NCBI GenBank assembly: GCA_004195045.1
Contig: SGBC01000002.1
Location: 437,435-501,434, forward strand
Direction of reading: 5' to 3'
Source of the DNA: Candidatus Acididesulfobacter guangdongensis
GTDB lineage: Bacteria; SZUA-79; Acidulodesulfobacterales; Acidulodesulfobacteraceae
DNA: 64,000 nt
The notes under the pieces are model-generated. The model had not been told where the DNA came from. It searched no databases and worked only from the letters and a program-made list of their open reading frames with translations. Position 1 is the first letter of the stretch; every line of letters begins with the position of its first letter. The position numbers and the translations under genes were made by a program. Shown here one piece after another: positions 1-64,000 of this stretch.

Positions 1-1
1 A

Positions 2-700
2 TTAAAATATGGAAAAGTTTTTGTTTCGATTTACGTAAATCCTTTGCAATTCGGACCGTCGGAAGATTTTAACAATTATCCGCGCGACATAGAAGGGGAT
101 ATAGAAAAATTACGCCGGCTGAATGTAGATTGCGTGTATCTGCCTGATGACACGATAACGAAAAATAATAAAACTTTTATAATAGATGATTTTTTTTCTA
201 ACAAATTGTGCGGTTTATATAGACCTGGTCATTTTCAAGGCGTTTTAACGATTGTTATGAAACTTTTGTTAATAGTTCAGCCTGACTTTGCTTTTTTTGG
301 TTTAAAAGATTATCAGCAGTATATACTCATTAAAAAAATGGCTGAAGATTTCTTTATGGACGTGAAAATTATGCCTGTTCCTATTATGAGAGAGAAGTGC
401 GGTCTGGCTATGAGCTCAAGAAATTCCTATTTTAACAGCGCGGATAAAGAAAGCGCTTGTAATCTCTATAAGGTATTAAATAATATGAGGCTGCTTTTTA
501 AAAAAGGCGAAACATCGGTCGAAAATTTAAAACATCTTGCTATAAAAGAATTAATAGATAAAAATTTTACCGTAGAATATGTTGAAATTATGGATAAAGG
601 ATTAATAGGCAGAAAAACAACGGCTGAGACGGGCGACATCATTTTATCTGCAGTGAAATTTTCAGGTGTGAGGCTGATAGATAATATTTTTCTTGAATAA
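2..700 (+). CDS. panC: Pantothenate synthetase (pantoate-beta-alanine ligase), 5'-truncated by window edge
   Basis: Catalyses ATP-dependent joining of pantoate and beta-alanine to make pantothenate, the last step before coenzyme A synthesis; cytosolic. The reading frame is open from base 2, and the residues before the TTG at 44 (VSIYVNPLQFGPSEDF) are already family core sequence, so the true start lies left of the window. Visible family motifs are the NPLQFGP strand, RPGHFQGV, QPDFAFFGLKDYQQ and the C-terminal MSSRN nucleotide-binding motif. About 233 codons are present against roughly 280 in full-length PanC, so only the first part is missing. It ends 41 bases before the convergent glpK stop. 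Nothing looks degraded. Confidence 0.93.
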   Translation, partial: LKYGKVFVSIYVNPLQFGPSEDFNNYPRDIEGDIEKLRRLNVDCVYLPDDTITKNNKTFIIDDFFSNKLCGLYRPGHFQGVLTIVMKLLLIVQPDFAFFGLKDYQQYILIKKMAEDFFMDVKIMPVPIMREKCGLAMSSRNSYFNSADKESACNLYKVLNNMRLLFKKGETSVENLKHLAIKELIDKNFTVEYVEIMDKGLIGRKTTAETGDIILSAVKFSGVRLIDNIFLE

Positions 701-741
701 GAAAAATAAAAAAAGGGAGGGGGGGATGGAAAGGGATTAGT

Positions 742-2223
742 TCAATCCGCAAGATTTAACGCCGCGGAAATTGCCTGTTTCCATTTACCGTATAACATAT
801 TTCTTGTATTTTCGTCCATCTGCGGTTTGAATATCTTTTTTATTCTATAAATTTTTGAATATTCTTCTGCTGACCATAATCCTGAATGTATGCCGGAAAA
901 ACCTGCTATGCCGAATGCGGTCATTTCAGAAACGGCGGTGCGTTCGACCGGTATTCCCAGAATATCGGATTGAAACTGCATCAGAAAATCATTCTCGCTT
1001 GCTTTCCCGTCCACTCTCAATTTGTAGGGCATGTTAAATAATTCGTTGATAACATCTTTTGTAGAATACGCCAGAGATTCCAGCGCTGCCCTGACGATAT
1101 TTTCCTTGGTGGTTTTTCCGGTTATACCCGTTATTATGCCTCTCGCTTTGCTGTTCCAGTATGGAGCACCGAGCCCTGAAAGAGCCGGTATAAAATAAAC
1201 TCCGTCGTTATCCGATAATTTTTTAGCAATATTTGCCGTTTCGGAATATGATTTTATGATTTTCAGACTATTTTTAACCCAGCCGATTAATGCTCCTCCG
1301 GTAAATATGCTTCCTTCAAGAGCGTAATAAGCTTCGCTTTCAATAGTCCATGCGACCGTAGAGAGCAATTTATCTGATTTGAAAGGGTGTTTTCCCGATT
1401 GAGCCATGACGAACAGACCTGTCCCGTAAGTGTTTTTTATAATTCCGCCGTCAAAAGACGTATGCGCAAAGAGCGATGCTTGCTGGTCGCCAAGAACGCC
1501 GATTATCGGTATTTTTTTATTATAATTATTTTTTAAATATATCTGATTAAGAAATCCGAAATGTGAATTGCTGCTTTTAACTTCAGGCAGTATATTCGCC
1601 GGTATTTTAAAGATATCCGCCAGTTCGAGATCGTATTGCAGCGTGTTTATATTATACAGCAGTGTTCTTGAGGCATTTGACGTGTCCGTGAAATGATTTT
1701 TTTCTTCTGTTAAATTCCATAAAAGCCATGAGTCAACCGTTCCGAATAAAATATCGCCTTTTAAAATAGATTCCTTAACGCCTGATATATTATCTATAAT
1801 CCATTTTATTTTTGTAGCGGAAAAATAAGGGTCTAAAAATAAACCGGTTTTTTCCTTAATAATCTCCGCATAATTTTTGAAATCTGCACAAATCTTTTCA
1901 GTTCTGCGGCATTGCCAGACAATAGCGTTGTAAACCGGTTTTCCGGTTTTTTTATTCCATAGGATTGAAGTTTCTCTCTGATTTGTTATTCCGAGCGATA
2001 AAATATCATAATTATTGTTTTTACAGAAATATACCGCCTCCTGCAGCGATTTCAAGGCAGAATTTAAAATGTCGAAAGGATTCTGTTCAACCCATGCCGG
2101 AGCAGGGAAAATCTGAGGGAATTCATGGTAAAAATTTGCAAGAATTCTACCTCTGCCATCAAAAATTATACTTCTGTTTCCGGTAGTTCCGGAATCAAGA
2201 GCAATCACGCATTGCTGTGTCAT
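742..2223 (-). CDS. glpK: Glycerol kinase
   Basis: Phosphorylates glycerol to glycerol-3-phosphate with ATP; cytosolic FGGY-family kinase. The 493 residues match the usual GlpK length. Seen in order: the N-terminal phosphate-binding ALDSGTTGNRS segment, ITNQRETSILW and AIVWQCRRT (glycerol-site region), LDPYFSATKIKW, the GDQQASLF segment carrying the catalytic-base Asp, and the C-terminal FQSDILGIPVER. Two spots differ from the common consensus: DSGTTGN instead of DQGTTSS, and DGKASEND where most enzymes have a Gly-Gly motif, so another FGGY specificity cannot be fully excluded, but the FQSDILG and TNQRET signatures favour glycerol. It is convergent with panC and no GlpF or GlpD lies beside it. 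Confidence 0.88.
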   Translation of the reverse strand: MTQQCVIALDSGTTGNRSIIFDGRGRILANFYHEFPQIFPAPAWVEQNPFDILNSALKSLQEAVYFCKNNNYDILSLGITNQRETSILWNKKTGKPVYNAIVWQCRRTEKICADFKNYAEIIKEKTGLFLDPYFSATKIKWIIDNISGVKESILKGDILFGTVDSWLLWNLTEEKNHFTDTSNASRTLLYNINTLQYDLELADIFKIPANILPEVKSSNSHFGFLNQIYLKNNYNKKIPIIGVLGDQQASLFAHTSFDGGIIKNTYGTGLFVMAQSGKHPFKSDKLLSTVAWTIESEAYYALEGSIFTGGALIGWVKNSLKIIKSYSETANIAKKLSDNDGVYFIPALSGLGAPYWNSKARGIITGITGKTTKENIVRAALESLAYSTKDVINELFNMPYKLRVDGKASENDFLMQFQSDILGIPVERTAVSEMTAFGIAGFSGIHSGLWSAEEYSKIYRIKKIFKPQMDENTRNMLYGKWKQAISAALNLAD

Positions 2224-2480
2224 CGTAAAGCGCCGTATTAAAAGTAATTATAGTTATATATGATTATAAACTATATATCTAAATTATATGTTTTATATAT
2301 AATTATATTTATATTACGGCAATATTGTATCAAAATTTTTTTAAAAGAAGAATATAAATTTTACTCATAATTATGACGTAATAATTTCTTTTTTGGAGAA
2401 AAGGAAATATATTATATAAACCTCAAACGCATATAATGCACTTTAGCAAATAGAAATTAATACTGGACAGTTATTTGTAT

Positions 2481-2509
2481 TTGAGTATTTTATTATTGTA
2501 TGCTATAAT
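2481..2509 (+). promoter_or_regulatory. Sigma70-type promoter for the diguanylate cyclase gene
   Basis: TTGAGT at 2481-2486, a 17-base spacer and TATAAT at 2504-2509, with TG two bases upstream of it giving an extended -10 (TGCTATAAT). It lies in the 337-base AT-rich gap between glpK and the cyclase gene and would start transcription near 2516, about 45 bases before the ATG at 2561. I see nothing else structured in that gap. No clear Shine-Dalgarno sequence precedes the ATG. Confidence 0.7.
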
Positions 2510-2560
2510 ATAGTACACGTCATAGTCATTACCCGTACCAGATAAATAACCGACTAAAAA

Positions 2561-4384
2561 ATGCCGCCTGAAATTATTATTAATGCAGAATCGAGATTGA
2601 AAATATTTTTCGATAAGCTTCCTGTTCCTCTGCTCATCATTGACGTTGAGACAGGTCTTATAATGGACGCCAATGAAAAAGCTGAAATATTTTACGGTTA
2701 CGCTAAAGACGAATTTCAGCGTATGACTATTGCTGCAATAAATCCTTTTATTCCGGCAGACGATTTAGCGGCTTTCAGAGCTAAGGCATTAAGCGAAGGC
2801 TATAATCAGGCTATTTTTAAACATAAACGTAAAGACGGAAGCATAAAAAATGTAGAAGCAAACATCTCTTTAATTTTATACAATAACAAGCATTATATAC
2901 TGTCGGTCATAACGGATATAACCGAAAGAGTGCAAGCGCAGGAACGCGCAAGACGATTGTATGATTTTAATGCGGCTTTAGCTAAAATAAATGAATTTGT
3001 GGCGGACAGCAAAGATGAGAACGAGATGTTTAAGTCTATCTGTGAAAGCGCCGTTAAATTAGGAAATCTTAAACTTGCATATATTGCAAAACCTGATGAA
3101 AGCGGAAGACTGCAATTTCCGGCTTCTGCCGGCGAAACAGGGTATCTCGATGATGTCTTTATTTCCGTTAATCCGGATATTCCGGAAGGTCAAGGAACGT
3201 CCGGCAAAACATGGCGAAAACAAAAATCATACTACATTCAGTCTTTTGCGTCGGCTTCGTTCCTGTCACTTTGGAAAGAACGGGCAGAGCGTTTCGGTAT
3301 AAAATCAACTGCTAATCTGCCCATTTTCAGAAATGGCGAGATATGGGCGCTGTTCGGGATATATCATAATGAGGAGAACATTTTTGACGACGACCTGAAG
3401 ATATTGCTTGAAGAAACCGCTAAAAATATATCCAGAGGTCTTGGCAGAATAGATGCTTATAAGAATGAATTAAAACTAAGAAATGCATTAGAACAGGAAC
3501 GCGATCTCTTCAAAATTTTAATAGAAAATATTCATTCAGGTATTGCACTGTATAATCAGGAAAAATTTATCTATGTAAATTCGGCTATCCTTGATTTATT
3601 TCATTATAGTAAAGAAAAATTTTTAAATTTAAACGTTAATGATTTTTTCAGGATTAAAGAAGACAATCTCTATTATTCAAACACCCCGATATTTAAGCCG
3701 TATTTTAATAAAGAATTTTCCTCAAGATTTATATATCAATATCTTGACGGAGGTAAAATACACTACATAGACCTGTTTAGAACAGCGATAACTTATAATA
3801 ACGAACAGACAGGTCTTGCGATATTTGCCGACGTTACCGACCAGATATTAAAAGAACAGCATATTTTAATTGAAAGAGAAGAGTACAAAGAGCTTTCAGA
3901 AATCGATGCTTTAACCGGTATTAATAACCGCCGCTCTTTCGATAATAAACTTGCGGAGCTGCTTAACGCGGCTCTAAGGTATAATAGGCCTTTATCGCTT
4001 ATTATGTTCGATATTGACCATTTTAAAAATATAAACGACACATACGGTCATGAAACCGGAGATTTTATATTAAAGGAACTTTCAGCTTTAGTAAAAGAAA
4101 ACTTGAGGTCGGCAGATTTTTTCGCCCGTTACGGCGGGGAAGAATTTATGATAATATCACCTGAAACATTTATATCTACTGCAAAAGAACTTACTGAAAG
4201 ATTAAGACTTAAAATAGAAAAGCATAATTTTAATATAGGCGATTCCATTACCTGCAGTTTCGGAATAACCGATATTGAACAGAACGATACATCAAAAAGC
4301 ATTGTTTATAGAGTTGATGCGGCTTTATACAATGCAAAAGAAACAGGGAGAAATAAGGTTTGCATAGATGATGTATCATGCTAA
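2561..4384 (+). CDS. PAS-GAF-PAS-GGDEF diguanylate cyclase
   Basis: Makes the second messenger cyclic di-GMP from two GTP, probably in response to a signal sensed by its N-terminal domains. The 607 residues show a PAS domain (about 10-125, ending in the typical ITDITERVQ), a GAF domain (about 130-300), a second PAS (about 315-430) and a GGDEF domain (about 445-600). The active-site signature is GGEEF at residues 525-529. An RSAD inhibitory I-site lies exactly five residues before it (516-519), so product inhibition is expected. There are no membrane segments, so it is cytosolic. It stands alone behind its own promoter. The ligand of the sensor domains cannot be read from the sequence. Confidence 0.9.
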   Translation: MPPEIIINAESRLKIFFDKLPVPLLIIDVETGLIMDANEKAEIFYGYAKDEFQRMTIAAINPFIPADDLAAFRAKALSEGYNQAIFKHKRKDGSIKNVEANISLILYNNKHYILSVITDITERVQAQERARRLYDFNAALAKINEFVADSKDENEMFKSICESAVKLGNLKLAYIAKPDESGRLQFPASAGETGYLDDVFISVNPDIPEGQGTSGKTWRKQKSYYIQSFASASFLSLWKERAERFGIKSTANLPIFRNGEIWALFGIYHNEENIFDDDLKILLEETAKNISRGLGRIDAYKNELKLRNALEQERDLFKILIENIHSGIALYNQEKFIYVNSAILDLFHYSKEKFLNLNVNDFFRIKEDNLYYSNTPIFKPYFNKEFSSRFIYQYLDGGKIHYIDLFRTAITYNNEQTGLAIFADVTDQILKEQHILIEREEYKELSEIDALTGINNRRSFDNKLAELLNAALRYNRPLSLIMFDIDHFKNINDTYGHETGDFILKELSALVKENLRSADFFARYGGEEFMIISPETFISTAKELTERLRLKIEKHNFNIGDSITCSFGITDIEQNDTSKSIVYRVDAALYNAKETGRNKVCIDDVSC

Positions 4385-4506
4385 AATATAATAAATATAT
4401 TTAGGTAAATAAGTTTTATTTAAAAATTATAACCCTGCAACTATAAATTACCGTACGTAATTAATATATATATATTTTTTTTATTAACTTGTTAAACTAA
4501 AAAGCT

Positions 4507-5310
4507 ATGATAACCATTAATGATTTATCTAAAAATTTAGAACTGTTAAAGAAACAAAATCCGTTAGTTCATAATATAACCAACGTGGTCGTCACTAACG
4601 TAACAGCCAACGCTTTGCTTGCGATAGGAGCAAGTCCTATTATGGCTTATGCTAAGGAAGAGATAGAAGACATAGTTTCAATATCTAATTCTTTAGTCCT
4701 GAATATAGGGACTCTCACCAAAGATTTAATAGATGTGATGCTTTTTGCCGGAAACTGCGCCAACAAAAAAGGGATTCCTGTAATATTCGATCCTGTGGGA
4801 GCCGGAGCAAGCTGTTTAAGAAACGATGCCTCTAAAGAAATAATGGCAAATGTAAAACTTTCTATTATTAGAGGAAATGAATCGGAGATAGCCAACTTAT
4901 CGGGTATAAAACTTAAAACTAAAGGAGTAGATTCTTCAGGTCATGTAGAAGATAAAAAAACTTTAGCTAAAGAACTTTCTTTAAAAACTTCTTCTGTAAT
5001 ATGTGTAAGCGGAAAAGAAGATGTAATATCTGACGGTTTTATTGTATATTCGGTTAAAAACGGGGATGTATTACTAACTAAGATGACGGGAGCTGGCTGC
5101 ATATCGTCTTCAGTTATGGGAGCATTTGCTTCAATAGATAATAATTATCTCAAAGCGAGTCTGACCGGAGCTGTGCTCGTAGGAATATGCGGAGAACGCG
5201 CCGCATTAAAATCAATATTGTCGGGCTCTTTTCAATTAGAGTTTTTTAATAACCTTTCCGCATTTGATTCTAATATGCTATTAAAGTATGCAAGAATTGA
5301 AGAAATTTAA
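4507..5310 (+). CDS. thiM: Hydroxyethylthiazole kinase
   Basis: Phosphorylates 4-methyl-5-(2-hydroxyethyl)thiazole in thiamine salvage; cytosolic ribokinase-fold enzyme. The 267 residues fit the family. Visible are NPLVHNITNVVVTNVTANA at the start, GASPIMA, FDPVGAGAS, RGNESEIA and the catalytic loop MTGAGC with Cys198, the conserved Cys of this family. There is no thiD or thiE next to it, and I found no TPP riboswitch-like sequence in the 122 bases upstream, so its regulation is unclear. The upstream gap ends in a poorly defined ribosome site. Confidence 0.93.
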   Translation: MITINDLSKNLELLKKQNPLVHNITNVVVTNVTANALLAIGASPIMAYAKEEIEDIVSISNSLVLNIGTLTKDLIDVMLFAGNCANKKGIPVIFDPVGAGASCLRNDASKEIMANVKLSIIRGNESEIANLSGIKLKTKGVDSSGHVEDKKTLAKELSLKTSSVICVSGKEDVISDGFIVYSVKNGDVLLTKMTGAGCISSSVMGAFASIDNNYLKASLTGAVLVGICGERAALKSILSGSFQLEFFNNLSAFDSNMLLKYARIEEI

Positions 5311-5484
5311 GTTGGATATAAAAATATAGTTAAAAAATAATAAAAATTAAGTTCCGAATCTTTTTCCGTGCTTGTTTTGAATTTTTTTAAGCGTATCTAT
5401 TATCTGACATCCGGCTTTGATTTAATTTTTTTTCATAGATGTATTTTTTATTCCTATTATTTTTGAAACTGAGGAGATTTTATC

Positions 5485-6237
5485 ATGGCTGACCTATTTG
5501 ATGAGTTAAAAAATATAGATGATATTTCAATATACGGACAAAATATAGATAAATATTTTAAACCTGATAAAAATTTATCTTTTTTTATAGCTAAAAAAGA
5601 AAAGGTCGAATATGTTTACAATGTAGTTTATCTTGAAGGAAATCCGATGACCTACCCTGAAATTGAAACTCTGCTTGAAGGAATAACAGTAGGCGGACAT
5701 AGAATAAGCGATGAAATGCAGGTTTTAAACCAGAATAAATCGGTTGAATACCTATTTCACATAGTAAAAAATAACGAGTTTGAACTTGACAAAGAAACAT
5801 TTTGTAAATTTAACGGCATGGTATCTTTTGAAGAATAGCTTGCATGGGGACAGTTTAGAACAGGGAATATAAGAATAGGCGGGACTGAATATATCCCGTC
5901 GCAAGCCGAAGAATTAAACGAAATTTTTACTAACGGCATTGAAAAAATAAAGCAGATAAAGAATCCCGTAATAAGATCATTCATTTTTTTCGGATTCGGA
6001 TGCAGGAACCAATTTTTCTGGGACGGGAATAAAAGGACATCGAGGCTTATGACAAACGGCATTTTGCTTTCCAACGGTTATTTTATGCTTAATATTAAAA
6101 GCAAAGATAAAAAAAAATTCAATGATACCATGCTCTATTTTTATAATACCGGTGATTATAAAAAACTCGTCGGTTTTTTCACCGATTATTACATAGAACA
6201 AAACTTAATCTACACTAACAAATATCAAAATTCATAA
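5485..6237 (+). pseudogene. Fic-domain protein interrupted by an in-frame amber codon
   Basis: Fic proteins usually transfer AMP to target proteins. Translation from the ATG at 5485 (good GAGGAG ribosome site) runs 117 codons to a TAG at 5836-5838, after which the same frame continues without a further stop to 6237. The first part has the family motif GNPMTYPEIETLLEG and ITVGGHRISDEMQVLNQ; the second has WGQFRTGNIRIGGTEYIP and the Fic core FFWDGNKRTSRLM. So one base change splits what would be a 250-residue protein. The catalytic His of the HxFxDGN core is Gln here (codon 176), which may be a feature of a Fic subgroup or another sign of decay. Most simply it is a pseudogene. Confidence 0.8.
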
Positions 6238-6320
6238 CGAACAAGACGTCTTTACCTTACATTAAAATAATATAATAAATATAAATGTATTTTATATATA
6301 AAACATAAATTAAAAGGAGT

Positions 6321-6428
6321 TTTTATTATTTTTCTTATTAGCTAATAAGAAAAAATTTTAACAGATTTTTATAATTATTGTAATGCGGAAGTTCAATTTT
6401 AAAAAAGCTGTCTGAATTTATGGGTTTA
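6321..6428 (-). mobile_element. Solo end of an IS3-type element (remnant)
   Basis: About 108 bases that closely match the upstream end of the intact IS at 11858-11967, including the segment AATGCGGAAGTTCAATTTTA and the end GGTTTA/GGTTCA. Unlike the intact copy, this one keeps a perfect 16-base palindrome (CTTATTAGCTAATAAG at 6333-6348). The rest of the element, including the transposase, is absent. The right boundary at 6428 abuts the stop codon of the PIN remnant. Confidence 0.72.
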
Positions 6429-6703
6429 TTATATTTTTAATTTTTTATTATAAAAAGTTAAAAAATCTTTGGTATTTCCCGTGATAAAAAAATCTATATT
6501 GTGATAAATAGCAGATGATAAAATTATCCTATCATTCTTCGGAAGGGATTCTAAATGCTGATAATAAATATCTATGTCTTCAAGTATATTAACTTTGTTT
6601 AAAAGTTCGTTTAAAAAATCTAATTTTTCCGGCTTTTTTATCTTTATATTATGAATAGATTCATTAAGGTTTACTCTGAAGTGCTTATTTACTGAGGTTT
6701 TTA
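6429..6703 (-). pseudogene. PIN-domain protein, C-terminal remnant
   Basis: The minus-strand frame encodes about 90 residues containing LPKNDRIILSSAIYHNIDFF and ITGNTKDFLTFY, the second half of a PIN-type RNase (the conserved Asp in KNDRI and the ITGN segment). PIN toxins cleave RNA, often in VapBC-type pairs. The N-terminal half with the first catalytic Asp is missing: upstream the frame runs directly into the tRNA fragment with no start codon. The stop (6429-6431) abuts an IS end. It is therefore broken on at least one and perhaps both sides. Confidence 0.7.
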
Positions 6704-6704
6704 A

Positions 6705-6754
<50 letters not shown>

Positions 6755-6798
6755 AATAGCAGTTTACAAAGCTTTCATTGATAAAGATTTACAGGCTA

Positions 6799-6918
6799 TT
6801 AACTTTTTACTGTAGGGGTTTTTGCAGTATTACCGTCTAAATTATTCTGATATATTTTTTTAGTTATAGCGTCCATTAAATTATAATGGATTATTTCTTT
6901 ATCATTTAACGAATTCAT
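6799..6918 (-). pseudogene. AbiEii-type nucleotidyltransferase toxin, N-terminal stub
   Basis: Thirty-nine codons. The first 27 or so (MNSLNDKEIIHYNLMDAITK and KIYQNNL) are almost identical to the start of the intact toxin at 12627-13397; then the sequence diverges and stops. Its ATG overlaps the end of the antitoxin-like gene at 6902 exactly as in the intact pair. The break lies about 45 bases from the tRNA scar, so truncation at the element margin is likely. Confidence 0.75.
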
Positions 6919-7321
6919 TTTGCCACCTTAAAAGCACATCTTTCTCGTCCGTTTGAGCATGTGTGAGCATAATCTTAAAATATTTCATAAATTCTGCTAC
7001 GTCTTCGTCTTCCAATAAATAATCATTAAAAATAACATGGTCGGGATAACGTTTAAGGACAAATATATTATGATATAGCATATCGGCTATAGCCCGTGCA
7101 GGAGACGCACACTTAATATTCTTAATATTACTGCCTAAAGATTTAGAAAAATCGCCGGAAGAAACTAATCTGGCATTGCCGAATAGTCCTGTAGTATCCG
7201 CATAATCGACGCCGCTTATCGGCCAATTACCCGTTCTAATATTATCTAAAATATGCCAGTCTGCGCCGGTAATATTTAAAGCGCCAAATCCGGTTATGTA
7301 TTTTATATTTTCTTTTTCCAT
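6902..7321 (-). CDS. Antitoxin-like protein of an AbiEii-type pair (copy 1)
   Basis: The 139 residues are a close paralogue of the 12236-12643 product (same start MEKENIKYITGFGALNITGA and same C-terminal half). I do not recognise a named family in the protein itself; the antitoxin role is inferred from position, because both copies overlap the start of an AbiEii-type nucleotidyltransferase gene. It lacks an obvious N-terminal wHTH such as classical AbiEi carries. Here the partner is only a stub, so the protein is either an orphan antitoxin or unneeded. An extended -10 lies 6 bases before the ATG (7328-7336), implying leaderless mRNA. Confidence 0.6.
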   Translation of the reverse strand: MEKENIKYITGFGALNITGADWHILDNIRTGNWPISGVDYADTTGLFGNARLVSSGDFSKSLGSNIKNIKCASPARAIADMLYHNIFVLKRYPDHVIFNDYLLEDEDVAEFMKYFKIMLTHAQTDEKDVLLRWQNEFVK

Positions 7322-7327
7322 AATCCT

Positions 7328-7336
7328 ATTATATCA
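7328..7336 (-). promoter_or_regulatory. Extended -10 promoter immediately before antitoxin-like copy 1
   Basis: Minus-strand TGATATAAT ends six bases before the ATG at 7321. The same arrangement precedes copy 2 (12219-12227). With a -10 this close, transcription should start at or within a base or two of the ATG. There is no convincing -35 box and no room for a Shine-Dalgarno site. Confidence 0.5.
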
Positions 7337-7341
7337 TATTT

Positions 7342-9819
7342 TCAATTAACAAAATATTCGCTTAAGTCCTCGACTTCTTTTAACGGAGTTCTTTTCTTGT
7401 AGTGTTCTACGTAGTCTTTAAACCAGTCTTCTCCGCCTTTAAGTTTTACCGCTTTCGCAAGACGCCTTGCGTATTCGTCGGACTGAATAAGGGAAGTGAT
7501 GTTTTCGTCTAAGCTAAGCTGCGCCATGCGGGTTATGTTTTCCTGCTTGATAAGATAATCCCTTTGGGGCGTTCCTTTCACGACCATTTCGAATTCGTTT
7601 TCCGTAAGACCGAATGTATTGATATAGAGGTTTTTCATATCGGTCGTATCCGCTTTGTAATTCGGCAAAAATATTTTAGTAGATACGTTAGTAAGAACGC
7701 TTGAGAGCATTTTTTGATTTTCTGCCACGTGCATAGGGTCTTGAGTTGCAAATACTACTATTGTGTTTAATTTGCGTAAAGTCTGAAGCCATTCCTGCAT
7801 TTTGCCCGCAAAAATCGGATGCTGAAGTTCGAACCAGGATTCGTCTAAAATAATTATTGTAGGAATTAAAGAAGTCAAAGAAGAATCTATTCTTTCGAAA
7901 AGATACATTAATAAAGGCGGTATTACTTTAGAATTGTTATCCCCGCTTAAGTTTTTCATCTCGAAAACGGTATATTTCGATAAGTTAAGCATATCAACCG
8001 GATTATTAAAATAGTTTTTATATTCCCCGGTAACCCACGGACGCAATTTATCGGATAAATTAGTCGGCAGGACACTTAAAAAAGACTCGATGACGTGCTT
8101 ATTTTTCGGAAGATTTGCTACAAGTTCTATAGCTTTCCACAATTGTTTTAAATCTTCGTCATCCATAGCATATCCGAACGACTCGATTAATACCTGCAGA
8201 AAATCTCTTAAGAAGCTCTTCCCGCCTTTTTTGCTTATTAGAGAGACAGGATTTAAGTAGGTTCTTTTCTCCGGCTTAAAATCGACATGGAGTCCGTTTT
8301 GGGCTAAAGACAGAATTTCTGCGGTGTAGCCGAAGTCGAAGAAATATACCTGAGGGTCGTATTTCATATATTGAGCCGCCAAGAAGTTTAATATGACGGA
8401 TTTACCCGCGCCGGTGGGTCCGAAGATAACGGTATGTCCTACGTCTTTTACGTGAAAATTAAAGTAAAATAAGGTCTTATGTTTCGTTTCTAAAGCGCAT
8501 AATGCCGGCGCTTTAAGGTAGAAGTTAAATTTATCCCCTATTAAAATAGTCCTGAAAGGGATGTAATCGACAAAATTGCCAAGACTTACCATGAAAGAGC
8601 GGGGATTTAATTTATCTCCGCCAGGCACGGCCGAGAAATAGGCGGAAATTTTATTTAAGCTTTCCGTGAGTACTTGATATCCCCTATCTTTTAATACACC
8701 GGTTATTTTAGCTGACGTTTCTTCCGCTTCTTTTTCCGCCTTTCCCCAAGCTATAAAATTTACGGAAGCTATTCCGAAAGGCCGCACCAAGTCGAGTTCC
8801 TGCATAGCTTCTTCGGTGTCGTAAACGTAGCTCATTTTAGTGGGATCTATTAATTTAGTTTCTTCGCCTGTGGCGGTTTCGGATGCTTGATGAAGAAGAC
8901 TTTTTCTCGTTACGAAATAATGTCTTCTTCTTTTTTTCATCAAGCTTTTAGCTTTTTCTTTAGAAAGAAAAGAAAACGAACAGGAAAATTTTAGTTCTTT
9001 ATCTAAAGAAAGGAGCCCGTCTAATACGCCGGGATAAGTTTCCTGAGGATAGTCTTTTACGCTTAAAACTTTATATACCGAAGAATCTAATTTGATAGCT
9101 TCTTCGTAGTCTGCGTCAACGGTGAAATCCGTTAAATATTCGTCTAAGAAAGCGTAGTCCGGAAGCCTTATCCCCCCCTGCCTTAAGTCTTGCGCCGGAT
9201 TAACTACAAAATAGTAAGCAGCAAGAAGTTCTTCGTCTTTAAGCCTTTCAAGTCCTAATTTCGGTAAAGATTCGGCAATACCTTCTAATTCTTTATTTAT
9301 AAGTCTCAATCTTTCTTTAAGCTCTTTAATAACGTCTTCTTTAGTCTTTTTTTCGCTTAAAGATTTAACTTTCTCCGTTATCTTTTTCCCGTCTCTTTCG
9401 AAAACTTTCTTGAATATTTTTAATTTCGATCTATTTTCCCTGTAGATAAAAGATATATAAATATTATTTACGTAGTTTTTATTCCTTAAAACCCTTTCTT
9501 TATATTTTTCATCTATATATTTAGAAACCGAAGACTTAAATTCTATATCAGGATAGTAGTAATTTCTTTTTCTTATCAAAAAAAACGAGACTGTCCAGTT
9601 CTCGCCAAGTCCTTTTAGCGCGTCTTCAAGCCTGTCGGCATAGTAACTGATAAAATCGCTTCCGAATGTTTCGGAATCAATTCCTCTTACTTTATAAAGC
9701 GCGCATAAGCCTTCGTCTTTCAGTCTTATTACGTCAGGGTTCGCCAAAGAAAATATCGGAAGAAGTTCAGATACTGACGGCTTTAAGTTCGCTTTCGTAT
9801 ATTTTTTTAAGTCTATCAT
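7342..9819 (-). CDS. VirB4/TrbE-family T4SS ATPase, orphan copy
   Basis: Cytoplasmic ATPase that energises pilus assembly and substrate transfer in type IV secretion. The 825 residues show an N-terminal CagE/TrbE-VirB4 region, then Walker A GPTGAGKS (around residue 465), Walker B IIILDES (around 655) and the following LRKLNTIVVFATQDP motif typical of VirB4. All catalytic motifs look intact. It sits outside the T4SS gene block, alone with a small overlapping upstream gene (ATGA overlap at 9816-9819), and is quite different from the second VirB4 at 41936. It could be a remnant of another conjugation system or a replacement ATPase for the main one. Confidence 0.88.
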   Translation of the reverse strand: MIDLKKYTKANLKPSVSELLPIFSLANPDVIRLKDEGLCALYKVRGIDSETFGSDFISYYADRLEDALKGLGENWTVSFFLIRKRNYYYPDIEFKSSVSKYIDEKYKERVLRNKNYVNNIYISFIYRENRSKLKIFKKVFERDGKKITEKVKSLSEKKTKEDVIKELKERLRLINKELEGIAESLPKLGLERLKDEELLAAYYFVVNPAQDLRQGGIRLPDYAFLDEYLTDFTVDADYEEAIKLDSSVYKVLSVKDYPQETYPGVLDGLLSLDKELKFSCSFSFLSKEKAKSLMKKRRRHYFVTRKSLLHQASETATGEETKLIDPTKMSYVYDTEEAMQELDLVRPFGIASVNFIAWGKAEKEAEETSAKITGVLKDRGYQVLTESLNKISAYFSAVPGGDKLNPRSFMVSLGNFVDYIPFRTILIGDKFNFYLKAPALCALETKHKTLFYFNFHVKDVGHTVIFGPTGAGKSVILNFLAAQYMKYDPQVYFFDFGYTAEILSLAQNGLHVDFKPEKRTYLNPVSLISKKGGKSFLRDFLQVLIESFGYAMDDEDLKQLWKAIELVANLPKNKHVIESFLSVLPTNLSDKLRPWVTGEYKNYFNNPVDMLNLSKYTVFEMKNLSGDNNSKVIPPLLMYLFERIDSSLTSLIPTIIILDESWFELQHPIFAGKMQEWLQTLRKLNTIVVFATQDPMHVAENQKMLSSVLTNVSTKIFLPNYKADTTDMKNLYINTFGLTENEFEMVVKGTPQRDYLIKQENITRMAQLSLDENITSLIQSDEYARRLAKAVKLKGGEDWFKDYVEHYKKRTPLKEVEDLSEYFVN

Positions 9820-10202
9820 TGTATTTTAAGCCCCAAAGATTTAGATATATGGTTTGTAAATGTGTCAAATCCTTTTTTTGAAAGTTCCGGAGTAAGTTCG
9901 CCGTAATGCACCAAAGGAATAGCGTCAGCAAATTTATGCAAAGTGCTTGCAATGTTTTTCAGAGTTTCTTCGCCTTCAGCCTGCCAGCGTCCCGCTTGAG
10001 GATTTGCGGCAAAAAGAAATTTTTTTCTGTTTTCTTCCGTATTTTTTAGTTTCACTTCCCCGTTTTTTAAGTCCCCAAGCGCAAGGACTTTCGGGTCGTT
10101 AGTCTTAACGGAAATTACGTCTTTATCTATTTTTATTACCCCGAAAGTATCCGCTTTAACTAATTTACCCTCATACGGCGTCAATTTATCGTCAGGTTCC
10201 AT
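9816..10202 (-). CDS. Unknown protein translationally coupled to the orphan virB4
   Basis: The 128 residues are soluble and rich in charged residues, with no signal peptide or membrane helix and no family I recognise. The stop overlaps the virB4 start by four bases (ATGA), implying translational coupling and a related job. The C-terminal half (HKFADAIPLVHYGELTPELS) looks well folded. A 50-base gap separates it from the divergent gene at 10253, so the promoters of both must lie there. There is no evidence of decay. Confidence 0.5.
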   Translation of the reverse strand: MEPDDKLTPYEGKLVKADTFGVIKIDKDVISVKTNDPKVLALGDLKNGEVKLKNTEENRKKFLFAANPQAGRWQAEGEETLKNIASTLHKFADAIPLVHYGELTPELSKKGFDTFTNHISKSLGLKIQ

Positions 10203-10252
10203 TGCAAGTATAGGCGATTTTTATTACAACATCAATTTAAAAGGTAATCGTT

Positions 10253-10495
10253 ATGAAAAAAAATGACATTCAAAATGAACTTAGCATTGAAGAAAAGAAA
10301 AAAATTCTATTATCGGCGATAGAAGGCGCTCATCCGGCTAAAAAAAAAGAAGCTCTCTTAATTCCGTTTATTCCGGAAATTAAATTAATGCTCGAAAAGA
10401 AAATGTCTTTGAGCGCACAATTAAAAGCTCTAAATTCTATCGGAATCAAAATTGCGTATAAGACGTATAAAAGTTTTTTGGATATGCTTCTTATA
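10253..10495 (+). pseudogene. Small unknown gene, 5' part, interrupted by IS
   Basis: From the ATG at 10253, 81 codons of charged helical protein (SIEEKKKILLSAIEGAHPAK, then KKMSLSAQLKALNSIGIK) lead to the IS boundary; the frame then continues into IS sequence to a stop at 10576, adding hydrophobic nonsense. The rest of the gene appears to be 11973-12232. The helical start resembles small DNA-binding accessory proteins of conjugative elements, but I cannot name a family. Confidence 0.6.
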
Positions 10496-10601
10496 CTGCA
10501 CCCATTTGTCAAGACCAATTTTTTATTTTATTACTTCCTTCTTTTAATTCTTTTTTATTATCATTTTAATTATTAATTATTATTTATTTTTATTAGTATA
10601 A

Positions 10602-10625
10602 TTTAAAGGGGGTACCCCCTTTAAA
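10602..10625. terminator. 24-base perfect palindrome downstream of transposase
   Basis: TTTAAAGGGGGTACCCCCTTTAAA is fully self-complementary. It sits 5 bases beyond the transposase stop, inside the IS. With flanking A and T runs it could act as a bidirectional rho-independent terminator insulating the element, although a perfect palindrome must form its loop by opening the central bases. Confidence 0.5.
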
Positions 10626-10630
10626 AAATT

Positions 10631-11776
10631 TTATGCCGCTTTTTCAAAATATTCACTATAAAATTTTAGCGGCGGTTTATATCCCAAAGATGAATGAAGC
10701 CTGTGATTGTTGTATTGATGCATGAAAGCGTCAATACCGTCATGCGCTTCTTTTATCGTTAAATATCCCGAAGGATAGATATTATCGTATTTTATAGTTT
10801 TCCAAAATCTTTCGATAAATATATTATCTAACGCTCTGCCTTTAGAATCCATTGAAATAGATATCTTATGATTTACTAAAATATTAATGAAGTTTTGAGC
10901 CGTATATTGCGAACCCTGGTCTGAATTAAATATTTCAGGATTTCCGTATTTATGTATAGCATCATTTAATACATTAATAGTAAGTCTTTCGTCCATAATA
11001 GGAGATAGTCTCCACGACAGAATACTTCTTGTATAAAGGTCAATTATAGCGCATAGATAAACAAAGCCGTGATTTAATCGTATATACGTTATATCGGACG
11101 CCCATACCTGATTGGGTTTAGTTACTTTAAGTCCTTTCAGGAGATACGGATACTTTTCATGAGTTGCGTCAGGCATTGAAGTGTTTTTCTTTTTTACCGG
11201 ATACAGCGCTTTAATGCCCAGTATTTTCATATAACTTAATATTTGCTTAGGATTAGTGTCTTTGCCTTCCTGAATTAAAGTATGATACATGCGGCGGTAT
11301 CCGTAATACGGAAATTCCGTATATATTTCATCTAACCTGTTTAATATAATTTGATCTAATAATTTTTCAGCATGTTCGTAATAGATTGTAGTTCTATTTA
11401 ATTTTAACAGCTGGCACTGCCTTGTAATAGACAACGGGAGCTCAGGTTCTACAAGGCTTAATTTGTCAATCAAGCCCAAGCTCCCTACTTTTTTTTGCAG
11501 CCAGTCTCGTTCCATTACAGTTCTGCCTAAAGTTTTTTCTAAGTTTTCTATTTTTTCTTCTTTTTCTTTTAGTTCGTCTTTGTATTTCTTAGAAGATACT
11601 GAGTCTTCGTAAATAGCGGAAGCATTCTCAAAGAATTGCTTCCTCCATACCTGAACGCTTTTAGGCAGTATTTTATATTGAATGGCTATTTCATTAGTCG
11701 TCTTGCCTGATTCTAATAGTTCTAAGACAACTTTAGCCTTAAAATCAGGAGAAAACTTTCTGTGGTTTGTGCTCAT
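10631..11776 (-). CDS. IS3-family transposase (single fused ORF)
   Basis: DDE recombinase that moves the enclosing IS. The 381 residues show an N-terminal helix-turn-helix (FSPDFKAKVVLELLESGKTT, IQYKILPKSVQVWRKQF), a leucine-zipper-like coiled coil (about 65-100), an HTH_21 region (YGYRRMYH) and the rve integrase core with Asp in WASDITYI, Asp in FNSDQGSQY and Glu in NIFIERFWKTIKYD. OrfA and OrfB are joined in one frame, so no programmed frameshift is needed. It appears functional. Confidence 0.93.
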   Translation of the reverse strand: MSTNHRKFSPDFKAKVVLELLESGKTTNEIAIQYKILPKSVQVWRKQFFENASAIYEDSVSSKKYKDELKEKEEKIENLEKTLGRTVMERDWLQKKVGSLGLIDKLSLVEPELPLSITRQCQLLKLNRTTIYYEHAEKLLDQIILNRLDEIYTEFPYYGYRRMYHTLIQEGKDTNPKQILSYMKILGIKALYPVKKKNTSMPDATHEKYPYLLKGLKVTKPNQVWASDITYIRLNHGFVYLCAIIDLYTRSILSWRLSPIMDERLTINVLNDAIHKYGNPEIFNSDQGSQYTAQNFINILVNHKISISMDSKGRALDNIFIERFWKTIKYDNIYPSGYLTIKEAHDGIDAFMHQYNNHRLHSSLGYKPPLKFYSEYFEKAA

Positions 11777-11972
11777 TATAACGCTCCTATGTTTAATTAT
11801 AATTATTATTTTAATTATATTTAAATTTATTATTTTAAATTTGCTAATTTTTTAATCTTTTTATTATTTTTCTTATTAGCTGATAGTAATAAATTTTAAC
11901 AGATTTTTATAATTATTGTAATTGCGGAAGTTCAATTTTAAAAAAGCTGTCTTAATTTATAGGTTCATTATA

Positions 11973-12232
11973 TCTTAAGGAATCTAAGCCCACCCCCGAA
12001 GCTAAAAAAGGCGTTAAAGAACCGGCCTCAATTGAAATTGAAAATCAGCGGAGCTCAAATATAACTATCGTCTTAAACGACAAAGGCGACGTAAAGACTT
12101 ACGCCGTCAAAGATGCTGTTAAAAAAATGGGTTTTGCCTGGGATAAGGACCGCAAAGGCTGGAAAAAAGAGATAAGTCAGGAAGAACTGGAAAAGGTTAA
12201 GGAACTCAAAGTAGGGTATGATATAATATAAG
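11973..12232 (+). pseudogene. Small unknown gene, 3' part, beyond the IS
   Basis: An open frame without its own start encodes about 86 residues ending in KKMGFAWDKDRKGWKKEISQ and a stop at 12230-12232. It begins directly at the IS flank, so it is most simply the rest of the gene starting at 10253. Joining the two parts across one copy of the TTATA duplication leaves them one base out of frame, so either a 1-base indel has occurred since or the parts are from different genes. The promoter of the following pair lies inside its last codons. Confidence 0.55.
12219..12227 (+). promoter_or_regulatory. Extended -10 promoter immediately before antitoxin-like copy 2
   Basis: TGATATAAT ends 8 bases before the ATG at 12236, mirroring the element at 7328-7336. 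Conservation of about 20 bases up to the ATG in two copies with different upstream neighbours argues that it is functional. It predicts a leaderless transcript. Confidence 0.5.
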
Positions 12233-12235
12233 ATT

Positions 12236-12643
12236 ATGGAAAAAGAAAATATAAAATATATTACCGGATTCGGCGCTTTAAATATTACCGGCGCAGACTG
12301 GCATATTTTAGGTAATATTAGAACTGGTAATTGGCCGATAAGCGGCATTGATTATGCTGACACCACAGAACTATTCGGTAATGCCGGATTAGTTTCTTCC
12401 GGCGGTTTTTCTAAATACACAGGTGATATTAAGTGCGCGTCTCCCGCAAGAGCTATAGCCGACATGGTATATCATAACATATTTGTTCTTAAACGTTATC
12501 CAGACCATGTTATTTTTAATGATTATTTATTGGAAGACGAAGACGTTGTAGAATTTATGAAATATTTTAAGATAATGCTCGAACAAGCTCAAAATAAAGA
12601 AAATGATATGCTCTTAAGGTGGAAAAATGAATTTGTTAAATGA
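12236..12643 (+). CDS. Antitoxin-like protein of the AbiEii-type pair (copy 2)
   Basis: The 135 residues are paralogous to the 6902-7321 product; differences cluster in the middle (for example a shorter GFSKYTGDIK stretch). It overlaps the toxin start by 17 bases, the usual coupling of a toxin-antitoxin operon. No named domain is recognised; segments such as CASPARAIADMVYHNIF and a hydrophilic C-terminus are conserved between the copies. The role as neutraliser of the adjacent nucleotidyltransferase is inferred from arrangement only. Confidence 0.62.
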   Translation: MEKENIKYITGFGALNITGADWHILGNIRTGNWPISGIDYADTTELFGNAGLVSSGGFSKYTGDIKCASPARAIADMVYHNIFVLKRYPDHVIFNDYLLEDEDVVEFMKYFKIMLEQAQNKENDMLLRWKNEFVK

Positions 12644-13397
12644 TAAAGAAATAATCCATTATAACTTAATGGACGCTATAACTAAAAAAATATATCAGAA
12701 TAATCTTCCGCTTACTCTTAAAGGCGGTACTGCTTTATTATTCGGATATAAACTCGACAGGATGTCGTTGGATCTCGATTTTGACGCAAATAAGCATATA
12801 AACCTTGAGTCAGTTATTAAAGAATCTTTTTTATCATTTTACGGAAGTAATAAACTTATTTTAAGCAATATTAATTTAAGAAAAGATACCGATGATGTTA
12901 AAAGATATATGATAGATTATAAAAATTCATATAACAACGAAATTTTTAAACTCAAAATAGAAATGTCTTTTAGAAGAAAATTCGATAACGACGAGACAAA
13001 TATAATAAATAGCAAAAGAATTTTTAAGCTACCATTTTTATTTGATTTTAAAAAAGCGGCTTTTGAAAATAGAACAGCTTCGAGAGATTTACACGATATT
13101 ATTTTTATTGGCAATAAGTATGCCGCTATCCTTAATCAGGCGCAAATTGATTTTATTAAAAATATGTATAAAAACATTAACAATATAATAGACAGATATT
13201 CTGAAGCATATAAAGAAGATACAATCTTAAAAGACAGATTTGAGGAAGATATTATAATGCTTGAGCAGATTGCTACAAATAAATTTAATAGAAAGGAAAA
13301 AGGATTACCAAATCAAGAATCTCAGTCTCCTAAGCCCGACGACTTCTCTAATGATTTTCAAAATAGAATAAATAAAGGCAAAGGCTGGGATAGGTAA
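12627..13397 (+). CDS. AbiEii/AbiGii-type nucleotidyltransferase toxin
   Basis: Members of this family transfer nucleotides to tRNA or other targets and cause growth arrest or phage abortive infection. The 256 residues carry the diagnostic LKGGTALLFGYKLDRMSLDLDF, where the GG pair and the two Asp (DLDFD) form the nucleotidyltransferase active site. It starts inside the upstream antitoxin-like gene. The last 21 residues (PDDFSNDFQNRINKGKGWDR) match the tail of the unrelated nucleotidyltransferase at 13846-14436, which is unusual. It is intact, in contrast to the stub at 6799-6918. Confidence 0.82.
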   Translation: MNLLNDKEIIHYNLMDAITKKIYQNNLPLTLKGGTALLFGYKLDRMSLDLDFDANKHINLESVIKESFLSFYGSNKLILSNINLRKDTDDVKRYMIDYKNSYNNEIFKLKIEMSFRRKFDNDETNIINSKRIFKLPFLFDFKKAAFENRTASRDLHDIIFIGNKYAAILNQAQIDFIKNMYKNINNIIDRYSEAYKEDTILKDRFEEDIIMLEQIATNKFNRKEKGLPNQESQSPKPDDFSNDFQNRINKGKGWDR

Positions 13398-13408
13398 GGT
13401 ATAAAATT

Positions 13409-13846
13409 ATGGAAACTTTAAAAAGCACGTCTATTTGCATTAAAAAAATACTTGAAACTTCGCAGGAAGAGTTTTATAAAAAAAACGGGCTTGATTTAAA
13501 CGCCGCTAAATACTATAGCAAAGAATATAATGCATTTACTTGCATAAGAAACTTCCTTGACGATTTTTATCACTATAAAGATAATAGACAGTCTATAATT
13601 AACGAAGAACCGAATCCAACAGGAAATAATCATTTCGACGCATTTTTAGCCGCTCTCTGCGAATATTTAGCTTATCACTATAATCTTAAGCTTCCGGACT
13701 GGGCTTTAATGCAAAACCGGTTTTTAAAAAAATGGTGGTTCCCTAATAATTATAATTTTATGATTCCTACATGCTTAATGCAGTCTCCGGCTTCTTTTAA
13801 GCGCAGAGGTATTTTTATAGACGATTCTTTTTTTCAGAGGGTATAA
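13409..13846 (+). CDS. Partner protein of a DUF6036-type nucleotidyltransferase
   Basis: The 145 residues end in SPASFKRRGIFIDDSFFQRV. I recall this kind of ending from small proteins encoded directly upstream of DUF6036-like nucleotidyltransferases in many genomes. The gene overlaps the next start by one base, so the pair is co-translated. Soluble, with aromatic-rich core segments (LPDWALMQNRF, KKWWFPNNYNF). It likely acts as the antitoxin or regulatory partner; no biochemical activity can be read from it. Confidence 0.6.
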   Translation: METLKSTSICIKKILETSQEEFYKKNGLDLNAAKYYSKEYNAFTCIRNFLDDFYHYKDNRQSIINEEPNPTGNNHFDAFLAALCEYLAYHYNLKLPDWALMQNRFLKKWWFPNNYNFMIPTCLMQSPASFKRRGIFIDDSFFQRV

Positions 13847-14436
13847 TGACTAAGGAAACGATAATTAAAGCTTTTAAAAGACTGTCAGATTTATTAGCTA
13901 AACAAGAAAAGCAAGCGGAAATCTATATTGTAGGCGGCGCAGCGATGATATTAGCATATAACGCAAGAACTACTACGAAGGATATAGACGCTATCTTTAC
14001 GAATAAAGATATTATCTATAAAATTTCAAAGCAGGTTGCGGATGAAATGGGACTTGAAGAATACTGGATTAACGATGCGGCTAAAAGTTTTATACCTGCA
14101 AAAAAAGATGATAATTCTATCCCGATAATCGATGAAAAAAATTTAAAGGTTATGGCAGCGTCGGAAGAATATATGCTTGCAATGAAACTACTTGCTTCAA
14201 GAATGGAAGATAAGCCCGATATCGAATTCTTATTAAATAAACTCAATATCAAGTCTGCCGAAGACGCTCTTTATGTCGTTAGAGATTTATATCCGGATAA
14301 ATTAATTCAACCCAAAACACAATATGTATTGGAAGAAATATTCTCACAAAAAGTAGAAAAAAATATCTCACAGCCCGACGCCTTTTCCAAGGATCTCCAA
14401 AACAGAATAAGTAAAGGCAAAGGCTGGGACAGGTAG
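13846..14436 (+). CDS. DUF6036-type nucleotidyltransferase, toxin-like
   Basis: The 196 residues contain YIVGGAAMILAYNARTTTKD followed by IDAIFT: the GG motif and the Asp-x-Asp-like acidic pair of a minimal nucleotidyltransferase fold. Such proteins occur as the second gene of toxin-antitoxin-like pairs. It shares the C-terminal tail PDAFSKDLQNRISKGKGWDR with the AbiEii-type toxin upstream, although the bodies are different. A strong hairpin terminator (14481-14503) closes the four-gene plus-strand cluster that starts at 12236. Confidence 0.72.
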   Translation: MTKETIIKAFKRLSDLLAKQEKQAEIYIVGGAAMILAYNARTTTKDIDAIFTNKDIIYKISKQVADEMGLEEYWINDAAKSFIPAKKDDNSIPIIDEKNLKVMAASEEYMLAMKLLASRMEDKPDIEFLLNKLNIKSAEDALYVVRDLYPDKLIQPKTQYVLEEIFSQKVEKNISQPDAFSKDLQNRISKGKGWDR

Positions 14437-14480
14437 TCGGCCTTTAAGCTTTTGGTTCTTCCCTTTTCCAATATAATAAA

Positions 14481-14503
14481 AAAGCCCGCACAAGCGGGCT
14501 TTT
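14481..14503. terminator. Bidirectional rho-independent terminator
   Basis: An AAAGCCCGC / GCGGGCTTT stem with loop ACAA is flanked by A-rich sequence on the left and TTT on the right, between the convergent nucleotidyltransferase gene and the lipoprotein gene. It would stop both transcripts. Confidence 0.82.
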
Positions 14504-14530
14504 CTGGTCTTTGGTCTTTAGCTTTTGGAT

Positions 14531-14978
14531 TTAATTCCCTGTCGTAAATCTCCAAATGTAATTCTTTTTAAGGTGCTGCTTTAAATTTCCCATAATTCCG
14601 GTAGTGAGCTCCGCCGTGTATTCGGTATTCGGCCTAAGAGGAACGAGCGGCGTAAAGGTTGCAATATAGTTGGTTAAGGAATTCGGATTGTAATAAACTT
14701 TACCCGGCACTTTACGGCCGTCCGGACCGATTAATAAAAACGTGCTGCGGTTAAAAGATAAAGAATTAAGCGCTTCGTTAAAAGAAGCTTTCACAACGAC
14801 GTTTGTGGGAACGTTCACGGCGCCGTTTGCGGGACTTACTAAACTGATTTTAACGGGATAAAAAACGCCGGCGGGGATAATTCCAAGAACTCTGTCCGGA
14901 GCGCAGCCGGACATTGCCGGCATAGCAACAAGGATTAAAGCGAATAAAAGCAGTAAATAGATTTTCTTTTTTTTTCAT
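14531..14978 (-). CDS. Ig-like (Big_5-type) lipoprotein with a frameshift in a poly-A run
   Basis: The body (PANGAVNVPTNVVVKASFNE, then PNTEYTAELTTGI and WRFTTG) is a bacterial Ig-like Big_5 domain, often found in surface proteins. Just before it are a hydrophobic stretch LLLLFALILVAMPAM and the lipobox MSGC, so it would be an outer-membrane lipoprotein. An AGGAGGT site sets the start at 14978, but the 9-A run right after the ATG (14967-14975) leaves the start one base out of frame with the signal peptide; eight As would restore it. Expression therefore needs slippage at the run, a reverted copy, or an internal start, or the gene is dead. It is the last gene of the leftward mobilisation block. 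Confidence 0.62.
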
Positions 14979-15024
14979 AATGACCTCCTGGGTTAATTTA
15001 AAATAATTTTAACATAATTTAAAA

Positions 15025-15366
15025 TTATTTTCTCCACTCGCCAATCCCGTCCCACTCAATAGTCAAATAATCGCTTATAACATTACGCCTAAAATAATCA
15101 TCAGTCGAATTTACTATGCTATAAAATACATTTTGCATAGTTTTTAAATCGTTAGGCTGTATCTGCCGTGCAAATTGCCTTATTACTTCATATGCAATAT
15201 TTACATCAGGATACTTCTTTTCCCATTCGCTGAAAAAAGGAGGTCTATCACCGCTAAGTTCTGCTTGTCTTACTGCCTCCCTATATCCAGTTTCAATTTC
15301 AACAAAAAAATCAATTGCTTCGTCTAACTTTTTTCTCGTTACTACACCACCACTATAAATAAACAT
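15025..15366 (-). CDS. Unknown 113-residue protein
   Basis: Soluble protein with a good GGAGG ribosome site. It is largely helical, with charged helices (KKLDEAIDFFVEIETGYREA and EWEKKYPDVNIAYEVIRQFA). I recognise no family. It lies between the coupling protein and the lipoprotein gene in the leftward block, so a supporting role in transfer is possible but unproven. Confidence 0.5.
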   Translation of the reverse strand: MFIYSGGVVTRKKLDEAIDFFVEIETGYREAVRQAELSGDRPPFFSEWEKKYPDVNIAYEVIRQFARQIQPNDLKTMQNVFYSIVNSTDDYFRRNVISDYLTIEWDGIGEWRK

Positions 15367-15403
15367 AATAAGTGCCTCCTTTCTTAAATTTATAAATTAT
15401 TGA

Positions 15404-17188
15404 TTAAATCCCTTTTAATTTTCTCTCAACAATATGTTTCTCCGGTTCTTCAGGTTCTTGTTTCTCTGTATTCGCCGATTTTATTTCTTCGACTTTATCT
15501 GCGACTTCAGTATTATCAAGTATTTTTTGACTTTCATTATTTTTGTTCTCTGATTTTGGTATAACAAGCCTGTTAGAACTAATTAAGCCTTCATTAATTT
15601 TGTTATATGTTTGGTGAATAATATAAATATGCATAAAATAAGGTATATTAACCAATTTAACAATTGCTTCTAAATCAGGCCAATTCAAGATTTGAGACGG
15701 CAAAAATAACTTTTTTTCGACCACTTGGGTTGATTTTGAATGTGTATATTTTTCATCTGTCACAGAATCACTTGCGCTTGTACGTTCTACCTCTTGCGAT
15801 CCAATTTGTCTGCTAACATATTCAGCCTCATCATTATTATTGACTCTTAAATATATCGCGCTATTACAACTATTCATCATATTCATAGTTAAATCATGCC
15901 CATACACAAATTCAGTTTTAGCTTTATCTTGAATTCCAACAATAACAGAAGCGTTTTTCGAGCGCCCCTTATCAAGCAAATCCATTATACCAGGTGTTTT
16001 ATCAAAATTCGAAAGTTCGTCGAATAAAAACAAAGTCGGCGTATTCTCACCGTCTGGAGCAGATAGGAATTTCTTAATTAACAGCTCCATAAAAATTTTC
16101 ATTATAGGTTTAACGAATATCTCTGAATTTTTATCTAAATTGAAAAATATCCTAGTTTTTCTTTTCTTTAAAAAATCCTTCGTTATATTAAAAGTTTTCA
16201 TTCCTTCTTTGTCAGGCTTCGAGGGCATAATAGTAAAAGCTTTTAAATAGCGTGAGATTTCGGTCATCATCGACTTCACTTCGTCCGACTGCAGCGGAGT
16301 TATAGCCATAATGCACTGTTTTTCTACTTCAGGATCAGACTTGAATAGCTTTAATAAATCTTCAGGCGTTTTACTTGCAAGCCTGATCAAGTTTTCATTA
16401 GTACCTAAATTTTTCATTTTTAGATACATAATCATTGCTTCAAGAATATGCCTCGCATTTGTTATAAAAAAACCGTTCGGGTTACTCGTATCTGATTCCG
16501 GAATGAGTACTTCGGCAAGCGTTGCGGCGTCCGCTTTATTTTCAATTTCGTCTAATATATTCCATGCGGGACATCTGTCGTCCGCTGGATTAAAAATTAT
16601 ATCGTATTTAGGATTATAAAAGACCGGTACGAAGTCTTTTTTGCTGTCATAGATAATAGCGTTGTAATCCAATCTATTGTAACTATCGAAAAGTATTTTT
16701 GAAATAATCTGCGTCTTACCTGAACCAGTAGCTCCTAACACAAGAATATTTCTATAAATAATTTTCATAGTCAGCGGCACATCTCCAATAGTACAAAACA
16801 CATCGTTATAATCAACCGTTTTTTTGTACTTTTTAACACTCTCCATGGTAGAGCCTCGTATGATTTTTTCGTTTTTATTTTCATTAACCGGATCGCCGGA
16901 ACTGTTCTTTAGAACTAAATAAACAGCAGGTATTAGCAATAAATCGACAAGCAGAGAATATAACAACGGGGTTTTAAAATTTAAATCTTTTAACACTAAT
17001 CCCCAATTGATTTCTTTTAAAGGATAATGTTCTTTAACTAATGTTTTTAGAACCGTATAGATTTTATAATTAACTTTATACAGCATAAAAAAATAAAAGA
17101 TAAACTGCACGAATAAAATACCTTCTATTACCCATTTCAATACAGATTTAGTCTGCTGTATTTTTATCCTGATGTCCTGAAACTTCAT
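15404..17188 (-). CDS. Type IV coupling protein (VirD4/TraD-type)
   Basis: Inner-membrane ATPase that links the relaxase-DNA complex to the secretion channel. With the start at 17188 (ATG preceded by GGAGAAAAAAG) it is 594 residues; a longer frame from 17269 would lie inside the upstream gene and is less likely. Two membrane helices lie in the first 100 residues. Walker A is GATGSGKT (around 150) and Walker B FLFDELSN (around 385), followed by LLDKGRSKNASVIVGIQD. The C-terminal 60 residues are acidic and disordered, as expected for substrate contact. It sits near the relaxase and putative oriT, as in most transfer regions. Confidence 0.9.
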   Translation of the reverse strand: MKFQDIRIKIQQTKSVLKWVIEGILFVQFIFYFFMLYKVNYKIYTVLKTLVKEHYPLKEINWGLVLKDLNFKTPLLYSLLVDLLLIPAVYLVLKNSSGDPVNENKNEKIIRGSTMESVKKYKKTVDYNDVFCTIGDVPLTMKIIYRNILVLGATGSGKTQIISKILFDSYNRLDYNAIIYDSKKDFVPVFYNPKYDIIFNPADDRCPAWNILDEIENKADAATLAEVLIPESDTSNPNGFFITNARHILEAMIMYLKMKNLGTNENLIRLASKTPEDLLKLFKSDPEVEKQCIMAITPLQSDEVKSMMTEISRYLKAFTIMPSKPDKEGMKTFNITKDFLKKRKTRIFFNLDKNSEIFVKPIMKIFMELLIKKFLSAPDGENTPTLFLFDELSNFDKTPGIMDLLDKGRSKNASVIVGIQDKAKTEFVYGHDLTMNMMNSCNSAIYLRVNNNDEAEYVSRQIGSQEVERTSASDSVTDEKYTHSKSTQVVEKKLFLPSQILNWPDLEAIVKLVNIPYFMHIYIIHQTYNKINEGLISSNRLVIPKSENKNNESQKILDNTEVADKVEEIKSANTEKQEPEEPEKHIVERKLKGI

Positions 17189-17402
17189 CTTTTTTCTCCG
17201 TATTAACGTTATATTGATACTTATTTGCCACGCTAAGAAGTTCGTTTTTAAATTGCTCATAATTTTCAAATCTGTTATCGAAAAACCGCCGCGTAATTTT
17301 TCCGAAATCGCTATTTAAATCTTCTTTTAGAATTTTGTTTTCCAATGCTTTAAAATGTTTAATTTTTTCGCGGATAACTTTTAAATCTTTACTTTCTTTC
17401 AT
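17148..17402 (-). CDS. Small unknown protein between relaxosome gene and coupling protein
   Basis: The 84 residues are highly charged, mostly helical, with no membrane segment. The start has a GGAGG site and overlaps the upstream gene's end by four bases; the end overlaps the coupling-protein start by 41 bases. This tight packing suggests an accessory role in the transfer complex. No family is recognised. Confidence 0.55.
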   Translation of the reverse strand: MKESKDLKVIREKIKHFKALENKILKEDLNSDFGKITRRFFDNRFENYEQFKNELLSVANKYQYNVNTEKKDEVSGHQDKNTAD

Positions 17403-17776
17403 AGTTTTTCCTCCTTAAATTCTTTAAATTTTTGATATTGTTCTTTTAATTTTTCTACTTCCGTTGTAATAATTTTTTTATTATTTTCTTCCAAAATAAT
17501 ATCTGCAGAATATGCACCCCAGAGCGCCATATTGAAAACAAAATCAGTCTTTATATGTAATTTTTGAATTTCGATTTGCTGTTTATTTATTGCAGAAGTT
17601 AAGTTGTTAATCGTATCTGAAAAATCTTTTATAATTTGCAAATCGTTCTTATAATATTCCCGTTCTTCTGTGTAATATTTTTTTAAAGCATCATTTACTA
17701 TTTTCGATTTATTCTCCATTCCTATCTTACGAATAAATCTTTCATCAATATAAACATGACAATCTTTTTTTGACAT
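17399..17776 (-). CDS. Ribbon-helix-helix relaxosome-type protein
   Basis: The N-terminal 40 residues (VYIDERFIRKIGMENKSKIV, NDALKKYY) have the short strand plus two-helix pattern of ribbon-helix-helix DNA-binding proteins, followed by a long coiled coil (about 45-80). It is the first gene next to the putative oriT, the usual place of TraY/MobC/TrwA-type accessory proteins, which bind oriT and help the relaxase nick. Assignment rests on fold pattern and position. Confidence 0.65.
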   Translation of the reverse strand: MSKKDCHVYIDERFIRKIGMENKSKIVNDALKKYYTEEREYYKNDLQIIKDFSDTINNLTSAINKQQIEIQKLHIKTDFVFNMALWGAYSADIILEENNKKIITTEVEKLKEQYQKFKEFKEEKL

Positions 17777-17920
17777 TTTTCGATCTCCTTTTTTAGTGCT
17801 TTTTTATGCTCCCACTATGGCGCAATTTTATGTAATTTTCACTCCATACAACAAATTCAATTATCATATAGCGTTGACGATATAACATTCCATAACCCGC
17901 CATAAAAAAACCGCCTAAAA

Positions 17921-17950
17921 CCTGCGTTTCCAGCTTGCCTGGTGCGCAGG
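17921..17950. repeat. Nested inverted repeat in putative oriT
   Basis: The outer arms CCTGCG / CGCAGG enclose inner arms CCAG / CTGG with a CTTGC loop. It is much more GC-rich than its surroundings. It could be the hairpin that the MobF relaxase recognises beside nic. Confidence 0.7.
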
Positions 17951-17980
17951 TGTACCAGTATAGTTGCCTTTTATAATAAT

Positions 17981-18158
17981 GTGCGAAGCACTCCTTATTA
18001 GCTTTGCTTTTTTTAATAAAGTGCGAAGCACTCCGTAATAAAAAATGTTTATAAATTTTATATATAATATTAACAAAAATGTATCATAAACTAATTTAAT
18101 ATAATACGAAGCCACCATAATAAAGTTTTTGTTTTTAAAATTAATGTGCGAAGCACTC
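17981..18158. repeat. Three copies of a 13-base repeat GTGCGAAGCACTC
   Basis: Copies at 17981-17993, 18021-18033 and 18146-18158, each containing the dyad GTGC-GAA-GCAC. Spacing is 40 and 125 bases. Flanking bases (TTAAT or TAATAA) are partly shared. These are probable binding sites for the ribbon-helix-helix protein or another relaxosome component. Confidence 0.75.
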
Positions 18159-18247
18159 ATTAATAAAAAGTTTTTTTCTGTTTTCAATTAAATTGTTTTT
18201 TACCATATTTGCCTTTGTTTTTTCTAATTAAAATTTGCAAAGCAACA

Positions 18248-21196
18248 TTATATTTGTTTTCGGGAAATTTTTTTGCTTTCCGCCGGTTTTTCCCTTGAAA
18301 AAGTTTTTTCCTTTTTCTCAGTTTTCGGCTTTTGAAATTCTTTTCTTAAATTCTCCCTTTCGAATGTTTCTTTAAGCTCTTTTATAGACGGAATAGATGT
18401 ATCTATTTTTTTCATTTGATTCAAGATATTTTCGACGATTGAATAATTTTTATAGTTTCTATTTTCGAATGTTATACTATCAACTTGTCTATCATCTTTT
18501 AACGCGGTCTTAAATAATAATGTTTTATCCATAGTGAAGATTTCTATATTTTGTTTCGCCCGCGAAACGTTTACATAAAATTCGTTTTTAGTCGTTCTGT
18601 CGGAATATATATAAACCTTTTCGGCCGTCTGTCCCTGCGACTTATAACTCGTGATTGCATAGCCGTGAGTGAAATAATTATAATCTTTCGTTTCAAAATT
18701 AACAGTCTTACCTTTCCCGATATCGACTTCGATTTTATAATTATCGTTTCCTAAACTTTCGATATTTTTAATCAAGCCGCTAAGACCGTTTTGCACCCCG
18801 TATTCTTTTTTATCTAATCCATTATTTACAACTTCTATATGGTAATCGTTTTTCAGAAAAATAATTTTATCCCCTTTTGAAAATTTCCTTTCGGCTTCGA
18901 TATAAACTTGATTGGCTTTTAATTTATTTCCGGACATTAAAATCTCTTGTCCGGAAAACTTATCCACGGCAATTACTGATTTATTTTCGAAATCGACGTT
19001 TTTGATTTCATAAGTATGTTTACCTCTAAGAACTATATCCCCCTTTTCATAATTCCAAAAATTTTTCTTATCTTCATCCCCTATATTTTTCCCTTCCCTG
19101 ATTTTCATTTGAAAATCTTCTTTAGCTATCGCGCCGGCATTTTTTAATTTTTCCCTGGTAATCTTATTGAGCTCATATCTGTCTTTATTCTGCGACGAGA
19201 GAATAAAATTTTCCAAATTACCTTCTTTAACGAAAGCGTCGGTTATGCTTTCGTATAGAACCTCTTTGTTTTCAAATACGTGAATCATATTTTTTTCGTC
19301 AAGCATTTTCATTCCGTCTTTTATTTTCCCTTTAGCGATAGTTTTAACAGCTTCTTTTAAAAAAAGGTCGGTCTGCCTTATCGACTCGTGCATTTCGACG
19401 AACGTTACGTTTTTAGATTTTTGCAATCTTTCAAACATACCGCCTGCCTGAATTGAAGCTAACTGTTTTATATCGCCGATTAAAATAACCCTGGCGTTTT
19501 CTTTTTCCGCCAGTTCTATTACTTCCTTAATTTTCAAAGTCGCATTCATAGACGATTCATCGACTATATATATTTTTTTACCGTTAGCGTCTGTAAACTC
19601 TTTAATATTTTTTCCTTGCAAAATATGACTATCAATCGTTTTTGAATCTATCATACTTTGCTCTACAATCTCTTTGACGGCCTTACCTGTCGTCGATAAA
19701 CCTGCCAACTGCACCCCCCTTTCTTTCGTTATTTCATGAAAGGCTTTCAAAAGCGTAGTTTTTCCGGTTCCTGCGTCTCCTTGTATCACTGTAACTCCGT
19801 TTTTTGTAGTTAATAGAGCTTCAAGTACTTTTTTCTGGTCTGCGGTCAAAGCAAAATCTTTACCTTTTTCTTTTTTGAATATTTCCGCCGCTTTCTTTTC
19901 CCATTCTCCTATTTCAGTTTTAGCCGAATTTTTTTCGACTATGCCGTCGTATTTTTCAAAAGTATTTTTAGAGAAAGACTGAATTTTTATTTCAGCCATT
20001 CTTATTTCTTTTGTAGTTAAAAAAAAACCGTCTGGATCTAATTTAACAAGTTCGCGGCGCTTAAACATTTCTTTAATTTTTAAATTTATATCTTCCTCGT
20101 TAAATTTCAAATCGTTATAAATCAGATGCTTCATCGCTGTAACTCTCAAATCCAGATCCGACATTTGCGCTCTATTTTCCGTCAATTTCGCCGTAGCTGA
20201 TTTTAAAGCGGCGTCAATGTCGTCCGCACCGGCCAGCTTAACGCTTTTTATAACCGGCACGACATCTTTCTGCGGACTTTCTGCCTCCCATTTAGTTCTT
20301 AAATCGCTAAGAGGTACGCTTGAATCTTTTCTTTTTCTAGTTTCTAATGCTATTCTCGCTTTCACTTCCGCCTCGTTGCCGTCGGCAACGTCTTTAATTT
20401 TATCGAATTCATTTTTGATTTGCTCCGAACGTTTTGAAAACGTTTCTAGAGTCTTTTGTTCGACCCCTTCAACTTCAAAAAAGAAATTCTTATAATCAGT
20501 GACCTTAACTGAAATATCGTTCTGCCTTAATTGATTAATTTCAAGCGCCCTATAATACTCGCCAAGCCTTTTTTTATTATCAAGAATATTCCTGCCCCTA
20601 GTTTGCGGAATAGAGCGCCCTACTTCAAGCGCATATTCCTGTCCTCTTACGTATAACCTTTTTGGAACTATAAAATGAGAATGTATATCAGGGTCTTTTT
20701 CTCTTGTATCGTGGTGCAGAAACGCCGCATATTCCATTTTTCCGGGATACACTGGGTCATAAACTTTTTTACCGCCTTCTCTGTGCGACAAGCGAGTATA
20801 TGCAAGATTTTCTTCGACGTATCGCATAGCTCCGCATGCGGCGTTTTCGTGAATCTCTATCATTTTTTTTCGCAGTTGTTCGTCTTTTGTAAGTTCAATC
20901 ATAACCGAAACAGATTTGGGAGCTGTAAAAGTCATATCGATAGAATCCTTTCCGTTCAAAAATTCCCTGAACGTCCTTCCGGATTTAAGCGATACATGCT
21001 TTTCGCCGGTTAGTGATGTCTTAGAAGGTTCTAATATCTGCTCTCCTACAAATTTGTTTGCAAGACCGCCGTAGAACGTTTCAGAGTTTTGGTTCGAGTA
21101 GTATTCTTCTAATTCAAACTGTTCTTTTTCTTTTTGAAAATAATCTTCGGCAATTTTTGGAGTTAACTTTTCATCAATACCGCCTAAAGTCAGCAT
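18248..21196 (-). CDS. MobF (TrwC/TraI-type) relaxase-helicase
   Basis: Nicks oriT, stays bound to the 5' end and unwinds DNA during conjugation. The 982 residues begin with the relaxase domain: catalytic Tyr candidates Y19 and Y32/Y33, KSVSVMIELT, and the metal-binding triad in HHDTREKDPDIHSHF (H161/H162, H172, H174). The RecD-like helicase follows, with Walker A GDAGTGKTT (around 472), IYIVDESSM, and motif YAITSYKSQGQTAE near the C-terminus. Length is close to R388 TrwC and much shorter than F TraI, so there is no large extra C-terminal region. It lies next to the putative oriT. Confidence 0.93.
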   Translation of the reverse strand: MLTLGGIDEKLTPKIAEDYFQKEKEQFELEEYYSNQNSETFYGGLANKFVGEQILEPSKTSLTGEKHVSLKSGRTFREFLNGKDSIDMTFTAPKSVSVMIELTKDEQLRKKMIEIHENAACGAMRYVEENLAYTRLSHREGGKKVYDPVYPGKMEYAAFLHHDTREKDPDIHSHFIVPKRLYVRGQEYALEVGRSIPQTRGRNILDNKKRLGEYYRALEINQLRQNDISVKVTDYKNFFFEVEGVEQKTLETFSKRSEQIKNEFDKIKDVADGNEAEVKARIALETRKRKDSSVPLSDLRTKWEAESPQKDVVPVIKSVKLAGADDIDAALKSATAKLTENRAQMSDLDLRVTAMKHLIYNDLKFNEEDINLKIKEMFKRRELVKLDPDGFFLTTKEIRMAEIKIQSFSKNTFEKYDGIVEKNSAKTEIGEWEKKAAEIFKKEKGKDFALTADQKKVLEALLTTKNGVTVIQGDAGTGKTTLLKAFHEITKERGVQLAGLSTTGKAVKEIVEQSMIDSKTIDSHILQGKNIKEFTDANGKKIYIVDESSMNATLKIKEVIELAEKENARVILIGDIKQLASIQAGGMFERLQKSKNVTFVEMHESIRQTDLFLKEAVKTIAKGKIKDGMKMLDEKNMIHVFENKEVLYESITDAFVKEGNLENFILSSQNKDRYELNKITREKLKNAGAIAKEDFQMKIREGKNIGDEDKKNFWNYEKGDIVLRGKHTYEIKNVDFENKSVIAVDKFSGQEILMSGNKLKANQVYIEAERKFSKGDKIIFLKNDYHIEVVNNGLDKKEYGVQNGLSGLIKNIESLGNDNYKIEVDIGKGKTVNFETKDYNYFTHGYAITSYKSQGQTAEKVYIYSDRTTKNEFYVNVSRAKQNIEIFTMDKTLLFKTALKDDRQVDSITFENRNYKNYSIVENILNQMKKIDTSIPSIKELKETFERENLRKEFQKPKTEKKEKTFSREKPAESKKISRKQI

Positions 21197-21223
21197 TCTT
21201 TCTCCTATTATTTCCTAAGGCTT

Positions 21224-22324
21224 TTAATTTAAATTAAATTTCTTTTTAAGTCCGTGCATTATATCGATTAGCGTTTTTGTCTCAGCTTGTATCGTGATTT
21301 CATCTTTGCCGAAACCGTTTGTCTGGAATGAAATCTTTACGGATAAAACATTATCGAACTTTTTTACTAACTCGATTATTTCAAGACTGTCTTCTTTGGT
21401 TTCGTTAAACTCTAATTTTTGCCCTATTTCTTGGTCTTCGGTCTTCGGGGTTTGACCGTAGAAGTCGTCTACAAGAGCTTTTGTAGTTTCCCCGGGTATC
21501 AGGTTTCTTATCTGCTCGTATTCGGGAGTTCTCTGATTTTGTTTTTCGGTCAAGTCTTGAATAGCTTTCTTCTGGTTTTCTTTTTTCTCGCGGGCGATTT
21601 TTAAAGCATCGCCTTTAGATATTTTTTTATCTTTTATCTGCTTTTTAACTCCTTCATCAAGATTTTTAGCAAGTTGCAAATCCTGTTGAACACTTCTCTC
21701 TGATAAACCGGTTTTTTTGGCCGTGTTGGATACAAAATTTCCGTCATTTTTTTCACCATTCAAATCAGCGTCATTACTGCCTTTGTCCGAAAACGAAACA
21801 GTTTCGTTTTCGGTGGAGCGAAATTGTTTTAAATTCTTTTTAACCTTCTCGGATTTAGCAAAATCTGGATGTAATTTCTCATAGATTTCTTGTCGCCTTT
21901 TAAGCATTTCAGCCCTGTCAAGATAATGAAGTTCAGCTCTTACGAGATTTTCGTCTATTTCTGCAAGTTCAGAATGGATATTGTCCATATTCACTATAAC
22001 AGCTTGAATTCTGTTATATCCAAGACGTTTATATGCCGTCAATCTATGCAGGCCGGCTACTAAAACATAGCCCTCATCGGTCTTATTTACCGAAATAGGA
22101 TTTAAAAGTCCTATTTCTTTAACGCTTTCCATAATTTCACTTACTTTTTCATTGTCTGCCTGTCTTTTTCTGTCTTTTATGACTATCTCGTTAATATTAA
22201 GTTCAACGCCATTGAATTTAATTTCATTAGCGACGCCCTGCTCATTTAATTCCCTAGCTAGCGTCTCCATATCCTTGCCGAGTATATCTGATACTGTTTG
22301 ACCGGATGGTCTCTTTAATTCCAT
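21224..22324 (-). CDS. parB: ParB-like partition protein
   Basis: Binds centromere-like sites and works with ParA to segregate the element. The 366 residues include the ParB/Srx nuclease-fold region with IGLLNPISVNKT and LVAGLHRLTAYKRLGY (about 85-125), then a KorB-like HTH region (AKKTGLSERSVQQDLQLAKN, about 205-225). The C-terminal part is charged and probably dimerises. It follows parA by 28 bases, forming a parAB pair transcribed leftward. The GxHR motif reads GLHR here, compatible with CTP-binding ParB variants. Confidence 0.85.
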   Translation of the reverse strand: MELKRPSGQTVSDILGKDMETLARELNEQGVANEIKFNGVELNINEIVIKDRKRQADNEKVSEIMESVKEIGLLNPISVNKTDEGYVLVAGLHRLTAYKRLGYNRIQAVIVNMDNIHSELAEIDENLVRAELHYLDRAEMLKRRQEIYEKLHPDFAKSEKVKKNLKQFRSTENETVSFSDKGSNDADLNGEKNDGNFVSNTAKKTGLSERSVQQDLQLAKNLDEGVKKQIKDKKISKGDALKIAREKKENQKKAIQDLTEKQNQRTPEYEQIRNLIPGETTKALVDDFYGQTPKTEDQEIGQKLEFNETKEDSLEIIELVKKFDNVLSVKISFQTNGFGKDEITIQAETKTLIDIMHGLKKKFNLN

Positions 22325-22352
22325 ATTTCCTCCTTAAATTTTTTATATTTAA

Positions 22353-22970
22353 TTATTTCAATATTTCATCAACTATAAATTCTATTTCAGCTTGTGCATG
22401 GCTATCGTCCGTATCAAAAACCGTTTCGCCTAAGAGCGACGACCTTGGATAGCTCTGCCTAAACAAAACATCGTGAACTGAATTTTTTTTGTTTATTTCT
22501 ATTTTAAGAAGAGCTTCTTTAATTTCGCTTCCTATCAATGCATTTCTGATAATTTTGTTGTGAACGAAAATTATGCTGAAATCTTTTGAAATCATATTTA
22601 TAGTATCTATTAAACTTGATAAACCCCAAATGTCGAAGGCGGAGCTAGCTACAGGTACTACAAGATAATTTGCAAGCTTGATACTTGTTATAAAAAATTG
22701 GCTCATTGCTGGCGGATTATCTATCACGACATAATTGTAATCGTTTTTTTTTATTGAAGATTCAAGCAGTTTAGGATTATCTATTGGTATAACATCAAAT
22801 GATTTATCTTGTTTTATACAACTCCAATCATACGCAGTACGTTGCGGATCTGCGTCGTAAAGAACTGTTTTATTATTACAACCCATAGATAAATATTTTG
22901 CGATATTAATCGCTAATGTGGTCTTGCCGACGCCGCCTTTTGAATTTTGAACTGAAATAATCTTCATCAT
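22353..22970 (-). CDS. parA: ParA-family partition ATPase
   Basis: Deviant Walker A motif KGGVGKTT at residues 10-17, LYDADPQRTAYDW (Walker A') and YVVIDNPPA (Walker B). At 205 residues it is the short type without an N-terminal HTH, so it should not autoregulate directly. Two adjacent ATG codons (22970 and 22967) are both possible starts. With the parB gene just downstream it would segregate a plasmid or stabilise an excised element. Confidence 0.88.
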   Translation of the reverse strand: MMKIISVQNSKGGVGKTTLAINIAKYLSMGCNNKTVLYDADPQRTAYDWSCIKQDKSFDVIPIDNPKLLESSIKKNDYNYVVIDNPPAMSQFFITSIKLANYLVVPVASSAFDIWGLSSLIDTINMISKDFSIIFVHNKIIRNALIGSEIKEALLKIEINKKNSVHDVLFRQSYPRSSLLGETVFDTDDSHAQAEIEFIVDEILK

Positions 22971-22986
22971 TATTTATGCCTCCAAT

Positions 22987-23229
22987 TTAATGAGTTAATT
23001 TAAGAAATTCTTGCACCGCTTTATCGACGCTGTCATATATCTGACTTACAGGAGACGTGCGGAATTTTACCGTATATAAATTAAACTCCCCGACGCTCAC
23101 AGGAAATATCGCGTAATTTCCGCGTTCACAAATTCCGTTTAATTCAAGTTGCATTATTACTTGTTCTTTTTCCCCGACTTCATAATTAAATTTTCTTTTA
23201 GCGTATCCGCCGTTCATTACACAGTTCAT
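22987..23229 (-). CDS. Small unknown protein upstream of parA
   Basis: The 80 residues contain two Cys near the ends of strands (NCVMNG, NGICERG) and no membrane segment or known domain. Good ribosome site GGAGG. It lies 16 bases before parA in the same leftward operon. Confidence 0.5.
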   Translation of the reverse strand: MNCVMNGGYAKRKFNYEVGEKEQVIMQLELNGICERGNYAIFPVSVGEFNLYTVKFRTSPVSQIYDSVDKAVQEFLKLTH

Positions 23230-23242
23230 AATAATTTACCTC

Positions 23243-23770
23243 CTATTTCTCTTTTGAATTTTCTAAAAAATAAGTTAAAGGTTGAGACATACCATATCTT
23301 GTCTTACCGTATATCGCCTTATGATTTGCCGTATTCTCGCCTACACAACTTTTAATAAAGCAATGTTTAACAAGCTCATTTATACGATTTGACGACTTAA
23401 AAAGCTTTTTGTATTCCTGATAATCTCCGTGCATATCTAAAACATATTTTTCGTTTCTGAGTGTCAATTTTATTTCTGGATTAACATTTTCCATTAGTAC
23501 ATTTTTTACGTGCTCTTTATTTATTTTTTCAAGACTGCTGGCATTACATTCTATTTGTGATAGCTTATTATTATCTATTTCTTCAATATTAATTTTATAG
23601 CGTTTTCCTCCAGCGTTAAATTCTTTGCCGTTATAAGCCTTTACAAAAAGATTGCCTATCTCTTTTTGCTCTAATATCACACCGCGACCTTTCTTATCAA
23701 CTTTAGTTTTTGCAAGACATAATTCCTCGTTAAAAACCGTTATTACTAAATCGATATTATCTAATTTCAT
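23243..23770 (-). CDS. Unknown 175-residue protein
   Basis: Soluble. The start is supported by GGAGG-like sequence. The C-terminal portion contains SSNRINELVKHCFIK and a Gly/Arg segment (YGKTRYGMSQPLT). No family recognised. Member of the leftward operon upstream of par. Confidence 0.5.
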   Translation of the reverse strand: MKLDNIDLVITVFNEELCLAKTKVDKKGRGVILEQKEIGNLFVKAYNGKEFNAGGKRYKINIEEIDNNKLSQIECNASSLEKINKEHVKNVLMENVNPEIKLTLRNEKYVLDMHGDYQEYKKLFKSSNRINELVKHCFIKSCVGENTANHKAIYGKTRYGMSQPLTYFLENSKEK

Positions 23771-23868
23771 CCTTAAACCCTCCTTAAATTTATCAATCTT
23801 ATCAATATATATTTCTCTTGATTTTTTATTCGTTTTAAATTGAGAATCCCCTTATAAACAATCTTAGA

Positions 23869-24573
23869 TTAAATTTCTACATCAAAAAAATCTTCAATAT
23901 CTATTTCGTTTGCCACCATTTCTAACCGCAATTTAAAATATTTACATAATTCCTTGAAATCTTCTTCTGTAAATTCAAGTTCGTTCACTACGCATTGTTC
24001 TTTTATTAAAGTTTTAAATTCCTCATTGGTTTCGACATCTACTATGTCTGAAATTCCCTGCATTTTTAAATCCTCCTTATTGTTATTAATTTCACTTAAA
24101 TCCCAAATCAATTCACTATCTGCTTTTTTGACCGTATATTTCTCAAATTCTTCGGCAAACTCTTTATTTTTCATATCAGTATCTATAACATCCATTATTA
24201 TCGTAAATAAAACATCTGAATAATTTATCTCTCTTATTTCCTTATTTTTTATTATTTTAAATTCTACATAATCGTTTATTAAATGATATTGTTTAGGCGT
24301 TAATCCTTTTATTTTTATAGTTCTTGGCGATGCCTGTAATGACACAACTACGGTATTTGATTTTTCTTTTTCGTTCATATTGTTTTCTCCTTTTTTTTTA
24401 TAATCTTTTCTGCAAGTTGCGAGTTTAAGATTAAATTCCGTACAATTATAACCACCTTCATATCTATCGCTATTTGTTCCCTTACATGAATCTAATTCGT
24501 AATTTTCACATAATACGCATTCTTTAATTAATTCTCTTGCAAATCTTTCTATACTCTTTTTCTTTTTAGCCAT
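23869..24573 (-). CDS. Unknown Cys-rich N-terminus protein
   Basis: The 234 residues have an N-terminal cluster of Cys (CVLCENYELDSC, then C in YNCTEF and ATCRKD) that could bind zinc or a cluster, then a conserved-looking middle (PRTIKIKGLTPKQYHLINDY) and an acidic C-terminus (DIEDFFDVE). There is an internal ATG with a GGAGAA site near residue 65 (NMNEKEKSN), so a shorter product without the Cys cluster may also be made. Function unknown. Confidence 0.5.
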   Translation of the reverse strand: MAKKKKSIERFARELIKECVLCENYELDSCKGTNSDRYEGGYNCTEFNLKLATCRKDYKKKGENNMNEKEKSNTVVVSLQASPRTIKIKGLTPKQYHLINDYVEFKIIKNKEIREINYSDVLFTIIMDVIDTDMKNKEFAEEFEKYTVKKADSELIWDLSEINNNKEDLKMQGISDIVDVETNEEFKTLIKEQCVVNELEFTEEDFKELCKYFKLRLEMVANEIDIEDFFDVEI

Positions 24574-24583
24574 AAATCCTCCT

Positions 24584-25030
24584 TTACAAAATCCATCTAA
24601 CTTTCTCCTTTTTATAAACTTCTTGACTGCCTCTTTCTCTTTTTTCTCTCGACCACTCTCTCGGCTTTACTATTCCGTCTTTTTGAGCTCCTACCGCCCT
24701 TAAAGAAGCGGCGCTTTCTTCTTTTAAGGTATAAGTAAGAACCTTTCTATAGCCCATAATCTGAGCGATTTTTTTCACTCTCGAATAAAGCATAGAATTT
24801 GCGTTCCTCGTCCCGTCAGTGCAGACCCTTAAAACTTCTAAAGTTAATCCGTCGTCAAGCATACGTGCGACGGGACGGCCGCAAATAGCCACGCCTATCA
24901 GTTTTTCGCCGTCGAACAGACCTATCGAAAATTTATGACCGGCGACGGGCTTGTTGTGGCGGTGATTTGCCAAAACAAATGAGTTTGCTAATTTTAAACT
25001 TATCGGTTGAAAGTTATAGTATTTTTTCAT
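24584..25030 (-). CDS. XF1762-type (GNAT-like) phage/plasmid protein
   Basis: The 148 residues include NHRHNKPVAGHKFSIGLFDG, VGRP-like ICGRPVARMLDDGLTLEV, and RVCTDGTRNANSMLY, which I recognise as the conserved core of the XF1762 family, GNAT-fold-like proteins common in phages and conjugative elements. Their function is not established. It overlaps the downstream end of the next gene by 17 bases. Confidence 0.7.
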   Translation of the reverse strand: MKKYYNFQPISLKLANSFVLANHRHNKPVAGHKFSIGLFDGEKLIGVAICGRPVARMLDDGLTLEVLRVCTDGTRNANSMLYSRVKKIAQIMGYRKVLTYTLKEESAASLRAVGAQKDGIVKPREWSREKRERGSQEVYKKEKVRWIL

Positions 25031-25460
25031 AAATCGCTCTTAAAGCTTTTATAAAATTATTTTCTTTTTCTTTAAGCATATCTGGATTTTCGACATCTGT
25101 GAACAACTCTTGGTTTTTAAAGCTAATATCGTATTTTTTAAGAATGTCGTCTATGCTATTCTTAAATTCATTTTCAGTTATAGTGACATGCTCATAAGTC
25201 GAACCGTGATCATTTATGCGATAAACACCATTATTAAAAGATATATCAAAATCTATAATATAGTCGCCTTTATCAATAATAACTTTCTTTATATATCCAT
25301 CTTTTGTTGCAATATAATCTTGTGAAGTTTCATCATCTTTTTCTAAATTTGCAATAGGTCTTATTATTACCGCTATAATAATAGACGCTACAAATACTAT
25401 TAAAACCAATGCGATAATATATGGATTATGTGATAAATGAGTTGGAAAAGAATTAAACAT
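25014..25460 (-). CDS. Membrane-anchored unknown protein
   Basis: Start chosen at 25460 (GAGGAAAACAAAAATG), giving 148 residues; a longer frame from 25493 lies deeper inside the upstream gene. One membrane helix (NPYIIALVLIVFVASIIIAV) is followed by a domain of about 110 residues. The last 45 residues (ILKKYDISFKNQELF ... FIKALRAIY) resemble the C-terminus of the 29473-30078 product, so both carry a shared, unnamed domain. Role unknown. Confidence 0.5.
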   Translation of the reverse strand: MFNSFPTHLSHNPYIIALVLIVFVASIIIAVIIRPIANLEKDDETSQDYIATKDGYIKKVIIDKGDYIIDFDISFNNGVYRINDHGSTYEHVTITENEFKNSIDDILKKYDISFKNQELFTDVENPDMLKEKENNFIKALRAIYEKIL

Positions 25461-25863
25461 TTTTGTTTTCCTCTTTATTCTTAATTTCTTCATCGAGTTT
25501 CTTTAACCTTAAGATTTCTTTTTCCGTATCGTTTTTAACTTTTTTTCTGATTAAAAGTTCTTCATTAATCTTATCTCTGTGATCCCAAATGAATGCCCTT
25601 ATATATAATTCTTTATATGTTGATATACTATCTGATATTTCATAATAAGGAGTTCTTGTAAAAAATGTATTAAAACGTTTAATTAAAATTCTTTGTCTAG
25701 TTTTTCCAAAAGCAAAAAACCATCCATTATGAAGCGTTGGATATTCAAAATAATTTTTATATCCTTTTAAAAACAAATTTACGTCCTCGTATGTTTGAAT
25801 AGATTCTATTTTTTGCACTTCTTTTACGCCGAAAATATTTTTAATTTTATTAATTAAATACAT
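25453..25863 (-). CDS. Unknown 136-residue protein
   Basis: Soluble; the C-terminal 40 residues form a strongly charged helix. Contains PTLHNGWFFAFGKTRQRILI and a coiled-coil tail. Overlaps the next gene by eight bases. No family recognised. Confidence 0.48.
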   Translation of the reverse strand: MYLINKIKNIFGVKEVQKIESIQTYEDVNLFLKGYKNYFEYPTLHNGWFFAFGKTRQRILIKRFNTFFTRTPYYEISDSISTYKELYIRAFIWDHRDKINEELLIRKKVKNDTEKEILRLKKLDEEIKNKEENKNV

Positions 25864-25865
25864 TT

Positions 25866-26108
25866 TTAACCTTTTATATTTTTTAAAAATTTTCTTTTAT
25901 TTTTATTTTTTATGTTTTCTTCTTCTATTATCTGCAGCCATACGATATCCGATCTTAATAGTTCTTCACATTCTTTGTCGTCTTCTTTAAAAGGTTTGCT
26001 TTTAGAAACTTCAATTATTGAATATGACCTAATATCGCCATACTGAACTAAAACTTCCAAGTTTTCGTCAAATTCGTTCAATTTTTCTTTCAACTCTTTT
26101 GTCGTCAT
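25866..26108 (-). CDS. Unknown 80-residue protein
   Basis: Small acidic protein with a basic C-terminal tail (KNKNKRKFLK). The TAGGAGG site and ATG at 26108 overlap the end of the methyltransferase remnant, so it was once coupled to that gene. No known domain. Confidence 0.5.
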   Translation of the reverse strand: MTTKELKEKLNEFDENLEVLVQYGDIRSYSIIEVSKSKPFKEDDKECEELLRSDIVWLQIIEEENIKNKNKRKFLKNIKG

Positions 26109-26250
26109 AATAACCTCCTAATCTATTAAAAATTATTTTCTTAATAACCGCCTTACATATCTTTTTAACCACTCCCGGCACGACTGCGTTGCCGAACTGC
26201 TTATAAGCCTGTGTGTCCGAAACTACGATTTTAAAATCGTCCGAAAATCC
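26068..26250 (-). pseudogene. C5 cytosine DNA methyltransferase, C-terminal remnant
   Basis: The minus-strand frame reads GFSDDF, then DTQAYKQFGNAVVPGVVKKI and a short tail to a TGA at 26068. This is the end of a C5-methyltransferase: the GFPxxF segment and motif X (QFGNAVVP). Everything before it is replaced by the end of the TnpB element at about 26252; no N-terminal part was found on the other side of that element. A broken modification enzyme. Confidence 0.75.
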
Positions 26251-26251
26251 C

Positions 26252-26296
26252 TTGACCTTCTCCCCTTCCTAAACTCAGGGGATTCTTGATTTTTAT
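26252..26296 (-). ncRNA. Putative omega RNA 3' scaffold (right end of tnpB element)
   Basis: By analogy with TnpB systems, the transcript covering the 3' end of tnpB and the element's right end acts as guide RNA scaffold, and the flanking sequence serves as guide. Here the scaffold would end with the hairpin at 26261-26282 and GGTCAA, and the guide would begin GGGATTTTCGGACGATT at 26251, which is the methyltransferase remnant. The RNA itself is inferred. Confidence 0.5.
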
Positions 26297-27826
26297 TTAA
26301 GAGGAACATATCAATTCAAACCTCTTCTCTAAGATTAACTTAATAGCATATTTACTCAGCTTTTTCGGTATTAGTCTTCCGAAATTATCCAAGTTATGCA
26401 ATCTTTCTCTCAAAACATTTGAAAGAAATCTATTTTTTAACATCTTTGATGAATGCAAGTCGGCATTCTCTTTATGCCCGCAGTGTTTACATTCAAAAAC
26501 TTCTTGAGTCTGCCTGTTGACTTTATCGATACTTCCGCAATCGCAGGTAATACTTGAATATTGAGACGGCGTAATATGAACTTTAATACCTCTTTTTTCC
26601 GCCTGACGTTTCAATATATTCTTAACGTCGCTTAGACGTAACAGCTTTAAGAGACGGCCATATTTCACATTAAATTCTTCGTTTATGACGCCTAACTTGT
26701 CTCTAAATAGCAAGTCTTCAACGACTAAATCGGTAATATTATTTTCTTCGCAATAGTTAAGGATATTATGGATTTCTAATCCGATATACCATTGCAATTT
26801 ACGGTAGAGTTTTTGCAATTTTCTAAGTTGCTTATCATTTAAGTTCTGCGCACCGATTTTATCTAATATCAATAATTCGTTAGCAATCCCTTTGACTAAG
26901 TCTCTGTCGTAGTCAAAATATGCGCCGTCCGATAATATCGCAAAGTTGTGTTTAACGTTTATGTCTAATCCTTCGGCTTTGCTGAAAGGCTTGAATACCG
27001 GCTCCGGTTCTTCTATCGTAGCGGATATATTAATCTTATTCTGTTTAAGAGAAAGGTTTAAAACAAATTCTTTTCCTATCCAGTCCTTGATTTTATGGTA
27101 TTTATTATTGATTTGAACCGGCAGTCTTAAATATTTCTTGCCTTTCATTTTAAAGTTAAACCAATATTTATATAGTTTATTGGTATCATCTATAAAAATA
27201 TGAGCTACATTAATATTGGGTTTATTGCTTAACATTACCGACGAATATTCCGGTATTTCTATCAATTTAACTTTAGATAAAATATTGCTTTGAATTTGCT
27301 TTGATAAATTAAGAATCCTGTCGAAATAAGGCTTAGTTTTAAAGTATTCAAAAACCGACAAGACGTCTTGATTAAGTATTTGTAATTCTAACGGCTTATT
27401 GAAATCCAAATACGCCAGATATTTTATTAATCCCGTAAGTTTAGTTGATTTAAACTTTATTTCAAATTCTTTGGTCTCGCCTTTCTTATAAAACTTAGTA
27501 TTTACTTTATATTTAACGATTATCATCTTGCTTTGTATTCTAATACGTCTGTTTTGTGTTATTTTCTTTAAAGTTGTTAAATATTTATCGATAAGCATCT
27601 GCATTTCTCTTTGAATATTCCAAGACGATATATAGCCGTCTTTGACTATCTTGTAATCCGATTTAAGTTTATTAATGCCGTCTGTATTCAAAAGTAATGC
27701 CTTATTATTAAAAATATGCAAGGATAGTGTATTCTTAATGGCTGCTATTTGCTTAAGAATGCTTTTTACATCCTCAAACTTAGATTTATTCAAATATTTT
27801 GACGTCGTTCTCTGCGCTTTAATCAT
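26297..27826 (-). CDS. tnpB: TnpB, RNA-guided endonuclease of IS200/IS605 type
   Basis: The ancestor-type relative of Cas12: an RNA-guided DNA nuclease that helps retain the element. The 509 residues are on the long side for TnpB. RuvC residues are visible: D288 in EGLDINVKH, E370 in LVVEDLLFRD and D456 in NADLHSS. A zinc finger is formed by C428, C430 (CDCG) and C446, C449 (CKHC). The N-terminal 250 residues would be the wedge/REC part. All catalytic residues are present, so it should be active. Confidence 0.85.
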   Translation of the reverse strand: MIKAQRTTSKYLNKSKFEDVKSILKQIAAIKNTLSLHIFNNKALLLNTDGINKLKSDYKIVKDGYISSWNIQREMQMLIDKYLTTLKKITQNRRIRIQSKMIIVKYKVNTKFYKKGETKEFEIKFKSTKLTGLIKYLAYLDFNKPLELQILNQDVLSVFEYFKTKPYFDRILNLSKQIQSNILSKVKLIEIPEYSSVMLSNKPNINVAHIFIDDTNKLYKYWFNFKMKGKKYLRLPVQINNKYHKIKDWIGKEFVLNLSLKQNKINISATIEEPEPVFKPFSKAEGLDINVKHNFAILSDGAYFDYDRDLVKGIANELLILDKIGAQNLNDKQLRKLQKLYRKLQWYIGLEIHNILNYCEENNITDLVVEDLLFRDKLGVINEEFNVKYGRLLKLLRLSDVKNILKRQAEKRGIKVHITPSQYSSITCDCGSIDKVNRQTQEVFECKHCGHKENADLHSSKMLKNRFLSNVLRERLHNLDNFGRLIPKKLSKYAIKLILEKRFELICSS

Positions 27827-27915
27827 TTTTATTTATTAATATTTTTAAATTAAAAATTTATTGCCTTATATCTTAAGCCCTAAAGGACGGAGTTTTACGG
27901 CAACTGATGATAATT

Positions 27916-28710
27916 TTAAAATCCTGAAATTATTGAATTTCTAATATCTAACAAAATTTTATTTAAATCGGCATTATAAAATCCCGACGTCGAACCTGCG
28001 TTAATTTCTATTATTTTCGGTAAATTATATATGCCGTCAATTCCGTCAACTATATCTACCGTATATATCATATCCGGCTGCCATTCCGTGTTGGCTACTT
28101 TTTCGGCTAATTCTATTATCTTTTTAGACGGCTCAGATAACGCTATATTTTTTTTCCACGAATACGGCGAATATCCTGCAATTTTTCTATCGACTATCCA
28201 TAGTCTCCATTCTATATCAGGCATCCGATAAGCCTTATTAATCATACACATCGTTTCAGGCGCGTTTATAAGATAAAAAGATATATCAGGATGCGATAAT
28301 ATATCGTCTATCGTGTTTGCGACAAAACCGGTAAATAATTTACTTCCGCTATCCGGTTTTATAAAAATAGGAAACCTGTCTGGACAGAGACGAATTACTA
28401 AACTTAACGGCAAGAAATAACAATCGCTATTAACGACGCTAAGCTCCCGCAAATAAGAAATCCAAGTTGAAACATTATAATTTTGGTTATCATAGCAAAT
28501 ACGGATTCCCGCACCTTTTTTTATTAACATATTAGCGTCCTGAATAGTAGTAACAGCAAATGACGGCTTATTTTTATTAAAAGTATTAGGCAAAGGTGTA
28601 AACGACATTCCGCCCTTTATCGTTTGAATTTCATCGCTCATATCCGATAAAATTTTAACCGTCTCGTTAAGTCTATTTTTAAAAATAGCTTTATGTATTC
28701 GCCAGAACAT
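27916..28710 (-). CDS. ATP-grasp-fold protein of phage/plasmid type
   Basis: The 264 residues show an ATP-grasp pattern: FIKPDSGSKLFTG (nucleotide-binding Lys), EWRLWIVDRKIAGYSPYSW and the metal-binding end segment PKIIEINAGSTSGFY. ATP-grasp enzymes ligate carboxylates to amines or thiols; the substrate is unknown. Similar stand-alone ATP-grasp genes occur in phages and large plasmids. It lies next to the TnpB element with only about 10-30 bases between. Confidence 0.65.
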   Translation of the reverse strand: MFWRIHKAIFKNRLNETVKILSDMSDEIQTIKGGMSFTPLPNTFNKNKPSFAVTTIQDANMLIKKGAGIRICYDNQNYNVSTWISYLRELSVVNSDCYFLPLSLVIRLCPDRFPIFIKPDSGSKLFTGFVANTIDDILSHPDISFYLINAPETMCMINKAYRMPDIEWRLWIVDRKIAGYSPYSWKKNIALSEPSKKIIELAEKVANTEWQPDMIYTVDIVDGIDGIYNLPKIIEINAGSTSGFYNADLNKILLDIRNSIISGF

Positions 28711-28753
28711 TTCGCACGTCCATATTTTATTTTTTTAATTTATCTTTTTTTAA

Positions 28754-29476
28754 TTATAAAATCACGGCCTTGCCGTCCCAAACCTTATTATTTCTGTTGA
28801 GAAATAAGTCCGCCAGCATCGGAGCTGTATTTTCACATTCTTTGACATATAAAGGCTTTTTAATCATTCTACAAGATTCTTTACCTATATATATAAGTCC
28901 AAATTCTTCAGGTATTTCGTCCGGCAGTATTAATCCTTCAGGACACGCATAAAATTTAAAGTTTCCAAATGGATGATTATGCTGTTTTTTACCGTCTTTT
29001 AGAAAATCTTGCCTTGAAACTTTACATTCGATATTTATATCGTTTTTCATTCCCGTGCCGAGAACATCGGGATATTCTCTTGATATGTTGTATCCATGCG
29101 GTTCCTTTAGGATTACCTTGCATCTATATAGAGAAATTGATTCGTGTTGTTTTTGAAGCCATTTTGCTACTTTATCTATACATTCGCTATGCGACATTTC
29201 TATTTTTTTAACCTTTTTCGGCTTTGGCAAAATAAGCGGGCATCTTTTAAGCTCATATAATTGATGATAAGCCGTATGTGTGCCTTCTGACGTTTGATAT
29301 TCTTTTACCGCTATTTTACAGCATCCGTATTTAAACAATTCTGAATATTCGTCTGGCGTATTTGTTATGAAATTTTTAATTAAATTAGAGCATTCCTTGC
29401 ATTTCCATTTTGCTATTTTTTTATTATCTACTCTGTTTATTGCATAGTTTCTTTTTAAGATTTCTATATTGTTCAT
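28754..29476 (-). CDS. Putative PD-(D/E)XK-fold nuclease with zinc-finger-like N-terminus
   Basis: The 240 residues begin with a Cys pair (KWKCKECSNL) and later CC. The middle holds SECIDKVAKWLQKQ, then REYPDVLG (D137) and INIECKVSRQDF (E150, K152): spacing and strand pattern of a PD-(D/E)XK nuclease core. After it comes FKFYACPEGLI..DEIP, a segment I have seen in phage-type predicted nucleases. Its substrate is unknown; degradation of host or rival DNA or DNA repair are options. It overlaps the upstream gene by four bases. Confidence 0.55.
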   Translation of the reverse strand: MNNIEILKRNYAINRVDNKKIAKWKCKECSNLIKNFITNTPDEYSELFKYGCCKIAVKEYQTSEGTHTAYHQLYELKRCPLILPKPKKVKKIEMSHSECIDKVAKWLQKQHESISLYRCKVILKEPHGYNISREYPDVLGTGMKNDINIECKVSRQDFLKDGKKQHNHPFGNFKFYACPEGLILPDEIPEEFGLIYIGKESCRMIKKPLYVKECENTAPMLADLFLNRNNKVWDGKAVIL

Positions 29477-30078
29477 AATAAATTTATCTCCGTTAAAGCT
29501 TTTACAAAGTCTTCTTTTTTGCTTTCAAGCTCGTCTTTTGTCGCATATACAAATATTTCGCCGTTTTCAAAGCTTAATCCGTATTTTTTAAGAATTGTAG
29601 CTATTTCCTTAGTAGGCTCTTTTAAGTCTGGGTTAATATCAAAGAGAGTATTATTATCATCAGATATTAAATACGCATCGTCTATAATTTCTGTATCTCT
29701 GTCATCTCCCATTAAAAAAGCCTTTTCTAAAAAAGTTACATAAAAACTAATCTCATCATTATGTTTATTTAATAATTCGCTAACAACAATCTTCTTGTTT
29801 ATAAAAATATCGTCATAAGTGTCTCTAAATATTGAATCTTCGCAAGAATAAACTTCGCCGTCTCCGCCGATAATAATCCAATCGCCTACACTAACTGTTG
29901 CTTCGCCTTTAAGATTACTAATCAAAACAGTTTTTTTGTCTTCATTAATTTGCACATAATTCCAAATTCTTATTTCGTCTTCTGTTAGTTGATTAAAAGC
30001 ATTTCTTAAATATTCAATATCACCATTCCATTGTATTGCTTTAACTATAAGTGGTTTTTTACGATATTTTAAAAACAT
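29473..30078 (-). CDS. Unknown 201-residue protein
   Basis: The N-terminal half (KYRKKPLIVKAIQWNGD ... GDWIIIGGDGEVYSC) resembles small phage proteins of the YRKKP-V-A-Q-W type found in many prophages, with unknown role. The C-terminal 45 residues (ATILKKYGLSFENGEIF ... DFVKALTE) match the C-terminus of the 25014-25460 protein. Thus it looks like two modules joined. Soluble. Confidence 0.5.
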   Translation of the reverse strand: MFLKYRKKPLIVKAIQWNGDIEYLRNAFNQLTEDEIRIWNYVQINEDKKTVLISNLKGEATVSVGDWIIIGGDGEVYSCEDSIFRDTYDDIFINKKIVVSELLNKHNDEISFYVTFLEKAFLMGDDRDTEIIDDAYLISDDNNTLFDINPDLKEPTKEIATILKKYGLSFENGEIFVYATKDELESKKEDFVKALTEINLL

Positions 30079-30114
30079 TTAACCTCCATTTTTTATATAA
30101 TGCGCATAGTGAAC

Positions 30115-30441
30115 TTATTCTTCTGTCCACAATGGATTTTTTAATTTAAAAACACCTCGTTCAATAAGTTTGTCCGCCTCATTATTTTTTACAACCTCTA
30201 TAGATTCACTTACGACATCATCAATCGTTATCGGTATTAAACCCGATGAATTTAAAAAGGGAGTCGGATCTATCAAAGGGTCGTTAAGAGCATAAGACGA
30301 CTTAAAAAAATCAAGCGGAACAATGTCTGTATCCTGAGCAAAGAAATATAAGTCTTTTCTTTGCTTACCGTCCGGCTTAGATTTATCGATTAATGTGAAT
30401 TTATAAATTTTACCTTTATGAATATCGAATTTTGGCTGCAT
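30115..30441 (-). CDS. Unknown 108-residue protein
   Basis: Soluble; contains KIYKFTLIDKSKPDGKQRKD and a hydrophilic C-terminus. Four bases separate it from the Dam gene, so the two are co-transcribed and probably coupled. No family recognised. Confidence 0.48.
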   Translation of the reverse strand: MQPKFDIHKGKIYKFTLIDKSKPDGKQRKDLYFFAQDTDIVPLDFFKSSYALNDPLIDPTPFLNSSGLIPITIDDVVSESIEVVKNNEADKLIERGVFKLKNPLWTEE

Positions 30442-30444
30442 ATT

Positions 30445-31284
30445 TTACGCCTCCGTAAAAAGCGAAAGGTTTTGCCCTTGCTCGCTTAAATCGTAATTAG
30501 CCCAGACTGTTTCCGTCCGCGCCGGACAATTATCTTTATTTCTGTATCTCAAGCTATTAGCAAAACAATTAAAATCCTGCCTGTAAAAGCCTGAAAGCCT
30601 GTCATTATAAATATCGTTGTCATATCCGCTCAAAAGCCACTTACCTTTGATATTCGAAAGAATATCTATAAGGTCGTTATGGTCTTTATCGGTCATCTCG
30701 AACATATATCCGCCTGATTTGCGTGAACTTGCTACGTAGGGCGGGTCAAGATAGAAAAACGTATCAGTCCTGTCCCAGTTTGCGATTAGTTTTCTAAAAT
30801 CCAAGTTGTCGATATAAACTTCAGAAAACCTTTTATGTATCAGGCTTAATTTATCTATGCTTTTAATTCTTTTCGGCATATTAGCTTCAACAGAAAATTT
30901 CCAGCCGGTATATTTGCAAGTAGAATGTCGCGTCGATTTAATCAAATAATAAAATCTTACGGCTCTTTCTGCTTTATCAATTTTATCTGTCTGTATATCG
31001 CGGTATTCGTAATAGCATTCGCGTGAATACGGCAATAAGCTTATTTTTTCCTGAAATTTCTTAAAAAGTTTTCTGTCCGCTATAACCTTAAAAAAGTTAT
31101 AGAGTTCGCCGTCAATATCGTTATAGACTTCTACTTTAGACGGGCTTTTATTTATTAATATAGTTCCTGACCCGCCGAAGACTTCGACATAGGTTTTATG
31201 GCTTGGAAATAACGGTATAAGGTTGTCTATCATAAAATATTTTCCGCCGAAGTAGCCAAATGGGGTTAGTTTTTGAGCTTTCAT
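30445..31284 (-). CDS. DNA adenine (N6) methyltransferase, D12/Dam class
   Basis: Methylates adenine in a short DNA site using S-adenosylmethionine. The 279 residues have the D12-class FGYFGGK start (motif X/I), VEVFGGSGTIL (SAM binding) and FYLDPPYVASS (motif IV, DPPY, near residue 176). No partner restriction gene adjoins it, so it is likely an orphan protecting the element against host restriction or marking it for regulation. It overlaps the next upstream gene by four bases (ATGA). Confidence 0.9.
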   Translation of the reverse strand: MKAQKLTPFGYFGGKYFMIDNLIPLFPSHKTYVEVFGGSGTILINKSPSKVEVYNDIDGELYNFFKVIADRKLFKKFQEKISLLPYSRECYYEYRDIQTDKIDKAERAVRFYYLIKSTRHSTCKYTGWKFSVEANMPKRIKSIDKLSLIHKRFSEVYIDNLDFRKLIANWDRTDTFFYLDPPYVASSRKSGGYMFEMTDKDHNDLIDILSNIKGKWLLSGYDNDIYNDRLSGFYRQDFNCFANSLRYRNKDNCPARTETVWANYDLSEQGQNLSLFTEA

Positions 31285-31847
31285 AATTTATTTAAATCTC
31301 CGTCATCGTAATAACTTATAATATCGGTATATAAATCTAAAAATATTGTTTCTGACTTTTTAGGATTCCACGGCTCTATTTTTTCAGGATAAGGTTTTAC
31401 GGTTTTAATTATTGTCCATTCATCAGGTTCGCCTATAAGTAAATCTCTCTTCTCGGTTGCTAAAAGCCGTAAATCCGCTTCTTTAACCGAATCTGGTAAT
31501 TTGTCCGGCAAGCCGAACTTTTCGGTTATAACCTTATATACTTTATATTCTAATTTGCGATACTGAGGCAACAATGTTTTTAACGGTTTTGATATATCAG
31601 TGAGATAAGATTCCGTGGCATCATGCAAAAGAGCCGCAAGACTATCTTCGTCAGGTACGTTATTTACCGCTAATACGCTATGTTGCGCTACTGAATAAAA
31701 CTCTTTAGTATGTCCTGTATATCGACAAATATTAGACAAAGCGTGCGCTATGTCTTCGATACAGACAGAATCGGCATCAGGATTAAGAAAATCAAATTTC
31801 TTGCCGGTATAAGTTTGTATCCACGGTAAAACGGTTTGATTTGCCAT
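31281..31847 (-). CDS. HD-domain phosphohydrolase (phage YfbR-like)
   Basis: The 188 residues contain GHTKEFYSVAQHS (H56), LLHDATESYLTDISKPLK (H75-D76, D84): the metal-binding pattern of HD hydrolases acting on nucleotides, similar to 5'-deoxynucleotidase YfbR. Such genes are frequent in phages and large plasmids, where they tune nucleotide pools. Coupled by a 4-base overlap to the Dam gene. Confidence 0.82.
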   Translation of the reverse strand: MANQTVLPWIQTYTGKKFDFLNPDADSVCIEDIAHALSNICRYTGHTKEFYSVAQHSVLAVNNVPDEDSLAALLHDATESYLTDISKPLKTLLPQYRKLEYKVYKVITEKFGLPDKLPDSVKEADLRLLATEKRDLLIGEPDEWTIIKTVKPYPEKIEPWNPKKSETIFLDLYTDIISYYDDGDLNKL

Positions 31848-31863
31848 TTTAATACCCCTAATT

Positions 31864-32130
31864 TTATTTATAAATTTTCCCTGTTTTTATATAATCTATT
31901 TTTTCATACGGATATATTTCTTTTAATCCCCACCATTTTTTATAACTTGGAAGGGAACATATTTCGTTAACCATAACATCGTGAGTATCTGAAAATGGTT
32001 CGGAGCCTGATTCAAACCATTTTTTAGCGCTTTCTGTTTTTGCACTGTCTATAAGCCAAATTTTATATGCCTTAGTCCTTTGATATATTAGCGTTCTGAT
32101 TTTATGATTAAGATATATGTATATTTTCAT
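31864..32130 (-). CDS. Unknown 88-residue protein
   Basis: Small soluble basic/aromatic protein (KKWWGLKEIYPYEK). It overlaps the upstream gene by one base. No family recognised; operon member only. Confidence 0.45.
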   Translation of the reverse strand: MKIYIYLNHKIRTLIYQRTKAYKIWLIDSAKTESAKKWFESGSEPFSDTHDVMVNEICSLPSYKKWWGLKEIYPYEKIDYIKTGKIYK

Positions 32131-32402
32131 TATTTTCTATGTAAAGTTATTATTGCAAAATTAAATAAAGAACTATAAAAGATTAATCTTATTTTTTTAC
32201 TGCCATAAATGGCAATACATCTATTTTTAATGCTTATACGTTCCAAATGCTTAACCAAAGCAGGATTAATTTTATTATTTTTTAATTCAACAGTTATATG
32301 AACAATACCGTTGCGGTCGCTATATTCATAAATATGATTTTCAAGTTCTGCTGTTAGCAGATTATATTTTTTACAAAACATTTTCGCTCCTATTTCAGCC
32401 AT
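32130..32402 (-). CDS. Unknown 90-residue protein
   Basis: Small protein with a C-terminal hydrophobic stretch (LIFYSSLFNFAIITL) that could be a single membrane helix. It ends exactly at the start of the next gene. No family recognised. Confidence 0.42.
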   Translation of the reverse strand: MAEIGAKMFCKKYNLLTAELENHIYEYSDRNGIVHITVELKNNKINPALVKHLERISIKNRCIAIYGSKKIRLIFYSSLFNFAIITLHRK

Positions 32403-32669
32403 TTACCTTATATAAACCTTATACTCAGCAAAAACATCTCCGTCTATACCGGAATACGCTTTACCGTATTCCTTTTTTTCTTTAATGGGTTTATTTTTAC
32501 AGACGATAAAATACATACCGTCGAATTTTTTTTGATAAATTCCATCAACTTTATATCTTAAGCCGTTTTTAATTATGCTTTTAGTTTTGTATTCCCTAAA
32601 TGCGAAAAAATATTCATTTCTGTTGTATTTTTTCCTAAACCAACTTATTATTTCTTCAATATTAGCCAT
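32403..32669 (-). CDS. Unknown 88-residue protein
   Basis: Soluble, rich in Tyr/Phe and Lys (NRNEYFFAFREYKTKS). Good AGGAGG site before the ATG at 32669. No recognised domain. Member of the leftward replication operon, directly after the DnaC-like gene. Confidence 0.48.
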   Translation of the reverse strand: MANIEEIISWFRKKYNRNEYFFAFREYKTKSIIKNGLRYKVDGIYQKKFDGMYFIVCKNKPIKEKKEYGKAYSGIDGDVFAEYKVYIR

Positions 32670-32680
32670 TTTGTTCCTCC

Positions 32681-33352
32681 TTATTTGACTACTGATATTG
32701 CGCTTCTTCTGTCTATCCCTTTAATTTCTATTACTTCTGTCATAGCTATAATTCTCGAAGCGATTTTATCGTTTAAGTTTTTTCTTATTTCATCAAGTGA
32801 ATAATTAGACGTAATAACCGTCTGCTTATCTTCTTCGTATCTCGAATTTATTATTACGTATAAAGTCTGTATTACCCAATCGGTTGTTTTTTCCGTTCCG
32901 AGATCGTCCAATATCAAAATTTCAGGCTTCATGTATTTCTTAATTAAATCCATTTCCTCTACGGTTTCGCTTTTAAAAGCTCCGCGAATATTTAAAAGCA
33001 TTACGGGAACGGATACGAACAGTCCGATATTATCTTGAAGCCTATATCTCCCGTCATATTCGCAAAGAGGTTCGGAATTTAATATAACGTTTTTCAAAAA
33101 GCTGACAGCTAAATCAGTTTTTCCGGTTCCTACCGGACCGTGAAAATAATATCCGGATTTAAGATTTAATCTCGCAGTGCTCTTGGGCGATAAAAACCTT
33201 TTAGGCACTCCTATTTTCGAAAGAACCGACTGGATATTTTTTTCCAACATAGACTTAAAACGTTCTAATTTTACGTCATCCGATTCCGCTTCAGGTTCAT
33301 CTTTAACCATAAATTTTAAATCATTAATAATTTCTTTAATAGCCTGTTCCAT
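32681..33352 (-). CDS. DnaC-like helicase loader ATPase
   Basis: Loads the replicative helicase at an origin. Start chosen at the ATG at 33352, two bases past the upstream stop, giving 223 residues. Walker A is HGPVGTGKTDLA, Walker B ILILDDLGTEK, followed by VITSNYSLDEIRKNLNDKIA with sensor Asn and SRI arginine-finger region: the DnaC/IstB pattern. With the replisome organizer just upstream it forms a phage-type initiation module. Confidence 0.85.
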   Translation of the reverse strand: MEQAIKEIINDLKFMVKDEPEAESDDVKLERFKSMLEKNIQSVLSKIGVPKRFLSPKSTARLNLKSGYYFHGPVGTGKTDLAVSFLKNVILNSEPLCEYDGRYRLQDNIGLFVSVPVMLLNIRGAFKSETVEEMDLIKKYMKPEILILDDLGTEKTTDWVIQTLYVIINSRYEEDKQTVITSNYSLDEIRKNLNDKIASRIIAMTEVIEIKGIDRRSAISVVK

Positions 33353-33354
33353 AA

Positions 33355-34269
33355 CTAATCTCCAGTTACCCATATTTCGCCGGTAACATTATCGATATGG
33401 GTAGTTTTAATGTTTTTGTATTTAGAATCGTCATCTTCAGTTTTAGTTTTAACTTTATTTTTTGAGTTAAGGTAAATTTCAAATTTCTTAGGCCTAAATA
33501 GAGTTTCTGGATTAAGAAATTGGTTCATTTTGTCGTCGTTTAACCATTCGAGCGTTTTTTTATCTATAACGCTTTTAAGCTCTTCTACCGTAAAACCGTC
33601 TTTAAGCCTTTGCGATATGTTTTTAGTGTTATTTTTATTTTTAATGCTGAATTTTTTATTTGTTTTAAGATTTAAATAATCAAGAACTTCTAAAGCGTCT
33701 TTTGAAATAGGGTATTCCCCCCTTTGGGGGGAATGGGGGGTATTATTTTTTTCTTTTTCTTTATATATTTCTTTTTCTTTATCTATATCTTTATCTATAT
33801 CTTTATCTATATCTTTATCTATAATTACATTTTCATTACACTTCATTACATCAACATTACATTGTAAGGTTTGTTTTTCAGATGCAATTAGTAATTCCTT
33901 TCTCTTTCTATCCCTGTAAGCCCTTACCCATTTTGCGCTTTCAGACTCAGAGCCTATTAAAGAAAGCATATCCGGAAGTAAATATTCATTTTCGTTCTCT
34001 GTTTGTTCGATAAGCTTGTTAGCTTTCATAAATTCGAGAGTTACCGTAACATTGTCAACATCTTCGTCTAAAATTAAAGCTAATTCTTCGGCGAGGGTTT
34101 TTTCGATATTTTGGAAGACAATATAGCCGTTAGTTTTTACAGAAAGCAATAATATTTTTTGGTAAATTATCGTGTATGTGTCGCCGCCAGCTATCTTGCG
34201 TAGCTTTTTTATGTAAGGTTGCGAAAAAAAATCTTCTTTTAATTTTAACCAGTAATTGCGTTTTTCCAT
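33355..34269 (-). CDS. Phage-type replisome organizer (replication initiator)
   Basis: The 304 residues start with the replisome-organizer N-terminal domain (YWLKLKEDFFSQPYIKKLRK, GGDTYTIIYQKILLLS), a winged-helix DNA-binding region typical of phage initiators. A low-complexity linker follows (repeated DIDK, encoded by 12-base tandem repeats, 33777-33824) and then a DnaD-like C-terminal region (LKDGFTVEELKSVIDKKTLEWL). It should bind the element's origin and recruit the DnaC-like loader encoded two bases downstream. Confidence 0.82.
   Translation of the reverse strand: MEKRNYWLKLKEDFFSQPYIKKLRKIAGGDTYTIIYQKILLLSVKTNGYIVFQNIEKTLAEELALILDEDVDNVTVTLEFMKANKLIEQTENENEYLLPDMLSLIGSESESAKWVRAYRDRKRKELLIASEKQTLQCNVDVMKCNENVIIDKDIDKDIDKDIDKEKEIYKEKEKNNTPHSPQRGEYPISKDALEVLDYLNLKTNKKFSIKNKNNTKNISQRLKDGFTVEELKSVIDKKTLEWLNDDKMNQFLNPETLFRPKKFEIYLNSKNKVKTKTEDDDSKYKNIKTTHIDNVTGEIWVTGD
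33714..33734. repeat. GC-rich hairpin inside the replisome organizer gene
   Basis: ATTCCCCCC / GGGGGGAAT with a TTT loop, in strikingly AT-rich surroundings. In the mRNA it lies after the low-complexity linker. It could pause transcription or translation. Confidence 0.55.
33777..33824. repeat. Four tandem 12-base repeats encoding the DIDK linker
   Basis: CTTTATCTATAT occurs four times head to tail (the last copy ends in AA). Being a multiple of three, copy-number changes would lengthen or shorten the linker without breaking the frame. Confidence 0.85.
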
Positions 34270-34271
34270 CT

Positions 34272-34616
34272 CTACCTTCCTCCGTTCTTAGCTTTCTGGA
34301 TCAATTCCGAAAGCGATTTTACCTTATTTTCTTCAATATATTTATCTAGTTCCGAAACTTTAAATAATATTTTTCCTTCCAACTTATAGAAAGGGAGTTT
34401 ACTATTTTTAGCTAATTTTCTTAGGTTCCTATCGGATATACGCAGATATTCGGCCGCTTCGTTTAATGTTAGCCATTTTTTGTTTATATTAGCGGAAATT
34501 TTTGATAAGACAGTTTCTAAGACAGTTTCAAGGTCGATTTGGGAAATCAGGACGGCTCTTAATGGTTCGTCCTGTGAAGGTTTATTTTGTATTAAATCTT
34601 TTAATTGTGTTTCCAT
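34272..34616 (-). CDS. Excisionase-type helix-turn-helix protein
   Basis: The 114 residues contain WLTLNEAAEYLRISDRNLRK followed by LPFYKLEGKILFKVSELDKY, the winged-helix pattern of the excisionase/MerR-like HTH_17 family. It is the first gene of the long leftward block and lies only two bases before the replisome organizer. It may act as an excision factor or as a regulator of the two divergent promoters. The choice cannot be settled by sequence. Confidence 0.72.
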   Translation of the reverse strand: METQLKDLIQNKPSQDEPLRAVLISQIDLETVLETVLSKISANINKKWLTLNEAAEYLRISDRNLRKLAKNSKLPFYKLEGKILFKVSELDKYIEENKVKSLSELIQKAKNGGR

Positions 34617-34663
34617 TAGTTTATTTTTTTTTAAAAATTAGATACTTAATAGCTTAATTATAA

Positions 34664-34712
34664 AAATACAACTAATATGTTCTATTGTCAAGAAAAAAAT
34701 TACTATTTTTTT
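34664..34712 (-). promoter_or_regulatory. Leftward promoter/operator, identical to 39863-39911
   Basis: Read on the minus strand: a run of A, then TTGACA (34686-34691) and a -10 region TATTTT 17 bases on. All 49 bases match the rightward copy exactly. It lies 48 bases upstream of the excisionase-like gene and should drive the leftward replication block. Confidence 0.75.
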
Positions 34713-35014
34713 AATGTAGTATTTTTATAAATTTGTACTTGTAATGTTGAAGAGGAACTCTTAAGGGTTTATTGCGTTATTCTTAAAACGGGCCAAGCGC
34801 AAGCTATTTTTTAGCAGACAATTAATAAAAATTATATATATATATGTTTTGCAATGGCATATAAAAAGCCTATAGTTAGTTGGTATTCCCCATATTAATA
34901 TTGAACTTTTTGAAAAATAGTTGTATAAAATAAATATAAATATTATAAAATTTAATGATATAATAAAAAAATTATATGTTTCATAATTATAATTTGAATA
35001 AACTAGGAGGAAGT
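34713..35014. other. Non-coding gap between the divergent blocks
   Basis: About 300 AT-rich bases with no open frame of note. Near the right end is an extended -10 (TGATATAAT, 34956-34964) suited to the lipoprotein gene at 35015. The GC-richer patch around ACGGGCCAAGCGCAAGC (34779-34795) stands out and might belong to a small RNA or an origin, but I see no clear iterons. Confidence 0.5.
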
Positions 35015-35260
35015 ATGAAGAAATTATTGTTATTTGGACTATTGTTGATTCCGATTATAAGTGCTACCGGTTGTTCTATGATGTCTTCGTTTTCCGAAGA
35101 TCAGCATTTAAACAGTCAGGAAGTAACAAATTATGAATTCAATATTAAGCAAGCTGAAAAGGAATATAAAATATGCAGTTCTAATCCTACTTATTATAAG
35201 AAACATCAAACAAGATGCAACTCGGCAAAATTGGCTTTAAAAGATACTGGCAATTCATAA
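35015..35260 (+). CDS. Small lipoprotein
   Basis: The start at 35015 follows AGGAGG. The signal peptide KKLLLFGLLLIPIISATGC ends in a lipobox with the acylated Cys, leaving a mature part of about 62 residues with two further Cys that could pair. The signal peptide is nearly the same as that of the T4SS lipoprotein at 44439, though the mature parts differ. Possible entry-exclusion or envelope protein; no family recognised. Confidence 0.65.
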   Translation: MKKLLLFGLLLIPIISATGCSMMSSFSEDQHLNSQEVTNYEFNIKQAEKEYKICSSNPTYYKKHQTRCNSAKLALKDTGNS

Positions 35261-35285
35261 ATAAAATTGAGGTAATAAAATATAT

Positions 35286-35996
35286 ATGTTTGGATTACTG
35301 TTGTTACCATTACCATTAATTATAGTAATTCTAATGATTTTAGGGGTTATTTTTATAATTAAAAAGAACCGGTTTAGCGCAACTTCTCAACAAGTTGAAT
35401 TAAATAACGAAATCATTGATAATGGAAATGGGGTAATTTCCAAATCAATCTCTCTACCTCACAGTCATTTTGGAGATAAATTTATTTTTTTAGCATATAA
35501 AGCTGAAGTCGTGAGCGAGCCGCAGATTTGGACAGAAACACATATAAGTTCCAGCGGTGGCGGCGGTTATGTTCATCCGGAACATGGCGGCCATGTTTCA
35601 GCTCCTACCATCAGCAGCAATATTATCGAAAGACAGCGTTATTTTGTTAAATATAGCAATGGAAATGAATTAGAGTTAAGAGATGTTATATCTGCTAGAA
35701 AAGGGCATAATATATGGGTTATCTTTGGAGGGTTTCCTGAACAAGACAAATATTTAATAGCTACATATAATCCAGCTATTCGTGAATATCTGTTAGAAAA
35801 TTTAAGATATAAAAAATATTTATACTGGACATATTTGCAACCGTGGTGGCTTAAACCGTTTTTGCTTATTTTATCCACTATTTATGTCATTCCAGCTATT
35901 TTTTTATTTAAAAAAATCAAATGGGAAAATACTGTTAAAGATAATTTAGATTATGCCGTAGATAATTTTATAAAAATTCTTCAAGATAGGAACTAA
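35286..35996 (+). CDS. Membrane protein of unknown function
   Basis: The 236 residues have one N-terminal membrane helix, a middle domain of about 130 residues with a His/Gly-rich loop (SSGGGGYVHPEHGGH) and a C-terminal helix (PFLLILSTIYVIPAIFLF). The topology resembles DUF3592-type proteins. Twenty-five bases after the lipoprotein gene, so the two may form a unit, for example surface exclusion. No clear assignment. Confidence 0.5.
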   Translation: MFGLLLLPLPLIIVILMILGVIFIIKKNRFSATSQQVELNNEIIDNGNGVISKSISLPHSHFGDKFIFLAYKAEVVSEPQIWTETHISSSGGGGYVHPEHGGHVSAPTISSNIIERQRYFVKYSNGNELELRDVISARKGHNIWVIFGGFPEQDKYLIATYNPAIREYLLENLRYKKYLYWTYLQPWWLKPFLLILSTIYVIPAIFLFKKIKWENTVKDNLDYAVDNFIKILQDRN

Positions 35997-36011
35997 TTAT
36001 ATACAATAAAT

Positions 36012-36491
36012 ATGGATATTATAAAACTCGAAACCGTTCAGGACAAAATAATCGACATCAGAAGAGAAAAAGTTATCCTTGATAGCGAAAGGGCCGCGCT
36101 ATGCGGAGTTAAGACAAGAGATATCAATAAAGCGGTCAAAAACAATTCAGATAAATTCCCGTGGTTATATATTTGAATTAACCGAGGAAGAAAAAACGAG
36201 GTTGTGGAAAATTTCCACCACCTTGAAAAAGTTAAGTTTTCGCCGCACCTTCCGAACAGAAAAATATCTTAGAAAAGGCGGTCGAGGTTATAGGCGATAT
36301 GGTATTTTGTTAACGACGACGGCATGGATGTAACCGGCGTTGAAACCAAAAGGATAAATGAGGCGGTTAAAAATAATCCAAATAAATTTCCAAAAGATTA
36401 TATCATCGAACTTAAAAACGAGGAGTGGAAAGCTCTAAGGTCGAAAATTTCGACTTTAATAAAAGGCGGTAAAGTAAAATTGATAAGTTGA
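36012..36491 (+). pseudogene. Two broken ORF6N-domain genes in tandem
   Basis: ORF6N domains occur in phage antirepressors and regulators. The first copy begins at 36012 (DKIIDIRREKVILDSERAAL, INKAVKNNSDKF) and loses frame at 36174; its continuation (GYIFELTEEE, FSPHLPN, EKAVEVIGDM) is spread over other frames. A second copy of the middle part (GVETKRINEAVKNNPNKF, PKDYIIELKNEEW) runs to 36491. There are several frameshifts and internal stops, so both are dead. Confidence 0.78.
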
Positions 36492-36563
36492 TTAAAGAAT
36501 TGTTATTTATTTTACGATATTTTATATGATATAATAAATAAAAACAATTAAAATGGTTTCATT

Positions 36564-37142
36564 ATGATTATTAGCACAACAATTACTCAATCTTTATTTT
36601 ATATTCTTAAAAATACTGGAACATGCGATAAGTTAAAACTTATCAAATTATTATATCTCGCCGATAAGTATCATCTAATCCGTTACGGCAGAACAATTTT
36701 AAACGATGATTATTATGCTATGGAATATGGTCCCGTAGGCACGACGGTAAAAGATATATTAAGTTTCGACTATCCTACTAATATTTCAAAGAACGAGTTT
36801 GAATATCTTAATAAATTAATAGAAAAGACCGGAACCTATGACTATAGAGCTAAAAACGTTGATATTTCTTTAGATATGCTTTCTGAAACCGATATTGAGG
36901 CTCTGGATTTCATTATTAAAACTTTTGGAGATAAAGAATCATTCGAGTTAAGCGAATATACGCATAAATATCCGGAATGGGCTCAATATGAGGATTTACT
37001 TAAAAACGGCGTTACAAAAAGAATACATTTAAGAACCGAGGAATTTTTATCAGTACTAGGGGATGACGATCCCATAAAAATGCCAGACGAGCATATAGAC
37101 GAATCAAGGAAGATACTTAAATCCAATACATCTTATGCTTGA
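36564..37142 (+). CDS. Panacea-domain (SocA-like) antitoxin
   Basis: The 192 residues contain KLIKLLYLADKYHLIRYGRT, DDYYAMEYGPVGTTV and SEYTHKYPEW, the conserved segments of the Panacea/DUF4065 domain. This domain is a versatile antitoxin module that pairs with many unrelated toxins. It directly abuts the 37145 gene, so the two would form a panAT-type operon. An extended region TTTTATATGATATAATAA upstream (36521-36538) looks like its promoter. Confidence 0.8.
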   Translation: MIISTTITQSLFYILKNTGTCDKLKLIKLLYLADKYHLIRYGRTILNDDYYAMEYGPVGTTVKDILSFDYPTNISKNEFEYLNKLIEKTGTYDYRAKNVDISLDMLSETDIEALDFIIKTFGDKESFELSEYTHKYPEWAQYEDLLKNGVTKRIHLRTEEFLSVLGDDDPIKMPDEHIDESRKILKSNTSYA

Positions 37143-37144
37143 AA

Positions 37145-37603
37145 ATGAAATTTCCGCCAAGTATTATAATTACATCACTTTCTGGATTTTGCGTTTGTCA
37201 TTTTAAAGATGCCGCACACGACCTGAGTGCCCCATTGCACTATCATATATCGATTCCGCTAAAAGAAGACGATTACCTTTTATTTGTTTTGGTAACATCT
37301 CAGTTAAACAATAAAATAGATTATTACAGCAGAACGAATAAAAAAGCCCTTAATTCTATTATTTCGATAGAGCCTAAAGATTTCTCATTTATATATAAAA
37401 ATGATACCATAATAGATTGTAACCAGCCCATTTTTAATCGAAAACAAGAGTTTTTTGAAAATAATAAAATTATTAATTGGGAAAATGACTTTGAAATAAA
37501 ATTAAGAGATATTCCCACAGATTTAAAAAAAAGAATTGTATCCGCATTAAAAAATAGCCCAATAGTAAAACCTTATATTAAAAATTTAATATCAGACATA
37601 TGA
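37145..37603 (+). CDS. Candidate toxin paired with the Panacea protein
   Basis: ATG at 37145 chosen over a TTG at 37139; 152 residues. The first half is beta-rich (SIIITSLSGFCVCHFKDAAH, HYHISIPLKEDDYLLFVLVT), the second half helical (LKKRIVSALKNSP). No toxin family is recognised with confidence, though the beta-barrel-like start with a polar C-terminal helix recalls MazF/PemK-size proteins. Toxin role is inferred from its place behind a Panacea gene. Confidence 0.55.
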   Translation: MKFPPSIIITSLSGFCVCHFKDAAHDLSAPLHYHISIPLKEDDYLLFVLVTSQLNNKIDYYSRTNKKALNSIISIEPKDFSFIYKNDTIIDCNQPIFNRKQEFFENNKIINWENDFEIKLRDIPTDLKKRIVSALKNSPIVKPYIKNLISDI

Positions 37604-37714
37604 CCCCAGCCAACTACACCGTGAGAACTAAATCAAAAAAACTCTTGCAATTAATGCAGTATTATATTTTAATATTGCTCTAAAGATATCCAGTATAAAT
37701 ACGATTAATTCTAT

Positions 37715-38398
37715 ATGAAAACAAAAGATGTTGATATAAGAAATTTTTTAAACTCCATAATTCTTAGAGAATATCTAAACGATTCCGATACTAAAATAAT
37801 AAACGAATTTAATGTATGCCGCGGAAATGTCAGAATCGATGTAGCTGTAATTAATGGAAGCATTATGGGCTATGAAATAAAGAGCGATAGCGACACCCTG
37901 CGCCGTTTGCCGAACCAAATAGAACTATACTGCAAAGTGTTTGATAGAATTACGATTATTTGCGGGAAAATACATACAAATAAAATATTAAATCTTGTTC
38001 CTGAATGGTGGGGCGTTCTCGAGGTAACCGGCGATAAATATGGAATGAAAAAATCTATTATTCGCAATCCAAAAAGAAATAAATCAATTAATGCTTATTC
38101 AGTTTCCCAATTATTATGGAAAAGCGAAGCATTAGAATTACTATCCTTATATGAATTATCCAAAGGGCTATCCAATAAAACCATAGACATTATATGGGAA
38201 AAAATAGCCGATAATATTCCTTTAGAAAAAATTCAAGAATTCGTAAGATTTAAACTTAAAAATAGGTCGAATTGGCGAGCTGATAAACCACAAACTCGAT
38301 GTGCTGGTTTATCCCAATCTGTGCCCAGGTCGCTTGATTTCCGGCTGAAGAATTTAAATCGCTTGCTTTCTCAAATATCATGCGATCGCCAGCGCTAA
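37715..38398 (+). CDS. sce7726-family protein, predicted PD-(D/E)XK nuclease
   Basis: The 227 residues match the sce7726 family as I know it (IRNFLNSIILREYL, RIDVAVINGSIMGYEIKSDS, LPNQIELYCKVFDRI, VPEWWGVLEV). The pattern E31, D42, E54-x-K56 is a PD-(D/E)XK nuclease core. The last 48 codons lie antisense to the conserved C-terminal codons of the convergent sce7725-family gene, which is unusual; the true functional end may be near 38256-38280. Function of the family is not established; a nuclease effector in defence is a reasonable guess. Confidence 0.72.
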   Translation: MKTKDVDIRNFLNSIILREYLNDSDTKIINEFNVCRGNVRIDVAVINGSIMGYEIKSDSDTLRRLPNQIELYCKVFDRITIICGKIHTNKILNLVPEWWGVLEVTGDKYGMKKSIIRNPKRNKSINAYSVSQLLWKSEALELLSLYELSKGLSNKTIDIIWEKIADNIPLEKIQEFVRFKLKNRSNWRADKPQTRCAGLSQSVPRSLDFRLKNLNRLLSQISCDRQR

Positions 38399-39293
38399 AA
38401 TCTTTACCCCTGAAAAACGATTCTTGACAAAGTATCGCGCAAGCGTCGTTAAATTGATGCATTCCCCTTTCGTGGTTTATCGATGAAAAACCCCTCCATA
38501 TATAGTAATGGTCAGCTTTTGTATAGCGAAGTATCGGCACTATATGCTTAGAGAATCCATTATACGGCAAATCAACATCCCTAATGGTATAATCGCCATA
38601 AGCCAAGTTTTTAAAAAACGGCTTATTTTTTAAAAAATTCCATATTGTATAATCAAATCTTTCAACTTCCACGGAGTCTCCTCTTAAATTTTTTAACTTT
38701 TCCGAAGATGGAAAAGCTCCGGCTAGTACGCCAATAGTTTTGTACCGAAAGTCAGCTATCTGGGATAAAACATTTTCGGCAGCATAAAAATATACATTAT
38801 TATCGATATCTTCCATATCTAAAAACAAACGCAACTTATCCGTGCTTAATTCCATATTTGCTATCATTATATTAAGAACATCCGAAATATTAATATCTGG
38901 AGTAATTAAAGCTAACGGAATTCGGATTGCAAGGTCGTCGATATTCAAACTCTTCATAATTGAGTTTATAGCATTTGCGTATTCTTCTGAACGTCCAATG
39001 CCTGTCATAGGAATAGCATTAATATTTTCTTCCACGCAATAGTTCATGGTTTCAGAAATTATATCTCCAATATTGTTATACTCATTATCTAAATACATAA
39101 AATCAAGCATTATCTTCATTTTTTCCGGTAAATATAATTTTAAATTAGAAACTATTTTTTTCGGATTAATTTCTTCTTCAGGAATAATTTCGAAAATTGG
39201 TAATATTTTTGTTTTAGTATCCTCTTTTAAATCTCTGAGTGCAATAAAAGAAGTTCTTTTGTTTTTAAGAACAGGATAGTACAATTTATTCAT
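38256..39293 (-). CDS. sce7725/beta-family protein
   Basis: Start at the ATG at 39293 (GGAGAAAACT before it), giving 345 residues; the TTG at 39305 is within the ribosome site. Segments YYPVLKNKRTSFIALRDL, FEIIPEEEI, RFDYTIW and the C-terminal QIGINQHIEFVVYQLAN mark it as a T4 beta-protein-type (sce7725) family member. Such proteins often accompany sce7726 genes. Here the two genes face each other and overlap by 143 bases at their 3' ends. The biochemical role is unknown. Confidence 0.75.
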   Translation of the reverse strand: MNKLYYPVLKNKRTSFIALRDLKEDTKTKILPIFEIIPEEEINPKKIVSNLKLYLPEKMKIMLDFMYLDNEYNNIGDIISETMNYCVEENINAIPMTGIGRSEEYANAINSIMKSLNIDDLAIRIPLALITPDINISDVLNIMIANMELSTDKLRLFLDMEDIDNNVYFYAAENVLSQIADFRYKTIGVLAGAFPSSEKLKNLRGDSVEVERFDYTIWNFLKNKPFFKNLAYGDYTIRDVDLPYNGFSKHIVPILRYTKADHYYIWRGFSSINHERGMHQFNDACAILCQESFFRGKDFSAGDRMIFEKASDLNSSAGNQATWAQIGINQHIEFVVYQLANSTYF

Positions 39294-39358
39294 AGTTTTC
39301 TCCAATAATAAATTTTAAAATTGATAGTTTTTATTTTTACTTTGTTATATAATAACCT

Positions 39359-39787
39359 CTAAGCCATCTTCTTTTTAAGATTTCCTGCATTTTTTTTAAT
39401 TCTCCTCTCTTTTTTTAACAGACCGTAAGCCAACTCGATATTGGTTTTAGCTATATATATAAGATTCTCGTCGTTATAATTATATATATCCTTTAACATC
39501 GTAATTTCTTTCTCAAGTTCGGGATGTAAAGGGTAATTAACTGCATTGTGTTGTTCTTCTTCTAAATCTTTGTAAAAATACTCTAATTGCGTATTTAAAC
39601 ATTTTGAAATTTCTATTAATTTATCTAATGGGATTTTATTAATGCCTTTTTCATATCTTTGTATTAAATGATAATCTATCCCTATCATTTCGCCCAATTT
39701 TTCCTGGGAAATTTTTAATTCTTTTCGTTTCTGTTTGATTTTTGAACCTATAAATTTATATAGATCCATTCTATCTTTGTCTTTCAT
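39359..39787 (-). CDS. XRE-family repressor
   Basis: The N-terminal HTH (RKELKISQEKLGEMIGIDYH, LIQRYEKGINKIPLDKL) is followed by a tail of about 70 residues. Total 142. It sits next to the rightward copy of the duplicated promoter and is transcribed away from it, in the arrangement of phage and ICE immunity repressors. It probably binds both 49-bp promoter copies and holds replication and transfer genes off. Confidence 0.82.
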   Translation of the reverse strand: MKDKDRMDLYKFIGSKIKQKRKELKISQEKLGEMIGIDYHLIQRYEKGINKIPLDKLIEISKCLNTQLEYFYKDLEEEQHNAVNYPLHPELEKEITMLKDIYNYNDENLIYIAKTNIELAYGLLKKERRIKKNAGNLKKKMA

Positions 39788-39862
39788 ACGCCATTTATTG
39801 ATAATTTATTGAAATAATTATGTTAATTTATGTTAATAAATTAAAAATAAAAATATCACATA

Positions 39863-39911
39863 AAAAAAATAGTAATTTTTTTCTTGACAATAGAACATAT
39901 TAGTTGTATTT
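39863..39911 (+). promoter_or_regulatory. Rightward promoter/operator for the transfer operon, identical to 34664-34712
   Basis: TTGACA at 39884-39889, 17-base spacer ATAGAACATATTAGTTG, then TATTTA at 39907-39912. The 49 bases are identical to the leftward copy, including the A/T-tract before the -35. It lies about 55 bases before the Cro-like gene and drives the long plus-strand block. The spacer (AGAACATATTAG) is a good operator candidate. Confidence 0.78.
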
Positions 39912-39964
39912 ATATAAATAGGCAGCAAATAAATCAACTAAAAATTTAATTTAAAGGAGTCGCA

Positions 39965-40186
39965 ATGGGCTTTAATAATCATATAATCAGAACCTACTGT
40001 TATTCTATTAACATACCAATTAAAAGTTTCGCAAAGCAAATAGGAATTTCCGGCACGCACTTATTTAATTATATCGACGGCAAAAATAATATCTCACAAG
40101 CGGTCGCAGAAAAAATAGAAAAAATAACGAACGGCAAACTTAAAGCAGATAAACTCCTCGCACTTAATAAAAAAAAGAGGAATTGA
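39965..40186 (+). CDS. Cro-like small HTH protein
   Basis: The 73 residues include IKSFAKQIGISGTHLFNYID and AVAEKIEKITNGKLKADKLL, the pattern of short Cro/C1-type DNA-binding proteins. Strong AAAGGAG ribosome site. First gene under the rightward promoter and opposite to the XRE repressor, thus the natural counterpart in a bistable switch. Confidence 0.75.
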   Translation: MGFNNHIIRTYCYSINIPIKSFAKQIGISGTHLFNYIDGKNNISQAVAEKIEKITNGKLKADKLLALNKKKRN

Positions 40187-40188
40187 TA

Positions 40189-40731
40189 ATGAAAGCGTGG
40201 GAGCATAGATTAACATCAGTTTCTATATATTCGGCGGTATTTAGCTTTGCTGCTCAATATGATAAGGTTACCACACTTGAATATTTTAGTGTTGGATTTT
40301 TTTCAACATTAATAGGCGCTCATTTTCCGGATTACGATATTTTAATATTCGGACCAGGTTCGTCGCCGGAAGGTTTTATAAATATTAAAGGGCACAGGGG
40401 TATCATGCATTATTATAAATTTTATATAGCGATATTTATCCCGCTCGCTATTTTATTATTTGTAAGTAGGTTATATCTTAACTACTTAGGTTTTTTCCCA
40501 TTACTGATTTTTTCAGTATCCTGTTTTTTGTTTGGCGTATTTATGCATATTCTTGAAGACGCGCCAACTTCTGCAGGAATACCTGTAAAGAAATTTGATA
40601 ATAAGTTGTATAAATCTTATAGCTATAAGGTAGGCAAGTTTGACAGTTTTAGCGTTATGTTTTTGGCTCTTTCAATAACGGCAGTTTCTATTTTATGCGT
40701 TGTATATAATATTTTGACTAAATTTCTATAA
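40189..40731 (+). CDS. YdjM-like inner-membrane metal-dependent hydrolase
   Basis: ATG at 40189 chosen (AAGAGG site) over a TTG two codons earlier; 180 residues. Several membrane helices. HFPDYDI, GHRGIMHYY and FMHILEDAPTSAG are the metal-binding motifs of the YdjM/LexA-binding membrane hydrolase family. Role in conjugative elements is unknown; possibly lipid or peptidoglycan related. Overlaps the end of the Cro-like gene region closely, so it is in the same operon. Confidence 0.78.
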   Translation: MKAWEHRLTSVSIYSAVFSFAAQYDKVTTLEYFSVGFFSTLIGAHFPDYDILIFGPGSSPEGFINIKGHRGIMHYYKFYIAIFIPLAILLFVSRLYLNYLGFFPLLIFSVSCFLFGVFMHILEDAPTSAGIPVKKFDNKLYKSYSYKVGKFDSFSVMFLALSITAVSILCVVYNILTKFL

Positions 40732-40733
40732 TT

Positions 40734-41108
40734 ATGAATAAACTTTGCAGATTTAAAGTATATTTAATCGCAATATTCGCAGGATTTATAATAGCCTGCG
40801 GCGTTCTTGCGATTGATTATTATGAATTCTTAAATCAGCCTGTAGCTATTATAAATTATGAATATCAAATCAGCTTAATTATGCATAAAAAAGACTTAAA
40901 AAATAAAGTTATAAAGTATAGATTAAACTTAACTAAATTTTATCTTAAACATAAAAAAAACTGGTTAAATGTTTCAAAAGAAATGCTTTTGTTGTGTCCG
41001 ATAGATAAGAGTTTAGTGCTATCAAAAAAAGTAGGCGTTATGGCATATAAAATGGTCAAATACGATAAAAAAATAATTAACGTACTTAAAACAATTTATG
41101 GGAGGTAG
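40734..41108 (+). CDS. Membrane-anchored unknown protein
   Basis: The 124 residues have one N-terminal membrane helix (VYLIAIFAGFIIACGVLAI) and a basic, helical remainder. Starts three bases after the previous stop. No family recognised; operon position suggests an accessory of the transfer system. Confidence 0.5.
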   Translation: MNKLCRFKVYLIAIFAGFIIACGVLAIDYYEFLNQPVAIINYEYQISLIMHKKDLKNKVIKYRLNLTKFYLKHKKNWLNVSKEMLLLCPIDKSLVLSKKVGVMAYKMVKYDKKIINVLKTIYGR

Positions 41109-41111
41109 AAA

Positions 41112-41267
41112 ATGCCTAAAAAAATTTACCAATGTTCTGAATGTAAAAATTATTTCAAAGAGGACGAAATCTTAGAACTATTCCAAACCGACGAGACATC
41201 GAAAAAACCTAAAAAGATTTTCGTCTGCAAGTCTTGTTACGATAGAAAAATTAACCTAAAGCATTAG
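41112..41267 (+). CDS. Small zinc-ribbon-like protein
   Basis: A 51-residue gene with GGAGG ribosome site. The two Cys pairs CSEC (residues 7-10) and CKSC (40-43) would form a zinc ribbon. It fits tightly between its neighbours (4 bases after the previous stop region, 8 before the next start). Possible regulator or assembly factor; no named family. Confidence 0.6.
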   Translation: MPKKIYQCSECKNYFKEDEILELFQTDETSKKPKKIFVCKSCYDRKINLKH

Positions 41268-41275
41268 GAGGCGTT

Positions 41276-41656
41276 ATGAACAGACTAATTTTATTTTATT
41301 TAAACCACGATAAGTTATTTTCGATTTTATCGCTTCTAATTGTCGGTATAAGTTCTTATTTTGCTTTTACCGCAACAGCCCACGCTTACATTCAGCCGAT
41401 TAATCCAAGTACAAATGTTGGAAGCATTAATACTGGCGCTACAGGCATATTAAACACTGCAATTACTTGGGTCTGCTACAGATTAGCACCGGCAACGACT
41501 GTATTAGGTATTGTAAAGGGTTTATATGATATTAAATTTCATAGGCCTGAAGCTGCAAGGAAAGCTTTTATAACGGGCGTTGCAGGCGCAGGCATAATGA
41601 TAGCTCCGACAATAGTAAATGCAATAATCGGAATTGTAAATGGTAATGGTGTTTAA
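41276..41656 (+). CDS. VirB2/TraA-like conjugative pilin
   Basis: Major subunit of the conjugative pilus. The 126 residues have a long signal region ending ATAHA (cleavage likely after residue 37), then a small mature protein with two hydrophobic helices (ILNTAITWVCYRLAPATTVL and AFITGVAGAGIMIAPTIVNA) separated by a short basic loop: the VirB2 pattern. It is the first of the virB-ordered genes. Confidence 0.75.
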   Translation: MNRLILFYLNHDKLFSILSLLIVGISSYFAFTATAHAYIQPINPSTNVGSINTGATGILNTAITWVCYRLAPATTVLGIVKGLYDIKFHRPEAARKAFITGVAGAGIMIAPTIVNAIIGIVNGNGV

Positions 41657-41658
41657 AA

Positions 41659-41961
41659 ATGTTAAACGAGTATCCTGTTTACGATATCTCAAATAAAGTC
41701 TTAAAGTTCGGCCTTTCGCTTTATGAGTGGCTTTTAGTTTTAGGCGTAGCAATTGTAGAGTTCGAGCTTTTTCACGCCGGTTTTCAAATGATTTACGATT
41801 TGCTTTCTTTAGCTTTGCTTGTGGTCGGTTTAAAGGTTTATAAAATCGGAAAACCTGACCAATACATAAAAAGTTTAATACTTTATTACTGGCGCAGCAA
41901 AATATATTACGTGCCTTATAAATTCGAGAAAAAAAATGATAACATCGGCTTTAAATTATAA
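41659..41961 (+). CDS. VirB3/TraL-like protein
   Basis: The 100 residues hold two adjacent membrane helices (LLVLGVAIVEFELFHAG, LLSLALLVVGLKVYKIG) and a basic C-terminus, and the gene sits between the pilin and VirB4 as virB3 does. Assignment rests on size, topology and order. It overlaps the VirB4 start by 26 bases. Confidence 0.68.
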   Translation: MLNEYPVYDISNKVLKFGLSLYEWLLVLGVAIVEFELFHAGFQMIYDLLSLALLVVGLKVYKIGKPDQYIKSLILYYWRSKIYYVPYKFEKKNDNIGFKL

Positions 41962-44425
41962 CTTTAAAGATAAGACGGAAGCTGCTTATAACCTTTTGAA
42001 TTTACTGAATATCGAAAAAGATTCAGTAATTTCGATAGATGGCTCTCATTCTGCTATTTATAGGATTACGGGCTTTGATTATTATTTAAAGACCGATAAT
42101 GCGCTTAACAGGGTAGCCGATATTTGCGATTTATTTTTATCTCTTCTGCCGGAGGATTTTATTTTAACTTTTATCTATAAAATAAAGGATACCGATCCGG
42201 ATTTTATTGAAAATTATCGCAGTTCATCTAAGCCTCCGCATGATTTTAAATTTATAAAAGATAAAAAAATCGAAGATTTAAAATCTCGCATAATAAGAAA
42301 GGTAGATATTTATTTATACGCTACGGTAAAATCTTTTGATTTAGATGTAGCGTTGCAAACAAGCTGGTTTGCAAAAGCTGGAAGTCTTTTTAAAAACCGC
42401 CCTAACGCAATAATAAACCATGACAAATCTATTGAAAAATTAACTAATTTCTCAAGAAATCTATCGTTTTTATCGTCGAGTTTCGGAATAAAAATTGCAA
42501 GGCTTAAAGATAAAGAGATTTTTGATTATCTTTTTAAAGAATTAAATCCTGGTCGTAATATAGACCCGCCGTCTTATGACGAGGAAGATAAAAATTATAC
42601 GCTGCGGTCTCTTTTATCATATTCACCTGTTTATGTTTCTAAGAACTCACTAAGCGTAGGGCAGAAGAATTATAAATTGATAAATATGCATAAGGCTCCG
42701 AAAGGTATTAATACGTTTGGAATAACGCAGCTTTTAAATTTTGCCGCTAAATATTATTTTTTTAATTATACCGTTGCCGTAAGTTTTTTTATTCCAGAGC
42801 AGGAACGTAAATATAAAGATATAAGAACCGATGCAAACGTAAAAAGAAGCATGTCTGAAGCTACCATAGGCGATTATGACGATTATAAAGGTTTAACGGA
42901 AACAGAAGTTATCGAAAATTTATTAAAATCGGTTGCTAAAAGCAGTAAAAAATTTGTGGATGTTTCACTTTCCTTTAGAGTCGAAGACGATATAAAAAAA
43001 GATGCCGAAACCATCATACAGGGATGTAAATATTTTTCTAATATGGAAGTTATAGACGACCAATTAGAATACTTGAATATATTTTTATCATATTTACCAG
43101 GGACGCAGCATTTAAATTTTAGAAAAAAGACGGTTTCGTCTAAAGAAGCCGGTTGTTTTTTTCCGCTACATCAGGGCTTTACAGGAACTTCTAATGCGCC
43201 TATAGCGCTGTTGAATAGCAGGCTTGAGCCGGTTTCTTTAGACCTTTTTAATAATTTGCTGCCGGCAAAACATGCTAATATTTTCGGCAAAACGAGGTCT
43301 GGTAAAGGTTTTATGATGAACGGTTTTTTGACGCATTGTTTGTTGTCTTCGGATGATATTGATATCGTAGGAGTCGATATCGGGGGCACATACGAGAAAT
43401 TTACGAGATTATTTAACGGAAATTATATAGATATAGAACTTGAAGGAGAGTACAATCTAAACCCTTTTCCATTTAAAAAAGATATTGTGCTTCCCTCAGG
43501 CGATTATAACCCTGAAATTTTAAATTTCTTATCGCATATTGTAGCTATGATGGTTCTGCCTAACGGAGTGCCGGAGCCTAACGACTATACTATAATTTTA
43601 AGGTCAATATCTTCGGCATACGACGCTATGACTTTAGACGAGAATCCTACATTTTCAGACGTAAACAACGTGCTTTTTAATTACAAAGAAGGAAGAGACG
43701 TTACGGATAAACAAAGAGCCCTTCTGTTCGGCAAGAATATGTTTAGGTGGACTGACATTACGAGCCCTTATCTCAATCTTATAAACAGAAAAGGGACTAT
43801 TGATTTATCTAACCGTATAAATGTTTTCGATTTGCAAAAAATTAAAGACTATCCGGAATTATCTAAACTTATCTTTGCGATAATAAAAAATTTAACTTTT
43901 AAAAAAATGTATGACAGAAGCCGAAAAGTAATAATGTTTTACGACGAATGCCATCAATTCTTGGATGATCCGGAAATAGGCAAACTTATTTCTTTTTTAT
44001 ATAAAACATCTGCAAAATGGGATGTTGCGATGTATTCTATTTCGCAGCAGCCGAGCGATCTCTTAAAAACGCAGGTAGGCAGGGATATTATTGCGAATTC
44101 AGGTATTAAAATTTTTCTACATCTCGATATCGACAATGTCACAATTGACGATTTAGCGGCTTGCGGTCTTAACGATAAAGAAATAGCTACCGTCAATAAT
44201 TTACAGACCGAAAAAGGTTATTTCTCCGAATATTTTATAAAATTCGGAGAAAACTCTACTGTAATAAGAAACGAACCATCTTCTTTTGAATATTGGCTTT
44301 ATTGCAAATCAAACGAAGATTGGCTTGTAGAAAATAAAATTAATCAAGAATACCCCGAAAAGTCTTTAAAAGAACGTTTAGAAATACTAGCTGAACGTTA
44401 TCCGCACGGACCTTACGGGGTATAA
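41936..44425 (+). CDS. VirB4/TraC-like T4SS ATPase with altered Walker A
   Basis: The 829 residues have the TraC/VirB4 layout. The P-loop is FGKTRSGKGF (residues 450-459): the Ser/Thr after the Lys, which normally holds the magnesium ion, is Gly458, and the loop has Arg where a Gly or Ala is common. Walker B is IMFYDECH (D670, E671), followed by SISQQPSDLL. So the fold is kept but ATP binding may be weak or unusual. A second, canonical VirB4 lies at 7342-9819 and might provide activity. Member of the rightward transfer operon. Confidence 0.85.
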   Translation: MITSALNYNFKDKTEAAYNLLNLLNIEKDSVISIDGSHSAIYRITGFDYYLKTDNALNRVADICDLFLSLLPEDFILTFIYKIKDTDPDFIENYRSSSKPPHDFKFIKDKKIEDLKSRIIRKVDIYLYATVKSFDLDVALQTSWFAKAGSLFKNRPNAIINHDKSIEKLTNFSRNLSFLSSSFGIKIARLKDKEIFDYLFKELNPGRNIDPPSYDEEDKNYTLRSLLSYSPVYVSKNSLSVGQKNYKLINMHKAPKGINTFGITQLLNFAAKYYFFNYTVAVSFFIPEQERKYKDIRTDANVKRSMSEATIGDYDDYKGLTETEVIENLLKSVAKSSKKFVDVSLSFRVEDDIKKDAETIIQGCKYFSNMEVIDDQLEYLNIFLSYLPGTQHLNFRKKTVSSKEAGCFFPLHQGFTGTSNAPIALLNSRLEPVSLDLFNNLLPAKHANIFGKTRSGKGFMMNGFLTHCLLSSDDIDIVGVDIGGTYEKFTRLFNGNYIDIELEGEYNLNPFPFKKDIVLPSGDYNPEILNFLSHIVAMMVLPNGVPEPNDYTIILRSISSAYDAMTLDENPTFSDVNNVLFNYKEGRDVTDKQRALLFGKNMFRWTDITSPYLNLINRKGTIDLSNRINVFDLQKIKDYPELSKLIFAIIKNLTFKKMYDRSRKVIMFYDECHQFLDDPEIGKLISFLYKTSAKWDVAMYSISQQPSDLLKTQVGRDIIANSGIKIFLHLDIDNVTIDDLAACGLNDKEIATVNNLQTEKGYFSEYFIKFGENSTVIRNEPSSFEYWLYCKSNEDWLVENKINQEYPEKSLKERLEILAERYPHGPYGV

Positions 44426-44438
44426 GGAGGGTGAAAAT

Positions 44439-44639
44439 ATGAAAAAATTATTATTGTTAGGATTATTATTAATTCCGATTTTAGGGTTTACGGGATGCAT
44501 GGCATTACAAAAACCTATGGATAATATGATGGGGGTAAATCCAAAAACAGGTTGTGCCTACGGAGCAAATTGTAGTCAGGTACCTAATTCCAACATTTCA
44601 CAACAAAATCAAATCAATAAAACTTTAGCAAATAAGTGA
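44439..44639 (+). CDS. Small T4SS lipoprotein (VirB7/TraV-like position)
   Basis: Sixty-six residues: signal peptide KKLLLLGLLLIPILGFTGC with lipobox, then a short mature part of about 45 residues containing two Cys (GCAYGANC). Strong AAGGAGG site. Short lipoproteins in this position stabilise the outer-membrane ring with VirB9. Signal peptide nearly identical to that of the 35015 lipoprotein. Confidence 0.7.
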   Translation: MKKLLLLGLLLIPILGFTGCMALQKPMDNMMGVNPKTGCAYGANCSQVPNSNISQQNQINKTLANK

Positions 44640-44650
44640 GGCTAATTATT

Positions 44651-45730
44651 ATGCTAAAAAAATTTAAAAAAATTTCAGTTTTTATAGTAATAATGACTCT
44701 TTCTATGTATTTATCTCTATCGCTTGCAAACACTAGAAGAGCTTATGCATTAGCAGTACCCTCAATTTCAGGAGTTGTAAATGCTGCCAGTTCTTTGGCA
44801 GATGCAGGGAACGCTTTGGTACAAGCAGGAAACACGATAGGAATGGTACTGCCGCCTGTAGGTCCGTTCGGCCTAGCCACAAGTGTAAACCAGTTTTTAT
44901 CTGGAAAATTTAAATCGTTAATGAATATGGGAAAAGCAATGCAGTCTTTAGCTAAACTTCAAGTTGCTTTGTCTAAGGTTCAGTCGTCTATTAACGCCGC
45001 TACTAACGCCGTAACTGACGTTTATAACGCAGAAGGCGATATAACTAACGCAAAAGATTCTTTATTATCGCAGGGAATAACGCTTAATAACTGCAGCGGA
45101 GGACAGGGCGTTATGGGGTCCGTTGCGGCGGAACAATGCACGGACGATTCGATTAATAATAATATTGCGGAACTCCAGGGTACATATTCGGATTTAGGCG
45201 GTCAGGCTGGAATTTCTGGAAACGGTATTTCCTCGGCTTTAGCTGGCAGTTCTTTAAATCAATCAGCGTTACTTTCGGGCGCGAGTAATTTTCAATATAT
45301 AAGCGAAAACGGTCTTGCCGGTTCAGTTGCTATATCTCCTGCAAGCAATTTATGTCAGGACGAAATAGCGGCAGGCATAGTATCTAACTCGTCTCAATGT
45401 ACTGAAAGTTATAAAAGAGCAATGAATTCTCAACTTAACGATAATTTGTTTGTTGACAGCACAAAAGGTATAGCGGCAGGCAACTCAATGATTGCAACGG
45501 GGTCAGGTTTTTCTAAAAACGTTTCAAACATCAGCGGCTCTTATGATTTACAGCAGGTAGAACTTTTAAAAATGCTAGCGGAAGAAAATGCTCAGCAGAT
45601 TAAAGCAACAGGAGAACTAACAAAACAAATAGCTGTTGCTAATCAGACTAAAGCAGCTAAAAAAATAAATAATTCAACTGTTCCTGGTGTTTCAAAGTTA
45701 CCGGAACCGCCCAGCACTTTCATATATTAG
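44651..45730 (+). CDS. Secreted VirB5/TrbJ-like protein
   Basis: ATG at 44651 chosen (an earlier start at 44636 lies inside the previous gene's end). The 359 residues have a signal peptide (about 1-33, ending RAYALA), then mostly helical, Ala/Ser/Asn-rich sequence with helices such as LAKLQVALSKVQSSINAATN, like VirB5/TrbJ periplasmic proteins involved in pilus assembly. Two Cys-containing segments (NNCSGG, EQCTDD) may pair. Assignment by topology and position. Confidence 0.55.
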   Translation: MLKKFKKISVFIVIMTLSMYLSLSLANTRRAYALAVPSISGVVNAASSLADAGNALVQAGNTIGMVLPPVGPFGLATSVNQFLSGKFKSLMNMGKAMQSLAKLQVALSKVQSSINAATNAVTDVYNAEGDITNAKDSLLSQGITLNNCSGGQGVMGSVAAEQCTDDSINNNIAELQGTYSDLGGQAGISGNGISSALAGSSLNQSALLSGASNFQYISENGLAGSVAISPASNLCQDEIAAGIVSNSSQCTESYKRAMNSQLNDNLFVDSTKGIAAGNSMIATGSGFSKNVSNISGSYDLQQVELLKMLAEENAQQIKATGELTKQIAVANQTKAAKKINNSTVPGVSKLPEPPSTFIY

Positions 45731-45738
45731 AAAAAGAT

Positions 45739-47076
45739 ATGAAAAAACTTATTTTATTTTTATTATTGTTTGTATCTTTAGTTTTGATTTTTGCGGGTAA
45801 AGCCTACGCAGGAGTGTGTCCAGCCGGTCAGGTTGATACTAGTTATGGCGGGTGTGTTCCGGCGACAACGGCAAAGGCAGTGCCGGATGCAAATGGCTCT
45901 GTCGGTTCATTTTCTTCATGGTTAAAAAAAACTGTCAAAAATCCTAACGGTATTTCAACCGTTCCTGCAGACATATGGGGAACTACGGGATTAGCAGGAA
46001 CTGCTGAACTAGCGCCGTTTATGGAAAAACTGGGCTACGCAATATTAATATTCAGTTTTATTTACAATTTATATATGAATCTTTATAGATATTCAGTTGG
46101 TTTAGAGAGCCAGGCAAAACCTTACTTTCATTTATTTTTTTCTTTTATTCTCTCTGCATCGTTTATTTATGCCTGGAGTTATAATTCAGGAGGTTCTGGA
46201 AATATATTTTATGAATATTTGTCAGTGGTTAATAATGTGTACAATTCCATCGTAAATGGGATAATGGGGGCGTCCGTTATAGTCGGCTTATTGCATAATA
46301 TTCATCATACGACGACGGTTATTACAAATGAGGTACATAATACTAAAACAGGCGGTTGGAGTTGGAATCCTTTGTCGTGGGCATCTGCTGCAGTGGGTGC
46401 GGTCGTAGGTTATCTTATTAAATCGATTGGGGAATTAATAATAACTATAGCTTTGAGTTTATTATATTTTTTATATTTAATCATAATCTATCTCGTTTAT
46501 TTAGTACAGTTATTTTTCTTAGGCACTTTGTATGCAGTTTTTCCTATAATTTTAGGAGTGAATTTAGGAGACTACGCCAGCAATATGAAAGTACTTCAAA
46601 ACTGGACGAAATGGTTCGTAGAAGTATCATTTTGGGGAATATTTATATCGCTTGAATTTACTATATTTGCTTATATAGTCGGCAATCATTTTGCCGATTC
46701 AAATTCAATAATATCGCCGTTAACAGCTGTTCTTCTGCTTATAATAATGACTTTTTTACCGCTTGCCGGACCGATATTAATACATAAAATTTTTGGACTA
46801 CATGCGGCCAGCAGTCATGCTAATTTACAAAACCATATCAAAGGCCTTACCGGTCGTAACAATAGCAGTGATAGTAATAGCGGTAAAAGCCAAGAAAAAG
46901 CTAAAATGGCCGCTAAAGCTATGGCCACAGGAGGGGCTTCCGTTCCTGCAGATATGACTAAAGAAGGTTTAAAAAAAGGAGTGCAGGAAGCAAGTAATAC
47001 AATAAAAGAACAGGGCGGTACGTCCGGCGGAGGAATAGCGCCTGGAGCTCCTACTAAAAGAAACGCACAAGCATAG
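45739..47076 (+). CDS. VirB6/TrbL-like polytopic membrane protein
   Basis: The 445 residues: signal-like N-terminus, a periplasmic Cys-bearing stretch (CPAGQVDTSYGGC), then about six membrane helices (residues about 95-360) and a hydrophilic, Gly/Ala/Lys-rich cytoplasmic tail. This is the architecture of VirB6/TrbL inner-membrane channel proteins. Lies between the VirB5-like and VirB8-like genes as expected. Confidence 0.72.
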   Translation: MKKLILFLLLFVSLVLIFAGKAYAGVCPAGQVDTSYGGCVPATTAKAVPDANGSVGSFSSWLKKTVKNPNGISTVPADIWGTTGLAGTAELAPFMEKLGYAILIFSFIYNLYMNLYRYSVGLESQAKPYFHLFFSFILSASFIYAWSYNSGGSGNIFYEYLSVVNNVYNSIVNGIMGASVIVGLLHNIHHTTTVITNEVHNTKTGGWSWNPLSWASAAVGAVVGYLIKSIGELIITIALSLLYFLYLIIIYLVYLVQLFFLGTLYAVFPIILGVNLGDYASNMKVLQNWTKWFVEVSFWGIFISLEFTIFAYIVGNHFADSNSIISPLTAVLLLIIMTFLPLAGPILIHKIFGLHAASSHANLQNHIKGLTGRNNSSDSNSGKSQEKAKMAAKAMATGGASVPADMTKEGLKKGVQEASNTIKEQGGTSGGGIAPGAPTKRNAQA

Positions 47077-47085
47077 AGGATAAAT

Positions 47086-47703
47086 ATGGACAACAAAAGA
47101 CTTTTTAATGAAATATGGGGTTCTTTGAAATTAGAAAATCTAGGTTATAAGATTTTAGCGGGAGCGATGTTTTTAGTAGCATTATCGGCGCTGGCTTTAT
47201 CATATTACGCTTACTCTATAAACCGAGTGCCTCTGGTGATAAGGGTTAATGAAGCCGGTAAAGCACAAGTGCTTAAAATGACCGCTTTTAAACATCCGGC
47301 AGGGAAAGGCGAAATATATTACTTTGCAAAATCATTCTTGAGAGAAATGGTAGGATTTAACAGTTTCACCGTTAGAACGCAGATCGCTAGGGCGTTAAAC
47401 AAAATGAGCCCTTCTTACGCAAAATATATAAATTTAACTATAAAAAGGACTAAATACATTAAAAATGCCGTCGCAGCTGACGTGCAGTTTCAATTAACAA
47501 TTAAAAAACTTGAGATTAGAAACCAGACTAAACATCATATTGTGTTAAGGGCTATATTGACAGTTAATATCATTGCAAATCAAACTAGCAAAATCGAGCA
47601 AACTGAAAATTATATGGACAGAATTATTCTGAAAAGAATAAAAAGGTCTGTGAATTTTCCGTTTGGGCTTGAAGTAGTCAATTTTACGGAAACTAAACTA
47701 TGA
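47086..47703 (+). CDS. VirB8/TraE-like protein
   Basis: The 205 residues: short cytoplasmic start, one membrane helix (ILAGAMFLVALSALALSYYA), then a periplasmic domain with VIRVNEAGKAQVL and YFAKSFLREMVGFN, typical of TraE/VirB8 inner-membrane assembly factors. Stop overlaps the next start (ATGA). Confidence 0.78.
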   Translation: MDNKRLFNEIWGSLKLENLGYKILAGAMFLVALSALALSYYAYSINRVPLVIRVNEAGKAQVLKMTAFKHPAGKGEIYYFAKSFLREMVGFNSFTVRTQIARALNKMSPSYAKYINLTIKRTKYIKNAVAADVQFQLTIKKLEIRNQTKHHIVLRAILTVNIIANQTSKIEQTENYMDRIILKRIKRSVNFPFGLEVVNFTETKL

Positions 47704-48842
47704 TATTTAAAGACAAAAAAATTAAAGAATTAGAAAAACAGCTCGAAAATCCTAATCTCACGGATGAAGACAGGACTGCATTAGAAAAACAGCTTGCAAC
47801 TCTTCAGTCGGAAAAATCTTCGCATTGGGGTTGGATTATAGTAATTGTAGCAATATTTTTGATTTTTATTTTTTCAAAGTTTATAGGTTTTTTTGTGAAC
47901 AGTAAAAAAATTACAGTTAAAAAAAATAATAAAAAAATAGAAAAACCTGTCCGTTATAACGCAAAAGATTTTATTACTGCTCCGACTAAAAAGAAACATC
48001 GTAAAGCCGCTTATTCAAACTTAGCAGGCGAGATAAATGTTTTAAAAAACAAATTGAAAAACCAAAGGGTTACGCGCTTTAATCCTTCAAATGCTGCAGG
48101 TGCGGTCAGCAGCGCAGCCGGTTCTCATTCTATTTCGGTATTTGTAAACCCGAAATATTTACAAAAAATTAAAGTTTCGGAAGGATATAAAAGCCCAGTT
48201 CAATTAGCAAATGCCGCATTAAAATATCCAGGAGCAAACGGCGTATATAATCCTTACGCAAAAACCGCTAACGGCGCAAGAACAAATATTTTAGTTCCTG
48301 AAGGCACGGTAGTTTCGGCATATACGAAATATAAACTCTACTCTTACAATACGAGCGTGCCGGTTATAGCGGTAGTTTCGGCTCCTTACAGTTTTAAAGG
48401 CAAGGTCGTCATACCGGCAGGATATGAATTTATGGGGTCGGTTGCAGGCCATACAAAATCAAGATTAGATATAAAGTTTACGCAGATAATAAATCCTACA
48501 AACGGGGAATCTTTAAGCGTAAATGCTGTTGCCGTTATGGAAAACGGTTCGGCCGGAATTACCGGTAATGCCCATTACCACGTAATTAAAAACGTTCTTG
48601 CGGGTATAGGTTCCGGAATTTTAGGCGCTGCAGCTATGTTTGCCGGAGGCGGTTCGGCAGTTAATTCGACCGGCGCTTATACTTATCAAGATACTTTACG
48701 TCAGAACGTAGCCCAAAACGAAATATCTTATGCTCAGAACAGTCTCAACAACGCTCAGCAGAGTGCAAACCAGGTAGTCATTACTTTACCGGCCAAGACG
48801 CCTATAAAAATAATGTTTTTAAAACCGCTTACGGGGAAATAA
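47700..48842 (+). CDS. VirB10/TrbI-like protein
   Basis: The 380 residues: coiled coil at the start, one membrane helix (GWIIVIVAIFLIFIFSKFIG), a Lys-rich linker, and a C-terminal beta-barrel domain with ILVPEGTVVSAYTKYKLYS, APYSFKGKVVIPAGYEFMGS and an antenna region (IKNVLAGIGSGILGAAAMF). This protein spans both membranes and forms the outer-membrane core ring with VirB7 and VirB9. Confidence 0.83.
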   Translation: MIFKDKKIKELEKQLENPNLTDEDRTALEKQLATLQSEKSSHWGWIIVIVAIFLIFIFSKFIGFFVNSKKITVKKNNKKIEKPVRYNAKDFITAPTKKKHRKAAYSNLAGEINVLKNKLKNQRVTRFNPSNAAGAVSSAAGSHSISVFVNPKYLQKIKVSEGYKSPVQLANAALKYPGANGVYNPYAKTANGARTNILVPEGTVVSAYTKYKLYSYNTSVPVIAVVSAPYSFKGKVVIPAGYEFMGSVAGHTKSRLDIKFTQIINPTNGESLSVNAVAVMENGSAGITGNAHYHVIKNVLAGIGSGILGAAAMFAGGGSAVNSTGAYTYQDTLRQNVAQNEISYAQNSLNNAQQSANQVVITLPAKTPIKIMFLKPLTGK

Positions 48843-48844
48843 TA

Positions 48845-49699
48845 ATGAGTTTAGAAAAAATCAATAAAATCAAAAAAGAACTGGACGATTTCTACGTCCA
48901 GCGCACCGAAACGATAAATATGATTTTATTAGCTATTTATTCAAGGAAAAATGCTTTTTTGATAGGCGAGCCAGGGCTTGCAAAAACCGATATTTTAAAA
49001 GCGTTTTCGGAATCGGTCGAAGGCTTTAAGTTTTTTGAATATCAAATGAGTTTTTCGACAGAGTTGAAGGATTTACTTTCTATGAATGTTCAGGGAGGCA
49101 TAGGCATAGACAACTGCCACATAGCCTTAATAGACGAGTTTTTTAAGGGAAACCCGTCTGTGTTAAACAGTCTTCTTGCGATTTTAAACGAAAAAATAAT
49201 ATATGTACCTGAAAAAAAAGTTATACCGATATTAACAGTTTTCGCGACGTCTAACGAAAAACCGGACGCAACTGAGGGAACATCTATGCTGGCGCTTTAC
49301 GACAGGTTCTTATTAAGGCAGGAAGTTATGCCTTTAAGAGATGAATCCGACTTTAAGAAACTTATGCGCATAAATAAACCCTTTGCTCCGTCTCCGGAAG
49401 CAATTTTAACTTTAGATGAACTTGAAAAAGATTATGAAGATATTCAAAAAGTTAGTATACCGGATGAAATAATTGATATTCTTTTTTCAATTAAAAAGGA
49501 AATACTTGTAAGGCAGGTTCACGTGAGCGACAGAAGGTTTAGAGATTTAGTAGCTATACTTAAAGTTTCCGCTTTTTTCAGGGGAGACAACGAGGTTAAA
49601 AAAGAAGATATTTATAACGTTAAATCAAGTCTATGGACTTACAGTTCTGATATAAAAACCGTCGACGTGGTTGTCAATAAAATATTACAAGCGATTTAA
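48845..49699 (+). CDS. MoxR/RavA-type AAA+ ATPase
   Basis: The 284 residues show Walker A GEPGLAKTD, Walker B ALIDEFFKGNPSVLNSLL, ILNEK, TSNEKP sensor 1 and a helical lid, like RavA/MoxR chaperone ATPases. These usually work with a von Willebrand A partner; none is encoded nearby. The gene is packed between virB10- and virB9-like genes (2 and 21 base gaps), so it belongs to the transfer system. It is not a usual T4SS component. It might supply a VirB11-like function, since no VirB11 is present, but the fold is different. Confidence 0.82.
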   Translation: MSLEKINKIKKELDDFYVQRTETINMILLAIYSRKNAFLIGEPGLAKTDILKAFSESVEGFKFFEYQMSFSTELKDLLSMNVQGGIGIDNCHIALIDEFFKGNPSVLNSLLAILNEKIIYVPEKKVIPILTVFATSNEKPDATEGTSMLALYDRFLLRQEVMPLRDESDFKKLMRINKPFAPSPEAILTLDELEKDYEDIQKVSIPDEIIDILFSIKKEILVRQVHVSDRRFRDLVAILKVSAFFRGDNEVKKEDIYNVKSSLWTYSSDIKTVDVVVNKILQAI

Positions 49700-49720
49700 A
49701 AAACAATAGAGGGAGCGATT

Positions 49721-50620
49721 ATGTTTAAAAAAATTGCATTTATGATTATATTAGCGATATCATTTTGGACGGCAAATGCCTTCTCGATGGGATATTCTAA
49801 TTTAAATCACTACAGTTATTACAGCCGTAAGAAGGTTCATAAGCTGACTATTAACAAGAACGTAGTTTATAAGCTTAATGTCGCTTACGGTTACGTTTCA
49901 GTCGTAACATTGCCGGTGATACCTTTATTCGTTACTATCGGCAATCCTTCTGACTTTCAATATAAGGTCTTGGGTCCGCAGATTTTCGTCCAAGCTCAGG
50001 CTTATAACAAAAAAGTTTCAACCAATATGGAAGTTTCAACCAAATACGGATTGATTAACATCGAAATTAAAATTACATCTAAAAAAGATATTGTCTTTAA
50101 TTTAGACTTGGCTAAACCAGGAAATGGTATATTTTACAAGAATTATTTAGAGCATAAACTTAATATTTTAAAGACAAAGCTTCAAAAAAAGTATTCGGCA
50201 AAATATCAAGGCCTTGTTGCAATGAAAAACAAATTGGCAAAGAATAAAGCCTATGTCGAGAAATTAATATTATCGATAAATAAAAAGACTATCAACGCTT
50301 CGGCGAATAAAAATAATGTATCTTTCACCATTATTTATAAATCTAAAATAGGCAACAAATATTACATTAAATATATGGTTTCGAACAGCACTAACAATTA
50401 TATCGTAGTTCATGATTTATATCTTTACGATGCAAATTCGTCATGGTACGGTTCTTCATCTAAAAAAGAGGTAAGAATATTAAATCCGGTTTCAAATTTA
50501 AAACTAATGCCGCGCGAAGTCTATAAGGGATATATCGTTTACGATAATAAAAATGCGAATGATGTTTCTGCACATCTATATTTAAAAGGAAAATTAATCA
50601 TTATTAGAGTACAAATATGA
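49721..50620 (+). CDS. VirB9/TraK-like outer-membrane core protein
   Basis: The 299 residues carry a signal peptide (ending ANAFS) then a beta-rich N-domain containing YGYVSVVTLPVIPLFVTIGN and TKYGLINIEIKI, like VirB9/TraK secretin-like proteins, and a C-terminal beta domain (YIVVHDLYLYD). It would form the outer-membrane ring with VirB7 and VirB10. The stop overlaps the next gene start by four bases. Confidence 0.7.
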   Translation: MFKKIAFMIILAISFWTANAFSMGYSNLNHYSYYSRKKVHKLTINKNVVYKLNVAYGYVSVVTLPVIPLFVTIGNPSDFQYKVLGPQIFVQAQAYNKKVSTNMEVSTKYGLINIEIKITSKKDIVFNLDLAKPGNGIFYKNYLEHKLNILKTKLQKKYSAKYQGLVAMKNKLAKNKAYVEKLILSINKKTINASANKNNVSFTIIYKSKIGNKYYIKYMVSNSTNNYIVVHDLYLYDANSSWYGSSSKKEVRILNPVSNLKLMPREVYKGYIVYDNKNANDVSAHLYLKGKLIIIRVQI

Positions 50621-51255
50621 AAACTAAAAAAAATATCATAATATCGCTGTTGTCTTTAATATTTTTGGTTTCTGCACTATCAGGCTGCGGGTATAATTCT
50701 TATTATGCAACTGGAGCGGCAGGGACTGGTTTAAGTTTAAATCAGGCATTAAGATTAAACAGGATTATGTTTAATTATTTAGATATTCCTGCTTTAAAAT
50801 ATTCTATTTTAACCCATCCTGCCAAACAGGAGATGGCTGATAAAAATTATTATCAGCCATCTCCTGTTATCAAACATTTAAGTGCAAATAAAGTCAAAAA
50901 AATGCGCGAAAACAAAGAGCAAAGAAACGGAGATAAGCAGAGCGGTGCTTATAAGATTAAAACAATCGGCAGTAAATTATTTATTCAAATATTTAGAAAA
51001 GGAACGTTTAATATCGATAAGTTGTTCAATATTAAAAAAATTACCATAAATGTTGAAAAAATAAAATTCGACAAAGGTTATGAAGTTGTAACGCTCTTAT
51101 TAAAAAATAACAAAGGAGAAGAAACGATAAGCGAAAATTTTAAATATTCTAACGCAGGAAAGGTATTTAAAATTAAAAAGTATGAAGTTATCGAAAATTT
51201 AACGGTTGCGCAAAAATATAAGAGGGGCATGACTTTATGGCTAAAATTCTCATAA
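50617..51255 (+). CDS. Lipoprotein of the T4SS operon
   Basis: The 212 residues have a signal peptide ending LSGC (lipobox), and a mature beta-rich C-terminal domain (TIGSKLFIQIFRKGTF onward). No family recognised. The coding sequence contains a long perfect hairpin (50825-50868). It overlaps the transglycosylase start by 19 bases. It may be an extra outer-membrane ring or pilus protein. Confidence 0.6.
   Translation: MKTKKNIIISLLSLIFLVSALSGCGYNSYYATGAAGTGLSLNQALRLNRIMFNYLDIPALKYSILTHPAKQEMADKNYYQPSPVIKHLSANKVKKMRENKEQRNGDKQSGAYKIKTIGSKLFIQIFRKGTFNIDKLFNIKKITINVEKIKFDKGYEVVTLLLKNNKGEETISENFKYSNAGKVFKIKKYEVIENLTVAQKYKRGMTLWLKFS
50825..50868. repeat. 19-base perfect inverted repeat inside the lipoprotein gene
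   Basis: Arms 50825-50843 and 50850-50868 are exact complements (AACAGGAGATGGCTGATAA and partner), with a 6-base loop AAATTA. No T-run follows. In mRNA it would be an exceptionally stable hairpin and could attenuate expression of genes downstream. Confidence 0.9.
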
Positions 51256-51674
51256 CGCTTATTATAAGCATATCGGTTTTAACTATAAAAACCGCCGCTT
51301 ACGGCTATTCTCACAACAGAATAATAAATGCCGTTGTAGAGTCTTCAAGGGAATTTAATATCCCGACAGGCCTCATCTTGTCCGTTATGCGAGAAGAAAG
51401 CGATTTTAATATTAACGCCGTTAGTCCTAAAGGTGCAGTAGGTTTAATGCAGCTTATGCCTTCAACTGCTGAAAGTATAGGCGTAAATCCTTACGATCCT
51501 GTTCAAAACGTGATAGGAGGCGTATATTATTTGAGATATTGCTTAAATTTAAAAGGCGGAAACGTCGCGCTTGCCCTTGCTTGTTATAACGCCGGACCAA
51601 ACGGCGGCGTACCGAGTTCTACTTTTCAATATATCAAAAACATAGCTACGTTTTATAGGGAGATATCAAGATGA
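51237..51674 (+). CDS. Lytic transglycosylase (VirB1-like)
   Basis: Opens peptidoglycan for assembly of the secretion machine. The 145 residues: signal peptide, then the SLT fold with MREESDFNINAVSPKGAVGLMQLMP (catalytic Glu in REES; GLMQLMP motif) and ALACYNAGPNG near the end. Periplasmic. Overlaps both neighbours. Confidence 0.9.
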   Translation: MAKILITLIISISVLTIKTAAYGYSHNRIINAVVESSREFNIPTGLILSVMREESDFNINAVSPKGAVGLMQLMPSTAESIGVNPYDPVQNVIGGVYYLRYCLNLKGGNVALALACYNAGPNGGVPSSTFQYIKNIATFYREISR

Positions 51675-52489
51675 CTAAAAAGAAGAAAAAAAAGAAACTG
51701 GAACCTGTTTCTCCGGCTTTAAATTTTGTCAAATTACTATTTTCTTTTATAGGCTGGCTTTTAATATTTGCGGCCGCAGGCGGATTATTATTTTTAGCGG
51801 TAAAACACGCTTTCGCCGCATCTTATAAAAACGGAGTCTGCACATTCAGTCGCCCGCTCGGCTATCGTTATTATAACAGGAGAACAGGACAGGGTTACGA
51901 TCCTTATTATAGCGCTTTTGTTAATAAGAATATTTTCAATGAATATTTTAGCGGCAACGCTTCTAATATGAATTTGGATAATGTAAATGTCATTAGCAAT
52001 AACGGCATATTTGTTTACAAAAATACTATGACGGCCGGTGGATATTCCGCTGTTTACGATTACGTATGGGAAAATAATTCCTGGGAATATACGGAGGATT
52101 TAGATATAGCCCAGGCTTCTTCATTGAACATTCAATACATGATTCCGGATGAGTTGGGGTTTGGACCGATAATTCCAATATGGAATAATAAAGATTATTA
52201 CGAGTGGTGGATTAATAACGCATTAAATTACTATCAGACACAGCAACCAGCATGGTTTAGTTATAACAGTCAAATTGCGGAAGGTTTTGACGCGTGGGAA
52301 TGCGAAAGGGCTTTTAGGGGTTATCCTATAACTCAAATAACATATACGAATAGAGAAGGCAGGGTTTACACAAGGAGCTTATTAACAGATAAATTTCCTA
52401 AAATTCAACCGTCTTCTGCCGGTTCCTGTCCTCCTCTGCCTATTTCTGAATTGTTCGGTTTTGCATGGTGCGTTAAGCATGGATTATAA
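51671..52489 (+). CDS. Single-pass membrane protein of unknown function
   Basis: The 272 residues: Lys-rich cytoplasmic start, one membrane helix (FIGWLLIFAAAGGLLFLAV), then a large Tyr/Asn-rich periplasmic region with paired Cys (NGVCTFS, WECERA, GSCPPLP, FAWCVKHG). No family recognised. It links the T4SS and pilus gene blocks. Its four Cys suggest disulfides. Confidence 0.55.
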   Translation: MTKKKKKKKLEPVSPALNFVKLLFSFIGWLLIFAAAGGLLFLAVKHAFAASYKNGVCTFSRPLGYRYYNRRTGQGYDPYYSAFVNKNIFNEYFSGNASNMNLDNVNVISNNGIFVYKNTMTAGGYSAVYDYVWENNSWEYTEDLDIAQASSLNIQYMIPDELGFGPIIPIWNNKDYYEWWINNALNYYQTQQPAWFSYNSQIAEGFDAWECERAFRGYPITQITYTNREGRVYTRSLLTDKFPKIQPSSAGSCPPLPISELFGFAWCVKHGL

Positions 52490-52499
52490 GGAGTTTAAA

Positions 52500-52874
52500 A
52501 TGCTTAGAATATTAACTATAGCGATTATGATTTTAAGTTTAATTTTAACGGCTGCAAACGCTTCGGCGTTTAAATTGCCGAAACTTAAAATTATTTACAT
52601 CAAACCACAGTCTTATTCTGCTCGCATAGTCGGCAAGACTAACGGTCTGCCGGTTTTAACGGTGGACTTCGAGGGTAGGCCTTTGTGGAAAGTCCTGCAG
52701 GACGTCTCGAACGATACCGGTTATGTTTTTACGACTAAAGGCGTAAACTTGGCAAAAAAAGTAAATTTAAAGGGCAGGTATAATTTTGCGGTCCTGCTCT
52801 CCAAATTGTTTAGCGGGAGAGGGGAAAATACAACGGTAAATTTAAAAACTAAGAGGGTGAGCGTATGGCGCTAA
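52500..52874 (+). CDS. Small secreted STN/secretin-N-like protein
   Basis: ATG at 52500 (AAGGAG upstream). 124 residues with signal peptide (LTAANASA) and the segment FEGRPLWKVLQDVSNDTGYV, the core of the STN/secretin short domain. Probably a periplasmic pilus-assembly factor (PilL/TraP-like role) helping the secretin. First gene of the pilus block. Ends overlapping the next start by ten bases. Confidence 0.6.
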   Translation: MLRILTIAIMILSLILTAANASAFKLPKLKIIYIKPQSYSARIVGKTNGLPVLTVDFEGRPLWKVLQDVSNDTGYVFTTKGVNLAKKVNLKGRYNFAVLLSKLFSGRGENTTVNLKTKRVSVWR

Positions 52875-53911
52875 TTTATATAGAACAGTCCGGAATTAAA
52901 TTTGAACTTAAAAACGGCGAGAGAACCGTATCCGCTCAAGGAGTAGAGGGACTATCCGGACTAGTTTACGTAACCGGAAGCGAAATTAAAAGATACCCGA
53001 AGAATGCCGAAAAAATAGCAAGAAGGGTAAAGAATAAGTCTTATATAATAGACAACGAGTTTGTTTATTATTATAAAGGCGAAGATATCGACAATTTTAA
53101 AGACTGCCTGCTTTCGCCATATCAGATTCTCGTCAATAAATTTTTAGAACAAAAAAATATATCTGGGAATATATTGTTTATTGACGGCGATAAAGACGTG
53201 GTAATTGTTTCTCTAATTAAAGACGGTGAATTCAAGGAGCTTTTAATAAGCAATGCGTCTTTATTTAATGAGACGTTATCTTCTATCAATAAGAAGTATC
53301 TTCAAAAAGATTTGAAGCTTGATATCGTCGTTATAAACGATGAGTTTTATAAAACCGCTTTTAAAAATACTCCCGTTACAGTTTTAAGTCCTACGGAAAT
53401 ACTCGAATATGCTCAAGATTTTCAAGCGCCGGTATTTAGAAGAATTGAAGATATTAAAAAGAAAATTCAGAAAGAAAAAGATAAAAAACTTAATATGATT
53501 TTGGTTTTTGCGGTTATTATCTTTATTTTAAATTTAGTGGTTTATTTTGCTATTAAAAATGCTGTAAATTCTGTTTCTGTTATGAATAATAGTCTGGTTG
53601 TAAAAAATGGAGTTTTAAAACAGAGGCTTAATTTTGAAATAGAAAAAAAGTTTTTATCGTTTACGAGAAAAAATATGCCTATAAGTTTAAAAAAGACATT
53701 ATTGAAGATAGTCAACGTTAAAAATATAAAAATAAATTCTATTAATGCGACTAATTCTAATTTTAACATAAAGGGAGAATTTCTTGGCGGCTATAGAAAT
53801 TTCGTAAAAGGCTATAACAAACTAAAAAGAATAATGGATAGCGATGCGGTAAATTACGTCGTGTCCGCCGGCGGAAAGGCTTCTTTTGTAATTAAAGGAG
53901 AAATTAGATGA
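52865..53911 (+). CDS. PilM/PilN-like inner-membrane pilus assembly protein
   Basis: The 348 residues: an N-terminal cytoplasmic half of about 210 residues, a membrane helix (MILVFAVIIFILNLVVYFAI, about 217-236), then a periplasmic helix and small alpha-beta domain. This is the arrangement of a PilM-like actin-fold part joined to PilN, or of GspL. It would connect the ATPase to the envelope platform. Named by architecture only. Confidence 0.6.
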   Translation: MALIYIEQSGIKFELKNGERTVSAQGVEGLSGLVYVTGSEIKRYPKNAEKIARRVKNKSYIIDNEFVYYYKGEDIDNFKDCLLSPYQILVNKFLEQKNISGNILFIDGDKDVVIVSLIKDGEFKELLISNASLFNETLSSINKKYLQKDLKLDIVVINDEFYKTAFKNTPVTVLSPTEILEYAQDFQAPVFRRIEDIKKKIQKEKDKKLNMILVFAVIIFILNLVVYFAIKNAVNSVSVMNNSLVVKNGVLKQRLNFEIEKKFLSFTRKNMPISLKKTLLKIVNVKNIKINSINATNSNFNIKGEFLGGYRNFVKGYNKLKRIMDSDAVNYVVSAGGKASFVIKGEIR

Positions 53912-54489
53912 TTAAAATAATAATCTCTGCGCTTTTAATAGTTTTAAGCGTTTTTATATATGCAAAGTTTTCAAAGCCTTTAATGAGCGTATATCATTTA
54001 ACTAAGTCCGAAAATACTGCTTTAGCGGGAAAGACCTTAAATTATGAAAGGCAAATTTCTATATTAAAAAATATCAAGAAAGTAAAAATTATTTTACGAA
54101 AGCAAAAGACTTCTACATATATGTTTACGCTTTTGTCGTTCGTAAATTATTTAAAAAGTAAAGGCTTTTCGGTAAAGCTTAAACTTAATAAATTAATGCA
54201 GACTAAACCTGTAATACATACTATCCCTAATCCTCAAGTCATAAATAAGCGCGTACAAGTTAAACCGGTTAGTTTGGGAGGATTTAGCCCTTATGAAACT
54301 CGGACTAAGTTTGCGGGGGTTAAAAAGATAAATATCGTATTAAGTTTTAAAGGTTATTACGGGCTTGTCCCGATGCTTACCGTAATGGAAAAATTGTATG
54401 TTTTGTTTCCTATAAAATTCGTTAATTTTACAATGAGTAAAAAAAGTACCGTAATTAATTTTAATCTATATAGTTTTAAGGGGGTTTGA
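53908..54489 (+). CDS. PilO-like pilus assembly protein
   Basis: 193 residues: N-terminal membrane helix, coiled-coil region, and a C-terminal alpha-beta fold (IVLSFKGYYGLVPMLTVME, FPIKFVNFTM) resembling PilO/GspM. Start overlaps the PilM/N-like stop by four bases (ATGA). Works as partner of the preceding protein. Confidence 0.65.
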   Translation: MIKIIISALLIVLSVFIYAKFSKPLMSVYHLTKSENTALAGKTLNYERQISILKNIKKVKIILRKQKTSTYMFTLLSFVNYLKSKGFSVKLKLNKLMQTKPVIHTIPNPQVINKRVQVKPVSLGGFSPYETRTKFAGVKKINIVLSFKGYYGLVPMLTVMEKLYVLFPIKFVNFTMSKKSTVINFNLYSFKGV

Positions 54490-54490
54490 A

Positions 54491-55252
54491 ATGGATATAA
54501 ACGATATAATCGAAGAAGGTCAGGAAGAACGCGGGCAAAGAGAACCGGAAGGGATTAAACCTAAGAGAAAAAATAAAATTAAGTTCAATAAGAAATTATT
54601 ATTGATCGTTTCCGTTATTGTATTGATAGGAGGCGCGGCTGCATATTTTTTATTATTTAAGAGCAGTCGTCCTATTATACCTGTAACGGGCAGAATAGTA
54701 ACTCCTCCAGTAAATCAGAGTTTTTTGTTTAATAAAACTTTAAATAATAAAATACAGAATAAAATATCTAATCCTTCTTTAAAAAGTACGGTAGAGAGTA
54801 ATGCTTCAGTAACAGATTTACCTATAAAAAATAAAACCGCACAACCTGTTAAAGGTAAGGCTGCCTCCAAAGTTAAAAAAGCCAATAATACGTTAAACGA
54901 CCTTTTTACCGTTAAATATAAACATAAGGCGAAAAAAACTAATATGCAGGGAGTACCGAATATGCCTCCTAACGCAAATGTTCCTAATGTTCCGGCTATA
55001 CCTTTTAATCAGAATTTGCCTAATTTCAATTTAAAGGGCATGGCTTCAAAAATTAAGAATATGCAAGGTTTATCAAGCGGAAGCAGTTTTAACGTAAGCG
55101 GATATTCAGGCGGTTACGTGATAGCAGAGTGCGGTAAAAGCACTAAATATTTAAAAGCCGGTCAGAGCGCCTGCGGCTATACCTTGTTAAAGGCAAACTC
55201 GAACGATGCTACTTTTTCGCATAACGGCAAGTTTAAAAAGATTTCTTATTAA
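54491..55252 (+). CDS. PilP-like pilus assembly protein
   Basis: 253 residues: an acidic/basic cytoplasmic start, one membrane helix (LLLIVSVIVLIGGAAAYFLL), a long low-complexity linker rich in Lys, Asn and Pro, and a C-terminal domain of about 50 residues with paired Cys (AECGKST, QSACGY). This matches PilP of type IVb pili, which bridges inner-membrane complex and secretin. Confidence 0.62.
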   Translation: MDINDIIEEGQEERGQREPEGIKPKRKNKIKFNKKLLLIVSVIVLIGGAAAYFLLFKSSRPIIPVTGRIVTPPVNQSFLFNKTLNNKIQNKISNPSLKSTVESNASVTDLPIKNKTAQPVKGKAASKVKKANNTLNDLFTVKYKHKAKKTNMQGVPNMPPNANVPNVPAIPFNQNLPNFNLKGMASKIKNMQGLSSGSSFNVSGYSGGYVIAECGKSTKYLKAGQSACGYTLLKANSNDATFSHNGKFKKISY

Positions 55253-55261
55253 GGGGGTTTT

Positions 55262-56758
55262 ATGAAAAAAATATTAATTACTTTATTATTAATTTTATTT
55301 AGCGTTTCTCCTGCTTTTGCCGGGACGGTTACGATAATAAATCCGGTTTTACATATTATTAAAAAACCAGTTCCTGAAGCTTTAAGGCAAAAAACTTCTT
55401 TAGAAGGAAATTTAACTATTAATGAAGCTTTGTCTTTACTTACAAGGGCAACGGGAATACCGATTATTATAATTCATTCAAGTTTTATAAATAATAACAA
55501 AAACAGTTATTACTACATCCACAAACCTCTTTATATGATATTAAATGCCGTCATTAAAGATAACGGTTATGTTTATAAATATAAGAACGGTCAGATTAAG
55601 GTTTACGGCGAAATAGCCGAGACCTTTAATTTGCCGGTTTTTAATATAGATAACGCTTTTCAGGCTACGACAGGAGTCAGCAATAATAATAATTTAACGA
55701 ACGGACAAAACGGGGTTAACGGTACCGCAAATACGGCGACTACACAGGCTGCTTCCGCTTCTCCCGTTTCCAGTCAGCAGACTCTCCAGACCGGCACGGC
55801 TAATAATCCCGGCGGGCAGATTACGAGTTCGATGTCTCTTACAAAAACTGCCGTTCATTATATAACGCAGATGTTAAAACCGTTGGTGTCCAAAAAAGGC
55901 GTATTCGGCGTAAATGCCATGCAGGGAATAGTTTACGTTAAAGATAAACCGTCAAACGTTTTTGCAGTGGCTAAATGGGTTAAAAAGATAAGGAAAAATC
56001 TTGCGGAAGCCGTTTGGCTTAAGGTGCAGATTTTAGACGTTACTTTAAATAATTCTACGCAAGTAGGCATTAATTGGAACGCCGTTTTTAGCAACGCTTT
56101 TAAATCTAATCCGGCGGGACTATCCGCCGTTACGATAGGCGCTAATCTTGCTTCTGGGGCGGGTATCGCTTCGGGAGCTCCTTCTATCGAGTTTGCTAAT
56201 AGCGCCGGAACTAATTCGGCAATACTAGAGGCATTAAAAACGCAGGGGACGGTAGATATATTGTCCGAACCCACTTTGATAGTTCCTAACGGTGAGACGG
56301 GAGTAATTAACAGCAGTTCGATATCTAATTATATTCAGACGGTAGAAAACATTTCTACAGGTCTTACGTCGTCTCAGACTTATCCGGTAATAGCGCAGGT
56401 ATCCGCAGGGTTATCGACCGCTTTTACGCCGCATATAAATAAGAAAAAAGGCATGATAACCGTCGTTATAAATTTTTTAGATAACAATATTACGGGATAT
56501 AACGATTTTACCGTATCCGGTACTAATTTCGACGAGCCGATAATTCAGTCGAAAACGTTGTCCGACATTATAAGAGTTCGTAATAATCATACAGTTATTA
56601 TGGGCGGGATTATTACGACTAATAAAAATAAACAGAATTACGGAGTTCCGCTCTTAAGCGATATTCCGGTATTAGGACTTTTATTCGACGGAGTAAATAA
56701 TACTTATGAAAAAGACGACCTTATCATGATGATAACGCCGAAAATAATTAAATATTAG
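55262..56758 (+). CDS. Type IVb pilus secretin (PilN/MshL-like)
   Basis: Forms the outer-membrane pore for pilus exit. The 498 residues: signal peptide (ending AFAG), STN-like region (NLTINEALSLLTRATGIP), N1 domain (GVFGVNAMQGIVYVKDKPSN), and the secretin core with TLIVPNGETG-VINSSS and VPLLSDIPVLGLLF then a KDDLIMMITPKI end, the secretin signature. No lipobox, so a pilotin or none may be needed. Confidence 0.9.
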   Translation: MKKILITLLLILFSVSPAFAGTVTIINPVLHIIKKPVPEALRQKTSLEGNLTINEALSLLTRATGIPIIIIHSSFINNNKNSYYYIHKPLYMILNAVIKDNGYVYKYKNGQIKVYGEIAETFNLPVFNIDNAFQATTGVSNNNNLTNGQNGVNGTANTATTQAASASPVSSQQTLQTGTANNPGGQITSSMSLTKTAVHYITQMLKPLVSKKGVFGVNAMQGIVYVKDKPSNVFAVAKWVKKIRKNLAEAVWLKVQILDVTLNNSTQVGINWNAVFSNAFKSNPAGLSAVTIGANLASGAGIASGAPSIEFANSAGTNSAILEALKTQGTVDILSEPTLIVPNGETGVINSSSISNYIQTVENISTGLTSSQTYPVIAQVSAGLSTAFTPHINKKKGMITVVINFLDNNITGYNDFTVSGTNFDEPIIQSKTLSDIIRVRNNHTVIMGGIITTNKNKQNYGVPLLSDIPVLGLLFDGVNNTYEKDDLIMMITPKIIKY

Positions 56759-56766
56759 GAGGAATT

Positions 56767-57324
56767 ATGGAAAGAAAAATTAATAATCAAGATGGTTTTA
56801 CATTAATAGAGATTCTAATTGCCCTTGTCCTTATCGGAGTTATGGCAGCGATCGGAGTTAGCGTATATACGCATGTTAATTCTACCGCCGCTACCGGCGG
56901 TATAGTCAGCAACATTCAGAAATTTGAAAGTGTTGCCGATCAGTATGCATCTATGAACTCAGGTACTTATACCGGCATGGATGCTCAGGCTTTGCAGAGC
57001 GATGCGTTATTACCTAACGGTTGGACTGTAGAAGGTGGCGGTGTTGAAGCCGTTCCTCCGAATACGTCTACCGTTGCAGGATATTTTATAACGACAGGGG
57101 CTTTAGGAACAGGAAATTCTGCTTATGATATCGGTTTTTCCGGTACGGGTAATGGAGTAACCGATATCATGGTTCATTCAATATGCCTTGATTTTGAGAA
57201 TAAGATTGATGCATTTGAATATAACGGAGGTGTTACCACGGTTACTACGGGAGGAACTAATTGTAACGTCATACCTACAGATAATAAAGCTATAACTGGC
57301 GCATTTTGGCTGGGGTTCGAATAA
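56767..57324 (+). CDS. Type IV major-pilin-like protein
   Basis: 185 residues: class III leader ending DG|FTLIE, then the hydrophobic spine ILIALVLIGVMAAIGVSVYT and a globular C-terminus with two Cys (SICLDF, GTNCNVI) forming the D-loop disulfide. Probably the main pilin (PilS-like). Needs a prepilin peptidase, not found in this window. Its stop shares a base with the ATPase start. Confidence 0.85.
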   Translation: MERKINNQDGFTLIEILIALVLIGVMAAIGVSVYTHVNSTAATGGIVSNIQKFESVADQYASMNSGTYTGMDAQALQSDALLPNGWTVEGGGVEAVPPNTSTVAGYFITTGALGTGNSAYDIGFSGTGNGVTDIMVHSICLDFENKIDAFEYNGGVTTVTTGGTNCNVIPTDNKAITGAFWLGFE

Positions 57325-58934
57325 TGGAGAAATTAGGCGAGATTTTAGTAAAAAAGGGGCTTATTACGGAAGACGTCGTTAAAGACGTCTTGACGGAGCA
57401 GGAGCTTTCTTTAAAAAAGTTCGGCGAGATTTTAATAGAAAAATCCCTTATTGAAGAGACTGTTCTTATTAAAATTATAGCCGAGCAGTCCGGTTATGGT
57501 TTTATAGATGATTTTACGGGAGCGGAGCTTATTAAAGAAAAGCCGGATGAATTTTATTGGAAGAATTGCTGCGCTTTAATTAAGACCGCTTCCGGTACTA
57601 AATTCGTATTTAATACTAATAACCATGAAATCAATTCTTATATAACGATTTTGGCTTTAAAGAATATCGAGATAGTTTTAAGTCCAAAAGAACGCATTTA
57701 TTCGTTTCTATCAGAAAAGACGGAACTTAAGACTATCATAGAAGAAGAAAATGCGGGTAAAGAAATCGACAATGCTTTAGAGATAGCTATTCTTAAGAAG
57801 TCGTCTAATATCAGGATTAAAAAGAGCCTTAATTCTTATTTAATTTTAGTAGATACCGACCTTGGAGTCGAAATAATTAAAGCTTTTCCCGTTAGTATTG
57901 GAGAAAGGCTCATTAATATAATAGCGGAAAGGTGCAAGGCTCATTTAAAACCCCGCAGGTCTATGGATGCAAAATTCAGCTATGAGTCTGTTTTTAGTAA
58001 GAAAAAAATAGATATAAGGGTAGAGTTTTTACCGGTAGCGTCTCAAACGGACGAAAAAGACTATTTCGAAGCCGTTATGAGGCTTCACGGGCTTAATTCG
58101 ATACTTAGCTTAGAAGCTTTAGGTTTCGATGAAGAAGAAAGGTTGGTTTTAAGCGAAATTTTAACTTACGGTTCCGGTTTGGTTTTATCCGCCGGACCTA
58201 CGGGGGCGGGTAAATCTACTACTTTTTATGCGATATTAAAGGAACTCGCCAAAAAGAGACTCCCTATCTTGACTATCGAAGACCCTGTAGAAATTAAACT
58301 AAACGAAATAAATATAACGCAAATGTCCGTCAATGACGAATTCCGTTACAATAACGCTTTGGTCGCAATGTTAAGGTGCGAACCTAAGATAATTTTAGTC
58401 GGCGAAATCAGGGACGAAGAAACGGCAAGAGCGGTCATAAAAGCGGCGCAGACAGGACATTTGGTATTATCTACCATCCACACGCAGAGCGCCATTAATA
58501 TAGTATCCAGATTAAAAGGCATGGGCATACCTCAAGACGAGTTTTTAGAAGTAATAAAATTTGCGACTAGCCAAAGACTTTATCTTCCGCTATGTCCTAA
58601 GTGCAGAGAAAAAAAAGAGATAAGTTCGTTTACTAATAAAACTTGGCTAAAGTCCCTAAAAAGGCTCGGCATTTATGAAGTTGTAAATAAAGAAGACGAT
58701 ACCCTGCCTGCATACGCTTACGTTCCGGTAAGAGGACAAAAATGCGACGTTTGTTTTGGAAACGGCTATTTATCTAAGAAGGCTATCATAGAAATATTGC
58801 CGTTTAGAGAAGATACGATAGCAGCTATTCAGGCCGGCGAAAAAGTTAAATATAGGACTTTAAAGGATAAAGCCTTAAAACTTTTTAAAGAAGGAAAAAT
58901 AGATGCGGGGCAGCTTTTTAATATTGCGGGGTAA
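57324..58934 (+). CDS. Type IV pilus assembly ATPase (PilB/GspE/PilQ-type)
   Basis: ATG at 57324 used; the frame extends 18 bases upstream but inside the pilin. 536 residues: N-terminal GspE-N domain, Walker A GPTGAGKSTT (around 290), Asp box TIEDPVEI, Walker B ILVGEIRDEET, His box STIHTQSA, and a zinc site CPKC ... CDVC. Powers pilus extension from the cytoplasm. No retraction ATPase (PilT) gene is present. Confidence 0.92.
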   Translation: MEKLGEILVKKGLITEDVVKDVLTEQELSLKKFGEILIEKSLIEETVLIKIIAEQSGYGFIDDFTGAELIKEKPDEFYWKNCCALIKTASGTKFVFNTNNHEINSYITILALKNIEIVLSPKERIYSFLSEKTELKTIIEEENAGKEIDNALEIAILKKSSNIRIKKSLNSYLILVDTDLGVEIIKAFPVSIGERLINIIAERCKAHLKPRRSMDAKFSYESVFSKKKIDIRVEFLPVASQTDEKDYFEAVMRLHGLNSILSLEALGFDEEERLVLSEILTYGSGLVLSAGPTGAGKSTTFYAILKELAKKRLPILTIEDPVEIKLNEINITQMSVNDEFRYNNALVAMLRCEPKIILVGEIRDEETARAVIKAAQTGHLVLSTIHTQSAINIVSRLKGMGIPQDEFLEVIKFATSQRLYLPLCPKCREKKEISSFTNKTWLKSLKRLGIYEVVNKEDDTLPAYAYVPVRGQKCDVCFGNGYLSKKAIIEILPFREDTIAAIQAGEKVKYRTLKDKALKLFKEGKIDAGQLFNIAG

Positions 58935-58936
58935 AT

Positions 58937-60193
58937 ATGGAATATTTGGTATTATCTGGATTTAAACTAGTAAAAGAAACCGGAGAGACGAAAGCCGAAG
59001 TCGAAAATAAATTATTGGATCAAGGTATAGTTCCGTCTTTAATTATTAGGAATTTTTTTAAAAGGGAAAGAATTTTATCTAATAAAGAAGCTGCAAATTT
59101 CTTTGAATCCCTGACTTTTTTATTTAGGTCGACGGGTTCGATGACAAAATCTTTAAAGTTTTTAGAAGATAGATATGATAAGACGAAAGTAAAATTTCAT
59201 TATAATAATAAACTAAAAGATTTTATCAGTACCGAATTCAGGAAATATTTAACCGAAAAGTATAAAAAAAGATTAGAACTTGCGAGAAATTTACGTAAGA
59301 AATTGGAATCAGGATTTGCGTTATCTGATGTATTAAAAGAGTATAAGTTCGACGAGATAGTCGTAGGGCTTGCCAATTCGGCAGAGACGGAGACGGGCGA
59401 TTGGGTTACCGTCTTTAAGAAGATAGCCGATTATTATACGACTAAAGATAAAAATTCTAAAAGCTTAATAAAGGAATTAGCTTATCCTATGGTTTTACTT
59501 CTTGCGGCTTTTAGCGGATTTCTAGTGTTCATATTTTATATAATTCCGGCTTTCGATAAGTTTTTTAAAAGTTTCCCGAATGTGCCGGCGGCAACGAAAG
59601 CTACTCTCGGTTTTTTTATGAACATAAATCATTATTTTGCTGTATATGGTTTGACTATTTTAATGATAGTCGGGATTTTAGCTTATATCTGGATTTCTAA
59701 TTATAAAGACGTCCGGGGTAAATTTTATAAAAGGCTTGCAGCGACTCCCGGCATTGGACATTTTTTTAGATTTTCTTATTTAAAGTGGTATTTGTATGAA
59801 TATAGTGTTTTATTATCCGCCGGAAAAACGCATGCCTCTATAGTTAAATATTTATTAGATAATGCGAAGAATGATTTTTTTAAAGATAAATTTACCGTCA
59901 TTTATTCTTACCTGCTTAACGGTTCTACTTTAACGGAAGGCCTCAATTCCTCGGATTTATTAAGACCTGAAGATTTGGATAGGATTTCGTCAGCTGAAGT
60001 CGGCGGACGTATCGACGAGACGATGTTGTTAATTTCAGAAGAATATGAAGAAGTAGTAAATTTACAGATGAAACTTATCGGTAAGATTGCTAATTATGTA
60101 ATGCTCGTCGTGATAGCCGGATTTATCGTATTTATGTTTGCCGGAATTTATGCGCCCATGATGCAGGGTTTAATGGGCATGGCGGGGGGTTAA
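58937..60193 (+). CDS. Inner-membrane platform protein (PilC/GspF)
   Basis: 418 residues with two GspF repeats, each with NFFESLTFLFR-type or YEYSVLLSAGKTHASIVKYL helices, and three membrane segments (about 190-215, 235-255, 385-410). It anchors the ATPase to the pilus. The last base of its stop is the first base of the next ATG. Confidence 0.88.
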   Translation: MEYLVLSGFKLVKETGETKAEVENKLLDQGIVPSLIIRNFFKRERILSNKEAANFFESLTFLFRSTGSMTKSLKFLEDRYDKTKVKFHYNNKLKDFISTEFRKYLTEKYKKRLELARNLRKKLESGFALSDVLKEYKFDEIVVGLANSAETETGDWVTVFKKIADYYTTKDKNSKSLIKELAYPMVLLLAAFSGFLVFIFYIIPAFDKFFKSFPNVPAATKATLGFFMNINHYFAVYGLTILMIVGILAYIWISNYKDVRGKFYKRLAATPGIGHFFRFSYLKWYLYEYSVLLSAGKTHASIVKYLLDNAKNDFFKDKFTVIYSYLLNGSTLTEGLNSSDLLRPEDLDRISSAEVGGRIDETMLLISEEYEEVVNLQMKLIGKIANYVMLVVIAGFIVFMFAGIYAPMMQGLMGMAGG

Positions 60194-60501
60194 TGTTATC
60201 ATTTATAATTAATAATCAACTGTATTTTATAATAGCAATAATTTTATTGTTTATTTTCTTTGCTATTAAAGTTTATCGTTATGAAACGGAAGAAGAAAAT
60301 ACCGGTAACGAAGTAAATATTTTAGGTTTCGGTAAAGCGGAAGGGCTTTATTTGGTTAAAGTGGGTAAATATTATCTTGTGGCGGGAATGAAAATTAAAA
60401 GTAAGCACAAGGCTATAAAAAAGTTTATAGCGTTAGTCGAAAAAAACGGCTTCGTGCCGCCTAAGTCGTATTTTAAAATGGTAAAGGTTAAGAATTTATG
60501 A
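60193..60501 (+). CDS. Small membrane protein with the KAEGLYL domain, copy 1
   Basis: 102 residues: one N-terminal membrane helix (LYFIIAIILLFIFFAIKVY) followed by a cytoplasmic-type domain of about 60 residues (LGFGKAEGLYLV..YYLVAGMKIKSKHKAIKKF..PPKSYFKMVK). A paralogue is at 61796. I know no named family. It lies between PilC-like and GGDEF genes, so it may link c-di-GMP signalling to the pilus. Confidence 0.6.
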   Translation: MLSFIINNQLYFIIAIILLFIFFAIKVYRYETEEENTGNEVNILGFGKAEGLYLVKVGKYYLVAGMKIKSKHKAIKKFIALVEKNGFVPPKSYFKMVKVKNL

Positions 60502-61151
60502 TTTTAATAATTAATTTAATTATAGCAGGATATTTTTTGTATTTGAGCATTTATGCGGGTACTATAATAATTTATATTTTTCTTTTTTTAAGTTTAGTTA
60601 ATATAGTTTACGCGTATAACGTACTTTCCGAAAACAAAAGATTAAAAAAAGAAAAAGATAGTCAATTTTTAAAAGTTACGGATTTAACGCAGGACAATTT
60701 TAACGACCCTCTTACGGGGCTATATAATAGGCGTTATTTTGATTTGGTTCTTTCTAAATTTATTAAGAAAGCGGCAAAATACAATATTAAATTTTCGGTT
60801 CTTATGCTCGATATCGACCATTTTAAGAAATTTAACGATACTTACGGCCACGACGTCGGGGATAAGGTTTTAAAGATTGTTTCTTCTACCGTTAAAGAAC
60901 ATATTAGAGGCAATCAGGATATTTTATTCCGTTACGGCGGGGAAGAATTTGTAATTATTTCAATGGACGATTTAACTGGCGCTATTACTTTGGCTAAAAA
61001 AATAAATTCATTGGAATTTAAAGGTTCACCCGAAAAAATTACGGTTTCTATCGGTATAAGTTCATATAAACAAGGCGAAGACGTCGTTAAATTAGCTGAT
61101 GACAATTTATATAAAGCAAAAGAAGCCGGAAGGAACTGCTTTAAATATTAA
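60498..61151 (+). CDS. Membrane GGDEF diguanylate cyclase of the pilus operon
   Basis: 217 residues: two short N-terminal membrane helices, then a GGDEF domain with FNDPLTGLYNRRYFD, LMLDIDHFKKFNDTYGHDVGD and active-site GGEEF (residues 147-151). The I-site position reads GNQD rather than RxxD, so product inhibition is probably lost. It should synthesise c-di-GMP close to the pilus machine. Overlaps the previous gene by four bases. Confidence 0.88.
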   Translation: MILIINLIIAGYFLYLSIYAGTIIIYIFLFLSLVNIVYAYNVLSENKRLKKEKDSQFLKVTDLTQDNFNDPLTGLYNRRYFDLVLSKFIKKAAKYNIKFSVLMLDIDHFKKFNDTYGHDVGDKVLKIVSSTVKEHIRGNQDILFRYGGEEFVIISMDDLTGAITLAKKINSLEFKGSPEKITVSIGISSYKQGEDVVKLADDNLYKAKEAGRNCFKY

Positions 61152-61166
61152 TAAGAAGGGGCTTAC

Positions 61167-61796
61167 ATGATAAAAGATGTTTTAGATATAAGCTTAGACA
61201 TTAAAGCGGATGAGTTCGTTAAATTCTATTTAAAGCTCGTGAATCGTAATTTAAATCACTTAGGGACGCATTCGGAAAATACGGCTTCGGTTTCCTTATC
61301 TTTAGCCAAAAGCATGGGATATAAAGCGGCAGATATTAAGCTCCTAAAATACGGAGCGCTTCTCCACGATATTGGGAAGCTTTTTACTCCGGCTGAGATT
61401 TTAAATTCTTCGAGAGCTTTGACCGGTATAGAGTTTGAAATTATAAAAACGCATACGCTTTTCGGATATGAAGTTTTAGATAGCTTTAAATCTTTTCCGG
61501 AAGAGATAAAATATTTTGCGGTTAAGCACCATTATCGGCATGGTTTCGGTTATCCTAAACCTTTAATATACGATAACGGCGTGGATCAGACTTTGATAGA
61601 TATTCTAACCGTAGCGGACTCCTTTTCGGCCATTATGGAGCCGAGAGTCTATAAGAATAATGTAACCCCTGAAGGAACTTTTGAAATAATGAGCGATGAA
61701 ACGAACGAGAAAAATAAAGGATTAAATAAGGACGTTATGGCTCATTTAAAGGGTTTAATATGCACTGGTAAAATAAATTTAAAGGGTTTTTTCTAA
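61167..61796 (+). CDS. HD-GYP-like phosphodiesterase domain protein
   Basis: 209 residues: GTHSENTASVSLSLAKSMGY, LLHDIGKLFTPAEIL (HDIGK), KTHTLFGYEVL, VKHHYRHGFGYP (HHxR-xGxGYP type, a variant of HHExxDGxGYP) and DILTVADSFSAIM. This is the HD-GYP c-di-GMP phosphodiesterase pattern, without a sensor domain. It directly follows the cyclase, giving a make-and-break pair. The changed residues in the GYP motif may alter activity. Confidence 0.82.
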   Translation: MIKDVLDISLDIKADEFVKFYLKLVNRNLNHLGTHSENTASVSLSLAKSMGYKAADIKLLKYGALLHDIGKLFTPAEILNSSRALTGIEFEIIKTHTLFGYEVLDSFKSFPEEIKYFAVKHHYRHGFGYPKPLIYDNGVDQTLIDILTVADSFSAIMEPRVYKNNVTPEGTFEIMSDETNEKNKGLNKDVMAHLKGLICTGKINLKGFF

Positions 61797-62275
61797 TGGC
61801 AAACGTTATTTTATTTTTACTTTTAATCTCCGGAGTGGTTTTAATTTTATACGGTCTGCGCGAATATATAGACGCCGGAAATATCTATAATACTTTTGCC
61901 GTAAAAAATAATATCATAGGCTACGGCAAAGCTGAAGGTCTTTATTTAATCGCAACGGAAAATTATTACCTCGTCGCCGGCCGTAAAGTCAGAAGCAAGA
62001 AAAAAGCCATTAAGGAGTTCTTCGAACTTATTAATAAAAATGAGCTTCTGCCTCCGGATATGTATTTTAAAGTTATCAGGGCAAAAGGCACGACTTTAAA
62101 TAAAGAAATAGAACAGGAAGGAAGGGATTTTGCGGAAAGTCTAATTAAGCGTGCGCAAAAAGAACGGGAAAAGGAATTGGAAAAAGAGTTGGAGATTAAA
62201 AACAATGAAAATATTATAAATAATCAGAAATTTATCCAAACAGAACAAAAAACGGTAAAGGTTAAAAGAAGATGA
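61796..62275 (+). CDS. Small membrane protein with the KAEGLYL domain, copy 2
   Basis: 159 residues: one membrane helix (VILFLLLISGVVLILYGL), the same domain as copy 1 (GYGKAEGLYLIATENYYLVAGRKVRSKKKAI..PPDMYFKVIRAK), plus a charged coiled-coil tail of about 55 residues. It starts on the last base of the HD-GYP gene and is followed by the pilin-like gene. Unknown function; see copy 1. Confidence 0.6.
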   Translation: MANVILFLLLISGVVLILYGLREYIDAGNIYNTFAVKNNIIGYGKAEGLYLIATENYYLVAGRKVRSKKKAIKEFFELINKNELLPPDMYFKVIRAKGTTLNKEIEQEGRDFAESLIKRAQKEREKELEKELEIKNNENIINNQKFIQTEQKTVKVKRR

Positions 62276-62832
62276 AACAGGGCGGGTTTACTTTAATAGA
62301 ACTTATAATAGCTATTGTAATAAGCGGTATTTTAACCGCTATAAGTATTCCTATTGCTTATAATTATATTCAGTCTCAAAAAGCTATTAAAACCGTTAAA
62401 GAAATGAAATCTATAGCTCAGGCGGAAAATTTATATTATCAGAGTAATACCGTTCCCATGACTTGTTCGGTAACGGTAAGCGGAACGAATTATAATGAAA
62501 CCGAAAATTATCATATATATACGTCATCTTTCAGTAATTTAACAAATATGGGAATGCTCGGCGTTTTATCCAGTGGTGTTAATCCTTTCGGCCAAGATTA
62601 TTATTTAGAACCGGTTTATTCTAATATATCGGTTAATTCTAATAATTACTGCGTCCGGGAATCAGGAATTTTAGTTTACACGTATATTCCCATTCAATAT
62701 AAAGGGGCAGTCGGCTTAATAGCCGGCGCATTTGATATGGGGGCTAATGGTAATATGGAAGAAGTTGGTTATTATCTAACGCCTAATGAAAATAATTCGG
62801 AACAAGATTTTGTTTTAAAATATAATTGGTAG
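62272..62832 (+). CDS. Type IV pilin-like protein
   Basis: 186 residues with leader MKQGG|FTLIE and spine LIIAIVISGILTAISIPIAY; the globular part has Cys in MTCSVT and NYCVRES, a possible disulfide. Minor pilin or pseudopilin. Starts four bases before the previous stop. Confidence 0.82.
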   Translation: MKQGGFTLIELIIAIVISGILTAISIPIAYNYIQSQKAIKTVKEMKSIAQAENLYYQSNTVPMTCSVTVSGTNYNETENYHIYTSSFSNLTNMGMLGVLSSGVNPFGQDYYLEPVYSNISVNSNNYCVRESGILVYTYIPIQYKGAVGLIAGAFDMGANGNMEEVGYYLTPNENNSEQDFVLKYNW

Positions 62833-62840
62833 GAGGATAT

Positions 62841-63998
62841 ATGTTTAAGGTACTTAAAAATAACGACGGTTTTTCAGGGCTAATCGGAATATTGATAGCG
62901 ATAGTTATTATCGGCATAATGTCGGCGATGATGCTTCCGACGTTTACCGCAAGAATGGATTATAAGCAGGCGCAATACGTCGCCGGCGTAACCAAGACTA
63001 TCGAGAACGCCGAGAACGCGTATATGGCGAAAAACGGCTCGTTTGCGAATTTAGTGACGCTGTCGCAAAACGGTTATCTTTCTCCTCAGTTTTTACAGTC
63101 ATTACAACCGGCGAACAACCCCGGCGGCCCGTATCCGCAACCGAACTGGATTACTCTTGAGCTGGCGAAACAGACGGTAAATTTGTGTATAGATAACAAT
63201 AGCGTATGCCCCGATGAACCGTCTGGAAATAATTATTTTATCGGCTTATATTCCGTTCCAGGTAATTATGCAAATTATATCGAGCATGAACTTCCAGGCT
63301 CAGGCATAGGAAGCCAGGGCGGGGGGCTTGAGTATGTGGCTTATGCGGCGCCGGTACCGAGCGCCCCGCCGATGAATACATCTGCAACCATAATTTGGAG
63401 AGTACCGGGGTATTATACTTGGACTGTTCCTTCTAATATTACAACATTACTAGTTAGCCTCGCTGGCGGCGGCGGCGGAGGAGGAGGAGGAGGATATGGT
63501 ATTAATTGTTCTGGGGCAGGTGGCAGTGGCGGTGGCGGCGGTGCTTCCGCCATTCTTATAAACAATAATTTAGTGGCAATTGCTGGTGGCGGCAATAGTG
63601 GTAATGGAGGCGATAGTTATGTTGGTGGTAGTGGGTATTTTGGTTATCCCGGTAATAATTATTATACATCTCTCTCTGTTTCGACTGGCGATAAATTATC
63701 ACTGTATGTAGCATCTGGAGGCGAAGGCGGCGGCGGTTGGGGCAACATTGTAGGCCTCGGAGAGGGTGGATGGGGGTATATCCCAGGCAATAGTGGTAAT
63801 GGTGGCAATAGTTGTGCTGGTGGATCAAGTAGTAGTGGCGGAAATAATGGTACTCCTTACGAAGGTGGGAATGGTGGATATGGATATGTCGGCGGCGGAG
63901 GATATGGCGGTAATCCTGGTACTTATGGTTCCGGTGGCACTTCTGCTGGTAATGGCGGTAACGGCGGTAATGGTTATATTATTATAAGTTACAATTAA
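62841..63998 (+). CDS. Minor pilin with glycine-rich adhesin-like C-terminus (PilV/PilX-like)
   Basis: ATG at 62841 (AGGAGG site); 385 residues. Leader NNDG|FSGLIG, hydrophobic spine, pilin region to about 160, then YYTWTVPSNITTLLVSLAGG and about 180 residues of Gly/Asn/Ser repeats ending in a short IIISYN. Glu5 of the mature pilin is absent, as in tip-located minor pilins. The Gly-rich module resembles the domain seen in tail-fibre-like proteins. Likely the pilus tip adhesin that decides the mating partner. The gene ends two bases before the window edge. Confidence 0.75.
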   Translation: MFKVLKNNDGFSGLIGILIAIVIIGIMSAMMLPTFTARMDYKQAQYVAGVTKTIENAENAYMAKNGSFANLVTLSQNGYLSPQFLQSLQPANNPGGPYPQPNWITLELAKQTVNLCIDNNSVCPDEPSGNNYFIGLYSVPGNYANYIEHELPGSGIGSQGGGLEYVAYAAPVPSAPPMNTSATIIWRVPGYYTWTVPSNITTLLVSLAGGGGGGGGGGYGINCSGAGGSGGGGGASAILINNNLVAIAGGGNSGNGGDSYVGGSGYFGYPGNNYYTSLSVSTGDKLSLYVASGGEGGGGWGNIVGLGEGGWGYIPGNSGNGGNSCAGGSSSSGGNNGTPYEGGNGGYGYVGGGGYGGNPGTYGSGGTSAGNGGNGGNGYIIISYN

Positions 63999-64000
63999 AT

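Follow-up and report, generated by a model that had tools for sequence, protein, structure and literature searches.

A membrane GGDEF cyclase and an HD-GYP-like protein, encoded side by side within a type IV pilus operon of a conjugative element, are best read as a local cyclic di-GMP (c-di-GMP) control module for the motor of that pilus, a reading to which we assign a probability of roughly 0.6. The basis of this reading is the genes themselves, their spacing, their protein domains, the selection acting on them and a pattern of divergence consistent with their exchange together with the pilus machine. The window, the whole stretch of 64,000 nucleotides that was analysed, comes from Candidatus Acididesulfobacter guangdongensis (contig SGBC01000002.1, positions 437,435 to 501,434).

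A pilus operon on a conjugative element

Profile searches of the window recovered the relaxase, coupling protein and VirB4/TraC-type type IV secretion system (T4SS) that mark a conjugative element. These are a MobF/TrwC relaxase-helicase (18248–21196, minus strand; NF041492, PF08751), a TraD/TrwB-type coupling protein (15404–17269, minus strand; PF10412, 4.8e-69) and an F-type T4SS operon (40183–52489, plus strand) that includes TraC (41936–44425, plus strand) and a TrbI-like protein (47700–48842, plus strand). The T4SS operon lies upstream of the pilus genes, in the same direction, and is collinear in the related locus G022:C15. The pilus segment is 97.3% identical at the nucleotide level to a genome of another genus, in which the rpoB region is 72.8% identical. 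A tyrosine integrase adjoins the module in a relative from genome G004, and the contig extends no further than the right end of the window.

The pilus locus combines a secretin, an extension ATPase, a platform protein and N_methyl prepilins (Pfam profiles). Its genes, all on the plus strand, begin with pilN-, pilO- and pilP-like alignment genes (52865–55252, assigned by position and by homology with their counterparts at related loci) and an MshL-type secretin (55262–56758; PF00263, TIGR02519), for which the MSHA-type model is the closest profile. Prepilin 1 (56767–57324; N_methyl, PF07963), an MshE/PilB-type extension ATPase with an N-terminal MshEN domain at residues 9–61 (57306–58934; NF053729) and pilR, encoding a PilC/GspF-type inner-membrane platform protein (58937–60193; PF00482, 4e-24), come next. 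The module follows as four tightly packed open reading frames, whose coordinates we confirmed: the small membrane protein KAEG1 (60193–60501, 102 amino acids), which overlaps the pilR stop by 1 nt; the GGDEF diguanylate cyclase (60498–61151, 217 amino acids); the predicted stand-alone HD-GYP-like phosphodiesterase (61167–61796, 209 amino acids); and a second small membrane protein, KAEG2 (61796–62275, 159 amino acids). Prepilin 2 (62272–62832; N_methyl, PF07963) and a pilin-like tip protein with a glycine-rich C-terminus (62826–63998) complete the series, and the contig ends where the window ends.

From 51671 to the tip gene, all genes run in a single direction with overlaps or with gaps of at most 15 nt. 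It is from this spacing that we read the operon, because a search for promoters and terminators gave no excess over shuffled sequence. The first-pass annotation had placed the module inside a pilus operon of a conjugative element; the secretin, MshE/PilB-type ATPase, PilC/GspF protein and two N_methyl prepilins on the one side, and the MobF relaxase, TrwB/TraD-type coupling protein, TraC and TrbI-like protein on the other, bear out both parts of that placement.

The cyclase, the HD-GYP-like protein and the KAEG proteins

The cyclase matches PF00990 (E = 3.7e-41) and TIGR00254 (1.2e-46), has an intact active-site signature, GGEEF (in RYGGEEF), and starts with a hydrophobic stretch (residues 1–44) that forms a membrane hairpin, with no sensor domain. 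Where PleD has RAID, the cyclase has RGNQD, which is one residue longer, and it therefore contains no canonical RxxD I-site. This inhibitory site is frequent in GGDEF cyclases and does not define them; RDKD is found in the G022:C15 orthologue. The protein is thus what it had been described as, a membrane GGDEF cyclase without an I-site, and it probably makes c-di-GMP.

The HD protein matches PF13487 (HD_5, 5.8e-15) and PF01966, and its best match by sequence among solved structures is PmGH (4mcw, 9e-13). The first alignments of its predicted model (pLDDT 77) were to HD-GYP structures, with Z-scores of 17.6 for DvhD (9rbz), 16.0 for PmGH and 15.2 for PA4781, whereas HD families further removed scored only about 10. 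It carries the motifs HDIGK and HHYRHGFGYP (HHYRNGFGYP in G004 and G022), and we file it as HD-GYP-like because the latter is a reduced form of the HHExxDGxGYP signature. Seven of the eight metal ligands of PmGH are kept (H35, H67, D68, H96, H121, H122 and D151), as are the equivalents of K225, Y285, R314 and K317. The eighth ligand, E185, is H31 in the window protein; this position varies in the Y/F subfamily of HD-GYP proteins, which a missing E185 also marks (PMC4159591). In place of D183 and D308, whose loss abolishes PmGH activity (PMC4159591), the window protein has L29 and S154. Fold and most active-site residues are common to PmGH, DvhD, PA4781 and the window protein, which differs from them in being a stand-alone domain, in a signature loop that is one residue shorter and in its lack of D183, E185 and D308 equivalents. 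The earlier call of an HD-GYP-like phosphodiesterase stands as to fold and HD_5 match; the full signature is absent.

A c-di-GMP phosphodiesterase activity of this protein is probable. It could instead be a binding or scaffold protein, or act on a different substrate, for instance 3'3'-cGAMP or pGpG, which would leave a circuit of cyclase and receptor; the reduction to HHYR[HN]GFGYP, the L29 and S154 replacements and the presence of V-cGAP3 (5z7c), a cGAMP phosphodiesterase, among its matches would fit. We consider this quite improbable, given the seven retained metal ligands and further active-site residues, the Y/F subfamily precedent for the loss of E185 and the strong purifying selection described below. 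The absence of D183 and D308 equivalents is also an observation that runs against local control.

KAEG1 consists of one predicted transmembrane helix followed by a conserved domain (GxGKAEGLYL...YYLVAGxKxxS), and KAEG2 has an additional charged C-terminal tail. The two share 43% identity across 93 residues (E = 6e-19), so their likeness is not due to chance, and the enzymes are indeed flanked by two copies of a small membrane protein, as first proposed. KAEG1 matched no Pfam or NCBIfam family. KAEG was found in 6 of the 386 genomes searched, only at pilus loci of this kind and in one instance as an in-frame fusion with a prepilin; beyond the host family, none was detected in the viral contigs, plasmids or other genomes of this search. 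Its predicted model (pLDDT 64, pTM 0.41) was too weak for a fold search.

The pilus ATPase as a candidate receptor

The extension ATPase is likely the receptor of the circuit, to judge from its N-terminus, which matches PilF GSPII-B (8pdk, 2e-6) and MshE (5htl). Its MshEN domain, which the first-pass annotation had overlooked, scores 48.5 bits against NF053729 (curated cut-off 38) and consists of two motifs of 24 residues each, separated by five residues, in which both terminal Gln are kept and which both fit the relaxed pattern of PMC5013675. Measured against the strict consensus, (R/K/L)LGxx..G..L...L..Q, twice, motif 1 matches except for V at position 17, and motif 2 departs at F2 (KF), S10 (Ser for Gly) and I21 (Ile for Leu); Lys at motif position 1 occurs in high-affinity binders (PMC11731258). 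The deviation of motif 2 is a further observation against local control.

The second c-di-GMP-contacting Gln is kept in all five module-bearing ATPases and lost in all 15 of the module-less sister group, a pattern that speaks for local control. It reflects few independent events, because both Gln are also present in the chromosomal pilus ATPase of the host, next to which no module was detected. ATPases without the module carry MshEN too, which rules out that the domain arrived with the module; by this distribution, the domain is the older of the two, an observation against local control. A single origin of the module was not recovered on the ATPase tree, in which branches are long and two changes are needed, either a gain then a loss or two gains.

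Conservation and apparent exchange of the module

Both enzymes are under strong purifying selection, with dN/dS between near-identical elements of 0.04–0.10 for the GGDEF gene and 0.03–0.05 for the HD gene. In comparison with the 60% element of G004, both are better conserved than the ATPase, platform protein and secretin, and orthologues of both are present in deeply diverged pilus loci. When the G022 cyclase and HD protein served as queries, the window proteins were the best of 17 GGDEF and 6 HD genome matches.

Between the window and G022:C15, the T4SS is mostly 60–87% identical (38–45% for two genes), pilin 2 is 67% and the tip protein 58% identical, whereas identity is 28–47% across the block that extends from pilN to HD/KAEG. 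By this contrast, pilus machine and module seem to have been exchanged together. The secretin, ATPase, platform protein, GGDEF and KAEG of G022:C15 are closer, at 51–65% identity, to those of a pilus locus without nearby T4SS genes in the same genome. Relatives of the module occur at two pilus loci, G022:C9 and G012:C14, for which the stretches read contain no T4SS genes: G022:C9 has GGDEF and KAEG and no HD gene alongside, and G012:C14 is without GGDEF and carries a different, canonical HD-GYP. This variation in module content between loci is likewise an observation against local control.

The same two loci, with machine and KAEG, together with the MSHA-type secretin, would suit a cargo adhesin or DNA-uptake pilus, in which the module controls attachment and not mating. 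We regard this as possible, against somewhat adverse odds, and it is compatible and overlapping with local control of the motor. It is opposed by the pilus genes of the window and of G022:C15, which continue unbroken from the T4SS operon and share its orientation, and by pilin 2 and the tip protein, which remain associated with the T4SS even as the machine varies, as those of a recipient-recognising pilus would.

A model of local control

In local control, c-di-GMP made by the membrane cyclase next to the base of the pilus would be cleared by the HD-GYP-like enzyme and read by the MshEN domain of the ATPase encoded upstream in the same operon, such that rising local c-di-GMP would switch pilus extension on, as in Vibrio cholerae MshE. 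Since the cyclase is almost without an extracytoplasmic loop, its input would have to come from membrane or cytoplasmic partners, for example the pilus platform or the KAEG proteins. In this model we infer catalysis, binding, locality, the direction of the effect, a role for KAEG and use of the pilus in mating. A fully insulated circuit, in which the cyclase is docked on the platform, KAEG is a new adaptor family passing pilus state to the cyclase and HD protein, the set is swapped as a block among elements and other pilus loci, and element transfer is c-di-GMP-gated, is a fairly unlikely elaboration.

The host genome has 22 GGDEF matches and several further HD-GYP-like proteins, so a private c-di-GMP pool is not given. 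The enzymes might act on the host's global pool and favour an attached life in which mating is likelier, with operon position only timing their expression. Many other host GGDEF proteins share one pool, plasmids commonly carry GGDEF genes, and SXT/R391 dgcK/dgcL and the island-encoded Dgc137 alter host biofilm and motility (PMC10672970). We nevertheless hold this to be unlikely, as the matching HD-GYP-like protein, the predicted receptor ATPase in the operon and the divergence of the block with the machine all point to the pilus, and the G022:C9 locus has GGDEF and KAEG with no T4SS genes nearby.

If local control holds, the mobile element would possess its own second-messenger switch for a possible partner-finding organelle, independent of host signalling. 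Compact and exchanged together, its machinery for synthesis, breakdown and motor-linked reception would be a good model for asking whether c-di-GMP signalling can be local among some 20 cyclases, and would allow the gating of conjugation by c-di-GMP to be tested directly.

Comparison with known systems

A type IV pilus operon (secretin, ATPase, platform protein and prepilins) lies beside the conjugation system of IncI1/R64, where it encodes the thin pilus; we know of no c-di-GMP enzymes in that operon. The first-pass annotation had called c-di-GMP circuits rare on conjugative elements, which for cyclases is contradicted by PLSDB, where a GGDEF homologue is encoded on at least 2029 plasmids predicted to be conjugative, by SXT/R391 integrative and conjugative elements (ICEs) and by Acidithiobacillus ICEs. 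What seems unusual is a cyclase, a phosphodiesterase and a predicted receptor within one pilus operon.

Like the window, SXT/R391 ICEs carry cyclase genes on a conjugative element (dgcK/dgcL); their products are described as cargo affecting biofilm and motility, and the text read mentions neither an HD-GYP partner nor a site in a pilus operon (PMC10672970). The Acidithiobacillus ICEs bring together GGDEF-EAL, PilZ, type IV pilus and conjugation genes (PMC6416229, Table 3). On ICEAcaTY.2 and ICEAfe2, c-di-GMP enzymes and a PilZ receptor share one ICE with type IV pilus or conjugation genes and were proposed as a control module, the c-di-GMP genes not being described within the pilus operon (PMC6416229); they use GGDEF-EAL and PilZ, whereas the window has separate GGDEF and HD-GYP-like proteins and an MshEN ATPase. 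The V. cholerae MSHA pilus shares with the window an MshEN-type extension ATPase and an MSHA-type secretin, and there c-di-GMP binding to MshE turns extension on (PMC7096442, PMC5013675). The V. cholerae cyclases CdgH, CdgK, CdgL and CdgD are encoded away from the pilus genes, whereas in the window a single operon of a mobile element encodes the cyclase, the HD-GYP-like protein and the ATPase.

Gene content of the pilus operon

The genes from 51671 through the tip gene are all co-directional, with overlaps or gaps of ≤15 nt, in the order pilN/O/P-like genes, MshL-type secretin, prepilin, MshE/PilB-type ATPase, PilC-type platform protein, KAEG1, GGDEF, HD, KAEG2, second prepilin and pilin-like tip protein. 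All four open reading frames of the module that the first-pass annotation described at 60193–62275 were found at those coordinates and, as it proposed, inside the pilus operon, between the platform protein gene and the second prepilin gene. An F-type T4SS (TraC, TrbI-like) lies immediately upstream in the same direction, its operon including a MoxR-type AAA ATPase (48845–49699, +) that shares 80% identity with its counterpart in the related element G022:C15. On the opposite strand, at 15–21 kb, are genes for a TraD/TrwB-type coupling protein and a MobF relaxase. Because the contig ends with the window, the element's right end lies outside view. A second VirB4/TrbE-like ATPase (7342–9819, −) is distinct from TraC at 41936, and the element region also contains a gene (26297–27826, −) whose product has a Cas12f1-like/TnpB nuclease domain (PF07282). 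A TraC-type T4SS ATPase ~49% identical to that of the window occurs in nearly every host-family genome searched (G000:C3:372057–374588 and family genomes G001–G018), and a core chromosomal F-type T4SS apparently exists in the host family alongside the mobile one.

The cyclase gene (60498–61151) encodes a GGDEF protein (PF00990, 3.7e-41) with GGEEF present and an N-terminal hydrophobic stretch of ~44 residues that fits a two-helix hairpin. Alignment with the reference cyclase PleD bore out the absence of a canonical I-site, with RGNQD, one residue longer, replacing RxxD. The flanking small membrane proteins KAEG1 (60193–60501) and KAEG2 (61796–62275), taken earlier to be two copies, are indeed homologous (43% over 93 residues, 6e-19), and Pfam and NCBIfam profile searches matched no family to either. 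KAEG was found in 6 of the 386 genomes searched, each time at such a pilus locus.

Between them, 61167–61796 encodes a stand-alone HD-domain protein (HD_5, 5.8e-15) whose nearest sequence match is the solved HD-GYP protein PmGH (9e-13) and whose predicted fold is nearest to HD-GYP structures (DvhD, Z 17.6; PmGH, Z 16.0; PA4781, Z 15.2). In a pairwise alignment with PmGH, its N-terminus extended ungapped, seven of eight metal ligands were matched (H35, H67, D68, H96, H121, H122 and D151), and PmGH K225, Y285, R314 and K317 correspond to K71, Y129, R160 and K163. Positions E185, D183 and D308 are not kept (H31, L29 and S154); in PmGH, replacing E185 with alanine merely reduced activity, and D183A and D308A had an effect like losing a metal ligand (PMC4159591). 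All three orthologues have a signature loop with one residue fewer than HHExxDGxGYP. The earlier HD-GYP-like label is kept for the protein on sequence and predicted fold; the full signature is absent. Judged from sequence, phosphodiesterase activity is expected; the protein could instead act on another substrate.

Predicted receptor and proposed role of the module

The pilus ATPase (57306–58934) matches NF053729, an MshE-related c-di-GMP-binding domain (48.5 bits; cut-off 38), as well as the solved PilF GSPII-B and MshE domains. The motifs of its MshEN domain, the N-terminal c-di-GMP-binding domain of pilus extension ATPases, are KLGEILVKKGLITEDVVKDVLTEQ and KFGEILIEKSLIEETVLIKIIAEQ, with a five-residue spacer. 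PilF GSPII-B has Lys and Leu at the first-arginine position, yet binds at 6 nM (PMC11731258), so the Lys at this position in the window ATPase is compatible with c-di-GMP binding. All five module-bearing ATPases retain the terminal Gln of the second motif; none of the 15 sister-group ATPases without the module does, each having another residue there. Two changes on the ATPase tree are needed to explain the module distribution; one gain followed by loss of module and Gln together fits, as do two gains. The link between module and Gln is suggestive only, because both Gln residues are also present in the pilus ATPase of the host chromosome, with no module detected beside its gene.

As the best explanation, the module would give local control of the pilus motor, a reading to which we assign a probability of roughly 0.6. 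Action of the enzymes on the host's global c-di-GMP pool seems unlikely and is retained given the 22 GGDEF matches in the host. The pilus may serve mating, attachment or both, and it may be cargo used for attachment rather than mating; confidence in these readings overlaps, since a cargo pilus is compatible with local control.

Relatives, selection and probable block exchange

Near-identical modules occur in the MAGs G005 (97.7% nucleotide identity over 3.6 kb) and G027 (97.3% over 7.8 kb). As G027 belongs to another genus and its rpoB region is just 72.8% identical, its module is recently transferred, unless the contig is misbinned; its platform gene (pilR, L003:5043–6298) is broken into two open reading frames and its cyclase gene is intact. 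Between near-identical elements, dN/dS is 0.04–0.10 for GGDEF and 0.03–0.05 for HD. Elements that are otherwise near-identical have different C-terminal halves in their tip proteins (62826–63998, +, versus L005:3076–3948), a sequence pattern suggesting that tip ends are swapped in the manner of shufflon-type adhesins.

In the related genome G004, the pilus operon is 60% identical, the GGDEF and HD genes sit behind the tip gene, adjoining a tyrosine integrase, and KAEG is fused in frame to a prepilin (L004:11229–12071; RVKNINNKG^FTLFELL), with a GTG codon at the junction as a possible internal start. Both enzymes (GGDEF 65%, HD 71%) are better conserved against G004 than platform, ATPase and secretin (53–61%).

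The T4SS and pilus operon of G022:C15 are collinear with the window, the GGDEF, KAEG and HD genes being flanked by those for the platform protein and prepilin 2. Identity to the window is mostly 60–87% for T4SS proteins (two at 38 and 45%), 67% for pilin 2 and 58% for the tip, and 28–47% throughout from pilN to HD/KAEG. The secretin, ATPase, platform, GGDEF and KAEG of G022:C15 are 51–65% identical to those of G022:C9, a pilus locus with GGDEF and KAEG and no T4SS genes in the stretch read. The simplest reading is that the pilus machine and the module were exchanged en bloc, with the T4SS, pilin 2 and tip left in place. The HD gene may have a history different from the rest of the block, because no counterpart lies beside G022:C9. 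At G012:C14, also a pilus locus with no T4SS genes in the stretch read, KAEG accompanies a different, canonical HD-GYP.

Comparison with known systems

The suggestion that such a circuit is rarely seen on conjugative elements did not hold for cyclases, which are not rare there (plasmid database search; PMC10672970); the predicted conjugative plasmid pTK9001 has genes for a GGDEF protein and a pilus-type ATPase ~3 kb apart. For mobile elements, we found no description of a single type IV pilus operon that combines a cyclase, an HD-GYP-like protein and an MshEN motor with a family-restricted small membrane protein. Like the window's element, ICEs of acidophiles have already been described with c-di-GMP enzymes and receptors together with type IV pilus or conjugation genes (PMC6416229).
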